A DNA stretch of 64,000 nt from Leifsonia sp. 71-9 (GTDB taxonomy: Bacteria > Actinomycetota > Actinomycetes > Actinomycetales > Microbacteriaceae). The notes beneath the pieces were generated by a model. It did no database searches and was not told the DNA's origin. It was given only the letters and a program-made list of their open reading frames with translations. The DNA lies in contig NZ_MKVJ01000017.1 of NCBI RefSeq assembly GCF_001898805.1, positions 228,066 to 292,065 of the forward strand, in the 5' to 3' direction. The position numbers and the translations under genes were made by a program. Below are positions 1 through 64,000 of this stretch, one piece after another; the stretch's first letter is position 1; each line of letters opens with the position of its first letter.

Positions 1-54
1 AACACCCCCGACTCGTCCATGGCGAACACAGGGTTCCGCACGGTCGCTCGCTGA
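1..54 (+). CDS. Formylglycine-generating enzyme family protein, C-terminal fragment
   Basis: The window opens inside a reading frame that ends with TGA at 52-54. The visible tail reads NTPDSSMANTGFRTVAR. The NTPDS...GFR pattern is the characteristic end of the SUMF1/FGE-sulfatase fold (human SUMF1 ends with NTPDSASDNLGFRCA). These enzymes oxidise a cysteine in sulfatases to formylglycine, but many bacterial members have other or unknown roles. Only 17 residues are present, so the active-site cysteines cannot be seen. The family call rests on this short motif alone; the rest lies upstream of the window. Confidence 0.7.
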   Translation, partial: NTPDSSMANTGFRTVAR

Positions 55-168
55 CCCCCTGATCGTGGGTCGCCGAGCGGCTACGACGCGGGCGCGCGCT
101 CGGCTAGGCTCACCGCAGCGGTGCGTGCGCGCCGCAGTGCCAGTGAGGGCACCGAGGGGGGAGTCGCA

Positions 169-1866
169 GTGGGGGCACATCGCCGTCGCATCATCATGTC
201 GGTCGTGGCGGGGGTCGCGGTCGCTGCGGCCGTCTCGGTCCCGATGCTGCCTGCTGCCGCGAACGTGCTTAACCCGCCGGCCGTCGTCGGTTACATCGAC
301 AGCATCGCGATCAGCTACGTGCAGGACTCGCCGTCGCCGTCGCTCCACGTCGCCGGGTGGGCGGGCGACCTCAACGACGGGTGGGAGAACGGGCGCGGCG
401 CGGCAGCGATCGAGCTCGTCGCGACGCCGGCCGCCGGCGGTGCCACCACGACCATCGGGTGGGCGGAGCGCCAGGACTACGACATCCCCCGCGCGGATGT
501 GCGCCGGGCGTACCCGCAGCTGGGCCCGAACCAGGGCTTCGACGTCCGCTGGGCGAAGGCCCCGAGCGTGGGTGCCCTGAACGTGTGTGCGCGCATGTGG
601 AACCTCAACGCCGCGATGCCCCCGGGCGGATGGGTGCTGGTCGGTTGCGCGAGCGTGACCGTGCCCGCGACCCGCCCCTCGATCGCGAAGACGCCGTCGA
701 GCGTGGTGGCGGGAACCCCCGTGACGGTGACGAGTGGGACGACCCAGGGGACGGACTCGTTCGCTTGGTGGGCCTGGAACCCTTCCGCGCCCGACCCGTC
801 CGGCTATCCCCAGCCGATCCCCGGCGCGACCTCGGCCAGCTACATCCCGACGGCGCGGTACATCGGTAACGAGCTCCAGGCGGTGGTGACGACGCGCGTG
901 CCCGGCCGCGCGCCCGTCGAGCAGTATCCGTACATGACCACGGTCGACTACCCCGACCACACCGTGGACCGGGTGGCGGGGAGCGACCGGTTCGGCAGCT
1001 CCGTCGCGGTGTCCCAGGCGGCGTTCCCGGATGCGGCCGCCGGTGTGCCCGTCGCGTACCTCGCGTCCGGTGTCGACTTCCCCGACGCACTGTCCGCCGG
1101 GCCTGCGGCGGCGGTGAAGCACGGGACCCTGCTGCTCACCATGCCCGGCGCACTCGATCCCCGGATCGCCGCCGAGCTGACCCGTCTGCATCCGCCTCTG
1201 GTGGTGGTAGCGGGCGGTCCTGCGGTGATCGCCGACGCTGTGCTCGACGCGGTGCGCGCCCTGCCGTTCGCCCCCGAGGTGCGCCGTGTCGCCGGCGCGG
1301 ATCGCTTCGAGACGTCGCGGGCCGTGGCCCTGGATGCGTTCGGTGCTGCCGCTCCGTCGGTCTTCGTGGCGACCGGCCGCGGATTCGCCGACGCGCTCAC
1401 CGCCGGTGCCGCGGCGGCGGCGGCCGGGGCGCCCGTCCTGCTCACCGACGGCGCACGGAGCACCGCCGACGCGGCCACGCAGGACGTCCTCGCCGGCTGG
1501 GGAACGCGCACCGTCTCCGTCGTCGGAGGCCCGGCGAGCGTTTCGGCGGGCGTGGCCGCCAGCCTCGGTCCCGCCATCTCGGTGACGCGGCTCTCCGGCG
1601 GGGACCGGTTCGGGACGGCGGCGGCCGTCGCGGCGGCCGCACCCGCGTCGTCGACCGCCTACTTCGCGAGCGGATTCGGTTTCCCCGACGCGCTCAGCGT
1701 CTCCGCCTTGGCGGGCTCGGCGCACGCGCCGCTCCTTCTGACCACGGGATCGTGCATCCCCGTCGTCGAGCTGCAGACCATGCTCGACCGGGGAGTGGAC
1801 CGGTTCCGCATCATCGGCGGTGAGACGGTGCAGACGACCGACATCAACTGGGGGCGCCCCTGCTGA
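169..1866 (+). CDS. Secreted cell-wall-binding repeat 2 family protein
   Basis: Exported protein of about 565 residues. The GTG at 169 is chosen because a GAGGGGGGA ribosome binding site lies at 153-162; an in-frame GTG at 121 lacks one. A TAGGCT -10 box at 106-111 suits a transcript starting near 118. Residues 4-32 are a signal peptide (RRR, hydrophobic core, cleavage near PAAA). The N-terminal half is unassigned; from about residue 266 to the end there are three CW_binding_2 (PF04122) repeats, each with a GxDRFGT/S or GADRFET start, an F(P/A)DAL motif and a VVGGP-type turn. This family binds cell-wall polymers non-covalently in Gram-positives. No catalytic domain is recognisable, so it may be an adhesin or surface scaffold. 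Confidence 0.85.
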   Translation: MGAHRRRIIMSVVAGVAVAAAVSVPMLPAAANVLNPPAVVGYIDSIAISYVQDSPSPSLHVAGWAGDLNDGWENGRGAAAIELVATPAAGGATTTIGWAERQDYDIPRADVRRAYPQLGPNQGFDVRWAKAPSVGALNVCARMWNLNAAMPPGGWVLVGCASVTVPATRPSIAKTPSSVVAGTPVTVTSGTTQGTDSFAWWAWNPSAPDPSGYPQPIPGATSASYIPTARYIGNELQAVVTTRVPGRAPVEQYPYMTTVDYPDHTVDRVAGSDRFGSSVAVSQAAFPDAAAGVPVAYLASGVDFPDALSAGPAAAVKHGTLLLTMPGALDPRIAAELTRLHPPLVVVAGGPAVIADAVLDAVRALPFAPEVRRVAGADRFETSRAVALDAFGAAAPSVFVATGRGFADALTAGAAAAAAGAPVLLTDGARSTADAATQDVLAGWGTRTVSVVGGPASVSAGVAASLGPAISVTRLSGGDRFGTAAAVAAAAPASSTAYFASGFGFPDALSVSALAGSAHAPLLLTTGSCIPVVELQTMLDRGVDRFRIIGGETVQTTDINWGRPC

Positions 1867-1887
1867 TCCCGGCCGCCTGCGCGGGCC

Positions 1888-2433
1888 TCAGCCACCAAGC
1901 GCTGCGAGCAACTCGCGGTTGAACGCGGGCAGGTCGTCGGGCTTGCGCGACGAGATCAGGGTGAACGGTCCGTCGTCGACGACGACCTCCTCGTCCACCC
2001 ACGTCGCTCCGGCGTTGCGGTAGTCGGTCTGGAGGCTCGGCCAGCTCGTGAGGCGGCGGCCGTCGACGACGCCCGCCTCCACCAGCACCCAGCCGCCGTG
2101 GCAGATCACCGCGATCGGCTTGCCCGCGGCCGCGAACTCCTGCACCAGTTTCACCGCGCCGGGGAAGGTGCGCACCTGGTCGCCGTTCGCGACGCCGCCG
2201 GGAAGCACCAACGCGTCGAAGTCGTCGGCCGAGGCCGCATCCAGCGTCACGTCCACCGGGAAGCGATCCGCCGGCGTCAGGTGCTCGAACGCCTGCACCT
2301 CTCCCGAATCCTTCGAGACCAGCCGCGGAGTGCCTCCCGCGTCGGCCACCGCCTTCCAGGGCTCGGTCAGCTCCGCCTGCTCGATGCCCTCGGGGCCCAC
2401 CAGGAATGCGATCGTTCGTCCGTCTGCAGTCAT
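1888..2433 (-). CDS. DJ-1/PfpI family protein (type 1 glutamine amidotransferase-like)
   Basis: A 181-residue protein of the PfpI/YhbO branch of the DJ-1 superfamily. The nucleophile elbow is visible as AVICHGGW with Cys111-His112, and a conserved acidic residue near Glu16 fits the family's activation of the cysteine. Members have been described as intracellular proteases, chaperones or deglycases acting on glyoxal-modified macromolecules; the exact reaction is debated. It is transcribed divergently from the aldo/keto reductase at 2489, and both are typical carbonyl-stress functions, so joint action against reactive aldehydes is a reasonable inference. Confidence 0.9.
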   Translation of the reverse strand: MTADGRTIAFLVGPEGIEQAELTEPWKAVADAGGTPRLVSKDSGEVQAFEHLTPADRFPVDVTLDAASADDFDALVLPGGVANGDQVRTFPGAVKLVQEFAAAGKPIAVICHGGWVLVEAGVVDGRRLTSWPSLQTDYRNAGATWVDEEVVVDDGPFTLISSRKPDDLPAFNRELLAALGG

Positions 2434-2488
2434 GTCGTCTCCTTACGTCACCTCCACTGGTACGCCGGGGGAGCGGGAGAATGAACCC

Positions 2489-3313
2489 ATGACGAGCATC
2501 CCCCAGGTCACTCTCAACGACGGCAGCAGCATCCCGCAGCTCGGTTTCGGCGTCTACAAGATCCCGGAGGCCGAGACGGTGGATGCGGTGCTCGCCGCGC
2601 TCGACGCCGGTTACCGGCACATCGACACCGCCGCGTTCTACGAGAACGAGCGCGGCGTGGGGGAGGGCGTGCGCCGCAGCGGCCTCGATCGGGGCGACGT
2701 GTACGTGACCACCAAGGTGTGGTGGACCGAGAACGGCTACGACTCGACCCTGCGCTCGTTCGACGCGAGCCTGGAGCGGCTCGGCTTCGACACGGTCGAC
2801 CTCTTCCTCATCCACTGGCCGGCCCCGAAGCACGACAAGTACGTCGACACCTGGCGCGCGCTGGAGCGCATCCGGGAGGAGGGCCGCGCCCGGTCGATCG
2901 GCGTCGCGAACTTCCACACGCACCACCTCGACCGGCTCGCCGCCGAGACGGACGTCGTGCCTGCCGTCAACCAGGTCGAGCTGCACCCGTGGCTGCCGCA
3001 GGAGGAGGTGCGACGCTACGACCGGGAGCACGGCATCGTGACCGAGGCGTGGTCGCCGCTGGCGCGCGGTCGGGTGCTCGGCGACCCCACGCTCGACGGC
3101 CTCGCGCGGAAGCACGGGGTCACCCCGGCGCAGGTCGTCATCCGCTGGCAGCTGCAGCTCGGCAACGTCGTCATCCCGAAGTCGTCCACGCCCGCGCGCA
3201 TCCGCGAGAACCTCGACGTCTTCGGCTTCGAGCTCGACGCGGACGACCTCGCGTCCATCGCCGCGCTCGAGACCGGAGAGCGGACGGGGAAGGACCCGGA
3301 CGAGCTGGGCTGA
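2489..3313 (+). CDS. Aldo/keto reductase (AKR5-like)
   Basis: NADPH-dependent carbonyl reductase of 274 residues with an (alpha/beta)8 fold. The catalytic tetrad is visible as Asp46 and Tyr51 (HIDTAAFYENE), Lys76 (TTKVW) and His109 (LIHWP); the IPKSS loop near the C-terminus binds the adenosine phosphate. The family of 2,5-diketo-D-gluconate reductase-like enzymes reduces small aldehydes and ketones. The ATG at 2489 follows a GGGAGA ribosome binding site. An overlapping ATG at 2481 gives only three codons. It is divergent from the DJ-1/PfpI gene with a gap of 55 bp. Confidence 0.93.
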   Translation: MTSIPQVTLNDGSSIPQLGFGVYKIPEAETVDAVLAALDAGYRHIDTAAFYENERGVGEGVRRSGLDRGDVYVTTKVWWTENGYDSTLRSFDASLERLGFDTVDLFLIHWPAPKHDKYVDTWRALERIREEGRARSIGVANFHTHHLDRLAAETDVVPAVNQVELHPWLPQEEVRRYDREHGIVTEAWSPLARGRVLGDPTLDGLARKHGVTPAQVVIRWQLQLGNVVIPKSSTPARIRENLDVFGFELDADDLASIAALETGERTGKDPDELG

Positions 3314-3395
3314 CCGGACGCCGGCGGCACCGGTCAGGCGACCGCGGAGCGGTGCGGCTTCCGGTCGAAGCGGCGCCCGGCCGGTCATGGACGGC

Positions 3396-3788
3396 TCAGT
3401 AGTCGTAGCCGTAATCGGTGTAGCTGCCGTAGTGCGTCAGGTCGCCGAACGCGGTGAGTGCGATGCCGAACCAGATCGCGACGAAGACGGTGGAGACGAC
3501 GACGGCGGCGATCGCGGCGTAGCCGAGGATGACGGCGGTCAGGGCCAGGCCGCGGCCGGCCTCGCGGGTGCGCTTGATCGTGCTGAGGCCGATGTGTCCG
3601 AGCGCGAGGCCGAGGATCGGGCTCATGCAGACGGTGATGATCGACAGCAGCGCGAACACGTTGTGGCTGGCCAGCGGAGCCGATGTCGGCGCCGGAGCGG
3701 CGGGCGGGGCGAACGATGCGTCGGGGGCGACATACGCGGCGGGGGTCGGCTGCGGTTCGTGCTGGGCGGGGGAGTTCGGGGTTTTCAT
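3396..3788 (-). CDS. DUF4190 domain membrane protein
   Basis: A 130-residue protein with a Pro/Ala-rich cytoplasmic N-terminus (residues 1-40), then a hydrophobic pair of segments (about 42-66 and 80-110) separated by the HIGLSTIKRTREAGRGLALTAVILGY stretch typical of DUF4190 (given here in words: a short basic loop between two helices). The tail is Tyr-rich (YGSYTDYGYDY). DUF4190 proteins are common in actinobacteria and have no assigned biochemical function. The start ATG at 3788 follows a GGAGG-like site on the minus strand (3795-3800). Confidence 0.8.
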   Translation of the reverse strand: MKTPNSPAQHEPQPTPAAYVAPDASFAPPAAPAPTSAPLASHNVFALLSIITVCMSPILGLALGHIGLSTIKRTREAGRGLALTAVILGYAAIAAVVVSTVFVAIWFGIALTAFGDLTHYGSYTDYGYDY

Positions 3789-4271
3789 GGGTGATGGTCC
3801 TCCTGGGCCGTGTCGGTGGTCGAGGGGACGGCGATGAGTGGGTGGGGGCGGGTCGCCCGTCGCTGCGCCCGCGCCCGGCCCTGAAGCGACCGCGGTGGCT
3901 GACCGCGTCCCCGTACGCGCCCCCTCGGCTGTACGGCCCCCGCGGCCTGATCCAACCGTGCCCTACGCCTCGGACGGCCGGTGTGGGCCGTGGGAAATAT
4001 CGGTAATCGACCGGGCAGAATGCCGTAACCGCCCGAGAGGGACCGGTCTCGAGCTGCGGCGCCAGCGTATCGACCGGCGGCCTCGTCATCTCGGCGGCCT
4101 CGCGAGCGCGGCGACCTGGTCATCCCGACGTCGCCGACGGGCGCGCACACTCAGACAGTGCTCGCCGGATACGCAATCGGGCCGCCTCGACCTCGCGTTT
4201 TCCGGCCGCGACTTCCGCAATTCGCGACGCCGTCGCCGTGTTCGCCGCAGGGAATGCCTACGCTTCTCGAC
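3789..4271. other. Intergenic region without a recognisable gene
   Basis: About 480 bp separate the DUF4190 gene from the small ORF at 4272. I see several open frames but none with a ribosome binding site, conserved motif or family resemblance. It contains the promoter and leader of the DUF4190 gene on its left side. Confidence 0.5.
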
Positions 4272-4493
4272 GTGAAAGACCCGATCCCCGTCGCCCGGAC
4301 CCGCGAGGCGCTCCTCCGCAGACCCGACGGAGTGAGTCTGCTGCAGGTGTTCCTCGTCGGCGGCGCGGTGCCCCAGACCGTCACGCTGCCGTCCCCTCGG
4401 CCGACCGGAGGTTCCGACCGGTATCGGCTCGTGCACAGCTCGCCGATGCGGCTGGAGTACGTGTGCGAGGAGACCGTCCCCGTCGCCGTGTGA
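4272..4493 (+). CDS. Small hypothetical protein
   Basis: A 73-residue frame starting at GTG 4272 (an in-frame ATG lies at 4254). It contains a central hydrophobic stretch (LLQVFLVGGAV) and a C-terminal part ending EYVCEETVPVAV. No ribosome binding site is obvious at either start. It ends 51 bp before the convergent MFS gene. I do not recognise a family. It is listed because the frame is uninterrupted, sits in an otherwise empty gap, and its composition is less arginine-rich than the usual antisense frames in this genome. Confidence 0.35.
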   Translation: MKDPIPVARTREALLRRPDGVSLLQVFLVGGAVPQTVTLPSPRPTGGSDRYRLVHSSPMRLEYVCEETVPVAV

Positions 4494-4544
4494 GGACGGC
4501 CGGAGCGCGCGCGCCCGGCAGGGGCCGATGGATGCCGCCGCTGG

Positions 4545-5789
4545 TCAGCGAGGCACGTCGGCCGTTCGGCTCCGCGCCCGAGCGTCCGCACGACCTCGGC
4601 CGACCGGACGCCCTGCCAGCGTCGTGACCCAGCCTCCGGCGACGATGGCGGCGGCGACGAGCAGGAGCGGTGCTCCGCCGATGCCGTCGAAGAGCAGGCC
4701 GCCGGCGAAGGCGCCGACCGCGATGGCGCCGTTGAAGACACCGGACCACATCGCGGAGCTGCGTTCGACGAGAGCGGGGTTGGCGGTGCGGATCCACGCC
4801 TGCGTGGCGACGCCGATGGCTCCGTAGCCGACGCCCCAGAGCGTCAGGACCGCGAAGGCGCTCCAGATCGCGGCGACGGAGACGGGGAGGAGCGCGGTGC
4901 CCAGCGCGATGGCGCCGAGCGCGATCAGGAGCGCGCTGCGCGGGCGGCCGGCGGCGAGCGGGCCGATGACGGCGTTCCCGGCGATGCCGGCGAGACCGAA
5001 CACGGCCAGCGCCGCCACGATGAGGGGCGGCGTGATGGCCGGGTTGGTCTCGAGCACGGGCCGGATGTAGGTGTAGGCCATGAAATGCCCGACCACCACG
5101 AGGGCGGTGATGGCGAATCCGGTCCGGACGCCGCGGTCGCGCCAGGGGAGCAGCATCCCCGAGAGGCGTGCGCGTTCGACGACGGGGAGTCGCGGCATCG
5201 CCACGAGGGCGGCGATCGCGGACGCGGCGCTCAGAGCGGCGACCGCCCAGAAGGCGGCGCGCCAGCCGGCGAGCCCGGCGATGAACGTTCCGGCGGGCAG
5301 GCCGAGGACCATGCCGATCGAGGTGCCGGAGAAGATCGCGGTCATCGCCCGTCCGAGGTGCGCCGGATCCGCCAGCCGCGGACCGAGCCCTCCCGCCGAC
5401 GCCCACACCACACCCATCGAGACGCCGATGAGGACGCGGGTGACGGCGAACATCGCGAAGCTCGGGGAGAGCGCGCTCCCGATGTTCGCGAGCGTCAGCA
5501 GCGCGAGGAACCCGACGAGGAGCGTGCGCCGATCCCCGCGACCGGCGATCACCGGAGTGAGGGGAGCGACGATCGCCGCCAGGACGCCCGTGATGGTGAG
5601 GGACATCCCGGCGAGCCCGGTGTTCACCGCCAGGTCCGCGGCGATGGACGGGAGGAGCCCGACCGGCATCATCTCGGCGGTGACGACGGTGAAGGTCGAC
5701 AGCGCCACCGCGAGCACCGGGGCCCACCGGAAGTCGGGGGCGGGAGGCGGGGTGGAGGGCGTCACGGGGTCGGTCCGCTGGGTCGTCAT
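4545..5789 (-). CDS. MFS transporter (DHA1/arabinose-efflux type)
   Basis: Major facilitator of 414 residues with about 12 membrane segments. Features of the DHA1 drug:H+ antiporter group are visible: an N-terminal segment with VVTAEMMPVGLLPSIAADL, and a GRGDRR loop between helices 2 and 3 (the motif A position). The start is ATG 5789; longer forms reaching 5981 run through the operators and the tetR leader and are rejected. It is divergent from a TetR gene, with three copies of a palindrome between them, which points to ligand-induced efflux. The substrate cannot be told from sequence. Confidence 0.9.
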   Translation of the reverse strand: MTTQRTDPVTPSTPPPAPDFRWAPVLAVALSTFTVVTAEMMPVGLLPSIAADLAVNTGLAGMSLTITGVLAAIVAPLTPVIAGRGDRRTLLVGFLALLTLANIGSALSPSFAMFAVTRVLIGVSMGVVWASAGGLGPRLADPAHLGRAMTAIFSGTSIGMVLGLPAGTFIAGLAGWRAAFWAVAALSAASAIAALVAMPRLPVVERARLSGMLLPWRDRGVRTGFAITALVVVGHFMAYTYIRPVLETNPAITPPLIVAALAVFGLAGIAGNAVIGPLAAGRPRSALLIALGAIALGTALLPVSVAAIWSAFAVLTLWGVGYGAIGVATQAWIRTANPALVERSSAMWSGVFNGAIAVGAFAGGLLFDGIGGAPLLLVAAAIVAGGWVTTLAGRPVGRGRADARARSRTADVPR

Positions 5790-5822
5790 CGTGGGGGAGC
5801 TGCTTTCGTCCGGTCGGCGGAT

Positions 5823-5893
5823 ACATACGCCGCGTATGTGGATGACCGTATTCACATACGGCGCGTATGTCAATTCACATGCGCCGCGTATGC
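5823..5893. promoter_or_regulatory. Three TetR operators in the divergent tetR/MFS promoter
   Basis: Three versions of one palindrome: ACATACGCCGCGTATGT (5823-5839), ACATACGGCGCGTATGT (5854-5870) and ACATGCGCCGCGTATGC (5877-5893). Centres are 31 and 23 bp apart. On the minus strand TTGACA (5873-5868) and TACGGT (5850-5845), 17 bp apart, form the MFS promoter, with the second operator inside the spacer and the first just after the -10. On the plus strand TTCACA (5874-5879) and TAGACT (5898-5903) form the tetR promoter with the third operator in the spacer. Both promoters would be blocked by bound repressor. Confidence 0.85.
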
Positions 5894-5964
5894 GAGCTAG
5901 ACTGGAGGCCCACCCCGGACGACCCCCACCCCTGGACGACCCCACCCCGGACGACGGAGAATCG

Positions 5965-6591
5965 ATGGCCGCGACCTCCACCGCGCAGAAGCCCGACCGC
6001 CGTTCGCGCGCCCAGATGATCGACCAGACCCGCGACCAGCTGTTGACCGCCGCGCGGGCGCATTTCGCCGAGCACGGCTACGCGGGCACCTCCATGGACG
6101 AGCTGACGGCGTCCGCCGGGCTCACCCGCGGCGCGCTCTACCATCACTTCGGCGGCAAGCAGGGGCTGCTCGAAGCGGTCGTGCGTCAGCTGGATGCGGA
6201 GCTGTGCGCCCAGCTGCGGACGATCCTCACCGGCCACGACGACCCGCTCGTCGCGCTCGACGAGCGCAGCCGCGCCTACATCGAGAAGACCCAGTCGGCC
6301 GAGTTCCAGCGGATCATGTTCACCGACGCGCCCGCCGTCATCCCGGACGCGGTGGAGGAGACGTCGGCGGCGTGCATCGCGACCCTGGCGGAGGTCGTCG
6401 CCGAGGCGCGGCAGCGCGGCATCGTCGCCGAGCACGTGTCGCCGGTGGCGATCGCGACCATGCTCAACGGGGCGCTCGCGGATGCGTCGCGCTGGGTCGC
6501 CGCCGCCCCGGAGGCCGACGAGAGCAGGCGCCGCCGGGTCGCGACCGAGTCGGCGTCCGCCCTCATCGGAGGCCTCCGCACGAACCGGTGA
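5965..6591 (+). CDS. TetR family transcriptional repressor
   Basis: A 208-residue one-component regulator. The N-terminal helix-turn-helix (about residues 17-63) carries the family signature: AARAHFAEHGYAGTSMDELT, then AGLTRGALYHHFGGKQGLL. The remaining two thirds is the ligand-binding/dimerisation domain. ATG 5965 has a GGAGA site five bases upstream. The gene is divergent from the MFS pump and the palindromes between them overlap its own promoter, so autorepression and control of the pump are expected. The ligand is unknown. Confidence 0.92.
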   Translation: MAATSTAQKPDRRSRAQMIDQTRDQLLTAARAHFAEHGYAGTSMDELTASAGLTRGALYHHFGGKQGLLEAVVRQLDAELCAQLRTILTGHDDPLVALDERSRAYIEKTQSAEFQRIMFTDAPAVIPDAVEETSAACIATLAEVVAEARQRGIVAEHVSPVAIATMLNGALADASRWVAAAPEADESRRRRVATESASALIGGLRTNR

Positions 6592-6607
6592 CCGCAGCGA
6601 CCCCGCG

Positions 6608-8746
6608 CTACTCGCCGGTCGGGTGCGCCCCGATCACGTCGAGCATCCACGCCAGCGAGAAGGCGCGCTCCCGCCAGGCGGAGTAGCGGCCCGAGACGCC
6701 GCCGTGACCGGCCGCCATCTCGATCTTGAGGAGCGCGTCCGCACCGGCGACGTCCCGCAGCTTCGCCACCCACTTGGCCGGCTCCACGTAGAGCACGCGC
6801 GTGTCGTTCAGGCTGGTGACGGCGAGGATGCGCGGGTAGTGCGACTCGTGCACGTTCTCCAGCGGCGAGTACGACTTCATGTACGCGTACACGTCGGCGT
6901 CGTGCAGCGGGTCGCCCCACTCGTCCCACTCGATCACCGTGAGGGGGAGGGAGGGGTCGAGGATACTGGTCAGCGGGTCGACGAACGGCACCTCGGCGAG
7001 CACGCCGGCGAAGTACTTCGGGGCGAGGTTGGCGATGGCGCCCATGAGCAGGCCGCCGGCGCTGCCGCCCTGGGCGACGAGCCGGTCGGGGGAGGTCCAG
7101 CCCTCGTCGATCAGGTGGCGCGCCGACTCCACGAAGTCGGTGAAGGTGTTCTTCTTGTGGAGCTTCTTGCCGTTCTCGTACCAGAGCCGGCCGAGCTCGC
7201 CGCCGCCGCGCACGTGCGCGATGGCGAAGACCACGCCGCGGTCCAGCAGACTGAGGCGCGGGATGCCGAACGACGGGTCCATGCTCGCCTCGTACGACCC
7301 GTAGCCGTAGAGCACCAGCGGGGCCGGCTCCCCGGGCGTCACCAGGTCGCGGCGGTAGACGAGCGAGATCGGGATGCGCGTGCCGTCCTTCGCCGTCGCC
7401 CATTCGCGCTTCTGCTCGAACAGCTCGGGGTCGAATTCGCCGAGCACCGGCTGCTGCTTGCGGAGCGTCAGCTCGCGGGTGCGCACGTCGTAGTCGAAGA
7501 CGCTCGACGGGGTGACGAAGCTGCCGTACCCGAGCCGCAGCGAGGGTTGCGTCCACTCGGGGTTGCCGCCGACGCCGACGGTGAAGAGCTCCTCGTCGAA
7601 ATGCAGCTCGTGGAGGGTGTCGTCGCCCGATCCGCCGTCCTCGGGGATGCACGCGACGGCCACGCGGGTGAGGCCCTCGCGGCGGTACTCCAGCGCCACG
7701 AAGTCGCGGAACGCATCCACGCCCTCGATCCGGACGGCGGGGTTGTGGGCGAGGATCGTCGTGCGAGGCCCCTGCGGGTCGTCGGCGGAGACGCTCACCA
7801 GCTCGAAGTTGACGGCGTCGTCGTTGTGGACGATGAGGAGGCGGTCGTGGCCGTTCACGACGGCGTGCTCGATGTCGTACTCGACGCCGTCCTTGCGCGG
7901 CCAGACGACGGTGAACTCGCCGGTCGGGTCGTCCGACGACAGCAGCCACGCCTCGCTGGTGACGTTGGAGCCGGCCTCGATGACGAGATAGCGGCGGCTG
8001 CGGGTGAGCCCCACGCCGATCCAGAACCGCTCGTCCGGCTCGTGGAAGACCTGCGCGTCCTCCTCGGCGTCCGGGCCCTGGCCGACGCGGTGCCGCCAGA
8101 CGGTGTCGGGCCGCCACGCGTCGTCCACGGTCGTGTAGAAGATGTGCTCGCCGCTCTGGTCGAAGAGCGCGCCGGCGCCCGTGCCCTCGATCTCGTCGGG
8201 GAAGGCCTCGCCGCCGGCGACCAGGGACCGCACGCGGACCGTGTACCGCTCGTCGCCCTCGGTGTCGACGCCGTAGAGCAGGCGCGTGCCGTCCGCGCTC
8301 ACGTCGAAGCTGCCGAGCGCGTAGAAGTCGTGCCCCTCCGACTCCACGTTGTCGTCGAGGAGGATCTGCTCGCCCGGGAGGCCGGCGACCTGCGCCGCGT
8401 CGTCGAGGGCCGGCGGCTCCCAGTCGTCGGGGGAGGAGATGGGGGCGCGGCAGTGGATGCCGTACTGCTTGCCCTCCACCGTGCGGGTGTAGTACCACCA
8501 GTCGCCCTCGCGCACCGGGACGCTCAGGTCGGTCTCGCGCGTGCGGCCCTTGATCTCCTCGAAGATCTGCTCGCGCAGCAGCGACAGGTGCTCGGTGCGC
8601 GCGTTGGTGTACGCGTTCTCCTCGTGCAGGTGCGCGAGCACCGCCGGGTCGTCCTTGTCGCGCAGCCACTCGTACTCGTCGATGTACACGTCCCCGTGCT
8701 GGACGCGCTCGGTCGGCTTCTTCGCGGTGGTGGGCGGGGTGAGCAT
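6608..8746 (-). CDS. ptrB: Oligopeptidase B, S9 family
   Basis: A 712-residue serine peptidase of clan SC: an N-terminal seven-bladed propeller (about residues 70-420) that gates access, then an alpha/beta hydrolase domain. The catalytic triad is visible as Ser562 in GGSAGG, Asp648 in SLNDTRV and His681 in AAGHGG. Oligopeptidase B cleaves small peptides after Arg or Lys in the cytosol. Length and motifs match the family (about 680-730 residues). The start lies only 4 bp downstream of the FUSC gene's stop, so the two are probably co-transcribed. Confidence 0.95.
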   Translation of the reverse strand: MLTPPTTAKKPTERVQHGDVYIDEYEWLRDKDDPAVLAHLHEENAYTNARTEHLSLLREQIFEEIKGRTRETDLSVPVREGDWWYYTRTVEGKQYGIHCRAPISSPDDWEPPALDDAAQVAGLPGEQILLDDNVESEGHDFYALGSFDVSADGTRLLYGVDTEGDERYTVRVRSLVAGGEAFPDEIEGTGAGALFDQSGEHIFYTTVDDAWRPDTVWRHRVGQGPDAEEDAQVFHEPDERFWIGVGLTRSRRYLVIEAGSNVTSEAWLLSSDDPTGEFTVVWPRKDGVEYDIEHAVVNGHDRLLIVHNDDAVNFELVSVSADDPQGPRTTILAHNPAVRIEGVDAFRDFVALEYRREGLTRVAVACIPEDGGSGDDTLHELHFDEELFTVGVGGNPEWTQPSLRLGYGSFVTPSSVFDYDVRTRELTLRKQQPVLGEFDPELFEQKREWATAKDGTRIPISLVYRRDLVTPGEPAPLVLYGYGSYEASMDPSFGIPRLSLLDRGVVFAIAHVRGGGELGRLWYENGKKLHKKNTFTDFVESARHLIDEGWTSPDRLVAQGGSAGGLLMGAIANLAPKYFAGVLAEVPFVDPLTSILDPSLPLTVIEWDEWGDPLHDADVYAYMKSYSPLENVHESHYPRILAVTSLNDTRVLYVEPAKWVAKLRDVAGADALLKIEMAAGHGGVSGRYSAWRERAFSLAWMLDVIGAHPTGE

Positions 8747-8750
8747 GTGC

Positions 8751-10223
8751 TCAGGCTACCGGGCCGCCCTGGAGCGCGGATGCGAGGGCGACCAGGCGGG
8801 AGCGCACCCGTTCGAGGTCGGCCGGGGAGGCGAGGCTGGAACGCGCCAGCCGCAGGGCGTCGCGCAGCCGCTCGCGCTGCTCCGGCGACAGGGGTCCGTG
8901 CTCCGCCCCGAGGCGCGTGTCGAGGGCGGGACCCAGTGCGCTCGCCGCGTCGATGCAGTCGGTCGGCTGGACGCCCCTCCCGCCGAGGCGCCGCCGCGCC
9001 CGATGGGCGGGGGCCAGCTCCTCGACGCGCCGCAGCGCCGAGCGGAACGCGGCCGCGCGCAGCGCCCGCTCGTCGGGGCCGGCCGTGAGCACCGCGCCGA
9101 GCGCGATCAGGAGGTCGGAGAGCCGCCGGCGCAGCACGTCCGTCGACCGCACCGGCAGCACGAACCAGGCCGCGCCGATCCCGAGCAGTGCGCCCACCGC
9201 GATCGCGAGCACCCGCTCCAGGAGCACGCCCGCCTCCCCGGCCGTCGGGGCGACGCCGAACAGCTGCTGCAGGATGGTCAGGACCACGGTCACCGCGAGC
9301 GCCCAGAAGGCGTAGCTGTACGCGCGCAGCCAGGTGCCGGCGAAGAGCGCGACGAAGACGACGACCACCGCCGCGAGACCGCTCGCCGTCGGTGCGGCGC
9401 CGGCGAGACCGAGCGCGAGCACGGTGCCCCCGATCGCACCGGCCACGCGCAGCGCGCTCTTGTGCAGCACATCCGCCCGGCCGCGGTTGCCGGAGTTGAC
9501 GATGAACGCGGTGAGCACGACCCACATCGCGTGCTGCGGGAAGAGCAGCCAGCCGACGACGAAGGCGGCCGCCAGCGCGACCGCCATCTGGACGGCCATG
9601 CGCGTGCTCGCCGGGAGGCGGCGGGACGACGCCCGGGCCGCTGCGGGTGCGCGGGTGGGCGGCACGGCCGTCGGAGGCGCTGGAACGTGCGGCTCCCGGC
9701 CGTCGTGCCACGGGCCGACGCGCAGCAGGCCGAGCACCTCCCGCGCCACCGCGACCCAGAGCACCGCGATCGCGCCGGCACCGGCCGTCAGCAGGGCCGC
9801 CTCCCACGCGGGGGTCCCGGAGTCCGCGGGAGCGACCGGCACGACCAGCACGGCCGTCAGCGGCAGGGCGATGAGGGCGCCGAGCCGCGCGGCGAACGGG
9901 CCGAAGCGCCGCAGCCAGATCGGGATGCTCATCCCGGCGATGTAGAGCAGCGCGCCGACCACGGGCAGCACGACGAGCAGCCAGCCGACTCCCGCCGCCG
10001 CGACCCCGATCACCGGCAGGAGGACCGCCGACCGGGCGAACTCCCGGCGACCGGACACGCTGCGGCGGGCGAGGCTGAGGGCGACCACCGTGGCGAGCAC
10101 GGCGGGGGAGGCGGCGGCGGCCGGTCCGGCGAACGCGCCGACGGCCAGCCAGACCGTCGCGCAGGCGGCTGCGGCGGCGGCCGTGGTGATGAGGGCCGCC
10201 AGGCCGAGCCGAAGGTGCTTCAC
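8751..10223 (-). CDS. FUSC family membrane protein (aromatic-acid exporter type)
   Basis: A 490-residue inner-membrane protein. Hydrophobic segments occupy roughly residues 5-160 and 210-360, a two-block pattern with a linker of Pro/Ala/Arg in between; the C-terminal 130 residues are a soluble, Leu/Arg-rich helical domain. The second block has the FUSC_2 hallmarks (AMWVVLTAFIVNSGNRGRADVLHKSALRV region, here summarised: WVVLTA...GR...K...R..GT). Homologues such as AaeB and YccS export aromatic carboxylic acids or act on envelope stress. It precedes ptrB in the same transcription unit. Confidence 0.82.
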   Translation of the reverse strand: MKHLRLGLAALITTAAAAAACATVWLAVGAFAGPAAAASPAVLATVVALSLARRSVSGRREFARSAVLLPVIGVAAAGVGWLLVVLPVVGALLYIAGMSIPIWLRRFGPFAARLGALIALPLTAVLVVPVAPADSGTPAWEAALLTAGAGAIAVLWVAVAREVLGLLRVGPWHDGREPHVPAPPTAVPPTRAPAAARASSRRLPASTRMAVQMAVALAAAFVVGWLLFPQHAMWVVLTAFIVNSGNRGRADVLHKSALRVAGAIGGTVLALGLAGAAPTASGLAAVVVVFVALFAGTWLRAYSYAFWALAVTVVLTILQQLFGVAPTAGEAGVLLERVLAIAVGALLGIGAAWFVLPVRSTDVLRRRLSDLLIALGAVLTAGPDERALRAAAFRSALRRVEELAPAHRARRRLGGRGVQPTDCIDAASALGPALDTRLGAEHGPLSPEQRERLRDALRLARSSLASPADLERVRSRLVALASALQGGPVA

Positions 10224-10265
10224 CCGGTCATCCTCCCACCGGGCGCCGACGGGGGCGCGCCGGGT

Positions 10266-11159
10266 TCAGCGCGCCGCGCCGAAGGCCAGCAGTCCCGCGC
10301 CGGTGCGCCCGGCGTCGCCGCCGAGCGCGCTCTGCACGATCGCGGGTGCCGCCCGCCAGGCGAGGCCGGCGCGCACCTTCCGCTCGAGCGGGCCGAACAT
10401 CGCGTCGCCCGCCTGCGAGACGCCGCCGCCCAGCACGATGACACCGGGGTCGAGCATCAGGGTCATCGTCACGAGACCCTGGGCGAGCACCGTCACGGCC
10501 TCGTCCCAGATCCGGTCGGCGAGCGGGTCGGAACCGAGGCGGCTCACGATCGTGCGGGCGCTCAGCGCGTCTCCGCCCGCCTCCGCGTAGCGCCGGGCCA
10601 CCCCGGCGCCGGACATGTAGACCTCCAGGCAGCCGCGCTGGCCGCAGGTGCACGGCTCGCCGTCGGGGACGACCGGGATGTGGCCGAACTCGCCGGCCGC
10701 GCCGGTGGCGCCGGTGATCGTGCCGCCCGCCGTGATGAGGGCCGCGGCGACGCCCGTCCCGATCGGGATCAGCGCGAAGTCGTCGAATCCGCGCGCCGCG
10801 CCCAGGCTGCGCTCGGCAAGCCCGGCGGCGCGCACATCGTGACCGACCGCGACCGGCAGCCGGAGCTGCGACTGCAGGATGTCGAGCAGCGGCACCTCCC
10901 GCCAGTCGAGATTGGAGGCGTAGTGGACGATGCCGCGCTCCTCGTCGAGGATGCCCGGCGTCGCGACTCCGGCGCCGACGACCTCGTCGGGGGCGACGTC
11001 GCGCAGATCGCGCAGCAGGGTCACGAGCGCGCCGAGGATGTCCGCCGCGGGCGTCGGGCGCGTCAGCTCGGCGACGACGGCGCCGGCCTCGGACACGACG
11101 GCGCCCTTCATGGCCGTGCCGCCGAGGTCGACGGCGAGGGCGAGCGGACCGCCGCTCAC
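10266..11159 (-). CDS. ROK family sugar kinase
   Basis: A 297-residue actin-fold kinase. The phosphate loop DLGGT is at residues 11-15, the catalytic aspartate is Asp108 (GHD), and the sugar-contacting EFGH motif is at 157-160. The structural zinc site has the ROK form CTCGQRGC (Cys170, Cys172, Cys177). No N-terminal HTH is present, so this is an enzyme, not a repressor. The substrate may be glucose, N-acetylglucosamine or N-acetylmannosamine. The GTG start overlaps the cutC stop as GTGA, showing translational coupling; it ends the gluABCD-asparaginase-cutC unit. Confidence 0.9.
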   Translation of the reverse strand: MSGGPLALAVDLGGTAMKGAVVSEAGAVVAELTRPTPAADILGALVTLLRDLRDVAPDEVVGAGVATPGILDEERGIVHYASNLDWREVPLLDILQSQLRLPVAVGHDVRAAGLAERSLGAARGFDDFALIPIGTGVAAALITAGGTITGATGAAGEFGHIPVVPDGEPCTCGQRGCLEVYMSGAGVARRYAEAGGDALSARTIVSRLGSDPLADRIWDEAVTVLAQGLVTMTLMLDPGVIVLGGGVSQAGDAMFGPLERKVRAGLAWRAAPAIVQSALGGDAGRTGAGLLAFGAAR

Positions 11160-11896
11160 GCCGCGACCCCGCGCACGGCGTCGACGACGGCGGCGACGGT
11201 CGCGGAGGAGGTGACCTCGCGGTGTCCGCTGTCGTACGCGCTCAGGACGAGGGAGGCGCTGGGCGCCTGCTCGACGGCCCGCAGGTGCACTTCGCGCACG
11301 CCGGAGCGCCGCACGAGGTCGGCCACGTTCGCGGGGCGGACGCCGCCGCCGGCGAGGACGGCGATGCGGTCGCCGGCCTGCGCGACGAGGTCCGCGAGCT
11401 CCGCGGCCCCGTCGAGCGCGGTCGCCGCTCCGCCCGACGTGAGCACGCGCCCGATGCCGAGGGCGATGAGCTCCTCGAGGGCGGCGGCGCGGTCGGGAGT
11501 CTGGTCGAACGCCTTGTGGAAGGTCACGGAAGCGTCGCCGCACGCGTGCACCAGGGCGCGCGTCGCGTCCGCATCCACCGTGCCGTCCGGCCGCAGCGCG
11601 CCGACGACGAAGCCGAGCGCCACTCCCGCCGGGCGCTCCAGGGCGCGGACGGCCCGGATGTCGGCGACCATCGCCGCCAGCTCGTCGTCGTCGACGACGA
11701 AGTCGCCGGGACGCTGGCGGATGAGCACGTTCACACCGATGCGGCGGGCCAGCCCGAGCGCGGCGGCCACCGTCCCGATCGACGGGGTGAGGCCTCCCGT
11801 GGCGAGGGCGGAGCAGAGCTCGATGCGGTCGGCGCCCGCCTCCTCCGCCCGTCGCACCCCGGCGAGATCGTCGAGGCAGATCTCGACGACGGTCAC
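11156..11896 (-). CDS. cutC: CutC family protein
   Basis: A 246-residue TIM-barrel protein with the complete CutC pattern: VEICLDDLAGVRRAEEAGAD at the N-terminus, ELCSALATGGLTPS, LIRQRPGDF, a THFHKAFD-like segment (VTFHKAFDQTPD) and RVLTSGG. CutC was named for copper homeostasis in E. coli, but that role has been questioned and an enzymatic function is unknown. It overlaps asparaginase by 4 bp upstream and the ROK kinase downstream, so here it is embedded in an amino-acid/sugar catabolic unit rather than a metal locus. Confidence 0.92.
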   Translation of the reverse strand: MTVVEICLDDLAGVRRAEEAGADRIELCSALATGGLTPSIGTVAAALGLARRIGVNVLIRQRPGDFVVDDDELAAMVADIRAVRALERPAGVALGFVVGALRPDGTVDADATRALVHACGDASVTFHKAFDQTPDRAAALEELIALGIGRVLTSGGAATALDGAAELADLVAQAGDRIAVLAGGGVRPANVADLVRRSGVREVHLRAVEQAPSASLVLSAYDSGHREVTSSATVAAVVDAVRGVAA

Positions 11897-12891
11897 GCGA
11901 TGCGCTCCAGCGCGGCGGCCAGGTCGGCGCCGATCTCGATGCGGCCGACGGGCACACCGCCGCCGAGCACGGGCAGCTCGACCAGTGAAACGGCGCCGTC
12001 GATGGAGGTGCCGAGCGCCTCGAGCACGCGCAGGGCGATGAGCGTGGTGGCGCGCGGGCTGCCGTCGACGATCTTCATCGAGACGGCGGTGCCGTCCGCG
12101 GCGGCGACGCCGATGACGCCCTCGGCGCCGCCCTTGGCGAGGGCGCCGGGCACCTCCTCCATCAGCGAGGAGTTCTGGTGGCCGGAGCCGCCCACGTAGA
12201 ACGGGTGGGCGCGCATCGCGTCCGCGACCGCGCGCTCGGGCGTGCCGGGCGCGGCCTGCACCAGGCGGCCGAAGGCGCGGGCGACGCCGCGCACGGTGGT
12301 CCCGAACAGCGGGGCCCCGCAGCCGTCGACCGCGTCGGCGGAGACGGGGACGCCGGTGAGCTCGGCCATGGTCTCGCGGACATGCTGCTGCAGGGGGTGC
12401 GCCGGGTCGAGGTAGCCGGCGACGTCCCAGCCGTTCGTGGCGGCGGCCAGGATCATGGCGGCGTGCTTGCCGGAGCAGTTCATCCGCACCCGGGCGCGCG
12501 GCTCGCCGACGCGCACCAGGCGCTCGAACGTGCCCTCGTCCTCCGGCCGGTCGACCGGGCAGCCGAGCGCCTCGTCGTCGACGCCGGCGCGGGCGAGCAG
12601 CTCGCGCACCACGCGCACGTGCTCGTCCTCGCCGGTGTGGCTGCCCGCCGCGATCGCGAGCTCGGGGCCGGCGAGCGGGGCGCCTGCGGTCAGGCAGGCG
12701 AGCGCTTGGAGGGGCTTGACGGTGCTGCGCGGCAGGATGACCGCGTCCGGGTCGCCGAGCTCGAGCAGGGTGCTGCCGTCGGGGGCGAGGGCGACGAGGC
12801 TGCCGAAGTGCCGGCTCTCGATCAGCCCGGAACGACGGACGGCGGCGAGCTCGGCCAGACCCTCTCCGGGGCGGCTGGTGGTGCTAGGCAT
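11893..12891 (-). CDS. L-asparaginase, Rhizobium-type (class 3, PF06089)
   Basis: A 332-residue enzyme of the Asparaginase_II family, unrelated to the E. coli type I/II enzymes. It keeps the beta-lactamase-like SxxK motif (Ser56-Lys59 in RSTVKPLQ) and the metal/active-site cluster NCSGKHAAM with Cys139 and Lys142, which match the zinc-liganding Cys135/Lys138 described for Rhizobium etli ReAV; a second cysteine (DGCGAP) fits the third ligand. It hydrolyses asparagine to aspartate and ammonia. It overlaps the preceding permease by 8 bp, so imported asparagine or glutamine is a natural substrate for the transporter encoded upstream. Confidence 0.9.
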   Translation of the reverse strand: MPSTTSRPGEGLAELAAVRRSGLIESRHFGSLVALAPDGSTLLELGDPDAVILPRSTVKPLQALACLTAGAPLAGPELAIAAGSHTGEDEHVRVVRELLARAGVDDEALGCPVDRPEDEGTFERLVRVGEPRARVRMNCSGKHAAMILAAATNGWDVAGYLDPAHPLQQHVRETMAELTGVPVSADAVDGCGAPLFGTTVRGVARAFGRLVQAAPGTPERAVADAMRAHPFYVGGSGHQNSSLMEEVPGALAKGGAEGVIGVAAADGTAVSMKIVDGSPRATTLIALRVLEALGTSIDGAVSLVELPVLGGGVPVGRIEIGADLAAALERIA

Positions 12892-13819
12892 GGGACTCTT
12901 CCTGGTGCGGGGTCGCCGGCAGGGGCGGCAGAGGCGGCTGGGTCGACGGGCGGCGTCGCGACCCGCGCCGCGAGCCGCGCTGCAGCCGGGACGCGAGCGC
13001 CGAGAGGCTGCCGTTGACGACGAGGTAGATGACGGTCACCGCGACGTAGGTCGGGATGAGCAGGTGCAGGTACGACGCGAGCACCTGGCCGCGGTAGAGC
13101 AGTTCGGTGAAGGCGACGATGTAGCCCAGCGAGGTGTCCTTCAGGAGGCTGACCAGCTGGGTCACCAGCGAGGGTGCGACGTTCCGCAGCGCCTGGGGGA
13201 GCACGACGTGGCGCATCGCCTGCACCGGCCGCATCCCGAGGCTCAGCGCCGCCTCGCGCTGACCGCGCGGCAGGCTGAGGACGCCGGCGCGGACGATCTC
13301 GGCGAACACCGCCGAGTTGGCGATGGTCAGCGGCACGACCAGCTTCCACAGGGTCGGGAGGTTGATCCCGAGCTGCGGGAGGCCGAACAGCATGAGGTAG
13401 ATCATCAGCAGCACCGGGATGGTGCGGGCGACCTCGATGTAGAAGCCGCAGAGCCAGCGCACCGGGCGCAGCCGGCTGAGGCGGCCGAGGGCGAGCACGA
13501 TGCCGAGGGCGCCGCCGAGCACGGCGACGATGGCCGCGGCCTCGAGGGTGCCGAGCAGACCGACAAGCAGGTACTGCCAGATCGCCCAGTCGGTGAACGG
13601 CGCCCAGCGCTCGGCGGCGAACTGGCCGTGGGAGGCGAGCTGCCAGATCCCGTATCCGATGATGGCCGCGAACGCCACGCAGCTGATCAGCGAGCCGAGG
13701 AGGATGTTGCGGCGACCGCGGGGGCCGGGGGTGTCGTACATGAACGAGGCGGCATACGTCCGCTTGGGGCGGCGCGGGCGCACCGGAGCCGGGCGGTCCG
13801 GGATGAGCTGGGCGGTCAT
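12884..13819 (-). CDS. gluD: Amino acid ABC transporter permease, GluD type
   Basis: A 311-residue permease. Membrane segments begin near residue 40, and the binding-protein-dependent transport signature (EAALSLGMRPVQAMRHVVLP, the EAA loop) sits in the last third. The basic N-terminus and Arg/Ser/Pro-rich C-terminus extend beyond the core. It forms the transmembrane pore with the permease encoded just upstream (overlap of 4 bp) in the order gluA-gluB-gluC-gluD, as in Corynebacterium's glutamate uptake system. Substrate specificity (glutamate, glutamine, aspartate or asparagine) is inferred. Confidence 0.88.
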   Translation of the reverse strand: MTAQLIPDRPAPVRPRRPKRTYAASFMYDTPGPRGRRNILLGSLISCVAFAAIIGYGIWQLASHGQFAAERWAPFTDWAIWQYLLVGLLGTLEAAAIVAVLGGALGIVLALGRLSRLRPVRWLCGFYIEVARTIPVLLMIYLMLFGLPQLGINLPTLWKLVVPLTIANSAVFAEIVRAGVLSLPRGQREAALSLGMRPVQAMRHVVLPQALRNVAPSLVTQLVSLLKDTSLGYIVAFTELLYRGQVLASYLHLLIPTYVAVTVIYLVVNGSLSALASRLQRGSRRGSRRRPSTQPPLPPLPATPHQEESHA

Positions 13820-14460
13820 CGGGCGATCGCCACCTTTCGTTCGACCCAGCCGGCGGCCAGGCCGATGGTCAGCGCGATCGCCATGTAGACGAGTCCGGCG
13901 CTGGAGAAGATCAGGATGGGCTGCGCGGCGACGAGGTTCACCTTGTTGACCTCGGCCGTCAGCTCCACGACGCCGACCGCGGCGGCCAGGGCGGTGTTCA
14001 TCGCGAGGGCGATCATCACGTTGCCGATGGGCTGCACGACCGCGCGCAGCGCCTGGGGCACGACCACGAGGCGCAGCGTCTTGGCGAGGGTGAAGCCGAG
14101 CGCGCGCGCCGCCTCCACCTGCCCGACCGGGACGGTGTTCACGCCCGAACGGACGGCCTCCGCCACGTAGGCGGCCTCGTACACGGTCAGCACGATGATC
14201 GCGGTGGGCGTCAGCGGCAGCAGGAGGCCGGCGTCCGGCAGGGCGAAGACGGCCAGCAGCAGCAGCGCCAGCAGCGGCACGTTGATGAAGAACTGCACGT
14301 AGAGGAAGGCCGCGGTGCGCAGGATCGGGATCGGGCTCACGCGCGCGATCGTGATCAGCACGCCGAGCACGATCGAGCCGATCCCGGCCACGACCGCCAT
14401 CAGCAGCGTCGTGCCGAGGGCCTGGACCAGGGGCCCGAGGTTGTCGATCAGAGGGTTCAT
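13816..14460 (-). CDS. gluC: Amino acid ABC transporter permease, GluC type
   Basis: A 214-residue polar amino acid permease with five membrane helices. The EAA loop is visible as EAARALGFTLAKTLRLVVVP in the second half. It pairs with GluD as a heterodimer; the two genes overlap as ATGA. It lies 66 bp downstream of the binding-protein gene. Size and order match the HisM/GluC family closely. Confidence 0.9.
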   Translation of the reverse strand: MNPLIDNLGPLVQALGTTLLMAVVAGIGSIVLGVLITIARVSPIPILRTAAFLYVQFFINVPLLALLLLAVFALPDAGLLLPLTPTAIIVLTVYEAAYVAEAVRSGVNTVPVGQVEAARALGFTLAKTLRLVVVPQALRAVVQPIGNVMIALAMNTALAAAVGVVELTAEVNKVNLVAAQPILIFSSAGLVYMAIALTIGLAAGWVERKVAIAR

Positions 14461-14526
14461 CGCTCGCTCACTCGTGAGAGAAGTGGGGGAGGGCGGGACC
14501 GGCGCACCGGCCCCGCCCGAGGGGGC

Positions 14527-15471
14527 TCAGGAGCCGGGGACGGAGCCGATCTTCGGCGGGGTGGGGATGGCCGAGTCGGTCACGGTGCCGAGCGTGGTCT
14601 TCCACGCCTGGCCCCACTGGCCGCCCTTCTGGATCTTGGTGAGCCAGTCGTTGACGAACGACTTGAAGTCGGAGTCGCCGTGCTTCAGGCCGATGCCGTA
14701 GGGCTCCTTGGTGAACGGCTGGCCCACGACCTTGATCTGCTTCTCGCTGGCGGCGTCGCTCGCGAGCAGCGTGTAGTCCTGGACGTACGCGTCGCCGCGG
14801 CCCTGGATGAGCGCCTGCACGGCGGCCGGGTCGGTCGCGAACGCGGTGACGGTCGCGGTCGGGGCGATCTTCGGCACCTCGGTCACGGCCGGGGTGTTGG
14901 CGCCGACGATGACGGTCTTGCCGTCCAGGTCTTTGGAGCTCGTGATGTCCTTGTTGTCGCTCTTGACGGCGACGGCGAGGCCGGACTCGAAGTACGGGCC
15001 GGCGAAGTCCACCTGCTGCGCGCGCTCCTCGGTGATCGTGTACGTGTTGAACACGACATCCACGGTGCCGTTCTGCAGCATGGCCTCGCGGGTCTCGCTC
15101 GCGGGCGGCACGATCTCCACGTTCGGCTTGCCGAGGATGTAGATCGCGAGGAGCTTGGCGAGGTCGGCGTCGAAGCCGGTCACCGAGTCCGGGTTGGTCG
15201 GGTCCTGCTGCGAGAGCAGCGGGGCGTCGAGCGCCTCGGCGACGACGAGCTTGCCGCGCTTCTTGATCTTCTCCATCGTCGAGCCCGAGATGATCAGGTC
15301 GGCCGAGGCGACGGGGGCGCCGGAGAACACGGCGTCGGCGGACGACGTGGAGCTCGAGCCGGAGCCGGGCAGGTTGGTGGAGCCGGACGAACAGGCGGTG
15401 ACGGCGAGCGTCACGGCCGCGAGCAGGGCGCCGGCGAAGGCGGCCTTCCTGCGGGTCGTGCTGCGGGTCAT
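14527..15471 (-). CDS. gluB: Glutamate-type ABC transporter substrate-binding lipoprotein
   Basis: A 314-residue lipoprotein of SBP family 3. The signal peptide ends in the lipobox VTAC (Cys27), followed by a Ser/Gly-rich linker to about residue 55. The mature part contains the family landmarks GKLVVAEAL, VTGFDADLAKLLA and RAQQVDFAGPYFESG, where the last contacts the amino acid backbone. It delivers a polar amino acid to GluCD. It is the second gene after gluA, separated from it by an unusual repeated CACCGCACCAC intercistronic spacer. Confidence 0.92.
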   Translation of the reverse strand: MTRSTTRRKAAFAGALLAAVTLAVTACSSGSTNLPGSGSSSTSSADAVFSGAPVASADLIISGSTMEKIKKRGKLVVAEALDAPLLSQQDPTNPDSVTGFDADLAKLLAIYILGKPNVEIVPPASETREAMLQNGTVDVVFNTYTITEERAQQVDFAGPYFESGLAVAVKSDNKDITSSKDLDGKTVIVGANTPAVTEVPKIAPTATVTAFATDPAAVQALIQGRGDAYVQDYTLLASDAASEKQIKVVGQPFTKEPYGIGLKHGDSDFKSFVNDWLTKIQKGGQWGQAWKTTLGTVTDSAIPTPPKIGSVPGS

Positions 15472-15500
15472 GGTGCTTCCCTTTCTGGAACGGACGGGTC

Positions 15501-15585
15501 GTGGTGCGGTGGTGGGGGTGGTGCTGTGGAACCAGTGGTGCGGTGAAGCGGTGAAACCGTGGTGCGGTGGAGCCGGGTGGTGCGG
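15501..15585. repeat. Short direct repeats between gluA and gluB
   Basis: The 119-bp spacer between the gluA stop and the gluB start contains GTGGTGCGGTG three times exactly (15501-15511, 15535-15545, 15559-15569) and a shortened GTGGTGCGG at 15577-15585. On the transcribed strand these read CACCGCACCAC. The stretch is purine/pyrimidine biased and otherwise featureless. It could affect processing or translation of the downstream binding protein, which must be made in excess over the ATPase, or be a simple slippage product. Confidence 0.8.
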
Positions 15586-15590
15586 AGGAC

Positions 15591-16343
15591 TCAGTGCGAG
15601 AGCACGGAGGCCAGGAACGATCGCGCCCGCTCGGAGCGGGGCGCGTCGAAGAACTCGGCGGGCGTCGCCTGCTCGACGATCTGCCCGCGATCCATGAAGA
15701 CGACCCGGTCGGCCGCCCGGCGGGCGAAGCCCATCTCGTGGGTGACGACGATCATGGTCATGCCGTCGCGGGCGAGGGAGGTCATCACGTCCAGCACCTC
15801 GCCGACCATCTCGGGGTCGAGGGCGCTGGTGGGCTCGTCGAACAGCATCACCTTGGGCTGCATCGCGAGGGCTCGGGCGATCGCGGCGCGCTGCTGCTGG
15901 CCTCCCGAGAGCTGGGCGGGGTGGCTGTTCGCCTTCTCGGCGATGCCGACCCGGTCCAGCAGTTCCATGGCCTGGCGCTCGGCGGCCGCCTTCTTCACCC
16001 CGCGCACCTTGATGGGCGCGAGGGCGACGTTGTCGAGCACGGTGCGGTGGGCGAACAGGTTGAAGGACTGGAAGACCATGCCGACCTCGGCCCGCAGCCG
16101 TGCGAGTGCCGCGCCCTCCTCGGGCAGCGTCTCGCCGTCGACCAGGATCTCGCCGCTGTCGATGGTCTCGAGCCGGTTGATCGAGCGGCAGAGCGTGGAC
16201 TTGCCGGAGCCGGACGGCCCGACCACCACGACCACCTCGCGGGCGGCCACCTCGAGGTCGATCGTCTTGAGCACGTGCAGATCGCCGAAGTGCTTCTCGA
16301 CGCGGCGCAGGCTGACCATGGGCCGTGCGTTCGCTGCTTCCAT
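15591..16343 (-). CDS. gluA: Amino acid ABC transporter ATP-binding protein
   Basis: A 250-residue ATPase of the polar amino acid uptake family. Walker [10 protein letters not shown] is at residues 42-50, the signature LSGGQQQR and Walker [13 protein letters not shown] follow, with the switch histidine in VTHEMGFA. It powers GluCD. ATG 16343 follows an AGGAA site; an internal ATG ([11 protein letters not shown]) is a possible alternative. It is the first gene of the minus-strand unit running to 10266 and is divergent from a ROK repressor. Confidence 0.93.
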
Positions 16344-16392
16344 CGTGTTCCTCGCATCATCGTCGGTCGGATTGCGATGAGCGTACTAAGTA

Positions 16393-16451
16393 ATCAAAGT
16401 TCATGCAATTTTGATTTTGGTTAGATCGAAATCGAAGAAAGTGGCTACACT
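16393..16451. promoter_or_regulatory. Inverted repeats between gluA and the ROK repressor gene
   Basis: The 160-bp divergent gap has an AT-rich core unlike its surroundings. Two inverted repeats overlap there: ATCAAA (16393-16398) with TTTGAT (16410-16415), and TTGATTT (16411-16417) with AAATCGAA (16429-16436). A TACACT -10 candidate at 16446-16451 serves the plus-strand gene. AT-rich interrupted palindromes are typical of ROK repressor sites, so this is the likely operator for the neighbouring repressor, possibly acting on both directions. Confidence 0.55.
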
Positions 16452-16503
16452 ATCCTCAACACCAGCAGCGTGGCCGTGACCGCGCAGACGAGGGGGACGC
16501 GCG

Positions 16504-17706
16504 ATGCCGAGCAGCACCAGGACCACGCCGCCGGATGCCGCCGTCGCGCTTCCGTCGTCGTCCGGACCGGGTGGCGTCCTCGACCTCGTGCGGTCCGGGC
16601 GGGCGGCCTCCCGAGCGGACATCGCCCGGCACACCGGCCTCTCTCCCTCCACCGTCGCCCAGCGCGTGGATGCGCTCCTGGCCGCCGGCTTCCTCCGCGA
16701 AGCCGGCGAGGGCGTCTCCCACGGCGGGCGGCGGCCCCGGGCGCTGGAGGTCGATCCCAGCACCGGTGTGGTGCTCGCCGTCGATCTCGGCTCGCACCAC
16801 GCCACCTTCGGCCTGTTCGACCTCGCGGGCCGCCTCCTGGTCTCGCGCACCGACACGATGGACATCGCGGCCGGCCCCGGCCACGTGCTCGGCTGGATCG
16901 CCGCCGTCGCCGAAGAGCTGCGCGTCGCGTACGCCGAACCGGGCCAGGAACTCCGCGGCTTCGGGATCGGGCTGCCCGGCCCCGTCGACTCCACCACCGG
17001 GCGCATGGTGTCTCCGTCGCGCATGCCCGGCTGGAACGGCCTCGACGTCGCCTCCGAGCTGCGGGCGCGCACCGGGCTCGTGGCCGTGGCCGACAACGAC
17101 GCCAACCTGATGGCGCTGGGCGAGCACACCGCCCTCGGCGGCGGCACGGACCAGCTCGTCTTCGTCAAGGCCGGGTCGAGCATCGGCTGCGGCGTCATCG
17201 CGTTCGACGGCGTCTACCGCGGTCACCACGGCATGGCGGGCGACATCAGCCACGTGACCGTCCCCGGCGTCCCCGAGGTCCTGTGCTCCTGCGGGCGCAT
17301 CGGCTGCCTCGACGCCGTCGCGGGCGGCGCCGCCATCGTGCAGGCGCTGCGCCGCGAGGGGGTCGACGTCGCCGACACCCGCGACATCCTGGCCCTGGCG
17401 CGGGATGCGCATCCCCTCGCCACCCTCATGCTGCGGGAGGCGGGCCTGCGCACCGGCGGCGTGCTCGCGACCATCATGAACTTCTTCAACCCGCAGCGGC
17501 TCGTGCTCGGCGGCATCCTGGGCGAGGCCGAAGCCTTCGTCGCCGGGGTGCGCTCCACGATCTACTCCGACTGCCTGCCGATGATCACCGACCAGCTCGA
17601 CATCGCGATCACCGTGGCGAAGGAGGAGGCGGGCATCCGCGGCGCCGGGCGCCTCGTGCTCGACGCCCTGTTCGACCCGGCGCAGGTCGACCGGGCCGTG
17701 CGATGA
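16504..17706 (+). CDS. ROK family transcriptional repressor (NagC/XylR type)
   Basis: A 400-residue regulator. Residues 25-75 form a winged HTH (SRADIARHTGLSPSTVAQRV), followed by a ROK sugar-binding domain starting GVVLAVDLGSHHATFGLFD, with the zinc motif CSCGRIGCLD. The catalytic GxD aspartate environment is replaced by ADNDAN, as in NagC. Such proteins repress sugar or amino-sugar genes until the sugar binds. It begins a plus-strand unit with a dehydrogenase and an alpha-glucosidase and faces the gluABCD unit, so either may be its target. Confidence 0.9.
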   Translation: MPSSTRTTPPDAAVALPSSSGPGGVLDLVRSGRAASRADIARHTGLSPSTVAQRVDALLAAGFLREAGEGVSHGGRRPRALEVDPSTGVVLAVDLGSHHATFGLFDLAGRLLVSRTDTMDIAAGPGHVLGWIAAVAEELRVAYAEPGQELRGFGIGLPGPVDSTTGRMVSPSRMPGWNGLDVASELRARTGLVAVADNDANLMALGEHTALGGGTDQLVFVKAGSSIGCGVIAFDGVYRGHHGMAGDISHVTVPGVPEVLCSCGRIGCLDAVAGGAAIVQALRREGVDVADTRDILALARDAHPLATLMLREAGLRTGGVLATIMNFFNPQRLVLGGILGEAEAFVAGVRSTIYSDCLPMITDQLDIAITVAKEEAGIRGAGRLVLDALFDPAQVDRAVR

Positions 17707-18635
17707 CGCGCTCCGGTGCGACGACGCACGCCGCGGTCGTCGTCGGCGCGGGGCGGATGGGCCAGGCCCACGCGACGGCGTGGGAGAGCCTCGGCGTCCC
17801 CGTGCGCTGGGCGGTCTCGCCCCGGCGCCGACCCGCGCTGGACGCCGCGCCGGAGGCTCGCTGGGCCACCGAGCTGGACGAGGCGCTGACCGATCCGGCG
17901 GTCACGATCGTCTCGATCTGCACGCCGACCCCCGACCACGCCGACCTCGCGGTACGCGCCCTCGCCGCCGGGCGGCACGTCCTGCTCGAGAAGCCGATCG
18001 CGCTCACCGTCGCCGACGCGGAGCGGGTCGCCGCGGCGGCCGACCGTGCGGCCGGCATCCTGATGGTCGCCCACGTCGTCCGGTTCTTCCCCGGCTATGC
18101 CGCGCTCCTCGAGCGTGTGGCCGCAGGCAGCGTCGGTCGTCCGCTCGCGGTCCGCGCCACACGGCTGTCGGCCGCGTCGTCGCCCGACGACGCCCGCTGG
18201 CTGCGGGACGAGGAGCGGTCGGGCGGACTGGTGGTGGACTTCGCCATCCACGACATCGACCAGGCGAACGCGCTGCTCGGCGCACCCCGGGCTGTCACGG
18301 CCCTCCCGCTGCCGGGCGACGGGTTCGGCGCCCCGGTCGCCGTGACGATCGAGTACGCGAACGGCGGGATCGCCCAGATCCTCGCGACGGCCGACCTCCC
18401 GGCGGGCACGCCGTTCCAGACGTCGCTCGACGTCGTCGGCGACGGTGGCCTCGACGCGCTCGCCGACGCTCCGGGTGACCCGTTCGAGGAACAGGCGCGG
18501 TACTTCCTCGGATGCGTCGAGTCCGGAGTCCGACCCCGGCGCGCCCCCGTCGCGGCCGCGGTCGACGCCCTGCGCGTCTCCCTCGCGGCGCGGGAGTCGC
18601 TCCGCACCGGCGCGCGGGTGGTCCTCGCCGAGTAG
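17703..18635 (+). CDS. Gfo/Idh/MocA family oxidoreductase
   Basis: A 310-residue NAD(P)-dependent dehydrogenase. The N-terminal Rossmann fold has GAGRMG (residues 15-20); the catalytic/cofactor motif EKP is at 96-98 (LLEKPIALT); the C-terminal alpha/beta domain has the GGLVVDFAIHDID motif with the family's conserved histidine. Substrates of relatives include myo-inositol, sugars and amino sugars. The ATG overlaps the repressor's stop as ATGA, so it is translationally coupled to the ROK gene and likely under its control. Confidence 0.9.
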   Translation: MTRSGATTHAAVVVGAGRMGQAHATAWESLGVPVRWAVSPRRRPALDAAPEARWATELDEALTDPAVTIVSICTPTPDHADLAVRALAAGRHVLLEKPIALTVADAERVAAAADRAAGILMVAHVVRFFPGYAALLERVAAGSVGRPLAVRATRLSAASSPDDARWLRDEERSGGLVVDFAIHDIDQANALLGAPRAVTALPLPGDGFGAPVAVTIEYANGGIAQILATADLPAGTPFQTSLDVVGDGGLDALADAPGDPFEEQARYFLGCVESGVRPRRAPVAAAVDALRVSLAARESLRTGARVVLAE

Positions 18636-18645
18636 GGTGGCGTGC

Positions 18646-20376
18646 GTGAACGACAAGTGGTGGCAGTCGGCGGTCGTGTACCAGGTCTATCCGCGGAGCT
18701 TCGCGGACAGCGACGGGGACGGCATCGGCGACCTGCGCGGCATCATCCAGCACCTCGACCACCTCAAGGAGCTCGGCGTCGACGTCGTCTGGCTGTCGCC
18801 GATCTACGCGTCCCCGCACGACGACAACGGGTACGACATCAGCGACTACCAGCGCATCGATCCGCTGTTCGGCACGCTCGACGACTTCGACGAGCTGCTC
18901 GCGGGCCTCCACGAGCGCGGCATCAAGCTGGTCATGGACCTGGTCGTCAACCACACCTCCGACGAGCACCCGTGGTTCGTGGAGTCCGCCTCCAGCGCCG
19001 ACAACCCCAAGCGCGACTGGTACTGGTGGCGCGGTCCCCGCGACGGCGCCCAGCCGGGGGAGCACGGCGCCGAGCCGACCAACTGGGGCTCGTTCTTCTC
19101 GGGGTCCGCCTGGCAGCTCGACGAGCGCACCGGCGAGTACTACCTGCACCTGTTCTCGCGCAAGCAGCCGGACCTCAACTGGGAGAACCCGGAGGTGCGC
19201 GACGCGGTCTACGAGATGATGAACTGGTGGCTCGACCGCGGCGTCGACGGCTTCCGGATGGATGTCGTCAACTTCCTCTCGAAGGACGTCTCCCTCCCCG
19301 ACGGCGTCATCCCGCCCGGCGCTCTCTACGGCGACGCCTACCCGTTCTTCGCGCAGGGCCCGCGCATCCACGAGTTCCTGCACGAGATGCACGAGCGCGT
19401 GTTCGCCGGCCGTGACGACCGGTACCTGACGGTGGGCGAGATGCCCGGCGTCGACATCGCCGAGGCCCGCCGCTTCACCGACCCGGCCCGGGGCGAGCTG
19501 GACATGGTGTTCCAGTTCGAGCACGTCGACCTCGACCACGGCCCCGGCGGCAAGTGGGACCACCGCGACGCGAGCGTCCTCGACCTGAAGCGCAATCTCG
19601 CCCAGTGGCAGGAGGGCCTCGCGGAGGTCGGCTGGAACAGCCTCTACTGGAACAACCACGACCAGCCGCGCGTCGTCAGCCGGTTCGGCGACGACGGCGA
19701 GCACCGCGTCGCGTCGGCGAAGGCGCTCGGCACCGTGCTGCACCTGATGCGCGGAACGCCCTACGTCTACCAGGGCGAAGAGCTCGGGATGACGAACGTC
19801 CCGTTCTCCACCATCGACGACTTCCGCGACATCGAGACCCTCAACCACTACGCCGAGGCCGTCGACGTGCTGGGGCAGCCCGCCGACGAGGTGCTGGTCG
19901 CGCTCCGCCGGACGAGCCGCGACAACGCGCGCACCCCGATGCAGTGGACGGATGGTCCGAACGCCGGGTTCACGACCGGGGAGCCGTGGATCACGGTCAA
20001 CCCGAACTTCTCGCAGATCAACGCCGCCGCTGCCCGCGCCGACGCCGGCTCGGTCTTCGCCCACTACCGGGCCCTGATCGACCTCCGGCACCGGTCGCGC
20101 CTCGTCTCGGCGGGTGGCTTCGAGCTGGTGCTCCCCGAGCACGAGCAGGTCTTCGGCTACGTCCGCGAGCTCGACGGCGAGGCTCTGCTCGTGCTGGCGA
20201 ACCTGACCGGCCGCACCGCCGAGTACGACCTGGCGGCGCTCCCGGGGTGGGACGCCGCGGAGGTCGTGCTCGCGTCCGGCGGCACCGGCACCGGCACCGG
20301 CACCGGCACCGGCACGGGCACGGCCGGGCTGTCGGGGGTGCTCGGCCCGTGGGAGGCCGTGGTCCTGCAGCGCTGA
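18646..20376 (+). CDS. GH13 alpha-glucosidase / oligo-1,6-glucosidase family
   Basis: A 576-residue cytoplasmic glycosidase. GH13 regions are visible: DLVVNHTS (about 98-105), nucleophile Asp206 in GFRMDVVN, acid/base Glu265 in TVGEMPG and transition-state Asp339 in NNHDQPR. It releases glucose from the non-reducing end of alpha-linked oligosaccharides; relatives include trehalose-6-phosphate hydrolase and isomaltase. GTG 18646 is preferred because TAGGGT at 18633-18638 lies seven bases before it, giving a leaderless transcript; that -10 shares the stop codon of the preceding gene. A run of Gly-Thr repeats lies near the C-terminus. Confidence 0.9.
   Translation: MNDKWWQSAVVYQVYPRSFADSDGDGIGDLRGIIQHLDHLKELGVDVVWLSPIYASPHDDNGYDISDYQRIDPLFGTLDDFDELLAGLHERGIKLVMDLVVNHTSDEHPWFVESASSADNPKRDWYWWRGPRDGAQPGEHGAEPTNWGSFFSGSAWQLDERTGEYYLHLFSRKQPDLNWENPEVRDAVYEMMNWWLDRGVDGFRMDVVNFLSKDVSLPDGVIPPGALYGDAYPFFAQGPRIHEFLHEMHERVFAGRDDRYLTVGEMPGVDIAEARRFTDPARGELDMVFQFEHVDLDHGPGGKWDHRDASVLDLKRNLAQWQEGLAEVGWNSLYWNNHDQPRVVSRFGDDGEHRVASAKALGTVLHLMRGTPYVYQGEELGMTNVPFSTIDDFRDIETLNHYAEAVDVLGQPADEVLVALRRTSRDNARTPMQWTDGPNAGFTTGEPWITVNPNFSQINAAAARADAGSVFAHYRALIDLRHRSRLVSAGGFELVLPEHEQVFGYVRELDGEALLVLANLTGRTAEYDLAALPGWDAAEVVLASGGTGTGTGTGTGTGTAGLSGVLGPWEAVVLQR
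20281..20322 (+). repeat. In-frame GGCACC hexanucleotide repeat
   Basis: Five copies of GGCACC (20281-20310) and two of GGCACG (20311-20322) encode seven Gly-Thr pairs in a C-terminal loop of the alpha-glucosidase. Because the unit is 6 nt, changes in copy number would alter loop length without breaking the frame. Confidence 0.9.
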
Positions 20377-20435
20377 CGGGCTTGCGCGCCGGATCGCTCC
20401 GGGTGTGTGATGGCCGCGAGACGCGGGAGGCGATC

Positions 20436-20876
20436 ATGGGCGACTTCGTGGCACGGGCGGAAGCGACGGTGCGGGCGCCGCGCCGGACGGTGTGGCGGGT
20501 GCTGACGTCGAACGGCGCGCATCCCGAGATCATGTTCGGCGCCGAGGTGCGCTCCGACTGGCGGCTCGGCTCGCCGATCACCTGGAGCGGCGAGTGGGAG
20601 GGCCGGTCGTTCGAGGATCACGGCCGCGTCATCGAGCTCGAGGACCGCGAGGAGCCGTGGCGCATCGTCCTGACGCATTTCAGCCCGCTGACCGGCCTGC
20701 CGGACGAGCCGGATAACTATCACACCCTCCGCTTCGAGCTGGAGGAGACGGCCGGCGGCACCAGGGTGACCCTCGACCAGGACAACAACCCGACGCGGGA
20801 GGCCGCGGAGCACTCGCAGCGCAACTGGGCGCAGATGCTGGCCGGCGTCAAAGCCGTGGCCGAGCGCGACGCGTGA
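20436..20876 (+). CDS. SRPBCC domain protein (AHSA1-like)
   Basis: A 146-residue START/Bet v1-type helix-grip protein. The N-terminus (ARAEATVRAPRRTVWRVLT) and the central WSGEWEGRSFEDHGRVIELE stretch match AHSA1/polyketide-cyclase 2-like members, which bind small hydrophobic ligands or act as Hsp90-like co-chaperones; many sit beside ArsR or TetR regulators. ATG 20436 has a GGGAGG site. It is convergent with a TetR gene 7 bp away. Function beyond the fold is unknown. Confidence 0.85.
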   Translation: MGDFVARAEATVRAPRRTVWRVLTSNGAHPEIMFGAEVRSDWRLGSPITWSGEWEGRSFEDHGRVIELEDREEPWRIVLTHFSPLTGLPDEPDNYHTLRFELEETAGGTRVTLDQDNNPTREAAEHSQRNWAQMLAGVKAVAERDA

Positions 20877-20883
20877 GCCGGGC

Positions 20884-21468
20884 TCAGTCCCCGAGGGCCT
20901 CGCGCAGGTAGGCGTCGAGGAAGAGGTCGAACGCCGAGACGGTCGCGGCGCGATCGCCGGCGAGCAGGTAGCCGAACTGCAGCCCGGCGGCCGAGTCGAC
21001 GAGCCAGTGGGCGAGCACGCCCGCGCGCCGGCCCTCCACACCCTGCTTCTTGAGCCAGGAGCGCACCGTCTCGCGCCACGCGGTGAACGCGGTGGTGATG
21101 CGCTTGCCCAGGTCGGGCTCGATCGGCTCGAGCACGCCCGCCTCGAACTGCAGGCGCAGCCCGGTGCGGTTGGCCTCGCGCAGCGAGTGCCGGAATGCCT
21201 GGCGGTACCAATCGCGGAACTGCTCGCGGTCGAAGGCGGTGACGTCGACCCCGGTCTGCGACTCGTTCTGCTGGCGGACGCCCTCCTCGAGGATGGCGTC
21301 GATCATCTCCTGGCGGGAGCCGAAATGGTAGACGAACGAGTACGTGCTCACGCCGAGGGCGTTCGCGAGGCTGCGGAAGGTCATGCGGGAGAGCGGCTCG
21401 GTCGCCACGTGTTCCATGATGCGGCTGAGGAGCTCCGGTTTCCGTGTCGGATCAGGTGTGCGTCCCAC
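20884..21468 (-). CDS. TetR/AcrR family transcriptional regulator
   Basis: A 194-residue regulator. The HTH lies at residues 12-60 (LLSRIMEHVATEPLSRMTFR then LGVSTYSFVYHFGSRQEMID), and the rest is an alpha-helical ligand domain with a TetR_C-like end. It is convergent with the SRPBCC gene and its promoter side faces the penicillin-binding protein's stop. No clear target can be assigned. An AT-rich leader (aacgataacgg, 21471-21481) is its probable promoter area. Confidence 0.88.
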   Translation of the reverse strand: MGRTPDPTRKPELLSRIMEHVATEPLSRMTFRSLANALGVSTYSFVYHFGSRQEMIDAILEEGVRQQNESQTGVDVTAFDREQFRDWYRQAFRHSLREANRTGLRLQFEAGVLEPIEPDLGKRITTAFTAWRETVRSWLKKQGVEGRRAGVLAHWLVDSAAGLQFGYLLAGDRAATVSAFDLFLDAYLREALGD

Positions 21469-21524
21469 GCGCTAACGATAACGGAGTTTTCGTCATTTGC
21501 GGGGGGTCAATCCTGCGGATCCTG

Positions 21525-23816
21525 TCACCCTCGGCCAGGCGGGTTCGCCCCGGTTCCGGTGCCGGTGCCGGGGCCGGTCCCGGTCCCGGGCTGCGCCGGT
21601 GTGGTCGGGGTCGTCTGCTTGGGCGCGGTGCCGGACGACAGGTACTTCGACGGAGGAGTCGGGAAGGCGCTGCCGCCGTAGGCCGCGTTGAGCGCCGCCA
21701 CGATCGGCTTCACGATCGAGAACTTCACGTTGCCGCCGCCGACGCCGTTGAAGCTCTGGCTGCGGAGCGCGACGTCGCCCGACACGTTGCCGACCCAGGT
21801 CGCCTGCGCCGTCTTGGTGGTCGACGTCACGAGCCAGTTCTCGAGGGAGTCGTCGGTCGTGCCGGTCTTGCCGAAGATCGGGATGCCGTCGCCCGGGTTG
21901 GCCGACGAGGCCGTGCCGCCGCCGCGCAGCACGCCCTGGAGGGCGTAGATGGCGGCCGCCGCGACGCCCGGGTCGATCGGGGTGGTCGAGCACTGCGTCT
22001 TGGGCACGGCGTGCTCGCTCCCGTCGGCGTCCACGATCTTGTCGATGGCCACCGGGCTGCAGGCGACGCCGTTGTTGGCGATGCCCGCGTACGCGGTCGC
22101 CATCGTCAGCGGGGCGATGTAGTTGGTGCCGAGCACGGAGGACGGGTTCGCCATGAAGCGGTTGATCGACTCGTCCGCGCCGTGGACGAGCAGGTCCTGC
22201 GCCCGCTCCTTGATGCCGCAGAGGTCGAGCTGGGTCGCCATCTTGGCGAAGATCGTGTTGATCGACTGGGCGGTGGCGTTCATCACGGTGGTGCTGCCGA
22301 CCGTCTCCCCCTCGTCGTTCGAGACGTTCCAGGGCGCCCCGCCGATGTCACTGCACGGATCGCTCTCGTGGAACGCGCTCTGCGGGAAGCTGTGCTGGGT
22401 GCCGCTCACCGTCTGGTAGAGCGAGTGGCCCTCCTGCAGCCACTCGAGCAGGTCGAACGCCTTGTATGACGATCCGGTCTGGAAGCCCTGGGACCCGCCC
22501 ATGTCGCTGTCGGTGTTGTAATTGACCGCCGTCGTCCCGGGCGCCGGTTGGGCCGTGTTGTCGTACGGTCTGTTCTGCACCATCGTGATCACCCGGCCGG
22601 TGCCGACCTCGACCGCCACGTTGGACGAGCCGAGGTCGAGATGGGGGCTCGTCGGGGGGATGTACGCGCTGAGCGCCGACTGGGCCTGGTTCTGCAGGTC
22701 GAGGTTGAGCGTCGTGTAGATCTTCAGGCCGCCGCGGGTGAGGAAGCTGGAGCGCTCGTCGTCGGTCTTGCCGAAGGTCGGATTCTGCTCGATCGTCCGC
22801 TCGACGTAGTCGCAGAAGAAGGCCGCGTTGTACTGCTGGGCGGTCATGCAGCCGTTCTGGACGGGCGTGATCTTCGGCTCGACGGGAGTGGCGCGGGCGG
22901 CGTCGTGCTCCTCCTTGGTGATCTTGCCGTTGACGAGCATGCGGTCGAGCACGTAGTTGCGGCGGTCGAGCGTCTCTTTGTAGCCGTTGGCCGCGCCGTT
23001 CTCCTTGCTGTCCGGCTGGTCGATGCGCAGGTTGTCCGGGTTGTTCAGGATGGCGATGAGCGTCGCCGCCTGCTGCAGGTTCACGTCCTTCGCGGAGACG
23101 CCGAAGTAGTACGAGGCCGCCGACTGCACGCCGTAGACCCGGCCGCCGAAGAGCGCGATGTTCAGGTAGCTCTGCAGGATGTCGTTCTTCGAGTACTCCT
23201 TCTCGAGACCGATGGAGTAGCGCATCTCCTTGAGCTTGCGCACCGGGTCGACCTCGGTGGCGTCGTTGTAGCAGGCGTTGTAGGCGGCGAGTTGCTTCTT
23301 CTGCACCTCGGCCGTCGCTGTCAGGTCGGGCTGCTTGTTCTCGCAGCGCTGCACGAGGATGTTCTTCACGTACTGCTGCGTGATCGACGATCCGCCCTGG
23401 ACCGACTTGTGCAGCGCGGTCAGCACCGCGCCGCGCAGCGTGCCCGTCACGTCGATGCCTCCGTGCTCGTAGAAGCGCGGGTCCTCCGTGGCGATCGCCG
23501 CGTCTTTGAGGTTCTGCGAGATCGCATCCCAGCCGACTTCGACGCGGTTCTGCGAGTAGAAGGTGGCGATCGGCACCTGCTGGCCGTTGGAGGTGGCGTA
23601 CATGGTGGACGCCTGGGCGAGGGGCTCGACCTTGATGTACTCGGGGAGGCCGTCGAACACGTCGATGGTGGAGTCGGCGGCCGAGCCGGTGAGGGCGACG
23701 GCCGGTGTGACGGCTGCGGCGGCGAGGATCCCCGCGATGCCGCTCAGCGCGACGAATCCGACGAGCGCAGGCGCCCATTTCCATCTTCTGCGTGTCGTCG
23801 AGGCCATGGGCGTCAT
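21525..23816 (-). CDS. Bifunctional class A penicillin-binding protein
   Basis: A 763-residue peptidoglycan synthase anchored by one N-terminal helix (about residues 13-43). The GT51 glycosyltransferase domain has the catalytic glutamate in ATEDPRFYEHGGID (Glu111) and GGSSITQQYVKN. The transpeptidase domain has the three penicillin-binding motifs SSYK (Ser449, Lys452), SIN (518-520) and KTG (650-652). The C-terminal 40 residues are a Thr/Pro/Gly-rich tail with a Gly-Thr repeat. It polymerises and cross-links glycan outside the membrane. The annotation as a PonA-type enzyme is firm; which paralogue it is cannot be told. Confidence 0.94.
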   Translation of the reverse strand: MTPMASTTRRRWKWAPALVGFVALSGIAGILAAAAVTPAVALTGSAADSTIDVFDGLPEYIKVEPLAQASTMYATSNGQQVPIATFYSQNRVEVGWDAISQNLKDAAIATEDPRFYEHGGIDVTGTLRGAVLTALHKSVQGGSSITQQYVKNILVQRCENKQPDLTATAEVQKKQLAAYNACYNDATEVDPVRKLKEMRYSIGLEKEYSKNDILQSYLNIALFGGRVYGVQSAASYYFGVSAKDVNLQQAATLIAILNNPDNLRIDQPDSKENGAANGYKETLDRRNYVLDRMLVNGKITKEEHDAARATPVEPKITPVQNGCMTAQQYNAAFFCDYVERTIEQNPTFGKTDDERSSFLTRGGLKIYTTLNLDLQNQAQSALSAYIPPTSPHLDLGSSNVAVEVGTGRVITMVQNRPYDNTAQPAPGTTAVNYNTDSDMGGSQGFQTGSSYKAFDLLEWLQEGHSLYQTVSGTQHSFPQSAFHESDPCSDIGGAPWNVSNDEGETVGSTTVMNATAQSINTIFAKMATQLDLCGIKERAQDLLVHGADESINRFMANPSSVLGTNYIAPLTMATAYAGIANNGVACSPVAIDKIVDADGSEHAVPKTQCSTTPIDPGVAAAAIYALQGVLRGGGTASSANPGDGIPIFGKTGTTDDSLENWLVTSTTKTAQATWVGNVSGDVALRSQSFNGVGGGNVKFSIVKPIVAALNAAYGGSAFPTPPSKYLSSGTAPKQTTPTTPAQPGTGTGPGTGTGTGANPPGRG

Positions 23817-23898
23817 GATACGCGGAGGATGCAGGACCTTCCCGGGGGCGACGCTCAGTTTGGGGAGAGTCGACCCGGAGGCGCGCCTGTGGATGAGG

Positions 23899-24363
23899 TC
23901 AGGCCGCGCCGCGGAGTTTGTCGCAGAGCGCGGCGAGCGTCTCCAGCTCGTCCGGGTCGAGGCGGCCGCCCACCCGGTCGGTGATGGTCTTCATGTGCTC
24001 GACGGCCACGCTGCGGAACATGTCGAACCCGGTGTCGGTCAGCATGATGAGGGTGCCGCGCGCGTCGACCGGGTCGGGGCACTTGGCGACGAGCCCGCGC
24101 GCGACCAGGCGGTCGACGAGGCGGCTGACGCTGGGCTGCGTGAGGAGGACGTGCTTGTTCAGCTCCCGCAGGCGGAGCCGCCGGTCGGGCTGGCGCGAGA
24201 GGTTGAAGAGCACGTCGTACTCGTTGAACGAGATGTCCTTCGTGGGGAACTCGGCGGCGAGCGACCGCATGACCGACACCTGCGCCCGGAACAGCGACTC
24301 CCACGCCGAGACGGCGTTGATGCGGTGTCGGGCCGGAGCCGTTCCGGTGGCGCTGCTGCTCAT
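23899..24363 (-). CDS. MarR family transcriptional regulator
   Basis: A 154-residue winged-HTH dimer-forming regulator. The recognition region is RELNKHVLLTQPSVSRLVDRL, followed by the wing (DPVDARGTLIMLTDTG). ATG 24363 is chosen because GGAGG lies nine bases upstream; a longer frame to 24396 lacks a site. MarR proteins respond to phenolic or oxidative signals. It stands alone, downstream neighbour being the penicillin-binding protein on the same strand 82 bp away. Confidence 0.9.
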   Translation of the reverse strand: MSSSATGTAPARHRINAVSAWESLFRAQVSVMRSLAAEFPTKDISFNEYDVLFNLSRQPDRRLRLRELNKHVLLTQPSVSRLVDRLVARGLVAKCPDPVDARGTLIMLTDTGFDMFRSVAVEHMKTITDRVGGRLDPDELETLAALCDKLRGAA

Positions 24364-24481
24364 GACGCCTGCCTCCCAAGATCGAACGCGTCTCAATGCA
24401 TTCGCATCTTCTCATCATCCGCCGACAGGGCCATCCGTGCCAGCACGGGAGAGGCGGGAGATCGCGGCGCCGGGACAGATT

Positions 24482-24515
24482 GAGGGCCGGCCGCAGAGGC
24501 TAGCGGCCGGCCCTC
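24482..24515. terminator. Strong hairpin, terminator-like
   Basis: A perfect 13-bp stem, GAGGGCCGGCCGC (24482-24494) with GCGGCCGGCCCTC (24503-24515), and an 8-nt loop. There is no T-run. It lies upstream of marR and 340 bp beyond the small ORF on the same strand, so it may insulate marR from minus-strand transcription of the accessory region. Confidence 0.5.
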
Positions 24516-24660
24516 TCCCTTGCACCAAGAGTGTCCTGCAATCACATTCCGCGATGGCTGCCACAGCAAACAACCATTGCTCTTGAACTATATAACGAAG
24601 AGGTAACGGGATCTAGTTATCAAGTCGTTATTTTTGCTGCGAGTTCGCTATGGGTGTGTG

Positions 24661-24745
24661 TCGATTCTCGAGTGACGTGGCCAGTTCCCACTTGGCTTGT
24701 CAAAGTTCTCACCACGTTGGCCACGTTCTCGTTGTGGTGGCAACG
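24661..24745. repeat. Palindrome-rich repeat, copy A
   Basis: Begins TCGATTCTCGAGT (24661-24673) and ends GGTGGCAACG (24736-24745), with CTTGTCAAAGTTCTCAC between. The same ordered blocks occur at 27148-27215. This copy also has an internal inverted repeat ACGTGGCCA (24675-24683) / TGGCCACGT (24718-24726). The two copies bracket the sigma-factor/I36 cassette in direct orientation. Confidence 0.7.
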
Positions 24746-24815
24746 GTGCGCCTCATCAGACTCCTGCCCCTCTCGAAGAACGACTCGATCGGAGTGGCCG
24801 CGGTCCCGATCATGT

Positions 24816-24860
24816 CAGGTCAGGTCAGGTCAGGTCAGGTCAGGTCAGGTCAGGTCAGGT
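24816..24860. repeat. Nine tandem copies of CAGGT
   Basis: A perfect pentanucleotide tract of 45 bp. On the minus strand it reads ACCTG and starts exactly at the stop codon of a 32-codon small ORF (the TGA at 24857-24855 is made by the repeat). Five-base units shift frame with each change in copy number, but no long frame crosses the tract, so any effect would be on RNA or small-ORF termination. Confidence 0.95.
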
Positions 24861-24953
24861 TGGGTTGGCCGGGAGAGCCTTGACGAGGAGCGCTGTCATG
24901 TCGATGGGCTGCGTGGGTGGGAGTTCGATGGCGGCGGGGTCGATCGTGCTCAT
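24855..24953 (-). CDS. Candidate 32-residue small protein
   Basis: ATG 24953 is preceded at eight bases by a strong AAAGGAGA site (24968-24961), among the best in this window. The product, starting MSTIDPAAIELPPTQPIDMT and ending LVKALPANPT, is Pro/Ala/Thr-rich, without cysteine, signal peptide or membrane segment. It follows the sigma factor and membrane-protein genes on the same strand after 148 bp. I do not recognise it. It could be a leader, a modified-peptide precursor or a small regulatory protein; chance is possible for so short a frame but the ribosome binding site argues for translation. Confidence 0.5.
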   Translation of the reverse strand: MSTIDPAAIELPPTQPIDMTALLVKALPANPT

Positions 24954-25101
24954 GGGCGGGTCTCCTTTCGGGGTGGATGTCACACTTGTGTGCAGCCGGT
25001 CCCGGTTCTGATTGCCTCGGGTCGGTAGGTGCCCGCCGCTGCCTCTCCCCAGGCGCGAAGGCGGCGGGCACCGCCTCTAGCCGCACGGATGTTCTACTTG
25101 T

Positions 25102-25608
25102 TCATTCGTGCGGGCGTGTCAGGCCGAGTTGCGAGCACAGCTCGTTCGCGGCCAGCTCGGAGGGGAAGACGGCCAGGCGTCCGTCGGGCAGCTGGCAGGT
25201 CTCCAGGTTGGGGACAGGGAAGTCCTGGTCGGCGGTGGAGCCGCCTGGTGAGAAGGTGCCGATGCGCCAGGTCGCCGCGCACATATCTTCGGCCAAGCTG
25301 ATGCGTTGCTGAAGGGGGGTAGGGGTCTTCGCGCTCTGATCCCCGGGCAGGTATGCGGAGGTGGCGTGGCGGGCGCCGAGATCGGTGCTGGCGTAGCAGT
25401 CGGCGACATAGTTGATCTGGCCCTGCGGCGCCTGGGCGATCGCGACGGCGCCGGCCGTGGTGCCCAATGCCAGGCTCCCAGCGATGCCAAGGGCGATCAG
25501 GCGGTGCTTGCGGGTGCGGCGGCGGTCATCGTCGCCAATCGTGTCGAGGATACGGTGCTTGATCTGGTCGAAGCGCTCGTCGTTGGGTAGCAGGTCGTGG
25601 TGGGTCAT
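25102..25608 (-). CDS. Membrane-anchored protein, putative anti-sigma factor
   Basis: A 168-residue protein: a charged cytoplasmic N-terminus (residues 1-36, HHDLLPNDERFDQIKHRILD), one membrane helix (about 38-60), and an extracytoplasmic domain with four cysteines (in VADCYAS, EDMCAATW, ETCQLPD and NELCSQL) that could form two disulfides. Its ATG overlaps the sigma gene's stop (25605-25608). Position and topology match ECF anti-sigma factors, but no zinc-binding HxxxCxxC motif is present, so the role is inferred from context. The outer cysteine domain may sense an envelope signal. Confidence 0.6.
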   Translation of the reverse strand: MTHHDLLPNDERFDQIKHRILDTIGDDDRRRTRKHRLIALGIAGSLALGTTAGAVAIAQAPQGQINYVADCYASTDLGARHATSAYLPGDQSAKTPTPLQQRISLAEDMCAATWRIGTFSPGGSTADQDFPVPNLETCQLPDGRLAVFPSELAANELCSQLGLTRPHE

Positions 25609-26213
25609 GGTGTCCCCCTGAGCGTGTGGAGTTCGTTGCGGAGGCGGGCGCGCAGCCGGGAGAGCCGGTTGCGGACAGCGCCGGGGGTGATGCCGGCCTG
25701 TGCGGCGGCGTCCTCGTAGCTGTGGTCGCCGCGGATACAGAGTTCGAACACGGTCCGGTCTGGCTCCGGAAGGGCGGAGGCCGCTGCCTCGACGTAGGCG
25801 AGCAGCTGGTCTCTCTCGACGAGCTCGTCCGGGCCGGGTTTCGAATCTGGCGTCGCTTCATCGACCGCGGCACTGGCGCGTCGTTTCCCTGCGGCCAGCA
25901 GGGAGCGGCGCCGGTTGGCGATCAGGTTGCGGCTGGTGACGAGTAGCCAGGGCAGGAGCGAGTCTCCCGCGATCGTGATCGTGGACCGTTTGCGCCACAG
26001 GGTGACGAACGCGTCCTGGCTGATCTCCTCGATGTCCTCTCGACCCTCGAGGCGGGCGGCTGTGTATGCGTAGACGACGCGGCTGTGCCGGTCGTAGAGC
26101 GTCGCGAGAGCGCCGCGGCGACCCTCGACGAGGGCGCGCAGCAAGTCGCGGTCCGACTGTTCGGATCGCGATAGCACCCCCGTCTCGGGACTCGTCTCGG
26201 TCTGGTCTCTCAT
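25605..26213 (-). CDS. ECF-type RNA polymerase sigma factor
   Basis: A 202-residue sigma-70 family factor. Region 2 spans about residues 22-95 (LYDRHSRVVYAYTAARLEGR, then EEISQDAFVTLWRKR and LLPWLLVTSRNLIANRRR), and region 4 about 140-195 (LPEPDRTVFELCIRGDHSYE, then AAQAGITPGAVRNRLSRLRAR). ATG 26213 gives the normal ECF length; a longer frame to 26573 would run back over the divergent secreted-protein gene. The first target is probably its own promoter or that of the divergent I36-type gene starting at 26349, 135 bp away. Confidence 0.92.
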   Translation of the reverse strand: MRDQTETSPETGVLSRSEQSDRDLLRALVEGRRGALATLYDRHSRVVYAYTAARLEGREDIEEISQDAFVTLWRKRSTITIAGDSLLPWLLVTSRNLIANRRRSLLAAGKRRASAAVDEATPDSKPGPDELVERDQLLAYVEAAASALPEPDRTVFELCIRGDHSYEDAAAQAGITPGAVRNRLSRLRARLRNELHTLRGTP

Positions 26214-26348
26214 ACCTAGGAAATGTGCCTCCCCGCCGAATCCTCTCAACGAGATCGCGTATTCGGCTCTTGCGGCTCTGGCGATGCGCCGACAGACTGA
26301 CCCTGCCTGACATCGGGCCGGGTGTATGTACTTCTGGGGAGAAGTCAA
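26214..26348. promoter_or_regulatory. Divergent promoter region, sigma factor / I36-type protein
   Basis: A 135-bp gap between the ECF sigma gene (minus) and the secreted-protein gene (plus). A good ribosome binding site GGGGAGAAG lies at 26336-26344 for the plus gene. I cannot identify -35/-10 elements with confidence, which would be consistent with recognition by an ECF sigma factor rather than the housekeeping one. Confidence 0.4.
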
Positions 26349-26926
26349 ATGGCAATCAAAACCTCTACTCGCGCGCGCCGTTTTCTGGCATCGGCACTCG
26401 GCGTCGCCGCCCTCTCGATCGGCTTCGTGTCGGTCGGCAGCGCCGCAAACGCAACCACCGCTGACGCCGCGGCCGCACCCGTCCAATCGTGTTCGTACGA
26501 CCTCGGCACGAAATCCCTGGTGTGCGTTGACGCCGGGCAGGACCTGAACGCGGCCGTCCTCGAGCAGGCTCATCTCCAGGTCGTCGCACCCAGCGGCGCC
26601 CGAGGAGCCACCGCGGCCACCGCTCTGGCTCCTGCCGGGGTGCAGGCCACGTTCGTGCAGAGCCAGCTCTACGACGACGCCAACTACGGCGGGTCGTTCT
26701 TCCAGATCACCAATTCCGCCGCCTGCAACGGCAGCACCACCTGGTACTACGGCCCCTCGGCAACGTGGGCTGGTCGGGTCGGGTCAGCTCCTTCAAGAGC
26801 TTCTCCAACTGCACCACGAAGGTGTGGCAGGGAACCAACTACACCGGCGCCGCATACGGTTACGCCGTCAACGCCGCCAACCTCGGCGCAATGAACGACC
26901 AGGCCAACTCCGTGACCATGAAGTAA
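26349..26926 (+). pseudogene. Secreted peptidase inhibitor I36 / beta-gamma-crystallin type protein, frameshifted
   Basis: ATG 26349 opens a secreted protein: signal peptide residues 8-36 (RARRFLAS ... SAANA), then VQSQLYDDANYGGSFFQITN, the crystallin/I36 start. The frame is intact to TTWYYG at 26753, then switches: the continuing homologous part (LGNVGWSGRVSSFKSF, NCTTKVWQGTNYTGA, ending NDQANSVTMK and TAA at 26924-26926) lies one frame over. One extra C in the CCCC run at 26753-26756 would restore a single protein of about 192 residues. Cysteines Cys and Trp patterns fit small Streptomyces metalloproteinase-inhibitor-like folds. It is either a recent pseudogene, a programmed slip or a homopolymer sequencing error. 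Confidence 0.8.
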
Positions 26927-27026
26927 CCCGATCGGCTGCGAGGTCGCGCGCCACATCGCGGCCTCGCAGCTGGCAACGGGCAAGAGCACCCGTTCCGCTC
27001 GATCTCGACGAGGGTGAAGAAATAGG

Positions 27027-27143
27027 CTTCGCGGAGCGGCCGACTTATCTGAGACGCCCGGACCGGCGGTTACACCGTCGGTCCGGACAAATCCCTGGTC
27101 AGGTCGGCGTCATTGGCCACTCCGCCTGAGAATCGACAGGTGC
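27027..27143. repeat. 117-bp structured direct repeat, copy 1
   Basis: Nearly identical to 28837-28953 (differences: one G inserted after GCGGAGCGG, one T lost near the end, one G/C change). The core folds on itself: outer arms GCGGAGCGGCC (27031-27041) and GGCCACTCCGC (27116-27126), inner arms GACGCC and GGCGTC, and an apical stem GGACCGGCGGT / ACCGTCGGTCC with a 3-nt loop. It has the form of a miniature inverted-repeat element or a structured terminator. It carries no coding capacity. Confidence 0.85.
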
Positions 27144-27147
27144 TCTA

Positions 27148-27215
27148 TCGATTCTCGAGTAATCCGGCTTTTTCGAACTTGACTTGTCAAGTTCTCACTC
27201 GTTGCGGTGGCAACG
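27148..27215. repeat. Palindrome-rich repeat, copy B
   Basis: Shares ordered blocks with 24661-24745: TCGATTCTCGAGT, CTTGTCAAGTTCTCAC and GGTGGCAACG. This copy contains a perfect palindrome GAACTTGAC-TT-GTCAAGTTC (27175-27194) and CGTTGC-GGTG-GCAACG (27200-27215). TCGATTCTC also pairs with GAGAATCGA at 27128-27136, in the tail of the neighbouring 117-bp repeat. Confidence 0.7.
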
Positions 27216-27652
27216 CTGCCCGAGGCTATGGTTTTGCTTCAGGAGTGAGCTGCAGTTTGACGGTAGATCCGTCCGATTGGCACGGGTTAGCTCGGGCGGT
27301 GCTGCTAAATCGGCAACTTTGTACGGGCTGGTCCGCAGCCGCACCGAAGAACGCGAGAGGATCGCATTTCGAGTGCTCCGTGAGACGTGGGCGCCTGGCG
27401 CCCCCGACTGCTGCTATTTCTGTTTCGTGCCAGATCGTCTTCACTCGAAGCGACTGGGAGTTGTATACGGTGCGCTTGCTCGATCCGACGACTGAGCGAA
27501 TCCCCCTACTTCCCATCAGGGTGCTTGATTCATCATGTCGACAGCGCGCAGAAGCCGCGGTTTCAACCGAATGGCTGTCAGCCTGTGGTGACGCTTCTGA
27601 TGCGCGGCGGGCCGTGCGCCAGATGCGGCGGGCCAGCCGCGAAAGACGTCCC

Positions 27653-28507
27653 TCACCAGGCCGTGAGAAGTGGATCGTCGGGGTCCGATATGACGAATGA
27701 TTCAATGGTTTCTATGGCGTGCAGTTCTCGGATCAATTCTGCGGCGCCTCCGACAAGCGTGAAGTTCGCGTCGATCTCCGTCCCGATAGCCCAGGTGTGA
27801 TCGGTCGACCAGTACAGCTGCGGCATCAGGCCGTCCCGGGAAGCGGTCCATCCCAGACCGGATTGTGCGGGCCAGTCCGCACTACTCAGTGCAGTCATCG
27901 TCGTTGAGCCCAACACGTAGTCACGCCAACCAGTGGTGAACAGATGGCCGGTTAGCAGTGACGAGGGGCCACTGGAGGCCAGGCCTAGCTCGGGATCTCG
28001 GGTCACGCTCCGCGCACGATCGAGCTGAATGAAGCGCTCATCCAGTGCCACCCTGCTGGTGGGATGCGCGGCATCGGTGCCCGCCAGCTGTGCGAAGCCG
28101 CGACCGGCCCAGACTGCGACCACCGCTTGCTCGTCCGGCGTTGCGAACCCGCGGATGGCTTGCGTCATCACGCTCAGAATCCACGGCTCGAGCAGGCCGA
28201 GGGTGGGTTCCCCCACCCTCCACTCGCCCAGCCGGCCAGGAAGCCCGGCATCACTGAAAAGCGAGTCCCAGTCTGAGGACGCCGCAACGCTGCCAACGCC
28301 GGCCTGACGCGCTGCGTGGGCCCATGACCACCACGCGCTCTCGTATTCATCTGGGCTCTGACTGGGGCGCAGCGCCGGGATCGGGTGGAGAACTTTCAGA
28401 TACGATTCGAAACCGAGGGGGATGCCACCGACAGACATACCCCTCGTCTGAACCCACCTGGCAAGGCTGGGGTCTTGAAACCATTCCATAATTTCTAGCC
28501 AATCCAC
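27653..28507 (-). CDS. Uncharacterised protein of an actinobacterial family
   Basis: A 284-residue soluble protein with no signal peptide or membrane helix. It is Trp-rich; motifs include GIPLGFESYLKVLHPI near residue 28, LEPWILSVMTQ, a segment VVAVWAGRGF, and near the C-terminus YWSTDHTWAIGTEIDANFTL followed by VGG. From memory, actinobacterial hypothetical proteins share the pattern PLGF..Y..(V/I)LHP ... W..D..W...TEID.....VGG; no function is known for them. Start is GTG 28507 or ATG 28489; neither has a strong ribosome binding site. It is cargo of the segment bounded by the 117-bp repeats. Confidence 0.65.
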   Translation of the reverse strand: MDWLEIMEWFQDPSLARWVQTRGMSVGGIPLGFESYLKVLHPIPALRPSQSPDEYESAWWSWAHAARQAGVGSVAASSDWDSLFSDAGLPGRLGEWRVGEPTLGLLEPWILSVMTQAIRGFATPDEQAVVAVWAGRGFAQLAGTDAAHPTSRVALDERFIQLDRARSVTRDPELGLASSGPSSLLTGHLFTTGWRDYVLGSTTMTALSSADWPAQSGLGWTASRDGLMPQLYWSTDHTWAIGTEIDANFTLVGGAAELIRELHAIETIESFVISDPDDPLLTAW

Positions 28508-28543
28508 TCTGAATCATCACGTGGCGACTGGGATCTCACGCCG

Positions 28544-28825
28544 TCATTTAGTGAGGTTGGCCCACTTCATCATGGTCTTCGACGCGACGTTGGACATCTT
28601 CCCGTTCACGGTAAACCAGAACGTCGCTGTCGCTGACCAGTAACCGATGCCGATCCCACCGCCAGAGTTGCCCTTGGAAGGCGTGATGAAGTCGACACCT
28701 CGTGAGCTGTTGACGGTGACCCATTTGGCCTGCGATTCAGCCACCCGCGTCGTGAAACGTGTGTTGGTGACTCGGTCGTTGGCCGCCGGGGCGAATGCCA
28801 AAGCCCCGCTGACACGAACGAGCAC
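28544..28825 (-). CDS. Small hypothetical protein, probably 5'-truncated secreted protein
   Basis: A 93-residue frame from GTG 28825, with GGAGG seven bases upstream, provided by sequence next to the structured repeat. It starts LVRVSGALAFAPAANDRV, which looks like the end of a signal peptide whose basic start is missing; an in-frame stop lies at 28858 inside the repeat. The remainder is Ser/Thr/Gly-rich with YWSATATFWFTVNGKMS and no cysteine. The repeat therefore probably replaced the original 5' end. It is 36 bp upstream of the 284-residue gene on the same strand. Family unknown. Confidence 0.5.
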   Translation of the reverse strand: MLVRVSGALAFAPAANDRVTNTRFTTRVAESQAKWVTVNSSRGVDFITPSKGNSGGGIGIGYWSATATFWFTVNGKMSNVASKTMMKWANLTK

Positions 28826-28836
28826 TTGTACGCCTC

Positions 28837-28953
28837 CTTCGCGGAGCGGGCCGACTTATCTGAGACGCCCGGACCGGCGGTTACACCGTCGGTCCGGACA
28901 AATCCCTGGTCAGGTCGGCGTCATTGGCCACTCCGCCGAGAATCGACACGTGC
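28837..28953. repeat. 117-bp structured direct repeat, copy 2
   Basis: Second copy of the element at 27027-27143, same orientation. It abuts the 3' end of the GH54 gene (stop at 28966), so transcripts from that gene run straight into its long hairpin; acting as the GH54 terminator is plausible. Recombination between the two copies would delete 1,810 bp including both cargo genes. Confidence 0.85.
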
Positions 28954-28965
28954 GTGACGGGACTT

Positions 28966-30879
28966 TCAGTTGAGCTGGAACGTCTGCGCCGGTGCCCCGT
29001 TGCAGACCCAGATGCGCAGCTGCGTGCCGTCGGCGGTCGCCCCGTTCGGGGCGTCGAGGCAGTAGTTCGACGCGGGGTTGAGGAGTGCCCCGTTGGCCTG
29101 CGGCACCCAGTGCTGACCGCCGACGCCGTTGCAGTCGTGCAGCTGGATGCCCGCGCCCATCGTCGTCGAGTTGTCGATGACGTCGAGGCAGCGGCCGATG
29201 GTCCGGACGCTCTGGTCGGCGGGGGAGTACGTCCACTGCTGGTCGCGCGCCTCCGCGTTGCCGCCGGGCGCCCCCGTGACGATGTTCTGGCAGGTCCAGA
29301 GCTGCACGCGCTGGTTGTTGACGTTCAGGTCGTTGCCTGCGACGTCGACGCACGTCGAGGGCGCACCGGAGACGGGGTGGAGGATCGGCGTCGTGACCGT
29401 GAACTTCTGGGCGGCCGCGCCGTTGCAGGTCCAGATCCGCAGCGGCGTCCCGTTGGCGGTGGCGCCGTTCGGGGCGTCGAGGCAGAGCCCCGAGGCCGGG
29501 TTCTTGATCGAGCCGTCGGCCTGCGGAAGCCACTGCTGGCCGCCGACGCCGTTGCAGTCGTAGAGCTCGACCCCGGTGCCGAGCGTCGTGACGTTGCCGT
29601 TCACGTCGAGGCAGCGGCCGAGCGTGCTGAGCGTTCCTTCGCCGATGATGCTGCCGGCCCAGTGCTGATCGGCGGCGAGGGCCTTGCAGTCCCACAGCTG
29701 CACGACCGCGAGGTTGCCCCCGGTGTCGTCGCCCGCCACGTCGACGCATTTGCCGCCGGGGCCGACGATCTGACGGCCGGGGCCGCCACCGGTGCTCACG
29801 CCGTCGTAGTGCTGCGCGACGATGTTCGCCTGCACCGCGTTCTCGGCCACGTTGGTGGCGTAGCCGCTGGTCATCACGCCCTCGAAGAAGGACTGGGTGC
29901 CGCGGTTGGAGTTGTCGCCGCCCGCACCCAGGCCGATCGAGCCCTCGAGCTTCATCGGCTTCCACGTGCTCCCGAACCGGTCCACGCCGTCCGGGAGGGC
30001 GCCGTCGTACCAGGTGGAGAGGGCGCCGGACTGCGCGTTGCCGCCCTTCAGGGCGAAGGTGTTCACACCGTTGTTCTTCAGCACGGCGGTGACGAACTTC
30101 GAGGCGTTGCCCTGATTCGGCGTCCACACGGCGGTCTTGCCCTGGAACACGCCTTCCTCGAGGTCCGCCTGCACCCAGGGGCCGTGTCCGGTCGCGCCCT
30201 TGGCGCCCAGGGTGGAGAGGTTCAGCGTGTCCATGTGTCCGGCGCCCGTGTCGACGGTGTCGGTCTCGACGTTGCCGAAGTCGGAGCAGCAGGCGCTGTT
30301 GACGTTCGTCCCGCTGGCGACCTCGTACATCGATTCGGGGTTGGCGCCGCGCGCCGTTCCGATGGTCACGGTGCTGGAGCGCCGGTAGGCGACGCCCGGA
30401 GGCAGGTAGAGGCCGTACGCCTTGCTCCCGCCGACGGTGATCGGCAGCGCTGCCGCGTCGGCCGGGGCGTTGGCCGCACCCTGCTCGCCCGCGGGGGCGG
30501 GGGTCAGGTCGTTGTGGTTCGCCGACTGGTCGTAGACGATCGGGATGACGCAGCTCGTCCCGGCGCAGAAGGCGTCCTGCTGCGCGGCGTCGGCGGACCC
30601 GCCCGCGGAGAGCAGCCCGATGTTCCTGGTCGCGCCGTCCGAGGCGCGCTTCACCTGGTAAAGCGGTCCGTTGTACGCGGCGTAGAGCGCGCGGGCCGGG
30701 CTGTACGCGGCCACGCACGGGGTGCCGGCCGCGGCGTAGATGTCGCAGGGGCCGTCCGTCGCGGCCTGCGCCGGGCTCGCCGTGAGCAGCGGGCCGGTGA
30801 GCAGCGTGAGGGCGAGGGCGAGGATCCCGAGGGCGGCTGTGAGAGCCCGCCTGCGGGTGGGAGGCGAATCGGTGTGCAC
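28966..30879 (-). CDS. Secreted GH54 alpha-L-arabinofuranosidase with ricin-type lectin repeats
   Basis: A 637-residue exported enzyme. Signal peptide to about residue 39 (ASPAQA), then a GH54 catalytic domain (about 40-330) starting GPCDIYAAAGTPCVAAYSPA and continuing YNGPLYQVKRASDG, VYDQSANHNDL and SACCSDFGNVET with the vicinal cysteines typical of GH54. The C-terminal half has two ricin B-type domains with repeated RCLDV/CLDAPNG and QxW motifs (DQHW, GQQW, DQQW, GQHW). It should release L-arabinofuranose from arabinan or arabinoxylan outside the cell. GTG 30879 follows AAGGAAGG. Two LacI-type operators precede it. Confidence 0.9.
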   Translation of the reverse strand: MHTDSPPTRRRALTAALGILALALTLLTGPLLTASPAQAATDGPCDIYAAAGTPCVAAYSPARALYAAYNGPLYQVKRASDGATRNIGLLSAGGSADAAQQDAFCAGTSCVIPIVYDQSANHNDLTPAPAGEQGAANAPADAAALPITVGGSKAYGLYLPPGVAYRRSSTVTIGTARGANPESMYEVASGTNVNSACCSDFGNVETDTVDTGAGHMDTLNLSTLGAKGATGHGPWVQADLEEGVFQGKTAVWTPNQGNASKFVTAVLKNNGVNTFALKGGNAQSGALSTWYDGALPDGVDRFGSTWKPMKLEGSIGLGAGGDNSNRGTQSFFEGVMTSGYATNVAENAVQANIVAQHYDGVSTGGGPGRQIVGPGGKCVDVAGDDTGGNLAVVQLWDCKALAADQHWAGSIIGEGTLSTLGRCLDVNGNVTTLGTGVELYDCNGVGGQQWLPQADGSIKNPASGLCLDAPNGATANGTPLRIWTCNGAAAQKFTVTTPILHPVSGAPSTCVDVAGNDLNVNNQRVQLWTCQNIVTGAPGGNAEARDQQWTYSPADQSVRTIGRCLDVIDNSTTMGAGIQLHDCNGVGGQHWVPQANGALLNPASNYCLDAPNGATADGTQLRIWVCNGAPAQTFQLN

Positions 30880-30919
30880 GGTGACCTTCCTTTCGAGCGT
30901 CGTTGCTACGGTCCGGAAG

Positions 30920-30983
30920 TGCTCAATCGTTAAAACATGCGGCCGAGAAGATCGTTCGGCACCGTTGCTTTATCGTTTAAACA
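30920..30983. promoter_or_regulatory. Two LacI-type operators upstream of the GH54 gene
   Basis: TGCTCAATCGTTAAAACA (30920-30937) and TGCTTTATCGTTTAAACA (30966-30983), centres 46 bp apart. They match TGCTTCATCGTTAAAGCA at 38462-38479 in front of the transporter operon. The central CG and flanking TG...CA are typical for LacI-family sites. Confidence 0.85.
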
Positions 30984-31002
30984 CTCCCCACCTCGGGAGT
31001 GT
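30981..31002 (-). terminator. Hairpin after the LacI regulator gene
   Basis: ACACTCCC (30981-30988) pairs with GGGAGTGT (30995-31002), 6-nt loop; on the minus strand it is followed by TTT. It lies 46 bp after the regulator stop and would end the transporter operon before the GH54 promoter. It partly overlaps the right-hand operator. Confidence 0.6.
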
Positions 31003-31047
31003 AGAGGATCGCGCCGACCGGCGGAAGAGTGGGCCCGGCCCGGCCGG

Positions 31048-32127
31048 TCAGACGGGGAGGACCGCCGCCTCGTCGGCCGTGGAGTCCATCGGCTGGCAGC
31101 CGCAGGACTGGCGCAGCACCAGCTCCACCTCGACGACGTGCCGCCTCCAGCCGCCCTCGTCGCCGGCCATGATCTCGAACAGCCGGGCCGTCGCGAGGCG
31201 CGCGAGCCGCTGGGCGGGGACCCGCACGGTGGTGAGGCTCGGCGTGGTGACGCGTGCGAGCCCGAAGTCGTCGAAGCCCGCGATGGAGAGAGCGCCCGGC
31301 ACGTCGACGCCCGCGGCTCGGAGCAGCGTGAGCGCCCCGAACGCCATGTCGTCGTTGGCCGCCACCAGACCGTCGATGCCGGAAATGCGCGGCCCGAGCT
31401 CGCGGATGGCGGCGGCGCCCGACTCCTCGCTCAGATCGCCCTCGACGATCAGGGCGTCGGCCTCCAGACCGTGCGCGCGCACCGCGTCGAGGAAGCCGTC
31501 GCGGCGGTCGACGCCGGTCTGGTGGTCGAGCGTGCCGGAGATGTGGAGCAGGCGCGTGCGGCCGTGCACGGCGATGAGGTGCTCGGTGACGGCGCGGGAG
31601 GCGGCACGGTCGTCGACGCCGACGGTGACGGCGCCCGGGAGGTACGGGAAGCTCCCGATCATCACGACGGGGAGCCCGCTGTCGATCAGCCGCTCGACGG
31701 TCGGATCCTCGATCGCCGCGCTGGTCAGGATGGCGCCGTCCGCGCTGTGCGAGCGCATCACGCGCTCGTAGGCCGCGAGGCCGTGGTCGTTGTCCGGGTT
31801 GGTCGAGACGAGCAGCTGCACGTCGTGCTCGTTCGCGACCGACGACGTGCCCTCGAGCACGTGCATGAAGTAGCTGTGGCCGAACACGTGCGTCGCCGTC
31901 GTCGGCACGATCAGCGCGATCGTGCCGGCGTGCTGGTTGCGCAGCGCCCGGGCCGCGGAGCTCGGCACGTAGCCCAGCTCGCGCGCGGCCTCCTGGATGG
32001 TCTTGCGGGTGTCGACGCCGATGCGCGGGTTGTCCGCGAGCGCCATCGAGACGGCCGACGCGGTCACGCCGACCTTGTCGGCGATGTCTCTGAGGGTGAC
32101 GCGACGCACCCGCCCCCGCTCCACCAT
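31048..32127 (-). CDS. LacI family transcriptional repressor
   Basis: A 359-residue regulator from ATG 32127, which has GGAGGAG eight bases upstream; a start at 32181 overlapping the GH2 stop as ATGA is also possible and would add 18 residues. HTH at the N-terminus (TLRDIADKVGVTASAVSMAL, then hinge AARELGYVPSSAARALRNQ), followed by a periplasmic-binding-protein-like sugar domain ending VRQSCGC-like (LRQSCGCQP). Being the last gene of the operon and close to GH54, it most likely binds the three shared operators and responds to an arabinose-containing sugar. Confidence 0.92.
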   Translation of the reverse strand: MVERGRVRRVTLRDIADKVGVTASAVSMALADNPRIGVDTRKTIQEAARELGYVPSSAARALRNQHAGTIALIVPTTATHVFGHSYFMHVLEGTSSVANEHDVQLLVSTNPDNDHGLAAYERVMRSHSADGAILTSAAIEDPTVERLIDSGLPVVMIGSFPYLPGAVTVGVDDRAASRAVTEHLIAVHGRTRLLHISGTLDHQTGVDRRDGFLDAVRAHGLEADALIVEGDLSEESGAAAIRELGPRISGIDGLVAANDDMAFGALTLLRAAGVDVPGALSIAGFDDFGLARVTTPSLTTVRVPAQRLARLATARLFEIMAGDEGGWRRHVVEVELVLRQSCGCQPMDSTADEAAVLPV

Positions 32128-32177
32128 TCCTCGACTCCTCCCGTGCCCGGGCGATCCCGAGTGTTCCTTACCGTAGC

Positions 32178-34022
32178 TCATGCCTCAGGCGGTGCCGGCG
32201 TCCTCTCCCCGGTCACGATCGCGCGGATGACCGGCACCGGGAGCTTGGGCCTGCGGTCCTCCGTCAGCAGGCCGTTCGCCTCCTGCATCGTGTCGGTCAG
32301 CTGCGTGTAGCAGGAGCCCGCCAGCACCGTGCTCGCGCGCAGCGCGTCGTAGAGCGCGCGCAGCGTCTCCTCGAACTGCTCGGCCGACCCGGCCGTGGAG
32401 TATCCCCAGCTGTCGCCCGGGGCGCCGGAGCGGTCGAGCAGGAACTCGACGCCGCCGAACTCCGTCAGCATGAGCGGCGCCCCGGGGTCGAAGGCGTCGG
32501 TCAGGACCATCGCGCGCCCGGCCGGACCGGTCCCGGCGCGCAGGGCGGCCGCGGCCGCCTCGTCCCGGTACCGCGCCCGCACGGCGACGGGATCGTGGTC
32601 GTAGTCGTGCACGCTGAAGACGTCGGACTCGAGGTGCTCCCAGCCGTCGTTCGAGATCACCGGGCGGGACGGGTCCACCGCCCGCGTCAGCTGCACGAGC
32701 GCGCGGGCGAACGCGCGCTGCGCGGGGTCGGCGGCGACGTCCTGGATGCCCCAGCTCTCGTTCATCGGCACCCACGTGACGATGGAGGGGTGCGAGCGGT
32801 CGCGGTCGAGCGCCTCCAGCCACTCCCGGCTCAGACGCTCGACGGCCGTTGCGCTGAACCGGTAGGTCGCCGGAGCCTCGCCCCACAGCAGCAGGCCGAG
32901 CCGGTCGGCCCAGTACAGGAAGCGCGGGTCCTCGATCTTCTGGTGCACACGCGCCGCGTCGAAGCCGAGGGCGAGGATGAGCTCGACCTCCTCGCGGAGT
33001 GCCGCCGCGCCGGGGGCGGCGAGGTGCGACTGCGGCCAGTACCCCTGGCTCAGCACCGAGCGGAGCGTGCGGGGGAGGCCGTTGAGCACGAAGCGCCCGT
33101 CCCGCACCCCGGTCGTGCGCAGGCCGAGGTATCCGGCGACCGTGTCGACCGTCCCGCTCGCGTCCTCGACCGTGACCGTCGCGTCGACGAGCCGGGGCGA
33201 CTCCGGCGACCAGAGGAGGCCCTCCCGGTCCTGCCCGTTGAGCAGCCGGGGGATCGTGACCGTGCCCGTGTGCCGCTGGGTGGTCACGACGGCGGCGGCC
33301 TCGGCGATCGGCTCCTCGCCGTCGAACAGCTCGACCCGGCAGCGCGTCCCTGGCGCCGGCGGCCGGTTGAGCCGCACCTCGTAGGTGACGGAGCCGCGCG
33401 CGATGTCGGTCGTGAAGTGGAGCTGCTCGACGAACGTCTCGGGCGTCGCCTCCAGCCACACCGGCTGCCAGATGCCGGTCGTGCGCCGGTACCAGATGAC
33501 GTGCGCGTCCTCCTGCCAGTCCTGCTTGCCGCGCGGCTGCTCGACGTCGGCCGCGCGGTCCTCCGCCCGCAGCGCGACGTGCTGGGTGCGTCCGGGCAGG
33601 AGCGCGTCCGTGACGTCGAAGGAGAAGGGGGTGTGGCCTCCCTCGTGCTCGCCGACGAACCGCCCGTTGACCCACACGCGGGCGCGGTAGTCGACCGCAC
33701 CGAAGCGGAGGTGGAGGCGCGGCCGCTCTGCGCCGTGTCCCGCCTGCAGCACGGCGTCCCAGGGGACGTCGCGCTGGTACCAGACGACGTCGTGGAAGCG
33801 GTCGTCGGCGATGCCGGACGCGGCGCTCTCGGGCGGGAACGGCACCACGATGGTGCGCTCCAGCCGGTGCTCCGGCTCGAACCACGCCTCGCGCTCGCCC
33901 ACCTCGCCGTCGTCGTGCGCGAAGCGCCACGGTCCGTCGAGGGAGGTCCAGTGCTCGCGGACCAGCTGCGGGCGCGGTCGCGCCTCCTCCAGCCGGCTCG
34001 CACGGAGCGGTGCGCCGCTCAC
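32178..34022 (-). CDS. GH2 family glycosidase
   Basis: A 614-residue cytoplasmic enzyme: sugar-binding jelly roll (about 20-195), immunoglobulin-like domain (200-300) and TIM barrel (305-600). The acid/base is Glu422 (VPMNESWGI) and the nucleophile Glu521 (LTEFGG), both in GH2 positions. Relatives are beta-galactosidases, beta-glucuronidases and newer alpha-L-arabinofuranosidases or arabinopyranosidases. GTG 34022 overlaps the upstream GH1-like stop as GTGA. In this locus it likely trims imported arabino- or galacto-oligosaccharides. Confidence 0.88.
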   Translation of the reverse strand: MSGAPLRASRLEEARPRPQLVREHWTSLDGPWRFAHDDGEVGEREAWFEPEHRLERTIVVPFPPESAASGIADDRFHDVVWYQRDVPWDAVLQAGHGAERPRLHLRFGAVDYRARVWVNGRFVGEHEGGHTPFSFDVTDALLPGRTQHVALRAEDRAADVEQPRGKQDWQEDAHVIWYRRTTGIWQPVWLEATPETFVEQLHFTTDIARGSVTYEVRLNRPPAPGTRCRVELFDGEEPIAEAAAVVTTQRHTGTVTIPRLLNGQDREGLLWSPESPRLVDATVTVEDASGTVDTVAGYLGLRTTGVRDGRFVLNGLPRTLRSVLSQGYWPQSHLAAPGAAALREEVELILALGFDAARVHQKIEDPRFLYWADRLGLLLWGEAPATYRFSATAVERLSREWLEALDRDRSHPSIVTWVPMNESWGIQDVAADPAQRAFARALVQLTRAVDPSRPVISNDGWEHLESDVFSVHDYDHDPVAVRARYRDEAAAAALRAGTGPAGRAMVLTDAFDPGAPLMLTEFGGVEFLLDRSGAPGDSWGYSTAGSAEQFEETLRALYDALRASTVLAGSCYTQLTDTMQEANGLLTEDRRPKLPVPVIRAIVTGERTPAPPEA

Positions 34023-35353
34023 TGCGCGCTCTCCGCGGGGGCGGTGCGCGCCGCGGCCCGCGGGAAGACCGCGGCGGCGACCGTGGGCGTGCGGCGCAGC
34101 TCGCCGCCGGCCTCCTCGGACAGCTCGACGAGACCCATCCGGCGGAAGAACGGCGTGAGGCCGCGCCCGGTCTCGGCGAACGTCTCGCTCGTGGCGTCGC
34201 TCGACGTGGCGGGGTCGAGCACGAACTCCTCGACGTTGCGGCCTCCGGAGGCGTACGACCAGTCGACGAAGTCGAGCAGCGGCCACCAGGTCAGACCGCG
34301 CACGTCCATCCCCTCCTGGTGGAGGTCGCGGACCGTGGCCGTGGACGCCTCCAGCCAGTCGCGGCGCACCTCCGGCGTCCCCTCGATGCTGGTCTCGGTG
34401 ACGAGCATCGGCAGGCCGTACCGCGTGTGCCAGTCCGTCAGCACCGCGCGGAGCCCGTCGCTCCACCGATTGGCGGTGACCTGGCGCACCGTCCCCTCGG
34501 CCAGCTCCAGGACCCGCGGGGTGAGGTCCGGGTAGTAGTTGACGCCGAGCAGGTCGATCCGTGCCCCGCCGGCGCGCAGCTCGGCGAGGTGCTCGGGCCG
34601 GGCCCCCTGCTCCCGCAGCCACGGGTCGAGCGGGTGGAGGTCGTCCACCCGTCCCAGCACGAGATCGGTGGGGAGGGTCGCCAGCGAGCGGAGCAACGCG
34701 ACCTCCTCGGCCAGCACCGTCTCGGTGGTCTCGTAGATGGCGGAGGCCTCGACGTGCACGATCACCGCGTCCGGATTGGCCAGGCGGATGGCGGCGACGG
34801 CCCGCTGCACGCCGCGCGCGATGGCGACGGTCACCGTGGTCCAGCCGTCCCAGCCGGTGAGCGCGGGAGGCCACACCCCGCGCAGGCCGCAGAACGACGC
34901 CGTGGTGAGCGGCTCGTTGAGCGGGGTGATGTGGTCGACGACGCCGCGGTACCGCTCGGCGAAGGCGCCGGCGAACTCGGCCAGCGCCTCCGGGAACCCG
35001 GGGTCCGCGAACGAGCCGTCCAGCCAGGTGGGGGTGCCGTAGTGGACGAGGTCGGCGATCACCGTGAGCCCCTCCTCCCGCACCGCGTACTCGATGCGCT
35101 CGTCCAGCGCGCTCCAGTCGAACGTGCCGGGAGCCGTGTGCACGAGCGGCCAGCTGACCCCGTAGCGGAGGCCGGTGGCGCCCAGCGCGGCTGCGGTCCC
35201 GATGTCCGAGCGCCAGTTCGCGTCGTGCGCGGTCAGCTCGAACTCGTTGAGCGGCCCCATCGACGATCCGGGCGCCGGGTAGACGCAGGTGTCCTCGATC
35301 CCGATCAGCCAGTGCAGGCGGTCGTGCGGGAAGCCGTCGATGTGTGTCGTCAC
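34019..35353 (-). CDS. GH1-like family glycoside hydrolase
   Basis: A 444-residue TIM-barrel glycosidase. The clan GH-A acid/base lies in TPLNEP (Glu147) and the nucleophile in VTETSIEG (Glu320); LLGVNYYPDL resembles the GH1 NYY segment. The sequence is divergent from classical beta-glucosidases and could belong to a related GH-A family. No signal peptide, so it acts on imported sugar. GTG 35353 overlaps the permease stop as GTGA, giving coupled translation. Confidence 0.8.
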   Translation of the reverse strand: MTTHIDGFPHDRLHWLIGIEDTCVYPAPGSSMGPLNEFELTAHDANWRSDIGTAAALGATGLRYGVSWPLVHTAPGTFDWSALDERIEYAVREEGLTVIADLVHYGTPTWLDGSFADPGFPEALAEFAGAFAERYRGVVDHITPLNEPLTTASFCGLRGVWPPALTGWDGWTTVTVAIARGVQRAVAAIRLANPDAVIVHVEASAIYETTETVLAEEVALLRSLATLPTDLVLGRVDDLHPLDPWLREQGARPEHLAELRAGGARIDLLGVNYYPDLTPRVLELAEGTVRQVTANRWSDGLRAVLTDWHTRYGLPMLVTETSIEGTPEVRRDWLEASTATVRDLHQEGMDVRGLTWWPLLDFVDWSYASGGRNVEEFVLDPATSSDATSETFAETGRGLTPFFRRMGLVELSEEAGGELRRTPTVAAAVFPRAAARTAPAESAQ

Positions 35354-36234
35354 TTGAGTCCTGTCGTTGCGACGCCCGCGACGAAGTACCGCTGGGCGAG
35401 GAAGAATGCGATCGCGATGGGCAGCAGCGAGATCACGGCGCCGGCCATCAGGACCGCGTGGTCGGTCACGTGCTGGCCGCCGAACAGCGCGAGGCCCGCC
35501 GGCAGCGTCCGCATCTCCGGGGTGCTCGTGACCACGAGCGGCCACAGCAGGTCGTTCCAGAGGGCGGTGAAGTTGAGCACCGCGACCGTGGCGATGGCCG
35601 GCTTGGCCAGCGGCAGGATGATCTGCCAGTAGATGCGGAAGTGGCCGGCTCCGTCGATCCGGGCGGCCTCGTCGAGCTCGCGCGGGATCGAGACGAAGAA
35701 CTGGCGGAAGAGGAAGATGCCGAACGCGCTGGTGGCGCGCGGGATGATCAGCCCCTGGTACGTGTTCAGCCAGTCCAGGTGGAAGAGCTCCACGAACACC
35801 GGGATCAGCGTCACCTGGAACGGCACCATCAGGGTCACGAGCACCAGCCAGAAGGCGATGGTGCGCCCGCGGAAGTCGATCCGGGCGAGCGCGTAGGCGC
35901 ACATGGAGTCGAACAGCAGGGTGAGCAGTGTCGTGACGCCGGCGAAGACGATGGTGTTGAACACGAGCAGCAGGAACGGGAGCTGCTCCCACACGCCCTG
36001 ATAGCCGTGCAGCGTCCACTCGGTCGGGAAGAGGCTCGCCGGGTTGCCGAACAGGTCGCGTTCGGTGCGGAACGAGGCGGACAGCATCCAGATGAACGGC
36101 ACGAGGGCGAAGACCAGCCCGACGCCGACGAAGACCCAGCGCGAGACGGTCCCGAGCGTCGAGGAGCCGGAACGGCGCCGGTCCCGGCGCGCGGACGTCC
36201 CAGCGGTCGGCCGGCGGAGCGTTTCAGTCGACAT
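35350..36234 (-). CDS. Carbohydrate ABC transporter permease, MalG type
   Basis: A 294-residue permease with six membrane helices and the EAA loop EAARIDGAGHFRIYWQIILP. It pairs with the MalF-type protein; the two genes overlap by 11 bp. Classified as CUT1 by size and motif. No ATPase gene is present in this operon, so a shared MsiK-like ATPase elsewhere must energise it, as is common in actinobacteria. Confidence 0.92.
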   Translation of the reverse strand: MSTETLRRPTAGTSARRDRRRSGSSTLGTVSRWVFVGVGLVFALVPFIWMLSASFRTERDLFGNPASLFPTEWTLHGYQGVWEQLPFLLLVFNTIVFAGVTTLLTLLFDSMCAYALARIDFRGRTIAFWLVLVTLMVPFQVTLIPVFVELFHLDWLNTYQGLIIPRATSAFGIFLFRQFFVSIPRELDEAARIDGAGHFRIYWQIILPLAKPAIATVAVLNFTALWNDLLWPLVVTSTPEMRTLPAGLALFGGQHVTDHAVLMAGAVISLLPIAIAFFLAQRYFVAGVATTGLK

Positions 36235-37165
36235 CGTTGTACCTGAAGATTCTGAGTTGGAGGGCGGAGATGATCACGATCACCAGGAACAGCGCCCACG
36301 AGATCGCGGCGGCGTAGCCGGTCTGGAAGTTCACGAAGCCCTCGCGGAACAGCATCGTGACGAGCGTGTCCGTCGAGAACAGCGGGCCGCCTCCCGTCAT
36401 CACGTAGACGAGGTCGAACAGCTGGAACGACTGGATGGTCATGATGAGCGTGCCGAAAAGCATCGTCGGGCGCAGGGCGGGCAGCGTGATGTAGCGCAGC
36501 AGCGCCCACGACCCGGCGCCGTCGAGACGGGCCGCCTCGTACCGCTCGGCGGGGACGCCTTTGAGGCCGGCGATCAGGATGATCATCACGAACCCGGCGT
36601 TCTTCCAGATGTTGACGAAGATGATCGTCGGCAACGCCAGCTGGGGCGACTGCAGGAACCCGACGTTCCCGAGGCCGAGGGCGGAGGTGATCGCGCCGAC
36701 GAGACCGAGATCCGGGTCGAGCAGGAACCGCCAGACCAGGCCGATGGAGGTCAGCGAGACCACGGTCGGGAAGAAGAAGGCGGAGCGGATGATCCGGCTG
36801 CCGAGGTTGTCGCGGGCCAGGGCCAGCGCCAGGGCGAGCCCGAGGACGACGATCCCGGCCACCGAGATCACCGTGATCTCGACGGTGTGGAGCAGCGCGC
36901 CCCAGAACTTCGGATCCTGCGTGAGCGCGATGTAGTTGCCGAGACCGACCCAGGGCTGGTCGTCGGCGCCGATCGTCCACTCGTGCAGGCTGTACCAGAA
37001 AGAGACCAGGATCGGCCAGAGGACGAACACGCCCAGGATGAGGAAGCTCGGGGCGAGGAACAGCAGGGCGGGGGAGAGGCGGAACCGCCGGCGGCGCCGC
37101 CGCTCCCCCCGGATCCCGGTCCGGGAGCCGTCCTGCGGCTCCCGGACCTTGGTCAGAACGGTCAT
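36224..37165 (-). CDS. Carbohydrate ABC transporter permease, MalF type
   Basis: A 313-residue permease with a basic N-terminus (RGERRRRRRFRLS) and six membrane helices. The EAA loop reads YEAARLDGAGSWALLRYITL. ATG 37165 overlaps the binding-protein stop as ATGA. It forms the pore of the CUT1 importer with the MalG-type permease. Confidence 0.92.
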   Translation of the reverse strand: MTVLTKVREPQDGSRTGIRGERRRRRRFRLSPALLFLAPSFLILGVFVLWPILVSFWYSLHEWTIGADDQPWVGLGNYIALTQDPKFWGALLHTVEITVISVAGIVVLGLALALALARDNLGSRIIRSAFFFPTVVSLTSIGLVWRFLLDPDLGLVGAITSALGLGNVGFLQSPQLALPTIIFVNIWKNAGFVMIILIAGLKGVPAERYEAARLDGAGSWALLRYITLPALRPTMLFGTLIMTIQSFQLFDLVYVMTGGGPLFSTDTLVTMLFREGFVNFQTGYAAAISWALFLVIVIISALQLRIFRYNDVD

Positions 37166-38418
37166 TTGGCGGAGCAGCCCGTCAGATCGTCGATCGTCTT
37201 CGTCGCGCTCTGCGTGCCCTCGGCCAGCGGCGTGCCTCGCGTGAGCGTCCCGATCATCGGCACGTAGCCGTCGGAGTCGACCTTCGTCGCGTTCGGCACC
37301 TGCGGCAGGTACAGGCGCGAGCCGGGAACCTGGGCCGAGAACACCGACACCACCGGGTCGGCCTTGAGGTCGGCGTCGTCGGCCAGGTCGGTCCGCAGCG
37401 ACGGGAAGCCCGTCGAGAGCGAGAACTTCTTCTGCGCCGTCTTGCCCGTCCAGTACGCGAGGAACTCCTGCGCCTCCTGCGGGTGCTTGCTCTTGGCCGA
37501 GATGGCGAGCGGGGCGGTGGAGCCGAGCGTCACCGGCTTGCCCGCGGAGTCGAGCGGAACGGAGACGATGCCGAGGTCGATGCCGGCCTTCTTGTAGCCG
37601 GGCGCCGCCCAGGGCCCGTTGATCTCCATCGCGGCCTTGCCGGCCGAGAAGAGCGCGTCGGCCTCGGCGCCGGTGAGGCCCACCGGGGAGATCTTGTCGT
37701 TCACGACCAGGTCGACCCACGGCTTCAGGCTGCTCTGGCCCTTCTGGCTGTCGAGCACGCTGCAGTTCTTGCTGTCGACGATGTCGCCGCCTTCGAGCCA
37801 CTGCAGCACCGGCCACATCTGGATGGTGTTGTTGTCGGCGAGCACGAGGCCGTAGGTGCCGCCGGAGGTCAGCTTCTTCGCCGCCTCCTTGAGCTCGGCG
37901 ACGGTGGTGGGCGGCGTGACGCCCGCCGCGGTGAAGAGGGCCTTGTTGTAGTAGAGGCTCAGCGTGGCGTAGTTCGCCGGCACGGCGTAGAGCTTCTTGT
38001 CGTACGTGAACTCGTCGACGAGGGCCGGAGCGAAGTCGTCCACGTTGATCTTGGTGTCGCCCGAGCCGGTCTGCGTGATCGGGAGGACCGACTTGGTCTT
38101 GACGTACTGGGCGATGACGTTCGGGTCGGAGGCCGGGGCCGCGATGTCGGGGCCCTGTCCGGTCATCCAGGCGGAGGGCAGCTTCTGCTGGATCGTGTCC
38201 CACGGCTCGGCCGACATGGTGACCTTGATCCGCTTCTGCGACGCGTTGAAGTCCTTCACGATCTGCTCGTAGCCGGGGGCGTCGCCGCCGGTGAAGCCGG
38301 TCCAGACGGACAGTTCGACGGGGCCGGAGGAGGTGCCGCCTCCGCCGGAGCAGCCGGTGGCGAGCAGTCCGACCGCCGCAGCGACGGCCACGACGGCGAG
38401 CTGTTTCTTGTAGTGCAT
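37162..38418 (-). CDS. Sugar ABC transporter substrate-binding lipoprotein
   Basis: A 418-residue SBP family 1 lipoprotein. The signal peptide ends at lipobox ATGC (Cys25), followed by SGGGGTSSG. Mature motifs include ELSVWTGFTGGDAPGYEQIV, MTGQGPDIAAP, AVPANYATLSLYYNKALF and GKAAMEINGPWA, all usual for oligosaccharide-binding proteins. ATG 38418 follows AAGGGAGAG; longer frames to 38724 cross the operator and promoter. It is the first gene of the six-gene operon ending with lacI. Confidence 0.92.
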   Translation of the reverse strand: MHYKKQLAVVAVAAAVGLLATGCSGGGGTSSGPVELSVWTGFTGGDAPGYEQIVKDFNASQKRIKVTMSAEPWDTIQQKLPSAWMTGQGPDIAAPASDPNVIAQYVKTKSVLPITQTGSGDTKINVDDFAPALVDEFTYDKKLYAVPANYATLSLYYNKALFTAAGVTPPTTVAELKEAAKKLTSGGTYGLVLADNNTIQMWPVLQWLEGGDIVDSKNCSVLDSQKGQSSLKPWVDLVVNDKISPVGLTGAEADALFSAGKAAMEINGPWAAPGYKKAGIDLGIVSVPLDSAGKPVTLGSTAPLAISAKSKHPQEAQEFLAYWTGKTAQKKFSLSTGFPSLRTDLADDADLKADPVVSVFSAQVPGSRLYLPQVPNATKVDSDGYVPMIGTLTRGTPLAEGTQSATKTIDDLTGCSAK

Positions 38419-38461
38419 GGAGACTCTCCCTTGAGCGATGGGTAACGATGCTCGGATTGGG

Positions 38462-38510
38462 TGCTTCATCGTTAAAGCAGATCGTAGACGACGAACCTCG
38501 TCGAGCGCAA
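38462..38510 (-). promoter_or_regulatory. Promoter and LacI-type operator of the sugar transporter operon
   Basis: On the minus strand TTGCGC (38510-38505), an 18-bp spacer and TACGAT (38486-38481) form a good promoter. Operator TGCTTCATCGTTAAAGCA (38462-38479) follows immediately, covering the expected start site, so a bound repressor would block initiation. Confidence 0.8.
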
Positions 38511-38560
38511 TCCATGTCCCGCGACGTCGGAGCGGCCGTCTGGACAGATTGCTCGCAATC

Positions 38561-38582
38561 GAATACTCTGAGCAAAGTATTC
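38561..38582. promoter_or_regulatory. PadR operator
   Basis: A perfect interrupted palindrome GAATACT (38561-38567) / AGTATTC (38576-38582) with an 8-bp centre ends 11 bp before the padR start codon. ATAC/GTAT half-sites are characteristic of PadR regulators, so autoregulation is likely. Confidence 0.8.
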
Positions 38583-38593
38583 GGAGGTGAGCA

Positions 38594-39271
38594 ATGTCGA
38601 AGCGCGCGATCGCGAACCCGCTGGCCCTAGCCGTCCTGGCCTGCCTGTGGGAGAAGCCGATGTACCCGTACGAGATGACGACGACCATGCGCGAGCGCGG
38701 CAAGGAGGACAGCATCCGGCTCAACTTCGGCTCCCTCTACGCGGTCATCAAGTCGCTGGTGAAGCACGGCTTCATCGAGGTGGCGCAGACCGAGCGCGAG
38801 GGCAACCGCCCGGAGCGCGTCGTCTACCAGATCACGGAGAGCGGCCGGCGGGAGGCGATCGACTGGCTCGGCGAGCTCATCGAGATCCCGGCGAAGGAGT
38901 ACCCGGCGATCGAGGCCGGGCTCTCCCTGCTCCCGCTGCTCCCGCCGGCGACCGCCGCCGACCTCCTGGCGAGCCGGCTCGAGCGGCTCGACGACGAGAT
39001 CGCCGAGCGGCGGGCCGTCGCGGAGGCGAACGACACCGCGCTGCCCGAGCTGTTCATGATCGAGTCCCGCTACCGGCAGGCCGTGCTCGACGCCGAGCGC
39101 GCCTTCGTCGCTGACCTGCTCGCGCGGCTGCGCGACGGCACGCTGGGCGGCTACGAGTGGTGGGAGCAGCTGCACGTGCTGCTCGGCCAGGGCCTCAGCA
39201 TGGCCGAGATCCAGCAACGGGTCGCGGCCGGCGCCTTCGGCGAGGAGGTGGCCGAACTGCTGGGGAACTGA
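38594..39271 (+). CDS. PadR family transcriptional regulator
   Basis: A 225-residue regulator. The winged HTH is N-terminal (MYPYEMTTTMRERGKEDSIR, then NFGSLYAVIKSLVKHGFIE), and a helical dimerisation domain (PadR C-terminal, about 95-200) follows. ATG 38594 has GGAGGT. It lies upstream of a DrrA/DrrB-like ABC exporter, a frequent pairing in which PadR represses the pump until a drug binds. A perfect ATAC/GTAT palindrome precedes it. Confidence 0.93.
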   Translation: MSKRAIANPLALAVLACLWEKPMYPYEMTTTMRERGKEDSIRLNFGSLYAVIKSLVKHGFIEVAQTEREGNRPERVVYQITESGRREAIDWLGELIEIPAKEYPAIEAGLSLLPLLPPATAADLLASRLERLDDEIAERRAVAEANDTALPELFMIESRYRQAVLDAERAFVADLLARLRDGTLGGYEWWEQLHVLLGQGLSMAEIQQRVAAGAFGEEVAELLGN

Positions 39272-39300
39272 TCCGAGCGGCATCCCGCCGCACACAAGAC

Positions 39301-39332
39301 GATGGCCGGAGAGCGGCAACTCCCCGGCCATC
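39301..39332 (+). terminator. Hairpin between padR and the ABC exporter
   Basis: GATGGCCGG (39301-39309) pairs with CCGGCCATC (39324-39332), and inside it GAG with CTC; loop CGGCAA. No T-run follows. It may end padR transcription or attenuate read-through into the exporter genes. Confidence 0.5.
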
Positions 39333-39431
39333 GGAAACCTTCAGTCGTTCCTTACGGAACCTGCGTCAACAGTCACCGAGGGTCGTATCCGATGATATGC
39401 CCCTTCGGTGACCTCTCAGAGAGGAACCATC

Positions 39432-40445
39432 GTGGCATCATCCACCGGTCCGGCGCTCGTCGCCGACCAGCTCGTCAAGTCCTATCCCGGCGGGAGGGGC
39501 GCCCCGCCCGTCCGCGCCCTCGACGGCCTCGACTTCACCGTCGAGGCGGGCACCGTCTTCGGGCTCCTCGGCCCGAACGGCGCCGGCAAGTCCACCACCA
39601 TGAAGGTCCTGTCGACCCTCGCGCGCGCCGACTCCGGCCGCGCGTCCGTCGCCGGGATCGACGTGCTCCGGCACCCGGGGCGCGTGCGGCGCGCCATCGG
39701 CTTCGTCGCGCAGAAACCCGTCTCCGACCCGATGGACACCGGGGTGGAGAACCTCGTGCTCGCCGGCCGGCTGCAGGGCATGAGCGGTCGGGATGCGCGG
39801 GCCCGCGCCCGGGAGCTGCTCGAGCGCTTCGGCCTCGCCGAGCACGGCCGCCGCCAGGTCAAGACGTACTCGGGCGGCATGGCGCGCAAGCTGGATGTCG
39901 CCCTCGGCCTCATGCACCGGCCCGAGGTGCTCTTCCTCGACGAGCCCACCACCGGGCTCGACCCGGAGGCGCGCACGGAGCTCTGGCTCGAGATCGAGCG
40001 GCTCACGGCCGCCGAGCACATCACCGTGCTGCTGACCACGCACTACCTGGACGAGGCCGACCGTCTCGCCGGCCGGCTCGCGATCGTCGACCACGGCCGG
40101 GTCGTCGCGGGCGGCACCCCGGAGGAGCTGAAGAGCGGCCTCCGCGGCGACACCGTGATCGTCGAGGTCGCGCCGGACGGCGACCCGACCGCCGCCCTCG
40201 CCGCCCTGCAGCGGGTGGAGGCGCTCCGCGACATCGGCGGAGACGGCCGCACCCTCCGCGCCCGCGCCGACAACGGAGCCGCGACCCTCCCGCTCGCCCT
40301 CGTCGCGCTCGAGGCCGCGGCCGTCGCGGTCGCGTCCGCCACCGTCGCCCGCCCCAGCCTCGACGACGTCTACCTGCGGCACACCGGCCGCACCTTCACG
40401 CGGGCGCAGGCGTCCGCCGAGCACGCCCTGGAGAACGCATCATGA
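39432..40445 (+). CDS. ABC transporter ATP-binding protein, DrrA-like
   Basis: A 337-residue ATPase: Walker A GPNGAGKST (47-55), signature YSGGMARKLD, Walker B VLFLDEPTTGLD and the switch His in TTHYLDEADRL, with an extended C-terminal domain (about 225-337) ending in the SLDDVYLRHTGR motif typical of daunorubicin-resistance DrrA. GTG 39432 is preferred over GTG 39408 because AGAGGAA lies at the right distance. With the permease it forms a two-component exporter for drugs or lipophilic compounds. Confidence 0.93.
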   Translation: MASSTGPALVADQLVKSYPGGRGAPPVRALDGLDFTVEAGTVFGLLGPNGAGKSTTMKVLSTLARADSGRASVAGIDVLRHPGRVRRAIGFVAQKPVSDPMDTGVENLVLAGRLQGMSGRDARARARELLERFGLAEHGRRQVKTYSGGMARKLDVALGLMHRPEVLFLDEPTTGLDPEARTELWLEIERLTAAEHITVLLTTHYLDEADRLAGRLAIVDHGRVVAGGTPEELKSGLRGDTVIVEVAPDGDPTAALAALQRVEALRDIGGDGRTLRARADNGAATLPLALVALEAAAVAVASATVARPSLDDVYLRHTGRTFTRAQASAEHALENAS

Positions 40446-41278
40446 CCGCCGTCACCGCACCCGCACCGTCGCCCGCGCGCACCGCCCGCACGGGAGGGGG
40501 ACCGACCTTCCTGACGCACACCCTGCTCCTCACGGGGCGGCAGCTGCGCTGGGCCATCCGCATGCCCGCGTTCCTCGTGATGAACCTGGTGCAGCCGGTG
40601 ATCTGGCTGCTGCTCTTCGGGCAACTGTTCAAATCGGTCGTCGACATCCCCGGCTTCGGCGTCGGGGAGAGCTATCTGGAGTACCTGACCCCGGGCGTCG
40701 TGATGATGCTCGCGCTGTTCGGCAGCGCGTGGTCGGGGACGGTCTACATCCAGGACATGGAGCGCGGGGTGATGGACCGGATGCTCACGTCACCGGCGAA
40801 TCGCGGCGCGATGATCGTCGCGACGCTCGTCTACCAGTCGATCCTCGCGGTGTTCCAGTCGCTGATCGTGCTGGGCATCGCGTTCTGGGCCGGCGCCCGG
40901 TTCGACGGCGGCGTCGGCGGCATCCTGCTGCTCCTGCTCGCCGTGGTGCTGCTCACCGCGGTGTTCTGCTCGCTGTCGAACGCGGTCGCGCTGCTGGCGC
41001 GCGACCAGACCGCGCTCATCGGCATCTCGCAGCTGATCACCCTGCCGCTGATGTTCCTCAGTTCGGCGATCATGAACACGAAGCTGTCGCCGGAGTGGGT
41101 GCGGAACGTCGCCGCCTACAACCCGTTCGAGTGGGCGGTGATCGTCGGCCGGGAGGCGCTCAGCGCGCATCCCGACACCGCCGCCCTCTGGGGGCACGTC
41201 GGCCTGCTCGCCGCCCTCGCGGTCGTCATGGCCGCCCTCGCGACCAGCGCCTTCCGCGTCTACCAGCGCAGCGCCTGA
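40442..41278 (+). CDS. ABC transporter permease, DrrB-like (ABC-2 type)
   Basis: A 278-residue ABC-2 membrane protein with six predicted helices. The family motif region is visible as YLTPGVVMMLALFGSAWSGT and RGVMDRMLTSPANRGAMIVA, and NPFEWAVIVGREAL near the end. It overlaps the ATPase stop as ATGA and forms the pore of the exporter. PadR control is inferred from order. Confidence 0.93.
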   Translation: MTAVTAPAPSPARTARTGGGPTFLTHTLLLTGRQLRWAIRMPAFLVMNLVQPVIWLLLFGQLFKSVVDIPGFGVGESYLEYLTPGVVMMLALFGSAWSGTVYIQDMERGVMDRMLTSPANRGAMIVATLVYQSILAVFQSLIVLGIAFWAGARFDGGVGGILLLLLAVVLLTAVFCSLSNAVALLARDQTALIGISQLITLPLMFLSSAIMNTKLSPEWVRNVAAYNPFEWAVIVGREALSAHPDTAALWGHVGLLAALAVVMAALATSAFRVYQRSA

Positions 41279-41288
41279 CCGCAGCCGC

Positions 41289-41345
41289 CGAGCACAGGAA
41301 AAGTGCTGCTGTTTCGAGCGATTCGGAGCACTTTTCCTGTGCTCG
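41289..41345. repeat. Intergenic hairpin repeat, copy 1
   Basis: GAGCACAGGAAAAGTGCT (41290-41307) pairs perfectly with AGCACTTTTCCTGTGCTC (41327-41344), extended by one C-G pair; loop about 19 nt. It lies between the convergent ABC permease and winged-helix regulator genes, where it could serve as a bidirectional terminator. The same arms recur at 46228-46286 and 47236-47292. Confidence 0.9.
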
Positions 41346-41371
41346 CGGGCTTCGGGCCGCGGGCGCGGGGC

Positions 41372-42082
41372 TCAGAACAGGTCGGGGGAGGGGGCGCTTG
41401 CGTGGCGGATGGAGACGTCGGCGTGGCGGTCGAACCGGTAGCCGACGCCGCGGACCGTGCGCACGATGTCCTCGTAGCGGGCCAGCTTGGCGCGCAGGCG
41501 GCGCACGTGCACGTCGATCGTGCGCTCGTTCGGCACGTCCTCCTCGTCCGCTCCGCTCCACAGCGACGAGATCAGCTCGGCACGCTCGATGGTGCGGCCC
41601 TCGCGCAGCACCAGGTACTGCAGCAGCTCGAACTCCTTGTAGGTCAGCGCGACCGTCTGGTTGTCCAGGATGAGGCGCTTGCGGGAGATGTCGACGACGA
41701 CGCCGGACGCGGCGCGGTCCTCGTCCTCGTCGATCGCGGCCGTGTGGCGGTGCTTGGCGATCGCGGACGGGTCCTGCAGGGCGAGGCGGACGACATCCAC
41801 GTCGCGGCCACCGGCGCCGGCCGGGGCGATCGCGACGGCGGCGTAGGTCTCGGAGGCGGGTGCCAGCTCGGCGGTGAGCGCCTTCAGCGCCTCCACGATG
41901 CGACCGAGGTCGGTTCCGGCAGCGGCGGCCTTGGCCTCGTCGATGCCGACGTAGAGGACGAAGCCGCGGGCCTCCGTGCCGGTCGGGACGGCGCGGATCT
42001 TCGGAGCGGCGGGAGCGGCGGGAGCGGCCTCGGCGGGGCGGAGGGCGGTGGGGGCGAAGGTGTCGATGGTGGCGAGAGACAT
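41372..42082 (-). CDS. Orphan winged-helix regulator (OmpR/PhoB-type DNA-binding domain)
   Basis: A 236-residue protein. The C-terminal 100 residues are a Trans_Reg_C domain (DISRKRLILDNQTVALTYKE, then LLQYLVLREGRTIERAEL, RTIDVHVRRLRAKL and the YEDIVRTVRGVGYRF end). The N-terminal 130 residues are not a receiver: no phospho-acceptor Asp pattern is seen, and the sequence is Ala/Pro-rich with a FVLYVGIDE stretch. No kinase is nearby. ATG 42082 follows AAGGA. It may be controlled at expression level, perhaps via the small ORF and 230-nt leader upstream. Confidence 0.87.
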   Translation of the reverse strand: MSLATIDTFAPTALRPAEAAPAAPAAPKIRAVPTGTEARGFVLYVGIDEAKAAAAGTDLGRIVEALKALTAELAPASETYAAVAIAPAGAGGRDVDVVRLALQDPSAIAKHRHTAAIDEDEDRAASGVVVDISRKRLILDNQTVALTYKEFELLQYLVLREGRTIERAELISSLWSGADEEDVPNERTIDVHVRRLRAKLARYEDIVRTVRGVGYRFDRHADVSIRHASAPSPDLF

Positions 42083-42311
42083 GGGAGGAGTCCTTAGATG
42101 ATGTCGCGATCCCGATCGTCCACCGACGCTGCGGGACGGTCGTCCCGGCGAGAGAAAGGCGCCGGATGGGGCGGTGATTCGCGGAGTTTTCGTGTTGGCC
42201 GTGTCAGAGACGGCTGATGCGCGGGAGCGTACGTGTGGCGTTCCCGGGGAGCTCTCGCCCGATCACGAGGTGGTGGTCGGAGGGCGTTCGGCTCGGCGAA
42301 GTGTCGTCAGA
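42083..42311 (-). other. Long leader between small ORF and winged-helix regulator
   Basis: A 229-nt stretch without a gene, on the transcript that would start at 42416. It contains GGGACG / CGTCCC hairpin arms (42132-42147 area) shortly before the regulator's ribosome binding site. No known riboswitch is recognised. Confidence 0.4.
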
Positions 42312-42416
42312 TCAGCGGCACATTCGGCAACACATGACGGAGTCGCGGCCGGCCATCATCATGCCGGCATCCCCAAGGGCCTCGAAGGAGGTCAGGGTAC
42401 GCGAGTTGTCAGTCAT
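42312..42416 (-). CDS. Candidate 34-residue leaderless small protein with CCxxC motif
   Basis: ATG 42416 is preceded by TTTACT (42428-42423) six bases away and TTGACA (42452-42447) 18 bp further up, so transcription should start at or next to the ATG. The product begins MTDNSRTLTSFEALGDAG, then MMM, and ends SVMCCRMCR with three cysteines. No Shine-Dalgarno exists, as for leaderless genes. I do not recognise a family. Cysteine-rich leaderless small ORFs are known in mycobacteria as attenuators of downstream genes; a similar role for the regulator at 42082 is conjecture. Confidence 0.55.
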   Translation of the reverse strand: MTDNSRTLTSFEALGDAGMMMAGRDSVMCCRMCR

Positions 42417-42476
42417 GGAGTCAGTAAAGCGAACCATGACTCGCGATGTCAAATCATTACGGAATATTGCAGGCGT

Positions 42477-43109
42477 TCACACAGTGCCGTAGAGGCGGTC
42501 CCCGGCGTCGCCGAGACCCGGGACGATGTAGCCGTTCTCGTTGAGGCGCTCGTCGAGGGCGCCCAGCACGATCGTCACGTTGCGGCCCTCGGTCGCCTTC
42601 TCCAGCGCCGCCAGGCCCTCCGGGGCGGCGAGGATGCAGATGGCGGTGACGTCGACCGCGTTGCGCTTGAACAGGAAGTCGATGGCCGCGCCGAGCGAGC
42701 CTCCCGTCGCCAGCATCGGGTCGAGGACGAAGCACTGGCGGTCGGAGAGGTCCTCCGGCAGGCGCTCGGCGTACGTCGTCGGCTCGAAGGTCTCCTCGTT
42801 GCGGGCCATGCCGAGGAACCCGACCTCGGCGGTCGGCATCAGGCGGACCATGCCCTCGAGCATCCCGAGCCCGGCGCGCAGGATGGGCACGACGAGCGGG
42901 CGCGGCTTGCTGATCGCGACGCCGGTGGTGGTCGTCACGGGGGTCTCGATCTCGATCGGCTCGACCCGCACCGCGCGGGTGGCCTCGTAGGCGAGCAGGG
43001 TCACGAGCTCTTCGGTGAGCGCGCGGAACACCGGCGACGGCGTGGTCTTGTCGCGGAGCACGGTCAGCTTGTGGGTGATGAGGGGGTGGTCCGCTACGTG
43101 CACTCGCAT
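42477..43109 (-). CDS. upp: Uracil phosphoribosyltransferase
   Basis: A 210-residue pyrimidine salvage enzyme making UMP from uracil and PRPP. The PRPP-binding motif DPMLATGGS and the uracil-binding C-terminal [12 protein letters not shown] are intact; PILRAGLGM is also present. ATG 43109 is preceded by TAGCCT seven bases upstream, indicating a leaderless mRNA. It is divergent from tadA across 38 bp. Confidence 0.97.
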
Positions 43110-43147
43110 AGGCTCAAGGCTAGCCGACATCCCGCCTGGAGGATCCT

Positions 43148-43615
43148 GTGCCCCTGTCCGTCCCCGCCGACTACGAGCAGTGGATGCGGCGCGCCGTCGC
43201 CGACGCGCGCCTCGCGTTCGACACGGGCGACGTCCCGGTCGCCGCGCTCGTGCTCGACGAGCGCGGCGAGGTCATCGGCACGGGGCGCAACGAGCGCGAG
43301 CTGCACCACGACCCGACCGCGCACGCCGAGGTGCTCGCGCTGCGCCAGGCCGCGGCGGCACGCGACGACTGGCACCTCGAGGGCTGCACCCTCGTCGTGA
43401 CGCTGGAGCCCTGCGTCATGTGCGCGGGGGCCGTGCTCGCCGCGCGCGTCCCGACCGTCGTATTCGGCGCCTGGGACGAGAAGGCCGGCGCCGCCGGATC
43501 GGTCTACGACGTGCTGCGCGACCGGCGGCTCAACCACCGGGTCGAGGTGTTCGCCGGGGTGCTCGCCGAGGAGTGCGCCGAACTGCTGCTCGACTTCTTC
43601 CGCGCCAAACGCTGA
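43148..43615 (+). CDS. tadA: tRNA adenosine(34) deaminase
   Basis: A 155-residue zinc deaminase that makes inosine at the wobble base of tRNA-Arg(ACG). Zinc ligands and proton shuttle are His59 and Glu61 (TAHAEVLAL) with Cys89 and Cys92 (EPCVMCAGA). GTG 43148 has GGAGG upstream. Length is normal. It is convergent with the amidotransferase gene. Confidence 0.95.
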
Positions 43616-43640
43616 GCGGAGCGCGGGCGGGGCGGGCGGC

Positions 43641-44357
43641 TCAGCGCGGCAGCGCCTCCAGCCACTCCGAGAACGCCGCGCGCGAGGCCTCCTGCATCCG
43701 CGCCGAGTACAGCTCGCGGTCGCGGCGCAGCGCGTCGGGATCGATCGCCTGCTCGTCGAGCTCGTTGTACCCGTCCGACACCCACGACTCGTGCATCTCG
43801 TCCGTGACCTCGGGATGGAACTGCACCGCCAGCGCGAACCCGCCGATGGCGAACGCCTCGTTCGAGTAGTCGCTCGACGACGCCAGCCGCGTCGCCCGGT
43901 CGGGCAGCTCGAACGTGTCGCCGTGCCACTCCACGACCGGCACGCCCTCGAAGTGCCGGATGGGGGAGCTCGCGCCCGCCTCCGTCGTCTCGACCCGGCG
44001 GTAACCGATCTGGGTGGTGTCGCCCTTGTAGACGCGCTCGCCCAGCGCGCCGGCCATCAGCTGCGCGCCCAGGCACACGCCGAGCGTCGGCCGCTCGGCG
44101 TCGAGCCGCTCGCGCAGGAGCGCCTTCTCCGCCTCCAGGAACGGGAACTCGTCGGTCTGGTACGCGCCCATCTCGCCGCCGAGCACGACCACCAGGTCGG
44201 CGTCGGTCGGATCGACCGCCGCGACGTCCTCGGGCGTGCGCACCTCGACCACGCGCAGCTCGTACCCGTGCTCCTCCAGCGTGGGGCCGATGTTGCCGAG
44301 GTGGATGGTGGGGTCGTGCTGCAGGACGAGCGCGGTCCGCGTGGCTGTGCCGGTCAA
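43641..44357 (-). CDS. Type 1 glutamine amidotransferase (GMP synthase-like)
   Basis: A 238-residue class I GATase domain protein. The nucleophile elbow is GVCLGAQLM with the catalytic Cys, and the His-x-Glu pair is in FHPEVTDEM. Relatives include PuuD-like and YfeJ-like stand-alone amidases. TTG 44357 is chosen: it overlaps the preceding CDF stop as TTGA and no ATG/GTG fits before the conserved RTALVLQH start. The substrate is unknown; the pairing with a metal transporter may be only co-transcription. Confidence 0.85.
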   Translation of the reverse strand: MTGTATRTALVLQHDPTIHLGNIGPTLEEHGYELRVVEVRTPEDVAAVDPTDADLVVVLGGEMGAYQTDEFPFLEAEKALLRERLDAERPTLGVCLGAQLMAGALGERVYKGDTTQIGYRRVETTEAGASSPIRHFEGVPVVEWHGDTFELPDRATRLASSSDYSNEAFAIGGFALAVQFHPEVTDEMHESWVSDGYNELDEQAIDPDALRRDRELYSARMQEASRAAFSEWLEALPR

Positions 44358-45316
44358 TCCAGGCCCTTCAGGATGATGGTGTCGGTCGCCGGGTGCTTCT
44401 CGTTCGGGTCGATCCAGACGTCCGGCTCGATGTAGATGACCCGGGCGGCGGGGACGGCGTCGCGGATGCGTCGCTCGACCGTGTTGATCGCGGCGGCGAC
44501 GTCGGCGAGCCGCTGCTCGCCCGGCAGCGCCAGCTTGGCCGCGACCATCAGCTCGTCGGGGCCGAGGTACAGGGTCTTCATGTGGATGATGCGCTCGACC
44601 TCGTCGCCCGCCAGCACCGCGCGCTCGATCGCCTCGGCGTCCGCGTCGCTGGCGCCCTCGCCGACGAGGAGGCTCTTCGTCTCGATGCCGAGGATGATCG
44701 CCACCACGATCAGCAGCGCGCCGATCAGGAGGGTGCCGACGGCATCCCAGATCCCGTTGCCGGTGAGGACCGTCAGGCCGACGCCGATGAAGGCGAACAC
44801 GAGACCCGTGAGGGCGGCCACATCCTCCAGCAGCACGACCGGCAGCTCGGGGGCCTTCGCCCGCCGCACGAACTGCGGCCACGACATGCCCTTCTTGTGC
44901 GGGCGCGACTCGTGCACCGCCGTGCGCAGCGAGAACGACTCCAGGCCGATCGCGATCAGCAGCACCAGGACCGGCAGCCACCAGTTGTCGAGCGGATGCG
45001 GGTGGGCCAGCTTCTCGAAGCCCTCGTAGAGCGAGAACACGCCGCCGACGGAGAACAGGATGATCGACACGACGAACGCGTACACGTAGCGCTCGCGGCC
45101 GTAGCCGAACGGGTGCTCCTTGTCCGCCTGCCGCTTCGCCTTGCGGCCGCCGAGCAGCAGGAGCAGCTGGTTGCCGGAGTCGGCGAGCGAGTGGACGCCC
45201 TCGGCGAGCATCGACGAGGAGCCGGAGAAGAACCAGGCGATGAACTTCGTCAGCGCGATGCCGAGGTTCGCGGAGAACGCCGCGACGATCGCCCTGGTGC
45301 CTCCTGATGCGCTCAT
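44354..45316 (-). CDS. Cation diffusion facilitator family transporter
   Basis: A 320-residue CDF protein. Six helices include the metal-site helix AEGVHSLADSGNQLLLLLG and the loop HPFGYGRERYVYAF; a cytoplasmic C-terminal domain (about 215-320) ends with IEPDVWIDPNEKHP. CDFs export Zn2+, Mn2+, Fe2+ or Co2+ by proton exchange. The gene starts 6 nt from a -10 box shared with proC, so its mRNA is probably leaderless. Confidence 0.9.
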   Translation of the reverse strand: MSASGGTRAIVAAFSANLGIALTKFIAWFFSGSSSMLAEGVHSLADSGNQLLLLLGGRKAKRQADKEHPFGYGRERYVYAFVVSIILFSVGGVFSLYEGFEKLAHPHPLDNWWLPVLVLLIAIGLESFSLRTAVHESRPHKKGMSWPQFVRRAKAPELPVVLLEDVAALTGLVFAFIGVGLTVLTGNGIWDAVGTLLIGALLIVVAIILGIETKSLLVGEGASDADAEAIERAVLAGDEVERIIHMKTLYLGPDELMVAAKLALPGEQRLADVAAAINTVERRIRDAVPAARVIYIEPDVWIDPNEKHPATDTIILKGLD

Positions 45317-45338
45317 GGACTCATCCTAGGATGGCCGC
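45317..45338. promoter_or_regulatory. Symmetric bidirectional promoter for proC and the CDF transporter
   Basis: The 22 bp between the two start codons contain the palindrome ATCCTAGGAT (45323-45332). It reads TAGGAT on each strand, and each copy is followed by exactly six bases and an ATG. One -10 element can thus serve both directions, giving two leaderless transcripts. The -35 positions fall inside the opposite genes and are weak. Confidence 0.8.
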
Positions 45339-46187
45339 ATGACCGACACGCAGAACGTGACGCTGCCCACCATCGCGATGCTCGGAGCCGGCTCCATGGG
45401 CCGCGCGATCCTCTCGGGCCTGCTCGCCCCCGGCGTCTCCGTCGCCGGCGGGGTGCGCGTGACCAACCGCTCCGCCGCCCGCGCCGCCGAGCTCGCCCGC
45501 ACCCCCGGCGTCACCGCGTTCGCGACCGACGACGACCCCGAGGCGAACCGCCGCGCCGTCGAGGGCGCCGAGATCGTCATCGTCGCCGTCAAGCCCGGGA
45601 TGGTGCCCGACCTGCTCCGCGAGATCGCGGACTCCCTCACTCCCGGAGCCGTCGTCGTGAGCGTCGCCGCCGGGGTCACCGTCGCGACGTTCGAGTCGCT
45701 GCTGCCCGACTCGATCTCCGTCGTCCGCTCGATGCCGAACACCCCCGCCGTCGTCGGCAAGGCCGTCACCGGGATCAGCGCCGGCACCCGCACCGAGCCC
45801 GAGGACCTCGCCCTCGTGCGCGCCCTGTTCGAGACCGTCGGCCAGGTCGTGGAGGTGCCCGAGTCGCAGCTGGACGCCCTCAGCACCATCTCCGGCTCCG
45901 GCCCCGCGTACGTGTTCCTCCTCATCGAGGCGCTCACCGACGCCGCCGTCGCCAAGGGGTTCACGCCGGAGCAGGCGGCCATCCTCGTGAACGGCACCTT
46001 CCTCGGCGCGTCGACCATGCTCGCCGCCTCCGACGACGGCCCCGCGGAGCTCCGCCGCCGCGTCACCAGCCCCAACGGCACCACTGAGCGCGCCGTCGCC
46101 GTCCTCGCCGACGCCGACCTCCCCGCCCTCTTCGCCCGCGCCACCGACGCCGCCCTCGCCCGCGCCCGCGAACTCGCCGCCGGCTGA
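45339..46187 (+). CDS. proC: Pyrroline-5-carboxylate reductase
   Basis: A 282-residue NADPH-dependent enzyme for the last step of proline synthesis. Rossmann motif GAGSMGRAI, VKPGMV, the SMPNTPA loop and the signature SGSGPAYVFLLIEALTDAAV are complete, as is the C-terminal RRRVTSPNGTTERAV. ATG 45339 lies six bases after TAGGAT. It is convergent with the DUF559-type gene. Confidence 0.96.
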   Translation: MTDTQNVTLPTIAMLGAGSMGRAILSGLLAPGVSVAGGVRVTNRSAARAAELARTPGVTAFATDDDPEANRRAVEGAEIVIVAVKPGMVPDLLREIADSLTPGAVVVSVAAGVTVATFESLLPDSISVVRSMPNTPAVVGKAVTGISAGTRTEPEDLALVRALFETVGQVVEVPESQLDALSTISGSGPAYVFLLIEALTDAAVAKGFTPEQAAILVNGTFLGASTMLAASDDGPAELRRRVTSPNGTTERAVAVLADADLPALFARATDAALARARELAAG

Positions 46188-46227
46188 CCGCCGCGCCCGC
46201 CCGCCGTCCGCCCGCAGCCCGCAGCCC

Positions 46228-46286
46228 GCGAGCACAGGAAAAGTGCTCGGATTCGGCCGCGATCAGAGCACTTTTCCTGTGCTCGC
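46228..46286. repeat. Intergenic hairpin repeat, copy 2
   Basis: Arms of 21-22 bp: GCGAGCACAGGAAAAGTGCT starting at 46228 and its complement ending at 46286, loop 17 nt. It is between the convergent proC and DUF559-type genes, and its right arm supplies the last codons of the latter (ASTGKVL and stop at 46263). Confidence 0.9.
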
Positions 46287-47186
46287 GAGCAGGCGCCGCA
46301 GCCGGACGAGGAGGAAGGCGGGCGTGTGCAGGTCGTGGGCCGTGACGAAGAGGGGCGCCCAGCCGTGTGCCGTGAGGCGTTCGCGTCGCAGGATGTCGTC
46401 CCGGTAGGTGTGCGGGTCGGTCCGGTGGTGGTCGCCGAGGTACTCGATCGCCACGTGACGGTCGGGATACGCGAGGTCGACCATGGCGACCAGCTCGCCC
46501 GCGACGCTCATGATGCGATGGTTGAGCGCGGGCTCCGGGAACCCTTCGTCCTGGAGCAGGAGGCGGAGTCTCGTCTCCTGTGGTGACAACGACCCGTAGC
46601 GCGCGCGGTCTCGCGCGACGCGCAATGTCTTGACTCCGCGCATCCGTCCTCTGCGGGCGATTGCGCGATCGAGCGCTTCGATGGTGGTGGGCGGCGGCTC
46701 ACCCGAGTACGGCTCGCGCCCGGTCACGAGCCAATCCGCGACGACCACCAGGTCCGTCGGCGAGAGCGACGAGGCCAATTGCGCCCAGGTGTCCTCGACG
46801 CCCATGACGGCGAGTCGCTCGATCGACGTGACCAGCTGGCCGGTGGCTTTCAGCTCGTGCGAGACGACACCCCTGAGCTGTGGAGCGCGCTGCGGCTCGA
46901 AGACGCTGATGTGCAAGTCGGCCTGAGGATCCGTGTGGCGCACAGGGAGCGGGAATCCGTGAAGCGCTGCCGCTGTCAGGTGGGAGAAGACCTGGCCCGG
47001 TTCCATCCGCACGCTCAGTGCGTGGGCACGTGCACGAAGGTCGGCGCCCTCGCCGGATCCCTCTACACGAACGCCATGAAACGGTCGCGCGAATCGTCGA
47101 TTGCGCAGCGCCCCGCGCCCCATTCCCGCGGCGCTCGCATCCCGAACGGTGAACGCACGACCTAATCGCTGATCCTCCATCCCCAC
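46263..47186 (-). CDS. DUF559 domain protein (Vsr/restriction-endonuclease-like fold)
   Basis: A 307-residue protein. The N-terminal part (about 1-150) resembles AbiEi-like or transcriptional-regulator segments found in actinobacterial homologues (RNRRFARPFHGVR, SHLTAAALHGFPLP). The C-terminal 100 residues match DUF559: LLLQDEGFPEPALNHRIMSV, then MVDLAYPDRHVAIEYLGDHH with the acidic D..E pattern of PD-(D/E)XK nucleases, and ILRRERLTAHGWAPLFVT. Many copies occur in Microbacteriaceae genomes; the function is unproven, possibly a nuclease or defence-related. The last residues come from a hairpin repeat. Confidence 0.8.
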   Translation of the reverse strand: MGMEDQRLGRAFTVRDASAAGMGRGALRNRRFARPFHGVRVEGSGEGADLRARAHALSVRMEPGQVFSHLTAAALHGFPLPVRHTDPQADLHISVFEPQRAPQLRGVVSHELKATGQLVTSIERLAVMGVEDTWAQLASSLSPTDLVVVADWLVTGREPYSGEPPPTTIEALDRAIARRGRMRGVKTLRVARDRARYGSLSPQETRLRLLLQDEGFPEPALNHRIMSVAGELVAMVDLAYPDRHVAIEYLGDHHRTDPHTYRDDILRRERLTAHGWAPLFVTAHDLHTPAFLLVRLRRLLASTGKVL

Positions 47187-47235
47187 ATCGTCCCCGAACC
47201 ACCCAGACCCCGCCGGCGCTCTCCACAGTTGCCGC

Positions 47236-47292
47236 CGAGCACAGGAAAAGTGCTCTCGGATGTGCTGAAAACGAGCACTTTTACTGTGCTCG
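47236..47292. repeat. Intergenic hairpin repeat, copy 3
   Basis: CGAGCACAGGAAAAGTGCTC (47236-47255) pairs with GAGCACTTTTACTGTGCTCG (47273-47292) with one mismatch, loop 17 nt. It lies between the start of the DUF559-type gene and the end of the KtrA-like gene, both on the minus strand, so it is 3' of ktrA's upstream neighbour only and cannot be a convergent terminator. Confidence 0.88.
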
Positions 47293-47339
47293 CGGGCCGG
47301 TGGCCGGTGGGCCGGTGGGCGGCGCGCGGGCGGGGCGGG

Positions 47340-48011
47340 TCAGGAGTCGAGGGCGGCGAAGCGTTCGATGTCGGCGGAGGTGCCGGAGATGATGATGAGG
47401 TCGTGGTTGGAGACGACGGTCTCGGCGGTGGCGTAGGTGAAGGGCTTGCCGGGGCTCTTCACGCCGACGACGGTGATGTTGTACTTGCTGCGCACGCCGG
47501 ACTCGGTGAGGTTGAGGCCGCGGATGGGCTTCGGCGGGTACATCTTGACGAGCGCGAAGTCGTCGTCGAACTCGATGAAGTCGAGCATCCGGCCCGAGAC
47601 GAGGTGGGCGACGCGCTCGCCGGCCTCCGCCTCCGGATAGATGACGTGGTTGGCGCCGATGCGCTCCAGGATCTTGCCGTGCGACTGCGAGATCGCCTTC
47701 GCCCAGATCTGGGGCACCTTGAGGTCGACGAGGTTGGCGGTGATGAGCACGCTGGCCTCGATGGAGGATCCCACGGCCACGACGCCGATGGAGAAGTCCT
47801 CCGCGCCGATCTGGCGCAGCGTCTCGATGGAGCGCGCATCCGCCTGCACGGTGTGGGTGACGCGGTCCGCCCACTTCTGCACGAGCCCGCCGTCGGTGTC
47901 GATGGCGAGCACCTCGCGGCCGAGGCGGTCGAGCTGGCCGGCCGTCGCGGCTCCGAACCGGCCGAGGCCGATCACCAGGACGGGGGCGTTGTGCTTGATC
48001 CGGTCAACCAA
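47340..48011 (-). CDS. Potassium uptake regulatory subunit, KtrA/TrkA type
   Basis: A 223-residue RCK protein. RCK_N has the nucleotide motif GLGRFGAATA and acidic DTD, binding NAD(H) or ATP; RCK_C (about 140-223) includes KYNITVVGVKSPGKPF. It gates the membrane subunit encoded just upstream. TTG 48011 is the start, with GAGGAGAGG nine bases before, and overlaps the TrkH-type stop by 8 bp. Confidence 0.92.
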   Translation of the reverse strand: MVDRIKHNAPVLVIGLGRFGAATAGQLDRLGREVLAIDTDGGLVQKWADRVTHTVQADARSIETLRQIGAEDFSIGVVAVGSSIEASVLITANLVDLKVPQIWAKAISQSHGKILERIGANHVIYPEAEAGERVAHLVSGRMLDFIEFDDDFALVKMYPPKPIRGLNLTESGVRSKYNITVVGVKSPGKPFTYATAETVVSNHDLIIISGTSADIERFAALDS

Positions 48012-49440
48012 CGAGCGGCCTCTCCTCGGGGTTCTGGTACAGCTGCTTGCGCTGGCTCTGCGCCAGCGCCGCAGCGAGTGTCACTGTACCAACGCGGCCG
48101 CAGAACATGGTGGCCGCCATCACGAACACCCCGGGGTCCGGGAGGGAGGCCGTCAGCCCGGTGGACAGGCCGCACGTCGCGAACGCGGAGATCACGTCGA
48201 AGAGCACATGGTCGAGCGGAGCCTTGGTCATCTGCGTCAGCACGATGGTCGACACGGCGACGATCGTGGCTCCCCACAGGGCGACCGCGACCGACAGCCG
48301 CAGCACGTCGATCGGGATGCGGCGGCGGAAGGCATCCATCGTCTCCACCCCGCGCGCCTCGGCGAACGCCGCCAGGAACAGCACCGCGAGCGTGGTGACC
48401 TTGATGCCGCCGGCCGTGGAGGCCGACCCGCCGCCGATGAACATCAGCATGTCGGTGACGAGCAGGCTCGACCCGTGGAGGTCGCTGATGTCGATCGTCG
48501 AGAACCCGCCCGATCTCGCCATGGTCGACAGGAAGAACGACTGGAACACGGTATGCCCGGCGTCGAGGTTCCCGAAGGTCTTGGGGTTGTCGAACTCGAG
48601 CACGATGTACATGACCGCGCCGGCGACGAGCAGGATGACCGACGTCAGCAGCGTCAGCTTGACGTGGATGGACCAGCGCCGCCGCTTCTTGCGCAGGTTG
48701 GAGGCGATGGCCAGGATGACCGGGAACCCGATGGCCCCGAGGAACACGCCGATCATGAGCGCGCCGAGGAACCAGAAGTCCTCCTTGAACGGCGTCAGCC
48801 CCTCCGCGTTCGGCGCGAACCCGGTGTTCGTGAACGCCATTGCCGAGTAGTAGAGGCTCTCCCAGAGCGCCGAGCCGAACGACATCCCGGCGATCAGCAT
48901 CCGGGGCAGGAGCAGCAGCGCGACGAGCCCCTCGATGACGACCATGCTGAGCGCGACGGTCGTGAGCAGCTTGCCCACCTCGCCGAGCCGCACGGCCTGG
49001 CCCTCGGCGACGGGACCGGCGTGGATGCGCAGCGGGTTGCTGTCGCTGGCGGCCATGAGCTTGGCGCGCAGGCCGAGGCGGCGGGAGATGACCAGGCCCA
49101 GGATGCTCGCCATCGTGAGCACGCCGACCGCACCGATCTGCACGCCCAGGTAGACGAGCAGATGGCCGAAGACCGACCAGTGCGTCGCCATATCGACCGT
49201 CGACAGGCCGGTGACGCAGATGACCGAGACGGCGGTGAACAGAGCGTCCGCGAGGGGAGTGACCGTCTGCTTCACCGAGGCGATGGGCAGCGAGAAGAGC
49301 AGGGTGAAGATCAGGATGAGGAGCGTGAACACCAGGATCGCGAAGCGCGACGGGCTGCGGGAGGCGAAGCCGTTGATCGCGCCGCGCACCCGGTTCATGG
49401 GAACCGCGGTCCCGCGCCGGGCCGCCGGGGTCGTAGCCAT
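48004..49440 (-). CDS. Potassium uptake membrane subunit, KtrB/TrkH type
   Basis: A 478-residue SKT-family transporter with four M1-P-M2 repeats. Selectivity-filter glycines are visible in VTGLS (ICVTGLSTVD), TNTGF, RSGGF and TCGLS. ATG 49440 is the first Met of the conserved part (MATTPAARR). With KtrA it takes up K+ driven by Na+ or membrane potential. The two genes are translationally coupled. Confidence 0.93.
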   Translation of the reverse strand: MATTPAARRGTAVPMNRVRGAINGFASRSPSRFAILVFTLLILIFTLLFSLPIASVKQTVTPLADALFTAVSVICVTGLSTVDMATHWSVFGHLLVYLGVQIGAVGVLTMASILGLVISRRLGLRAKLMAASDSNPLRIHAGPVAEGQAVRLGEVGKLLTTVALSMVVIEGLVALLLLPRMLIAGMSFGSALWESLYYSAMAFTNTGFAPNAEGLTPFKEDFWFLGALMIGVFLGAIGFPVILAIASNLRKKRRRWSIHVKLTLLTSVILLVAGAVMYIVLEFDNPKTFGNLDAGHTVFQSFFLSTMARSGGFSTIDISDLHGSSLLVTDMLMFIGGGSASTAGGIKVTTLAVLFLAAFAEARGVETMDAFRRRIPIDVLRLSVAVALWGATIVAVSTIVLTQMTKAPLDHVLFDVISAFATCGLSTGLTASLPDPGVFVMAATMFCGRVGTVTLAAALAQSQRKQLYQNPEERPLVG

Positions 49441-49506
49441 GGTCCGTTCCCTCCCACCGAAGCTTCGGACATGGTACTCCGGGTGCGGAGTGACTAGCCT
49501 GGGGGG

Positions 49507-49929
49507 ATGGCCGACATCTTCGACGTGATCGCCGACCCCACGCGGCGCGACATCCTCCGCGTGCTGCTCGACCGACACTCGGAGTCGGCGGACGGTGTGG
49601 GCGAGATCTCGGTCTCGGAGATCGTGGCGACGCTCGAGCTCAGCCAGCCGACCGTGTCGAAGCACCTCAAGGTGCTGCGGGAGGCCGGCCTCGTCTCGGT
49701 CCGCGAGGAGGGCCAGCACCGCTACTACCGGCTGGATGCGACCCCGCTCGAGCTGGTGGAGGACTGGATCATCCCGTTCACGACCGCCGACGTCGACGCC
49801 GCCGCCCTCTCGGCGCAGCTCGCCGAGGAGACCCGGGAGTTCGCCAGCACCGTCGGCAAGGTGCTCGCCGACACCCGCCACGCCGTGTCGAACGCGACCG
49901 AGCGCGTGACGAAGTGGCGTCGCGACTGA
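49507..49929 (+). CDS. ArsR family transcriptional regulator
   Basis: A 140-residue winged-HTH protein: FDVIADPTRRDILRVLLDRH, VSEIVATLELSQPTVSKHLK, then wing REEGQHRYYRL. It lacks the ELCVCDL metal motif, so a metal sensor role is unlikely; the extended C-terminus (80-140) is helical. ATG 49507 lies six bases after TAGCCT (49495-49500), so the mRNA is leaderless. Its promoter is divergent from the potassium transporter operon. Confidence 0.92.
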   Translation: MADIFDVIADPTRRDILRVLLDRHSESADGVGEISVSEIVATLELSQPTVSKHLKVLREAGLVSVREEGQHRYYRLDATPLELVEDWIIPFTTADVDAAALSAQLAEETREFASTVGKVLADTRHAVSNATERVTKWRRD

Positions 49930-50023
49930 CGTCCCGGTGCTTGCCGCGGGATCCCGCGCTCGCATAGAGTTCCTGTCACCCGCCGGCGGAGCCGAGTACC
50001 ATGGCGGTCGGAAAGGTACGACG

Positions 50024-50239
50024 ATGGCACACGATCTGCGCGACGTGCGCTTCTTGACGGTCGCCGAGGTGGCCGACATGATGCGCGTCTCCCGGATGAC
50101 CGTGTACCGGATGGTGCATTCCGGCGAGCTTCCCGCGATCCGTTTCGGGCGCTCGTTCCGGGTCCCGGAGTCGGCCGTCGACCAGGCTCTGGAGGCTCTC
50201 GTGCCCTCCGAGAAGGGCGGCGTCGCCGATACGGCGTGA
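50024..50239 (+). CDS. Small HTH protein, BldC/excisionase-like (Rv0500A-type)
   Basis: A 71-residue MerR-like/excisionase-family DNA-binding protein: FLTVAEVADMMRVSRMTVYR, then MVHSGELPAIRFGRSFRVPE. ATG 50024 has GAAAGG at nine bases. It sits immediately before the 32-residue bS22-like gene and downstream of proC's neighbourhood, matching the conserved actinobacterial order proC-Rv0500A-Rv0500B known from Mycobacterium tuberculosis. It may control differentiation or cell-cycle genes, as BldC does in Streptomyces. Confidence 0.88.
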   Translation: MAHDLRDVRFLTVAEVADMMRVSRMTVYRMVHSGELPAIRFGRSFRVPESAVDQALEALVPSEKGGVADTA

Positions 50240-50309
50240 CGTCGGGTAAACTGGTTGCTTGTGTCGCCGCGCACCCCGCGGCAAACCCCCCTAACTTTGT
50301 GAGGTCTAC

Positions 50310-50408
50310 GTGGGTTCCGTTATCAAGAAGCGTCGCAAGCGTATGGCGAAGAAGAAGCACCGCAAGCTTCTCCGCAAGACGCGCCACCAGCGTCGCAACA
50401 AGAAGTAG
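50310..50408 (+). CDS. 32-residue ribosome-associated basic protein bS22 (AURKAIP1/COX24 type)
   Basis: Encoded from GTG 50310 to TAG 50406-50408; the product MGSVIKKRRKRMAKKKHRKL continues LRKTRHQRRNKK. It is almost entirely Lys/Arg and near-invariant in actinobacteria; in mycobacteria it is Rv0500B/bS22, seen in 70S ribosome structures near the decoding centre. GAGG precedes the GTG (50301-50304). A TAAACT -10 candidate lies at 50246-50251, and a terminator follows. Confidence 0.95.
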   Translation: MGSVIKKRRKRMAKKKHRKLLRKTRHQRRNKK

Positions 50409-50428
50409 ACCTCAGAGTCTGCGGCTCA

Positions 50429-50459
50429 AGCGTCGGTCCGTCATGGCCCGGCGCTTTTT
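50429..50459 (+). terminator. Rho-independent terminator after bS22
   Basis: AGCGTCGG (50429-50436) pairs with CCGGCGCT (50448-50455), one G-T pair, followed by a T-run (50455-50459). It ends the HTH-bS22 transcript before the glutaredoxin promoter. Confidence 0.75.
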
Positions 50460-50489
50460 GCTGTGCTCGGGAGAGCTAGGCTGGACGCC

Positions 50490-50753
50490 GTGTCCGCCGT
50501 CTCCCTGACCCTCATCGGCAAGCCGGGCTGCCACCTGTGCGACGACGCCCGCGAGGTGATCCGCACGGTGGTCGACGGCCTCCCGGACGGCTCTCCCGCC
50601 GTGGAGGTGGAGGAGCTCAGCATCCTGGACGACCCGGCTCTGCACGAGAAGTACGTGGAGGAGATCCCGGTCGTGCTGGTCGGCGGGCGGATGCACACCT
50701 ACTGGCGGGTCGATCCGGCCCGGCTGCGCACCGCGATCCTGGAGGACCGATGA
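50490..50753 (+). CDS. Glutaredoxin-like family protein
   Basis: An 87-residue thioredoxin-fold protein with the redox motif GCHLC (GKPGCHLCDDA) in the C-x-x-C position and EEIPVVLVGG containing the cis-proline. DUF836/glutaredoxin 2-like. GTG 50490 lies seven bases after TAGGCT (50477-50482), indicating leaderless translation. It overlaps the Dabb gene as ATGA. The electron donor and target are unknown. Confidence 0.88.
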   Translation: MSAVSLTLIGKPGCHLCDDAREVIRTVVDGLPDGSPAVEVEELSILDDPALHEKYVEEIPVVLVGGRMHTYWRVDPARLRTAILEDR

Positions 50754-51046
50754 CCATTCGCCACGTCGTCACGTGGAAGCTCGCTGCGACCGACGAGTCC
50801 GAGCGGGCCGAGCACGCCGCCGCCGTCAAGGCGAAGCTGGAGTCGCTCGTGGGCGTCGTGCCCGAGATCGAGCGGCTCGAGGTGGGCGTCAACGTGCTCC
50901 CCGGCAACTTCGACCTGGTGCTGATCGGCGACTTCGCCGACCTGGATGCCGTGGCGCGCTACCAGGTGCACCCCGCGCACGAGGAGGTCGCGGCGTACAT
51001 CCGCTCGGTCGTGGACGGCCGCAGCGCGGTCGACTTCGAGGTCTGA
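50750..51046 (+). CDS. Dabb (stress-responsive A/B barrel) family protein
   Basis: A 98-residue dimeric ferredoxin-like protein. Typical Dabb landmarks: IRHVVTWKL at the start, ERLEVGVNVL, DLVLIGDFADLDAVARYQVHP and the AYIRSVVDGRSAVDFEV end. The domain binds small hydrophobic molecules; biochemical function is unknown in bacteria. It is translationally coupled to the glutaredoxin gene. Confidence 0.9.
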   Translation: MTIRHVVTWKLAATDESERAEHAAAVKAKLESLVGVVPEIERLEVGVNVLPGNFDLVLIGDFADLDAVARYQVHPAHEEVAAYIRSVVDGRSAVDFEV

Positions 51047-51075
51047 GCCGCGGTTCCCGCGCCCCTGTACGACGA

Positions 51076-51105
51076 AGCGCCCGGCCCCACAGGGGACCGG
51101 GCGCT
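51076..51105. terminator. Bidirectional terminator between Dabb and GntR genes
   Basis: AGCGCCCGG (51076-51084) pairs with CCGGGCGCT (51097-51105), with an inner CCCC-ACA-GGGG stem; TTT follows on the plus strand. It separates the convergent Dabb and GntR genes. Confidence 0.85.
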
Positions 51106-51133
51106 TTCGCGTTGCTCCGGGTGACGTGAGCCG

Positions 51134-51835
51134 TCAGTAGCCGGGGGTGTCGTCGATGTCGCGGTCGCTGCGCCGGTACTCGGCGAGGAACTGCGTGAGC
51201 GTCGGGGCGTAGAGCTCGGCGACGAGGTCGCCGGCCTTCTGCCCGTCGCGGGCCTTCGCGGCCTCGAAGATCGCGGTGACGCGGGCCGGGAGGTCGTCGA
51301 CGCCGAACGGCTGTGGCCACACGGCGATGTAGCGCAGCAGCTGCGGGCTGAGGCCCTCGCTCACGCCGAGCAGCACCGCGTTGTCCGCGCTGCGACCGAA
51401 CTCGAGGAAGAAGTCGTTGAGGGCCCGGCCGAGGGCGGGCTTGTCGCCGGCCTTCGCGGTCTTCTTGACCTCCTTCTGGGCCTTGTCGAGGCGGCTGACG
51501 GCCGCGTTGTCGAGGCCGGGGACGGCGGCGCGGGCGGCGTGCTCGTGCAGCAGCCCGGTCGTGTAGATGGCCTCGTCGATCGCGCGGTGGTCGATCGGGG
51601 CGACGCGCGTGTAGCGGTTGGGCGCCATCTCGACCAGGCCGATGTCGGCGAGCTTCATCAGCGCCTCCCGGATCGGGGTGCGCGAGACGCCGAGCCACGA
51701 GGTGAGCTTGTCGTCGAGCAGGGTCTCGCCCGGCTCGAGCGTGCCGTCCAGGATGCCGTCGTAGAGACGGTTGTAGACGACGTCGCGCAGCAGCTGGCGC
51801 TCGACGGGGGCGGAGTCCTTCACGGGCAGCGGCAT
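51134..51835 (-). CDS. GntR family regulator, second of a tandem pair
   Basis: A 233-residue protein. N-terminal GntR winged HTH (YDGILDGTLEPGETLLDDKL, then WLGVSRTPIREALMKLADIG), then a helical C-terminal domain that resembles FCD but lacks an evident His metal triad. It is preceded by another GntR gene with a 1-bp overlap (TGATG). The two proteins are similar in layout and may be paralogues that act as a heterodimer. Confidence 0.88.
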   Translation of the reverse strand: MPLPVKDSAPVERQLLRDVVYNRLYDGILDGTLEPGETLLDDKLTSWLGVSRTPIREALMKLADIGLVEMAPNRYTRVAPIDHRAIDEAIYTTGLLHEHAARAAVPGLDNAAVSRLDKAQKEVKKTAKAGDKPALGRALNDFFLEFGRSADNAVLLGVSEGLSPQLLRYIAVWPQPFGVDDLPARVTAIFEAAKARDGQKAGDLVAELYAPTLTQFLAEYRRSDRDIDDTPGY

Positions 51836-52518
51836 CAGGCGATCTTCCCTTCGGTGGCGGCGAACTCGTCGACCACGGTCGCGAGGCCGGTGCCCCAGTA
51901 GTCGTCGACGGCACGCGCGGCGCCTGCGGCGTCACCGTCGATGGCGGCCGTCACGAGCGACGTCAGCGCGGGGACGCCCGCGGCGAACGCGTCGCCGGAC
52001 GGGGCGGCGACGAGGGCGCGGCGCACCTCCGGCAGGTGCCGCTTGAAGAGACGGGCGATGGTGCGGTTGTCGAGGCGGCGGACGAAGACGTCGATGAAGC
52101 CGTCCACGAGCACGTGGTCGCGCTCCAGGGCGGTCCCCTTCTCCGCGGCGGCCGCGCGCTCCGGGAGGCCGCGGAGCGTCTCCTTGTCGGCGTCGGTGAG
52201 GAGCGGCGTGGCGTCGCGGACGACTCCGCGCAGCAGGGTGCCGACCGTGTCGATCAGGCCGCGGAGGCGGACGGGGTCGATGGGGGTCACGCGGGTGCGC
52301 TTCTGCGGCATGATCTCGACCAGGCCCATGGTGGCGAGCTGGTTGAGGGCCTCGCGGACGGGGGTGCGGGAGACGCCCACCCACCGCTCGATCTCGGCGT
52401 CGTAGAGCTGTTCGCCGGGCGTGAGGTCTCCCTCGACGATCGCGTCGAGGAGACGGAGGAAGACTTCATCTCGGATGAGCCGTCTGGGGCTGACGGCCTC
52501 GGTTACGGGTACAGGCAT
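51835..52518 (-). CDS. GntR family regulator, first of a tandem pair
   Basis: A 227-residue protein with the same plan as its neighbour: LRLLDAIVEGDLTPGEQLYD, WVGVSRTPVREALNQLATMG, then helices to residue 227. The ATG at 52518 lies six bases after TAATAT (52530-52525) with TTGTAT 16 bp upstream, so the mRNA is leaderless. The TTGAATATTA segment in the promoter may be an operator for self-control. No metabolic gene is adjacent, so the regulon is unknown. Confidence 0.88.
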   Translation of the reverse strand: MPVPVTEAVSPRRLIRDEVFLRLLDAIVEGDLTPGEQLYDAEIERWVGVSRTPVREALNQLATMGLVEIMPQKRTRVTPIDPVRLRGLIDTVGTLLRGVVRDATPLLTDADKETLRGLPERAAAAEKGTALERDHVLVDGFIDVFVRRLDNRTIARLFKRHLPEVRRALVAAPSGDAFAAGVPALTSLVTAAIDGDAAGAARAVDDYWGTGLATVVDEFAATEGKIA

Positions 52519-52561
52519 ACTTGAATATTACATCCGCTCAGCCTGGATACAATGCCGGGAT

Positions 52562-52948
52562 TCAGAAGCGCTGGCCCAGTGCCTTCGCCTTGAGCGCGTC
52601 GAACTCGTTGGCGCTGATCACACCGCGGTCGAGCAGCTCCTTCGCCTGTGCGATGTCGCTCGACGGGCTGGAGGAGGCGACCGGGTGGAGGCCGTAGTCG
52701 TCGTCCTCCGGCACGGTCTGCCGTCGCTCGGCATTGCGCTCGGCCATCCCGCGACCGCGCGCGATCAGGTACACCAGCGCGGTGAGCCAGGGCAGGAACA
52801 CCAGGAAGATGATCCAGAGCGCCTTCCACCAGCCGTTGAGCGTCTGGTCGCGGAAGAGGTCCGCCAGGATCCCGAACAGCACGAACAGATAGGCGACGAA
52901 GGCGAACGACCAGAAGATCAGCCAGAGCACATCCCAGAAATTGTTCAT
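52562..52948 (-). CDS. Membrane protein with PLDc_N-like and SHOCT domains
   Basis: A 128-residue protein. Two membrane helices (about 3-25 and 40-65) enclose the sequence NGWWKALWIIFLVFLPWLTA, the pattern of the phospholipase D N-terminal (PLDc_N) anchor family; the C-terminal 30 residues are a SHOCT domain (AQAKELLDRGVISANEFDAL). SHOCT is an oligomerisation or recruitment module of unknown mechanism. ATG 52948 has GGGAG; a start at 52975 is less likely. Confidence 0.87.
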   Translation of the reverse strand: MNNFWDVLWLIFWSFAFVAYLFVLFGILADLFRDQTLNGWWKALWIIFLVFLPWLTALVYLIARGRGMAERNAERRQTVPEDDDYGLHPVASSSPSSDIAQAKELLDRGVISANEFDALKAKALGQRF

Positions 52949-53040
52949 CCGTGACTCCCATCCCGTGGCGCTCACCGTAGCGGGCGGATCGGTCGGTGGC
53001 TAGACGCGGCGGGGCGCAGTGCCGGAGTTAGGCTGACCGC

Positions 53041-54978
53041 ATGCCGCCGCCGCAGACGCCACCGCACCTCTGGCGGGGGCGCTCGGCCGGCGGGTGGATC
53101 GCGCTGATCGCCGGATTCGTCGTCGGCATCCCGCTGACCCTCGTGTCCGGCGTCGTGCTGCTCGCACTGGCGGTCGCGGCAGCGGTGGTGGCGCTCGTCG
53201 TGCGCCTGATCGGTCTGGCCGCGGCGTGGGTCTGGTTCGTCGTGCAGCGCTCGCGCCGCATCCCGTACCCGTTCCCCTCGCCTCCGCCCGTGCGCCGCCG
53301 GGCCCGACGCGTCGCGCTGAGCGGTCTCTATCTCTCCCTCGTCCCTCGCACGGTCGATGGGATCGCCCGACTGGCGGGCTGGCTGCTCGCGCCGCTCGCC
53401 CTCGGCGTGAGTGTCGCGGGCCTCGCGCTCCCGCGCTGGCGCGCCCGGCCGTACGTCGCCGTGTTCCGGTTGCCCGACCTGCTGCGGAAGGTCGTCGGCC
53501 TGGGGAGGCGGCGCGGCCTCCTGCGCGACGGGCACGACGCCCGGCTGCTCGGCTACGACGAGTTCCTCGCGGCCGCCTTCCCCCTGCTGCACGACTTCCT
53601 GCGGTGGTGGGCCGACCCGGCGGCGCCCGAACCCTACCGTCCGCCCGCGTCGCTCGGAGACGCGGCGACGGCGGCGGCGGAGGCGGCGCGGCTCGGCCTG
53701 CGTCTCGGGCCTCCCGTCGACCCTCTGGGTCAGCCCGGGCTCGCCGCCGGCGCGATGCGACGCCGCGCCGTGCGGTCGCTGCGGGAGGTCTTCCTCAGCC
53801 AGCGCGAGATCGACGACCTCTGCGATCCCGACCTCGACGACCGTGCCGACGTCGCGGTGATCCGCGTGATCCACCGCGCGGACGCGATGGGCCTGCGGCA
53901 CTGGATCGTGCAGCTCCCGAGCACCAAGTCGTGGCACCCGCGGGCGGGCGCGGCGCCGAACGACCTCACCGCCGACCTCGTCATCGGCGCGGAGCGGCAG
54001 GCGACGATCACGCGCGCGGCGATCGCGACCATGCGCGCAGCGGGGATCGCGCGAGGGGAACCGGTGCTGCTCACCGGCTTCAGCCTCGGCGGGATGGTCG
54101 CCGCCCAGATCGCGCTCGCCGCGGCGGCCGACGGCTTCACGGTGACCCATCTCGTGGTCGGAGGGTCGCCTCTCGGGCGCTTCCCGCATCCTGCCGGCGT
54201 CCGAACGCTCGCGCTCGAGCACGTGCTCGACATCGTGCCGCGCATCGACGGTCGCGAGAACGCCGTCGACGCCGGTCCGGACGGCCTGCTCACAGTGAAG
54301 GCGGCGCCCCCGCTCTCCGTCGGGTTCCGCCTCGGCGCGCTGCACCAGTCCACCGCCTACGCCGACACGGCCGGGATCGTGGAGGCACGGCCACCGGACG
54401 AACGCGTCGCCGCCTTCCTCGCCGAGCTGGCGCCCTTCCTCGGTGCCGGACAGCACGTGGACGACCGGGCCGCCCAGCGCGCCGGCGACCTGCCGCCGCG
54501 CGCGTCCGTGCCGATCTACCTGCGCAACACGGTGGAGGAGGGGATCACCCGGCAGAGCCTGCGGCAGACGGTGCGACGCATCTCCGGGGTCATCGCCGTC
54601 GACGTCTACCAGTCGCGCTCAGGATTCGCGACGACGGTGATCTGGAACGCCGACATCCTCGCGACCGCGCTCGGCCCCTGGCTCTCGAACCGCAGTCGCG
54701 CCGCCGTCTACCGCGGCCTCCTCTCACTGCTCGGGCGGCGCGGTGCCGTCGGGGTCCACCTGCGGGTGCAGGCCAAGCGGACGCCGGGCATCACCTGGGA
54801 GGCGACGCTGCAGCGCATGGCCGACGGCCGCTGGCGCGAGACGATCGACATCACCGTCGACGACCGCGCCGACCCTGCGGAGGTCGCCCGGCTGTTCCCC
54901 GGCGGGACGCAGCCGGTGGTCCTGGTGCACCCGCCGCGGGCCTTCGGCTCCATCGCGGTCATGGCGCAGCCGGGCTGA
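53041..54978 (+). CDS. Large alpha/beta-hydrolase-fold membrane protein, function unknown
   Basis: A 645-residue protein. Residues 15-80 hold two hydrophobic segments; a third lies near 108-130. The central part (about 285-470) looks like an alpha/beta hydrolase with the nucleophile elbow GFSLGGMVAAQIALAA and preceding WIVQLPSTKSWHP. The C-terminal 150 residues are an extra domain without known match (IYLRNTVEEGITRQSLRQTV). ATG 53041 lies six bases after TAGGCT (53029-53034), so leaderless. A lipase, cutinase-like or membrane-remodelling role is possible but unsupported. Confidence 0.75.
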   Translation: MPPPQTPPHLWRGRSAGGWIALIAGFVVGIPLTLVSGVVLLALAVAAAVVALVVRLIGLAAAWVWFVVQRSRRIPYPFPSPPPVRRRARRVALSGLYLSLVPRTVDGIARLAGWLLAPLALGVSVAGLALPRWRARPYVAVFRLPDLLRKVVGLGRRRGLLRDGHDARLLGYDEFLAAAFPLLHDFLRWWADPAAPEPYRPPASLGDAATAAAEAARLGLRLGPPVDPLGQPGLAAGAMRRRAVRSLREVFLSQREIDDLCDPDLDDRADVAVIRVIHRADAMGLRHWIVQLPSTKSWHPRAGAAPNDLTADLVIGAERQATITRAAIATMRAAGIARGEPVLLTGFSLGGMVAAQIALAAAADGFTVTHLVVGGSPLGRFPHPAGVRTLALEHVLDIVPRIDGRENAVDAGPDGLLTVKAAPPLSVGFRLGALHQSTAYADTAGIVEARPPDERVAAFLAELAPFLGAGQHVDDRAAQRAGDLPPRASVPIYLRNTVEEGITRQSLRQTVRRISGVIAVDVYQSRSGFATTVIWNADILATALGPWLSNRSRAAVYRGLLSLLGRRGAVGVHLRVQAKRTPGITWEATLQRMADGRWRETIDITVDDRADPAEVARLFPGGTQPVVLVHPPRAFGSIAVMAQPG

Positions 54979-55019
54979 CCTCCCTACGATGGAGCCCACG
55001 CCGATCGAGGAGGACGCGG

Positions 55020-55874
55020 ATGGGACGCGAGAGCTACTGGAGCACCGACCCGGACGACCTGTTGCGGGCCGGACCCGGCTTCCGCCTGTCGGAGCGCGAC
55101 CCGGGCGGCAAGCCCGCGTTCGACGGCGACAAGCGCGACGGCGAGAAGGCGCTCGCCGAGGGCGCCGGGATCCTCGCGGACCTCCAGGAGCGGCTCTACG
55201 CGGCGGGCACCCAGGGCGACCAGCGACGGGTCCTGCTCGTGCTGCAGGCGATGGACACCGCGGGCAAGGGCGGCATCGTCTCCCACGTCGTCGGTGCGAT
55301 GAACCCGGGCGGCGTCCGCTACACGGGTTTCAAGAAGCCGACGCCGGAGGAGCTCGCGCACGACTTCCTCTGGCGCATCGAGAAGGCGGCGCCCGCCGCC
55401 GGGCAGGTCGGCGTCTTCGACCGCTCCCACTACGAGGACGTGCTGATCGGCCGCGTGCGACAGCTCGCGCCGGCCGACGAGATCGAGCGGCGGTACCGCG
55501 CGATCAACGACTTCGAGCGCGAGCTGACCGAGACCGGAACGACCATCGTCAAGGTCATGCTGCACCTCGGCAAGGACGAGCAGAAGAAGCGCCTCGCGGA
55601 CCGGCTCGACCGCGAGGACAAGCGCTGGAAGTTCACGACCAACGACGTCGACGAGCGGATGCTGTGGGACGACTACCAGGAGGCCTTTCAGCTCGTGTTC
55701 GAACGCACCTCCACCGACATCGCGCCCTGGTTCGTGGTGCCCGCCGACCGCAAGTGGTACGCCCGGATCGCCGTGCAGCACCTCCTGATCGACGCCCTGG
55801 AGCGGATGGAGCTCGGCTGGCCCGTGCCCTCCTACGACGTGGAGGAGCAGCGCAACCGGCTGGCGGCGACCTGA
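55020..55874 (+). CDS. ppk2: Polyphosphate kinase 2 family protein
   Basis: A 284-residue P-loop kinase. Walker A-like DTAGKGG is at 79-85 (LQAMDTAGKGG), and the lid/Walker B area reads GVFDRSHYEDVLIGRV. PPK2 enzymes phosphorylate nucleoside mono- or diphosphates from polyphosphate; this size and the FKKPTPEELAHDFLWR segment suit the AMP/ADP-phosphorylating classes. ATG 55020 has GAGGAGG seven bases upstream. It follows the large hydrolase gene by 41 bp. Confidence 0.92.
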   Translation: MGRESYWSTDPDDLLRAGPGFRLSERDPGGKPAFDGDKRDGEKALAEGAGILADLQERLYAAGTQGDQRRVLLVLQAMDTAGKGGIVSHVVGAMNPGGVRYTGFKKPTPEELAHDFLWRIEKAAPAAGQVGVFDRSHYEDVLIGRVRQLAPADEIERRYRAINDFERELTETGTTIVKVMLHLGKDEQKKRLADRLDREDKRWKFTTNDVDERMLWDDYQEAFQLVFERTSTDIAPWFVVPADRKWYARIAVQHLLIDALERMELGWPVPSYDVEEQRNRLAAT

Positions 55875-55929
55875 GGCCCGCGTCGCCGGTCTCAGGGGAT
55901 CGGGATCGGGCTCGGGCGGGGGCCCGGCC

Positions 55930-57216
55930 TCAGCCGAAGGCCTCCACGATCGGGCGGAACTTCATCGTCGTCTCGGCGAGCTCGCGCTCGGGATCGGAGT
56001 CGGCGACGATGCCCGCGCCCGCGTAGGCGGTCAGATCGCCGTCGGGGGCGATCTGCGCGCAGCGGAGGGCGATCGCCCACTCGCCGTCGCCGTCGCCGCC
56101 GACCCAGCCGACCGGCCCGGCGTAGCGGCCGCGGTCGAAGGGCTCGAGCTCGCGGATGACCGCGAGGGCGTCCTGCCGCGGGGTGCCCGCGACGGCCGCC
56201 GTGGGGTGGAGGGCGTCGGCCAGATCGAGCGAGCTCGCGCCGTCGCTGAGGGTGCCTGCGACGTCGGTCGCCAGGTGCCAGAGGTTCGGGAGCTTGAGGG
56301 TGAAGGGGAGGTCGCTGGCGTCCAGGTCGGCGCTGTGCGGGCGCAGGGCCTCCAGCACGCTGGCGACCGCGAACCGGTGCTCCTCCTGGTCCTTGGTGCT
56401 GCTCGCCAGGGTGACCGCGGCGTCGTGGTCGGCGACCGCGTCCGCCCCGCGCGAGATCGTCCCGGCGAGGACGCGCGCCGTGACGGTGCCGTGGTGCACC
56501 CGCACCAGCGTCTCGGGGGAGGAGCCGACGAGACCGTCGACGGCGAACGTCCAGCACTCCGGGTAGCCGAGGGCCAGCTCGACGAGCGCGCGACGGAGGT
56601 CGGACTCGAGCGGCAGGTGCCCGGCGAGGTCGCGTGCGAGGACGGTCTTGGAGAGGTCGTGCTCCCGGATGCGCGCAACGGCGGCGGAGACCGCGGCGCG
56701 GTAGCCGTCCTTGCCGAGCGTGCCGGGGAGGAGGGCCAGCCGGTACTCGTCGCCGAGCGGGGTCCGCGGCGGAAGGGCGGCGGTGCCAGAGGTCGCGGTG
56801 GCGTCCACGCCGTTCGCGTCGACCGGCCGGATGCGGGTGATCCAGCTGCGGCCGTCGCGGCGGCCGAGGATGATCTCGGGGACGATCAGCGTGCTGGTCG
56901 CTGCGCTCTCGTCCGCGAACGCGAAGGTGCCGAAGGCGACCAGGCCGGTGCCGGGAGTGCGCACGGAGTCGGCGATCGTCGCGGCGGCGACGGTCTCGCG
57001 CCACGCGGCGGAGGCGTCGGCGATGCGGTCGGGGCCGGAGAACTCGAGCCGGAGCGCCTCGCCGATGCCGGCGATCCCCTCGCCCTTCCGCAGCCACAGG
57101 AGAGGGGTGCGGGCATCGATGTAGGGGATGAGCTGGCGTACGTCGTCGAGGGGTGTCGTCTCGACCGAGAGCGCCGTCACGTCCGTCGCCTGTCGCGTGG
57201 TCGCTGGTGCTGTCAC
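55930..57216 (-). CDS. menF: Isochorismate synthase
   Basis: A 428-residue chorismate-utilising enzyme that makes isochorismate for menaquinone. The chorismate-binding half has KTVLARDLAGHL, PECWTFAVDGLVGSSPETLV, AGTISRGAD, STKDQEEHRFAV and the Mg-binding LHPTAAVAGTPR then AGPVGWV and GAGIVADSDPERELAET. GTG 57216 lies six bases after TAGTCT (57228-57223), a leaderless start back to back with menG. Confidence 0.94.
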   Translation of the reverse strand: MTAPATTRQATDVTALSVETTPLDDVRQLIPYIDARTPLLWLRKGEGIAGIGEALRLEFSGPDRIADASAAWRETVAAATIADSVRTPGTGLVAFGTFAFADESAATSTLIVPEIILGRRDGRSWITRIRPVDANGVDATATSGTAALPPRTPLGDEYRLALLPGTLGKDGYRAAVSAAVARIREHDLSKTVLARDLAGHLPLESDLRRALVELALGYPECWTFAVDGLVGSSPETLVRVHHGTVTARVLAGTISRGADAVADHDAAVTLASSTKDQEEHRFAVASVLEALRPHSADLDASDLPFTLKLPNLWHLATDVAGTLSDGASSLDLADALHPTAAVAGTPRQDALAVIRELEPFDRGRYAGPVGWVGGDGDGEWAIALRCAQIAPDGDLTAYAGAGIVADSDPERELAETTMKFRPIVEAFG

Positions 57217-57349
57217 CGCTACAGACTACGCCCGGCACGCTGGGCGTCCGATGCGCGCCCCCTGCGCATTGACCGCGCATTCGCCGCGCAGGCGCCGTCC
57301 ATCCCGCCCCGGGAATGCACGGGATCACGGCGCAGCCTAAGCTGGTGGG
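57217..57349. promoter_or_regulatory. Divergent leaderless promoters of menF and menG
   Basis: Minus-strand TAGTCT (57228-57223) is six bases from the menF GTG; plus-strand TAAGCT (57338-57343) is six bases from the menG GTG. Both transcripts should lack a 5' leader. The 133-bp gap between start codons otherwise has no obvious operator. Confidence 0.7.
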
Positions 57350-58615
57350 GTGAGTAAGGCCGACCTCGACAAAAAGCCCGCCCAGGTCGCCGCCATGTTC
57401 GATGAGGTGTCGACCCACTACGACCGGACCAACACGGTCCTGTCGGTGGGCAACGCATCCCTCTGGCGTGTGGCGACGACGCGTGCCGTCGGACCGCGCG
57501 CCGGCGAACGGATCCTCGACGTCGCGGCCGGGACCGGCACGTCGAGCGCATCCCTCGCCCGCAACGGCGCAAGCGTCGTCGCCGCGGACTTCTCCGAGGG
57601 GATGATCGAGGTCGGGCGCCGCCGCCAGGCCGACAACCCCTACGTCACCTTCGTGCAGGCCGACGCGATGAAGCTGCCCTTCGACGACGACTCGTTCGAC
57701 GCCGTCACGATCTCCTTCGGCCTCCGCAACATCGTCGACCCGCGCACGGCGCTCGCCGAGTTCTACCGCGTCACCAAGCCCGGCGGCCGCGTCGTGATCT
57801 GCGAGTTCTCCCACCCCCCGGTCGCGCTCATCCGCGCCGGATACAGCGCCTACCTCAAGTACGGCATGCCCGTGCTCGCCAAGCTCGCGAGCTCGAATCC
57901 GGCCGCCTACGAGTACCTCATGGACTCCATCCAGGCGTGGCCGGCCCAGCCGGAACTCGCCGGATGGCTGCGCGAGGCCGGCTACGAGTCGGTCGCCTGG
58001 CGCAACCTGACCGCCGGCATCGTGGCCCTGCACCGCGGCCGCAAGCCCCTGGAGGCGGCGCCCGCGAAGGCGGCGAAGCCGGTGGCTGCGGAGAAGCCTG
58101 CTGCTGCGGAGAAGCCTGCTGCTGCGGGGAAGCCTGCTGCACCGGAGAAGCCTGCCGCTGAGGCGGCGAAGCCAGCTGCCGCCGCGAAGCCAGCTGCCGC
58201 CGCGAAGCCGGCGACTGCCACTTCGAAGCCCGCTGCTGCCAAGCCCGCTGCTGCCAAGCCCGCTGCTGCCAAGCCCGCTGCCGCGAAGCCGGCCGACGCC
58301 GCCAAGCCCGCCGCTGCCAGGGCTGCCGCCGCGAAGCCCGCGTCCGCGTCCGCGCCCGCAAAGAAGGCCGCTCCGGCTGCGAAGAAGCCCGCGACCACCG
58401 CGAAGCCCGCGACCGCCGCGAAGCCTGTCGCCACCGCGAAGCCTGCCGGCGCCGCGAAGCCCGCGGCCACCGCGAAGCCTGCCGGCGCCGCGAAGCCCGC
58501 GACCACCGCGAAGCCCGCCGCCGCGGCGACGCCCGCCACCAAGAAGCCTGCTCCGGCGAAGCCGGCAGCCGACGGAACGTCCTCGACACCGTCCATCCCA
58601 TCTGAGGGGGAGTAG
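57350..58615 (+). CDS. menG: Demethylmenaquinone methyltransferase with Ala/Lys/Pro-rich tail
   Basis: Residues 1-232 are a complete MenG/UbiE: AAMFDEVSTHYDRTNTVLS, SAM motif ILDVAAGTGTSS, GMIEVGRRR, ISFGLRNIVDP, YRVTKPGGRVVICEFSHP and the C-terminal WRNLTAGIVALHRGRKP. It methylates demethylmenaquinol. The normal enzyme ends there; here about 189 further residues follow, made of AAKPA-type repeats (KPAAAKPAAAKPAAAKPA and variants), resembling histone H1-like or mycobacterial HupB tails. GTG 57350 is leaderless. The tail is clearly in frame and ends at TAG 58613, overlapping the next gene by 1 bp. Confidence 0.93.
   Translation: MSKADLDKKPAQVAAMFDEVSTHYDRTNTVLSVGNASLWRVATTRAVGPRAGERILDVAAGTGTSSASLARNGASVVAADFSEGMIEVGRRRQADNPYVTFVQADAMKLPFDDDSFDAVTISFGLRNIVDPRTALAEFYRVTKPGGRVVICEFSHPPVALIRAGYSAYLKYGMPVLAKLASSNPAAYEYLMDSIQAWPAQPELAGWLREAGYESVAWRNLTAGIVALHRGRKPLEAAPAKAAKPVAAEKPAAAEKPAAAGKPAAPEKPAAEAAKPAAAAKPAAAAKPATATSKPAAAKPAAAKPAAAKPAAAKPADAAKPAAARAAAAKPASASAPAKKAAPAAKKPATTAKPATAAKPVATAKPAGAAKPAATAKPAGAAKPATTAKPAAAATPATKKPAPAKPAADGTSSTPSIPSEGE
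58074..58570 (+). repeat. Degenerate GCGAAGCCC-type repeats in the menG tail
   Basis: Roughly 500 bp of tandem short repeats, mostly GC(C/G)GCGAAGCC(C/T)GC(C/G/T)G variants, coding (A)AKPA units. Longest clean run is the AAKPAAAKPAAAKPA region around 58225-58290. Units differ mainly at third positions, suggesting expansion followed by drift. Confidence 0.85.
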
Positions 58616-59694
58616 TGCCACGAAGTGTTCCCGGAGTGCGCCGTCCTGCGTCGGTGTCCAGCCAGGTCGGCCTGACCGAGCGGATCTTCTCCCGCGGTGA
58701 GGATCGCGCCCTCGCGGCCGCCGTCGACGACGGGCTGGTGCAGATCGAGGACGGTCTGCGCGACCAGATGCAGTTCGCCGACGAGCTCGCGGACGTCACG
58801 GCCCGCTACCTGCTCGAGGCCGGCGGCAAGCGCGTGCGCCCGATGCTGACCCTGCTCGCGGCGCAGCTCGGCCGGGGGACCACGCCCCAGGTGCTGCAGG
58901 CCGCCCAGGCGGTCGAGATCACCCACCTCGCGTCGCTCTATCACGACGACGTCATGGACGACTCGCAGATGCGCCGCGGCGTCCCGAGCGCGCAGTTCGT
59001 CTGGGGCAACTCGGTCGCGGTGCTGACCGGCGACCTGCTCTTCGCCCGTGCGAGCAAGCTCGTCTCCGCCCTGGGCGAGCGTGCCATCCAGCTGCAGGCG
59101 GACACGTTCGAGCGGCTCTGCCTCGGCCAGCTGCACGAGACCATCGGGCCGCGCGACGGCGAGGACCCGATCGCCCACTACCTCACGGTGCTCGAGGACA
59201 AGACGGGCTCGCTGATCGCCGTCGCCGCTCAGATGGGCGTGGTCTTCTCGGGTGCGGACGAGAGCTACGAGCAGCCGGTCGTGACGTTCGGCGAGAAGAT
59301 CGGCGTCGCGTTCCAGATCATCGACGACGTGATCGACCTCTCGGCCAAGGGCGTCGAGGAGACCGGCAAGACCCCGGGCAACGACCTGCGCGCCGGCGTC
59401 GCGACCCTCCCCGTGCTGCGCCTGCGCGAGCGCGCGGCGACCGACCCCTCCGCCGCCGAGCTGCTCGAGCGGCTCGAGCGCGACGTGATCGGCACCGCCG
59501 ACGAAGGCCCCGTCACCCCGCAGGCGACCGCCGCGATCGCGGCCCTGCGCGAGCACGAGGTCACCCACCAGACCCTGGAGGAGGCCCACCGGTGGGCGCG
59601 CGAGGCCGTCGAGGCGCTCGCCCCCCTGCCCGACGGTCCCGTCAAGAAGGCGCTCGTCCGGTTCGCGGACACGATCGTCGAACGCTCCAGCTGA
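58615..59694 (+). CDS. Polyprenyl diphosphate synthase (long-chain)
   Basis: A 359-residue trans-isoprenyl diphosphate synthase supplying the menaquinone side chain. Aspartate motifs DDVMD (111-115) and DDVID (237-241) are intact, with GGKRVRPMLTLLAA before the first. GTG 58615 overlaps the menG stop as TAGTG (1 bp), so the two products are made together. Chain length cannot be read safely from sequence. Confidence 0.94.
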   Translation: MPRSVPGVRRPASVSSQVGLTERIFSRGEDRALAAAVDDGLVQIEDGLRDQMQFADELADVTARYLLEAGGKRVRPMLTLLAAQLGRGTTPQVLQAAQAVEITHLASLYHDDVMDDSQMRRGVPSAQFVWGNSVAVLTGDLLFARASKLVSALGERAIQLQADTFERLCLGQLHETIGPRDGEDPIAHYLTVLEDKTGSLIAVAAQMGVVFSGADESYEQPVVTFGEKIGVAFQIIDDVIDLSAKGVEETGKTPGNDLRAGVATLPVLRLRERAATDPSAAELLERLERDVIGTADEGPVTPQATAAIAALREHEVTHQTLEEAHRWAREAVEALAPLPDGPVKKALVRFADTIVERSS

Positions 59695-59712
59695 ACACGA
59701 AGGATACGACGC

Positions 59713-61095
59713 ATGACCAAACTCCGACTGGCCATCGTGGGCGCCGGGCCCGCCGGCATCTACGCCGCGGACATCCTGCTCAAAGCGGAACGCGGCTTCG
59801 ACGTGTCCATCGACCTCTTCGAGCAGCTGCCCGCGCCGTACGGCCTGGTGCGCTACGGCGTCGCGCCTGACCACCCCCGCATCAAGGGCATCATCACGGC
59901 GCTGCGGGATGTGCTCGACCGCGGCGACATCCGCATCTTCGGCAACGTGAACTTCGGCACCGACATCACGCTGGACGACCTGAAGCGCCACTACAACGCC
60001 GTCATCTTCTCGACCGGCGCCATCCGCGACGCCGACCTCGACATCCCGGGCATCGACCTGAAGGGCTCGTACGGGGCCGCCGAGTTCGTGAGCTGGTTCG
60101 ACGGCCACCCCGACGTGCCGCGCACGTGGCCGCTGGAAGCCGAGTCCGTCGCCGTCATCGGCAACGGCAACGTCGCGCTCGACGTGTCGCGCATCCTCGC
60201 GAAGCACGCCGAGGACCTGCTGCCCACCGAGATCCCGGACAACGTCTACGAGATCCTGCAGAACTCGCCCGTGACCGACGTGCACGTCTTCGGGCGCCGC
60301 GGCCCGGCGCAGGTGAAGTTCACCCCGCTGGAGCTGCGCGAGCTCGGCGAGCTGCGCGACGTCGACATGATCGTCTACGACGAGGACTTCGACTACGACG
60401 AGCAGTCGAAGGACGCCATCGCCAGCAACAAGCAGGTCATGGTGATCGACCGGGTGCTGCAGCAGTGGCGCCAGCGCGAGGTGGGCGCGGCCTCCCGTCG
60501 CCTGCACCTGCACTTCTACGCCAAGCCGCTCGAAGTGCTCTCGGACGAGGACGGCCGCGTGCGCGCCATCCGCTACGAGCGCACTGAGCCCGACGGCGAG
60601 GGCGGGGTGCGCGGCACCGGCGAGATCCGCGAGGTCGAGATCCAGGCGCTCTACCGCGCCGTCGGCTACTTCGGCTCCCCGCTGCCCGAGATCCCCTTCG
60701 ACGCGAAGCACGGCGTCATCCCGAACCACGAGGGCCAGGTGCTGCGCGGCGACGACAACGAGCGCATGTACGGCGTCTACGCCACCGGGTGGATCAAGCG
60801 CGGCCCCGTCGGGCTCATCGGACACACCAAGTCGGACGCGATGGAGACGATCAAGCATGTGATCAACGATCAGGGCAATTGGTGGTCCCCCACCGACCCT
60901 GACGAGGAATCCGTGGATAACCTCCTGCGCGAGCGAGGTGTGGAGTACACCGACCTCGACGGCTGGCACAACCTCGACGAGCACGAGCAGGCCCTCGGCG
61001 CCGAGCGCGGACGCGCCCGCATCAAGGTCGTGCCGCGCGACGAGATGGTGCGCGTCTCCAATCGCACGTCGGTCTCGGCCTCCTCGGACGACTGA
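59713..61095 (+). CDS. fprA: NADPH-ferredoxin reductase, FprA-like
   Basis: A 460-residue adrenodoxin-reductase-type flavoenzyme. FAD motif GAGPAGIYAAD (10-20), LFEQLPAPYGLVRYGVAPDHP, NADP motif VIGNGNVALDVSRIL and the GRRGPAQVKFTPLELREL segment are complete; ATGWIKRGPVGLIGHTKSDA near the end closes the FAD site. It passes electrons from NADPH to ferredoxins. It follows the polyprenyl synthase by 18 bp; co-transcription with the menaquinone genes is likely. Confidence 0.94.
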   Translation: MTKLRLAIVGAGPAGIYAADILLKAERGFDVSIDLFEQLPAPYGLVRYGVAPDHPRIKGIITALRDVLDRGDIRIFGNVNFGTDITLDDLKRHYNAVIFSTGAIRDADLDIPGIDLKGSYGAAEFVSWFDGHPDVPRTWPLEAESVAVIGNGNVALDVSRILAKHAEDLLPTEIPDNVYEILQNSPVTDVHVFGRRGPAQVKFTPLELRELGELRDVDMIVYDEDFDYDEQSKDAIASNKQVMVIDRVLQQWRQREVGAASRRLHLHFYAKPLEVLSDEDGRVRAIRYERTEPDGEGGVRGTGEIREVEIQALYRAVGYFGSPLPEIPFDAKHGVIPNHEGQVLRGDDNERMYGVYATGWIKRGPVGLIGHTKSDAMETIKHVINDQGNWWSPTDPDEESVDNLLRERGVEYTDLDGWHNLDEHEQALGAERGRARIKVVPRDEMVRVSNRTSVSASSDD

Positions 61096-61237
61096 GCACC
61101 GGCGCCCGCGGTAGCGACTGCGGCGCCGCGGGACTTCTGCGGCGCGGCGACCGGGGGCAGTCGTCCCGGGACGGCGCAGTCGCACCGCGCACATGCCGGG
61201 TGTACCGGTCCGTCGCGCGACCTGGCACGCTGGGGGG

Positions 61238-62239
61238 ATGACGCGAGAGCACGACTGGCAGCCGGACGTGCTCGGCGAGCCGTTCGAGCAGCTCACGCTC
61301 CCGCTCCGCCCTGACAACGAGGGCGAGGTCGTCGCGACCCTGGTGCGGTACGTCCCCGCTCCGCGGCTCGCCGATCTGCGCCCGCACCGCCCGGCCGCCG
61401 AGGCGGACGTGCTCTACGTGCACGGCTGGTCCGACTACTTCTTCCAGAAGGAGCTCGCGCAGTTCTGGCACGATCGCGGCGCGCGGTTCTTCGCCCTCGA
61501 CCTGCGGAAGTACGGCCGCAGTCTGCGGGAGGGGCAGACTCCGGGATTCGTGGACGACCTGGCGACCTACGACGAGGACATCGAGGCTGCGCTCACGGTG
61601 CTGGGGCACGGTGAGGGGTCGACCTCCCACCGGAAGCTCATCCTGCTGGGCCACTCGACCGGCGGCCTGACGCTCAGCCTGTGGACGAACCGGCACCCGG
61701 GGCGCGCGCACGCGCTCGTGCTCAACAGCCCGTGGCTGGAGTTCCAGGCGGGCGGTCCGGGACGCGCCGCCCTCGCGCCGCTGATCGACCTCCACGCGCG
61801 GCTCGATCCCAAGGCGGCGCTGCCGAACGTCGACCTCGGCTACTACACGCGCTCCGTCTCGAAGACGATGGACGGCGAGTGGGACTACGACCTGGCCTGG
61901 CGCCCGGTGCGCGGCTTCACCGTCCACCCGGCATGGCTGACCGCGATCCTGGCCGGTCACGCCCGCGTCGCGGCCGGCCTGTCCCTGGACGTGCCGGTGC
62001 TCACGCTGCTGTCGGCGCGGTCGGCCCTGCTGCCGTACTGGACGCCCGAGATGATGAGCAGCGACATCGTGCTCGTCGTGCAGGACATCGCGAAGCGGGC
62101 GCTCGGACTCGCGCCGACCGTCACCGTCTCACGCATCGACGGCGCCCTGCACGACGTGTTCCTGTCGCGGGAGCAGCCGCGGGGCGTCGCCTACGCGGAG
62201 ATGGAGCGCTGGATCCGGGGATACGTCAGCGGAAGTTGA
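61238..62239 (+). CDS. Alpha/beta hydrolase (lysophospholipase-like)
   Basis: A 333-residue soluble hydrolase. Oxyanion HGW motif in VLYVHGWSDYFFQ, nucleophile Ser in LLGHSTGGLTLSLW, and a C-terminal DGALHDVFLS supplying the His. Similar to PldB-like lysophospholipases/monoacylglycerol lipases. ATG 61238 is preceded by six Gs and a CACGCT box, compatible with a leaderless mRNA. Its end overlaps the convergent yajQ gene by 14 bp. Confidence 0.88.
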   Translation: MTREHDWQPDVLGEPFEQLTLPLRPDNEGEVVATLVRYVPAPRLADLRPHRPAAEADVLYVHGWSDYFFQKELAQFWHDRGARFFALDLRKYGRSLREGQTPGFVDDLATYDEDIEAALTVLGHGEGSTSHRKLILLGHSTGGLTLSLWTNRHPGRAHALVLNSPWLEFQAGGPGRAALAPLIDLHARLDPKAALPNVDLGYYTRSVSKTMDGEWDYDLAWRPVRGFTVHPAWLTAILAGHARVAAGLSLDVPVLTLLSARSALLPYWTPEMMSSDIVLVVQDIAKRALGLAPTVTVSRIDGALHDVFLSREQPRGVAYAEMERWIRGYVSGS

Positions 62240-62723
62240 CGAACTGGAGGGCGACATCGAGGTCGGCGCCCTTGAGCAGCGCCATCGTGGCCTGCAGGTC
62301 GTCGCGGCTCTTCGAGGAGACGCGGAGCTCGTCGCCCTGGATCTGCGCCTTGACCGACTTCGGGGCCTCGTCGCGGATGAGCTTGGAGATCTTCTTCGCG
62401 GCGTCCTGCTCGATGCCGTTCTTGAGCCCGATCTCGATCCGGAACTCCTTGCCCGAGGCGTACGCGTCGCCGGCGTCGAGCGACTTGAGGGTGATGCCGC
62501 GCTTGATCATCTTGGACTCGACGACCTCGAGGACGGCCTTCACGCGCTCCTCGGTGTTGGCCTTGAGCAGGATCTTCTCGCCGCTCCACTCGACCGAGGC
62601 GCCGACGTTCTTGAAGTCGTAGCGCTGCTCGACCTCCTTGCGCGCCTGGTTGACGGCGTTGTCCGCCTCCATCTTGTCGACCTTGCTGACGACGTCGAAC
62701 GTGGAGTCTGCCACGATAACCAT
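62226..62723 (-). CDS. yajQ: YajQ family nucleotide-binding protein
   Basis: A 165-residue protein with the YajQ pattern: STFDVVSKVDKMEADNAVNQ, RYDFKNVGASVEW and a C-terminal VSSKSRDDLQATMALLKG. Two ferredoxin-like domains; homologues bind cyclic di-GMP (Xanthomonas) or RNA/ATP. Start is ATG 62723 or GTG 62714. Tail-to-tail overlap of 14 bp with the hydrolase is unusual but the family end (VNFR) is well conserved. Confidence 0.93.
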   Translation of the reverse strand: MVIVADSTFDVVSKVDKMEADNAVNQARKEVEQRYDFKNVGASVEWSGEKILLKANTEERVKAVLEVVESKMIKRGITLKSLDAGDAYASGKEFRIEIGLKNGIEQDAAKKISKLIRDEAPKSVKAQIQGDELRVSSKSRDDLQATMALLKGADLDVALQFVNFR

Positions 62724-62766
62724 CCGATCTTTCGAGAGTTGCTGACCAGCCCGTCCAGTCTACGAG

Positions 62767-63804
62767 CTAGAGCTGCCCGGTGACCCAGATCACGAACAGG
62801 CTGGTGCCGGCGACGAGCGTCGACAGGGTGAGGCCGAGCAGCAGGGGTCGCCAGCCGGCGCGGCGGATGGCGGCGAGGTCGGTGGAGAGGCCGATGCCGG
62901 CGAGGGCGACCGAGACGAGGAAGACGCTCGCGGTCACGAGCCCGTCGTGCACGCCGGCGGGGATCGGAATGAACGTGTTCGCGATGGCGACCAGCAGGAA
63001 GCCGACCAGGAACCACGGCACCAGCCCCAGCGCGCGGCGGGCGGTCATCGGCGCGCCCGCGCTCGTCCGGCGGTTCTCGGCGATGGCGAGCCCGATGCTG
63101 ATCGGGATGATCATCAGCGTCCGCACGAGCTTGACCACCACCGCGAATCCGAGCGCCGAGGTCGCGAAGAGGCTCGCGGCCGCGACGACCGAGCTGGTGT
63201 CGTTGACCGCGGTCCCGGCGAACAGGCCGAAGGTGTGGGGGTCCATCCCGAGCGCGTGGCCCAGGTAAGGGAAGACGACGACCGCGATGGCGTTGAAGAG
63301 GAAGATCGTCGAGACCGCGTAGGCGATCTCGGCGCTGGTCGCGCCGATGATGGGCGAGACCGCGGCGATGGCGGAGGCGCCGCAGATGCCGGTGCCGACG
63401 CCGATCAGGGTGCGCTCCCTGGTCGGGATGCGCAGCGCGCGGCCGATCAGCCACGCCGCGAGCAGGCACACGACGAGCGAGCTCAGCATGACCGGGAGGG
63501 ACTGCACCCCGACGACGAGGATGCTGGAGAGGGAGAGCTGCACGCCGAGCAGCACCACGGCCAGCTGCAGCACGAACTTGCCGGAGTAGCCGACGCCCGG
63601 CGCGAACCGTCCCGTCGGCTTGCGGATGACCGCCACGACGACGCCGATCAGCAGCGCGGGGAGCGCGCTCCCCAGCGCCGGCACGAGCCGTGCGATGCCC
63701 GTCGCGACGAGGGCGATCACCACCGTGATGCCCACGCCGGGTGCGACGTCGACCCCGCGGGTGACGAGACGGGCCGGGAGGGTGCGCACGGGGGAGATGT
63801 TCAT
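62767..63804 (-). CDS. YeiH family putative sulfate exporter
   Basis: A 345-residue membrane protein with about 10 helices. Family motifs: LQLAVVLLGVQLSL, LIGVGTGICGASAIAAVSPI and GLFAGTAVNDTSSVVAA. YeiH proteins (PF03601) are linked to sulfite/sulfate or taurine export, and also to cyanide-like stress in some bacteria; evidence is thin. ATG 63804 gives the normal N-terminus; ATG 63816 is adjacent to a purine run and also possible. Confidence 0.9.
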   Translation of the reverse strand: MNISPVRTLPARLVTRGVDVAPGVGITVVIALVATGIARLVPALGSALPALLIGVVVAVIRKPTGRFAPGVGYSGKFVLQLAVVLLGVQLSLSSILVVGVQSLPVMLSSLVVCLLAAWLIGRALRIPTRERTLIGVGTGICGASAIAAVSPIIGATSAEIAYAVSTIFLFNAIAVVVFPYLGHALGMDPHTFGLFAGTAVNDTSSVVAAASLFATSALGFAVVVKLVRTLMIIPISIGLAIAENRRTSAGAPMTARRALGLVPWFLVGFLLVAIANTFIPIPAGVHDGLVTASVFLVSVALAGIGLSTDLAAIRRAGWRPLLLGLTLSTLVAGTSLFVIWVTGQL

Positions 63805-63902
63805 TCCACCGAGCATCTCCCGGCCGGCCCCGCCTCGGCTACCGACGCGCGGTTGTGGCGCTGCAACCGCCGGTTGTGACCGGACGGCCGGGCGCCACGG
63901 TG

Positions 63903-64000
63903 TCAGCCCTGGCGGCCCTTGAAGCGCGGGTTGAGCTTGTTGATGACGAACACTTTCCCGCGGCGCCGGACGACCTGCGCGCCGGGCTGGTCCTTCAGCG
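63903..64000 (-). CDS. rpmJ: Alternative ribosomal protein bL36, 5' end outside window
   Basis: The minus strand ends with stop at 63903-63905. The visible 32 residues read [20 protein letters not shown] then [11 protein letters not shown], the tail of the bL36 type that lacks the four zinc-binding cysteines (the C-minus or RpmJ2 form, usually MKVRNSLKALKKIPGAQVVR at the N-terminus). In actinobacteria this paralogue is often Zur-controlled and replaces the zinc form when zinc is scarce; the promoter is outside the window. Confidence 0.9.

Follow-up and report, generated by a model that had tools for sequence, protein, structure and literature searches.

Two hairpin repeats as probable right ends of tandem non-autonomous cassettes behind a predicted RNA gene in Leifsonia sp. 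71-9

Introduction

CIMEs are cis-mobilizable elements that have kept attL and attR and lost their integration and transfer genes, as described in the available part of PMC5704250. For the SEs, the available part of PMC10214605 gives imperfect terminal inverted repeats of 13-19 bp and a joint spacer of 6 bp. Among the ssrA islands of Dehalococcoides, 15 of 31 are without an integration module according to the sections available of PMC3146451. Mobile DNA in the form of cassettes stacked one behind another is known.

Here we analysed a window of 64,000 nucleotides from Leifsonia sp. 71-9 (contig NZ_MKVJ01000017.1, positions 228,066 to 292,065), in which a sequence-only reading had pointed to a pair of hairpin-forming direct repeats. 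Our analysis suggests that the two repeats probably form the right attachment arms in a pair of small non-autonomous integrative cassettes, which stand in tandem at a fixed site behind an RNA gene. If this is right, the odd repeats mark a precise insertion site beside a conserved RNA gene, they provide, together with a second repeat, testable attachment sequences for a recombinase still to be identified, and small cargo modules accumulate at the site without an integrase of their own.

Results

A hairpin repeat in two copies

The hairpin element, hereafter H, was delimited by repetition and folding on the plus strand at 27027-27143 (H1, right end of unit A) and 28837-28953 (H2, right end of unit B), and the 117-base direct repeat with three differences proposed in the sequence-only reading was thus confirmed with exact coordinates. 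The copies are 97.5% identical over 118 columns and 1810 bp apart from start to start. H2 has an additional G within its left outer arm and is short of a T just past the right outer arm, and the fifth-last base carries a G/C substitution. Because of these three differences and a location far from the ends of a 650-kb contig, an assembly artefact, which the same reading had considered, is unlikely.

The multi-stem fold proposed for each copy was also borne out. In H1 the outer arms GCGGAGCGGCC (27031-27041) and GGCCACTCCGC (27115-27125) pair with one mismatch, and both copies contain the inner pairing GACGCC/GGCGTC and a long apical stem. H1 folded better than 200 of 200 dinucleotide shuffles on both strands, as RNA and as DNA (z -2.9 to -3.9), and H2 did the same as RNA on both strands (z -3.4 and -3.5). 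H is GC-rich and located at gene ends, and it possibly also acts as a duplicated terminator as a side function. The two genes expected between the copies are present on the minus strand with 284 and 93 codons, and occupy only 27653-28825. The end of H1 is a junction, at which a second, weaker repeat (S2) begins.

In the own genome (4.48 Mb, 24 contigs), H was found in exactly two places, H1 and H2, and 27 other genomes of the genus gave no match at E up to 0.001. The search of Microbacteriaceae that had been suggested was carried out on 398 genomes of the family, with the best two candidates per genome scored, and yielded no full copy beyond the own genome; 17 others contained pieces between 19 and 41 bp long (E 1.8e-4 to 0.009), which fall on differing parts of H and look like chance matches. 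The order sample, 396 genomes scored in the same manner, gave, outside the own genome, only two pieces (29 and 32 bp). No match to H was obtained in the plasmid and phage collections, none to its exact apical-stem pattern in GTDB contigs, and none to the left-arm pattern and further H patterns in viral contigs. Neither H nor the RNA gene described below matched a covariance model of Rfam 15 at gathering score, and the four matches below threshold (E up to 5) did not fall on H. As a candidate structured RNA, H shows no covariation, its two copies in the collections searched being nearly identical. H is not a repeat family in any collection searched. A miniature inverted-repeat element (MITE), which had been offered as one possible identity, is ruled out by copy number: with two copies in the own genome and none in 27 congeners there is no multicopy family. 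Other copies or compensatory base changes, on which that identity had been made to depend, were not found as regards a MITE.

Anatomy of the insert

The insert spans 24653-28953, and from left to right the layout is a conserved block, S1, cargo A, H1, S2, cargo B, H2 and the old flank; the insert is absent in two relatives, and the repeat ends meet at one core. Unit A (about 2.5 kb, 24659-27138) and unit B (about 1.8 kb, 27146-28948, bounded by S2 and H2) are both absent at this site in the relatives G002 and G001.

S1 (24653-24733), which begins with GGTGTGTGTCGATTCTCGAG, and S2 (27139-27219) form the left ends of units A and B on the plus strand, and were recognised by their likeness to each other. 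The aligned parts, 24653-24719 and 27139-27204, are 76% identical over 68 columns. When scored against random pairs, a procedure that was also used for the outer ends and the flank and in each case concerns stretches picked after being seen, S1/S2 reached a local score of 33 versus a highest value of 25 among 19885 random window pairs. A search of the own genome with S2 at E up to 0.5 returned S1 as the sole other match (E 1.1e-4). The start of S1 coincides with the end of the block, and the start of S2 coincides with the end of H1.

A palindrome resembling an attP core, GAGAATCGACA-GGTGCTC-TATCGATTCTC, lies across the junction of H1 and S2 (27128-27156). Its inverted arms of 11 bp (one mismatch) enclose a spacer of 7 bp, and it was the sole match within two mismatches across the 28 genus genomes. 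The left junction is GAGTTCGCTAT GGGTGTG TGTCGATTCTC and the right junction is GAGAATCGACA CGTGCGT GACGGGACTTTC, and the three spacers are unlike one another. On the plus strand, the arm GAGTTCGCTAT at 24641-24651 and the spacer GGGTGTG at 24652-24658 would make up the left half of a putative attachment site. The outer ends of the insert are the inverted repeats GTGTCGATTCTCG / CGAGAATCGACAC, perfect over 13 bp and imperfect to 26 bp, with a score of 17 against a highest value of 15 among 19877 random pairs.

Past H2, the old right flank CGTGCGTGACGGGACTTTCAGT (GTGCGTGACGGGACTTTCAGT; 28949-28970, plus strand) extends into the stop codon of an arabinofuranosidase gene (28966). It was recognised by its likeness to the post-block sequence of G001, to which it is identical at 19 of 21 positions. 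The local score of 17 was equalled by 2 of 20000 random pairs in a control that may include homologous pairs; the other 26 congeners scored 3 to 9, and the match is limited to G001. Near the left end of unit A, at 24810-24860, TCAGG is repeated ten times in tandem.

A conserved block and predicted RNA gene at the left edge

The conserved block corresponds to 24474-24652 of the window and is present in all 28 genus genomes, as a single copy except for weak extra pieces in G010 and G014. It adjoins the same MarR gene across these genomes, with about 0.7 kb between the two in G007. The block is 99.4% identical to that of G002, versus 88-89% for the surrounding genes.

Covarying stems and family-wide conservation lead us to take 24478-24635 (plus strand) as a structured RNA gene, which would form the left edge of the insertion site. 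Of 398 family genomes, 300 contain it, and these represent 65 of 85 genera. Its predicted parts are a GC-rich hairpin, further stems and a terminator-like stem followed by TTTTT at 24631-24635, close to which the conservation ends. For 48 aligned copies (46 distinct sequences), a fraction of those found, 39 pairs were predicted, and 13 of them have changes on both sides; the mean in shuffles was 4.8, and none of 500 shuffles reached 13. Sliding the pairing partners by 1-3 columns left only 1 to 4 such pairs. The covariation is concentrated in helices 1 and 3, and no pair in helices 2, 4 and 5, the terminator-like stem included, changed on both sides among the 46 sequences. The G-U/G-C variation fits transcription of the plus strand. 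What appears to be a family-wide structured RNA, with no match in Rfam 15, stands at the edge of the insertion site.

A variable site in the genus

The DNA past the block differs among the 28 genus genomes, and this variability starts directly after the end of the block. We sorted the genomes by the distance from the block to a downstream core, the PadR gene at 38.5 kb of the window, with G000 taken from the window coordinates. The core lies less than 100 bp from the block in six genomes (G001, G007, G011, G018, G023 and G025), 0.4 to 6.8 kb past it in 13, and 13-14 kb past it in two (G000 and G015); for the remaining seven (G002, G003, G010, G014, G017, G024 and G027), it was not reached in the fetched stretch or is rearranged.

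Sites without the element, which the sequence-only reading had recommended looking for, were found in two relatives, as the whole insert is missing at the same site. G002 has a relative of the arabinofuranosidase gene next to H2 (protein 94% identical) at most 20 bp past the block, whereas in the window the block lies more than 4 kb upstream; window 24653-28965 is missing at this site in G002, and the window is 4.3 kb longer. In G001 the block stands directly before the PadR region, so that about 24657-38538 is missing there and the window is 13.9 kb longer. Of the mobility that had been suggested for the repeats, one part stands: comparison with G001 and G002 shows that each forms the right end of an inserted unit. 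The part that saw them as a miniature inverted-repeat element does not.

In G022 (L107), an insert of 318 bp lies past the RNA gene, with a 47-bp direct repeat on both sides that spans the block end, and it is possibly a second case at the same spot. When the block end was compared with the variable region of the same genome, a clear second copy was seen in G022 only (29 versus 15 in shuffles); the best places in G000 were S2 and the end of H2, at 15 and 13 versus 15 in shuffles. Since no such repeat is prominent outside G022, general use of the site by a single system becomes less likely. Hairpins are numerous in the 28 variable regions, and those listed are unlike H.

Several further palindromes were observed. 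A 60-bp hairpin lies inside the G022 insert (L107, block end and 310 bp further). Members of one family of long intergenic palindromes (CGAGCACAGGAAAAGTGCT...) stand at gene ends at 41284-41368, 46189-46324 and 47209-47319 of the window, and the ten congeners listed have palindromes, mostly of other sequence, at comparable intergenic positions.

Cargo genes and their relatives

Unit A carries an ECF-like sigma factor on the minus strand (25605-26210), with Pfam sigma-70 regions 2 and 4, and behind it a 168-aa ORF on the same strand (25102-25608). The plus-strand gene at 26349-26924, whose product we take to be a crystallin-like secreted protein, has a seemingly broken frame, possibly an assembly error. 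Unit B carries the 284-codon (27653-28507) and 93-codon (28544-28825) genes, both on the minus strand. Four of these five named genes do not point towards their H. Before the start of the 93-codon ORF, a GGAGG that reads like a Shine-Dalgarno ribosome-binding stretch overlaps the edge of H2; among 199 family genomes this ORF was found only as the own copy, and no relative was found on plasmids.

The 284-codon protein belongs to a family without a Pfam name and had no match in Pfam, NCBIfam or PADLOC. Its relatives occur in 28 of the 199 family genomes, the own one included, the others being 25-42% identical, and on six plasmids (two of Curtobacterium and four of Mycobacterium avium). Invariant positions were seen in an alignment of 11 members. 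A peptide-pattern search of GTDB contigs confirmed no relative, whereas the whole-genome search found them. Repeats around the relatives were inspected at 20 loci, L023 to L042, of which L023 is the own locus. Other direct repeats lie near the relatives at L032 to L034 and a short inverted repeat at L026, and the repeats listed for L030, L032, L033 and L036 are unlike H. Long palindromic hairpins in direct orientation stand on both sides of the relative at L036 (G106; 1333-1390 and 2402-2471), and a long palindromic hairpin stands on one side at L030 (G105; 1369-1436).

Searches for a recombinase

Pfam scans of selected cargo ORFs recognised no recombinase, integration, transfer or transposase gene, and a tyrosine-recombinase profile of 16 proteins found none among all window ORFs of at least 60 aa (best E 0.35), although short or divergent genes may escape such scans. 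The own genome contains six tyrosine-recombinase places, and the four listed are all on contigs other than that of the window. We then compared nine loci that contain or adjoin tyrosine recombinases (L144, L145, L160-L165 and L071), and no convincing match to H, S or attB was obtained at them; 6 of 45 comparisons scored more than 1 point above the highest of six shuffles, all of them gapped and scattered.

At L071 (G020:C1:4103366 and 4107997), about 4 kb separate a tyrosine recombinase from a relative of the 284-codon gene, whose matched stretch contains one stop. Adjacent tyrosine-recombinase pairs with frames of about 410-450 and 880-930 aa are present at L160 (10761-14490) and similarly in G007, G016 and G024, and resemble a GInt or Tn554-type layout. 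No convincing matching ends were found for the adjacent pairs elsewhere in the genus.

Discussion

The explanation we favour, and which we hold to be probable, is that H1 and H2 are the right attachment arms of two small non-autonomous cassettes that were integrated in tandem behind the RNA gene. Circular units would join to the site past the RNA gene through the core formed by H and S, with its 11-bp inverted arms and spacer of about 7 bp. The shape of this core suggests a site-specific recombinase that was supplied in trans and was most likely of the tyrosine type. Unit B may have been inserted first and unit A second, or both may have arrived as one composite. The hairpin beside the core might, as a guess, serve the recombinase as arm DNA or take on a folded form for strand-specific recombination, and it might additionally stop transcription.

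Integration of circular units through the core would account jointly for the coincident repeat ends, and the variability of the same spot in the genus and the presence of 284-codon relatives on plasmids also count in favour of this explanation. So do the absence of the insert in G002 and G001, the likeness of S1 and S2, the inverted outer ends, the G001-like flank past H2, the uniqueness of the junction palindrome among the 28 genus genomes, the G022 insert, and the 284-codon relative near a tyrosine recombinase in G020. Because no recombinase was recognised in the units, they fit CIMEs stacked by accretion. As the spacers differ between the three junctions, the enzyme would have to cope with spacer heterology, and one requiring identical overlaps is less likely; SE- and Tn554-type recombinases show such tolerance according to the available part of PMC10214605. 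Several points count against the two-cassette explanation. The scanned cargo ORFs gave no recombinase family and the window no tyrosine recombinase, the nine tyrosine-recombinase loci compared gave no convincing match, the spacers are not identical, and a clear second copy of the block end was seen only in G022. H was found in no second genome, and the divergence of 97.5% identity for H1/H2 versus 76% for S1/S2 is not predicted by a simple shared-end model without extra constraint or exchange.

That H1 and H2 are far more alike than S1 and S2 would be explained by homologous recombination, if H were a resident intergenic terminator-like hairpin and a foreign circle with the same hairpin had entered there and left cargo B between the copies. 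Intergenic palindromes are frequent at gene ends in this genus, and H with its GC-rich sequence and position would suit such a role. This account leaves unexplained why S1 beside the block resembles S2 beside H1, as well as the inverted junction arms and the G001-like flank past H2, and H is by eye unlike the local palindrome family. We give it a small chance of being right.

The outer ends bear on another alternative, namely two cargo-carrying non-autonomous DDE transposons that were inserted side by side and have terminal inverted repeats of about 12 bp (TGTCGATTCTCG), with H as a hairpin lying subterminally in the right end. In agreement with it, the insert as a whole is bounded by inverted repeats that are perfect over 13 bp, and its ends are of the type TGT...ACA, which is also the type found in Tn7-like elements. 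However, there is no target-site duplication, and the three junctions share GTG next to the ends but otherwise have different bases there; moreover, the insertion point is the variable spot of the genus, the scanned cargo ORFs contain no recognised transposase, and no further copy of H exists in the genome. Such transposons are unlikely to be the source of the repeats.

A bolder proposal is that the locus represents an undescribed cassette-capture system of this actinobacterial family, in which small cassettes with a folded-hairpin recombination site at one end would be captured in trans, one after another, at the 3' flank of the family-wide RNA gene, with an integron-like layout and a different site and enzyme. 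We regard this as quite unlikely.

An integron-like array proper, with H as a folded attC-type site and the region past the RNA gene as attI, would agree with the order of attI followed twice by cargo and H, with H being an imperfect palindrome whose length falls within the 57-141 bp of attC sites (available part of PMC3053210), and with H being far better conserved than the cassette starts. By the attC definition in the same available text, the core sites rule H out, as neither GTTRRRY nor RYYYAAC occurs on either strand of either copy with its flanks. In addition, the repeats point to a crossover some 13 bp beyond the hairpin, the cargo genes are mostly not directed at their H, and the cassette starts (S) are related too, so that an integron is very improbable. 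Equally improbable is a role of H as duplicated regulatory RNA or 5' leader for the 93/284-codon operon, with the remainder being coincidence, since H1 has no visible minus-strand gene to lead and H has no Rfam match, even though H2 on the minus strand stands directly before the 93-codon ORF, overlaps its Shine-Dalgarno-like stretch, and both strands of H fold better than shuffles.

Compared with known systems, the locus shares with integron cassettes (PMC3053210, available part) and CALINs an array of cargo plus palindromic site, and differs from them in the missing attC core sites and in a crossover outside the palindrome. The ssrA islands of Dehalococcoides are similar in that tandem units lie behind a single-copy RNA gene and many have no integration module, but the available part of PMC3146451 describes for them a 20-bp repeat of the 3' end of the RNA gene and a serine recombinase, unlike the situation here.

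The elements of SE, GInt and Tn554 type, as presented in the available part of PMC10214605, seem to resemble this insert in their imperfect end repeats of similar length, the short place-dependent spacer at the joint, the split attB and the target specificity. In contrast to them, the insert does not contain the conserved intA, intB and others, no pair of tyrosine recombinases of its own was found in the window, the spacer reads 7 bp here versus 6 bp, and the ends are hairpins, which that part of the paper does not mention for these elements.

CIMEs in tandem accretion, as far as the available part of PMC5704250 describes them, differ in several respects from the units here, which measure 1.8 and 2.5 kb and have a hairpin of about 100 bp at one end, and for which no parent integrative element is known; the site also lies behind the RNA gene and not within it. 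Nevertheless, the traits of CIMEs recur at this locus. The insert is missing from G001 and G002 at the same site, the att-like sequences at its left end, junction and right end are related and not identical, and no integration or transfer genes were recognised in the ORFs scanned inside it. As in CIMEs stacked by accretion, the units without an integrase of their own stand between related attachment sites, at one chromosomal site with a conserved gene at its edge.
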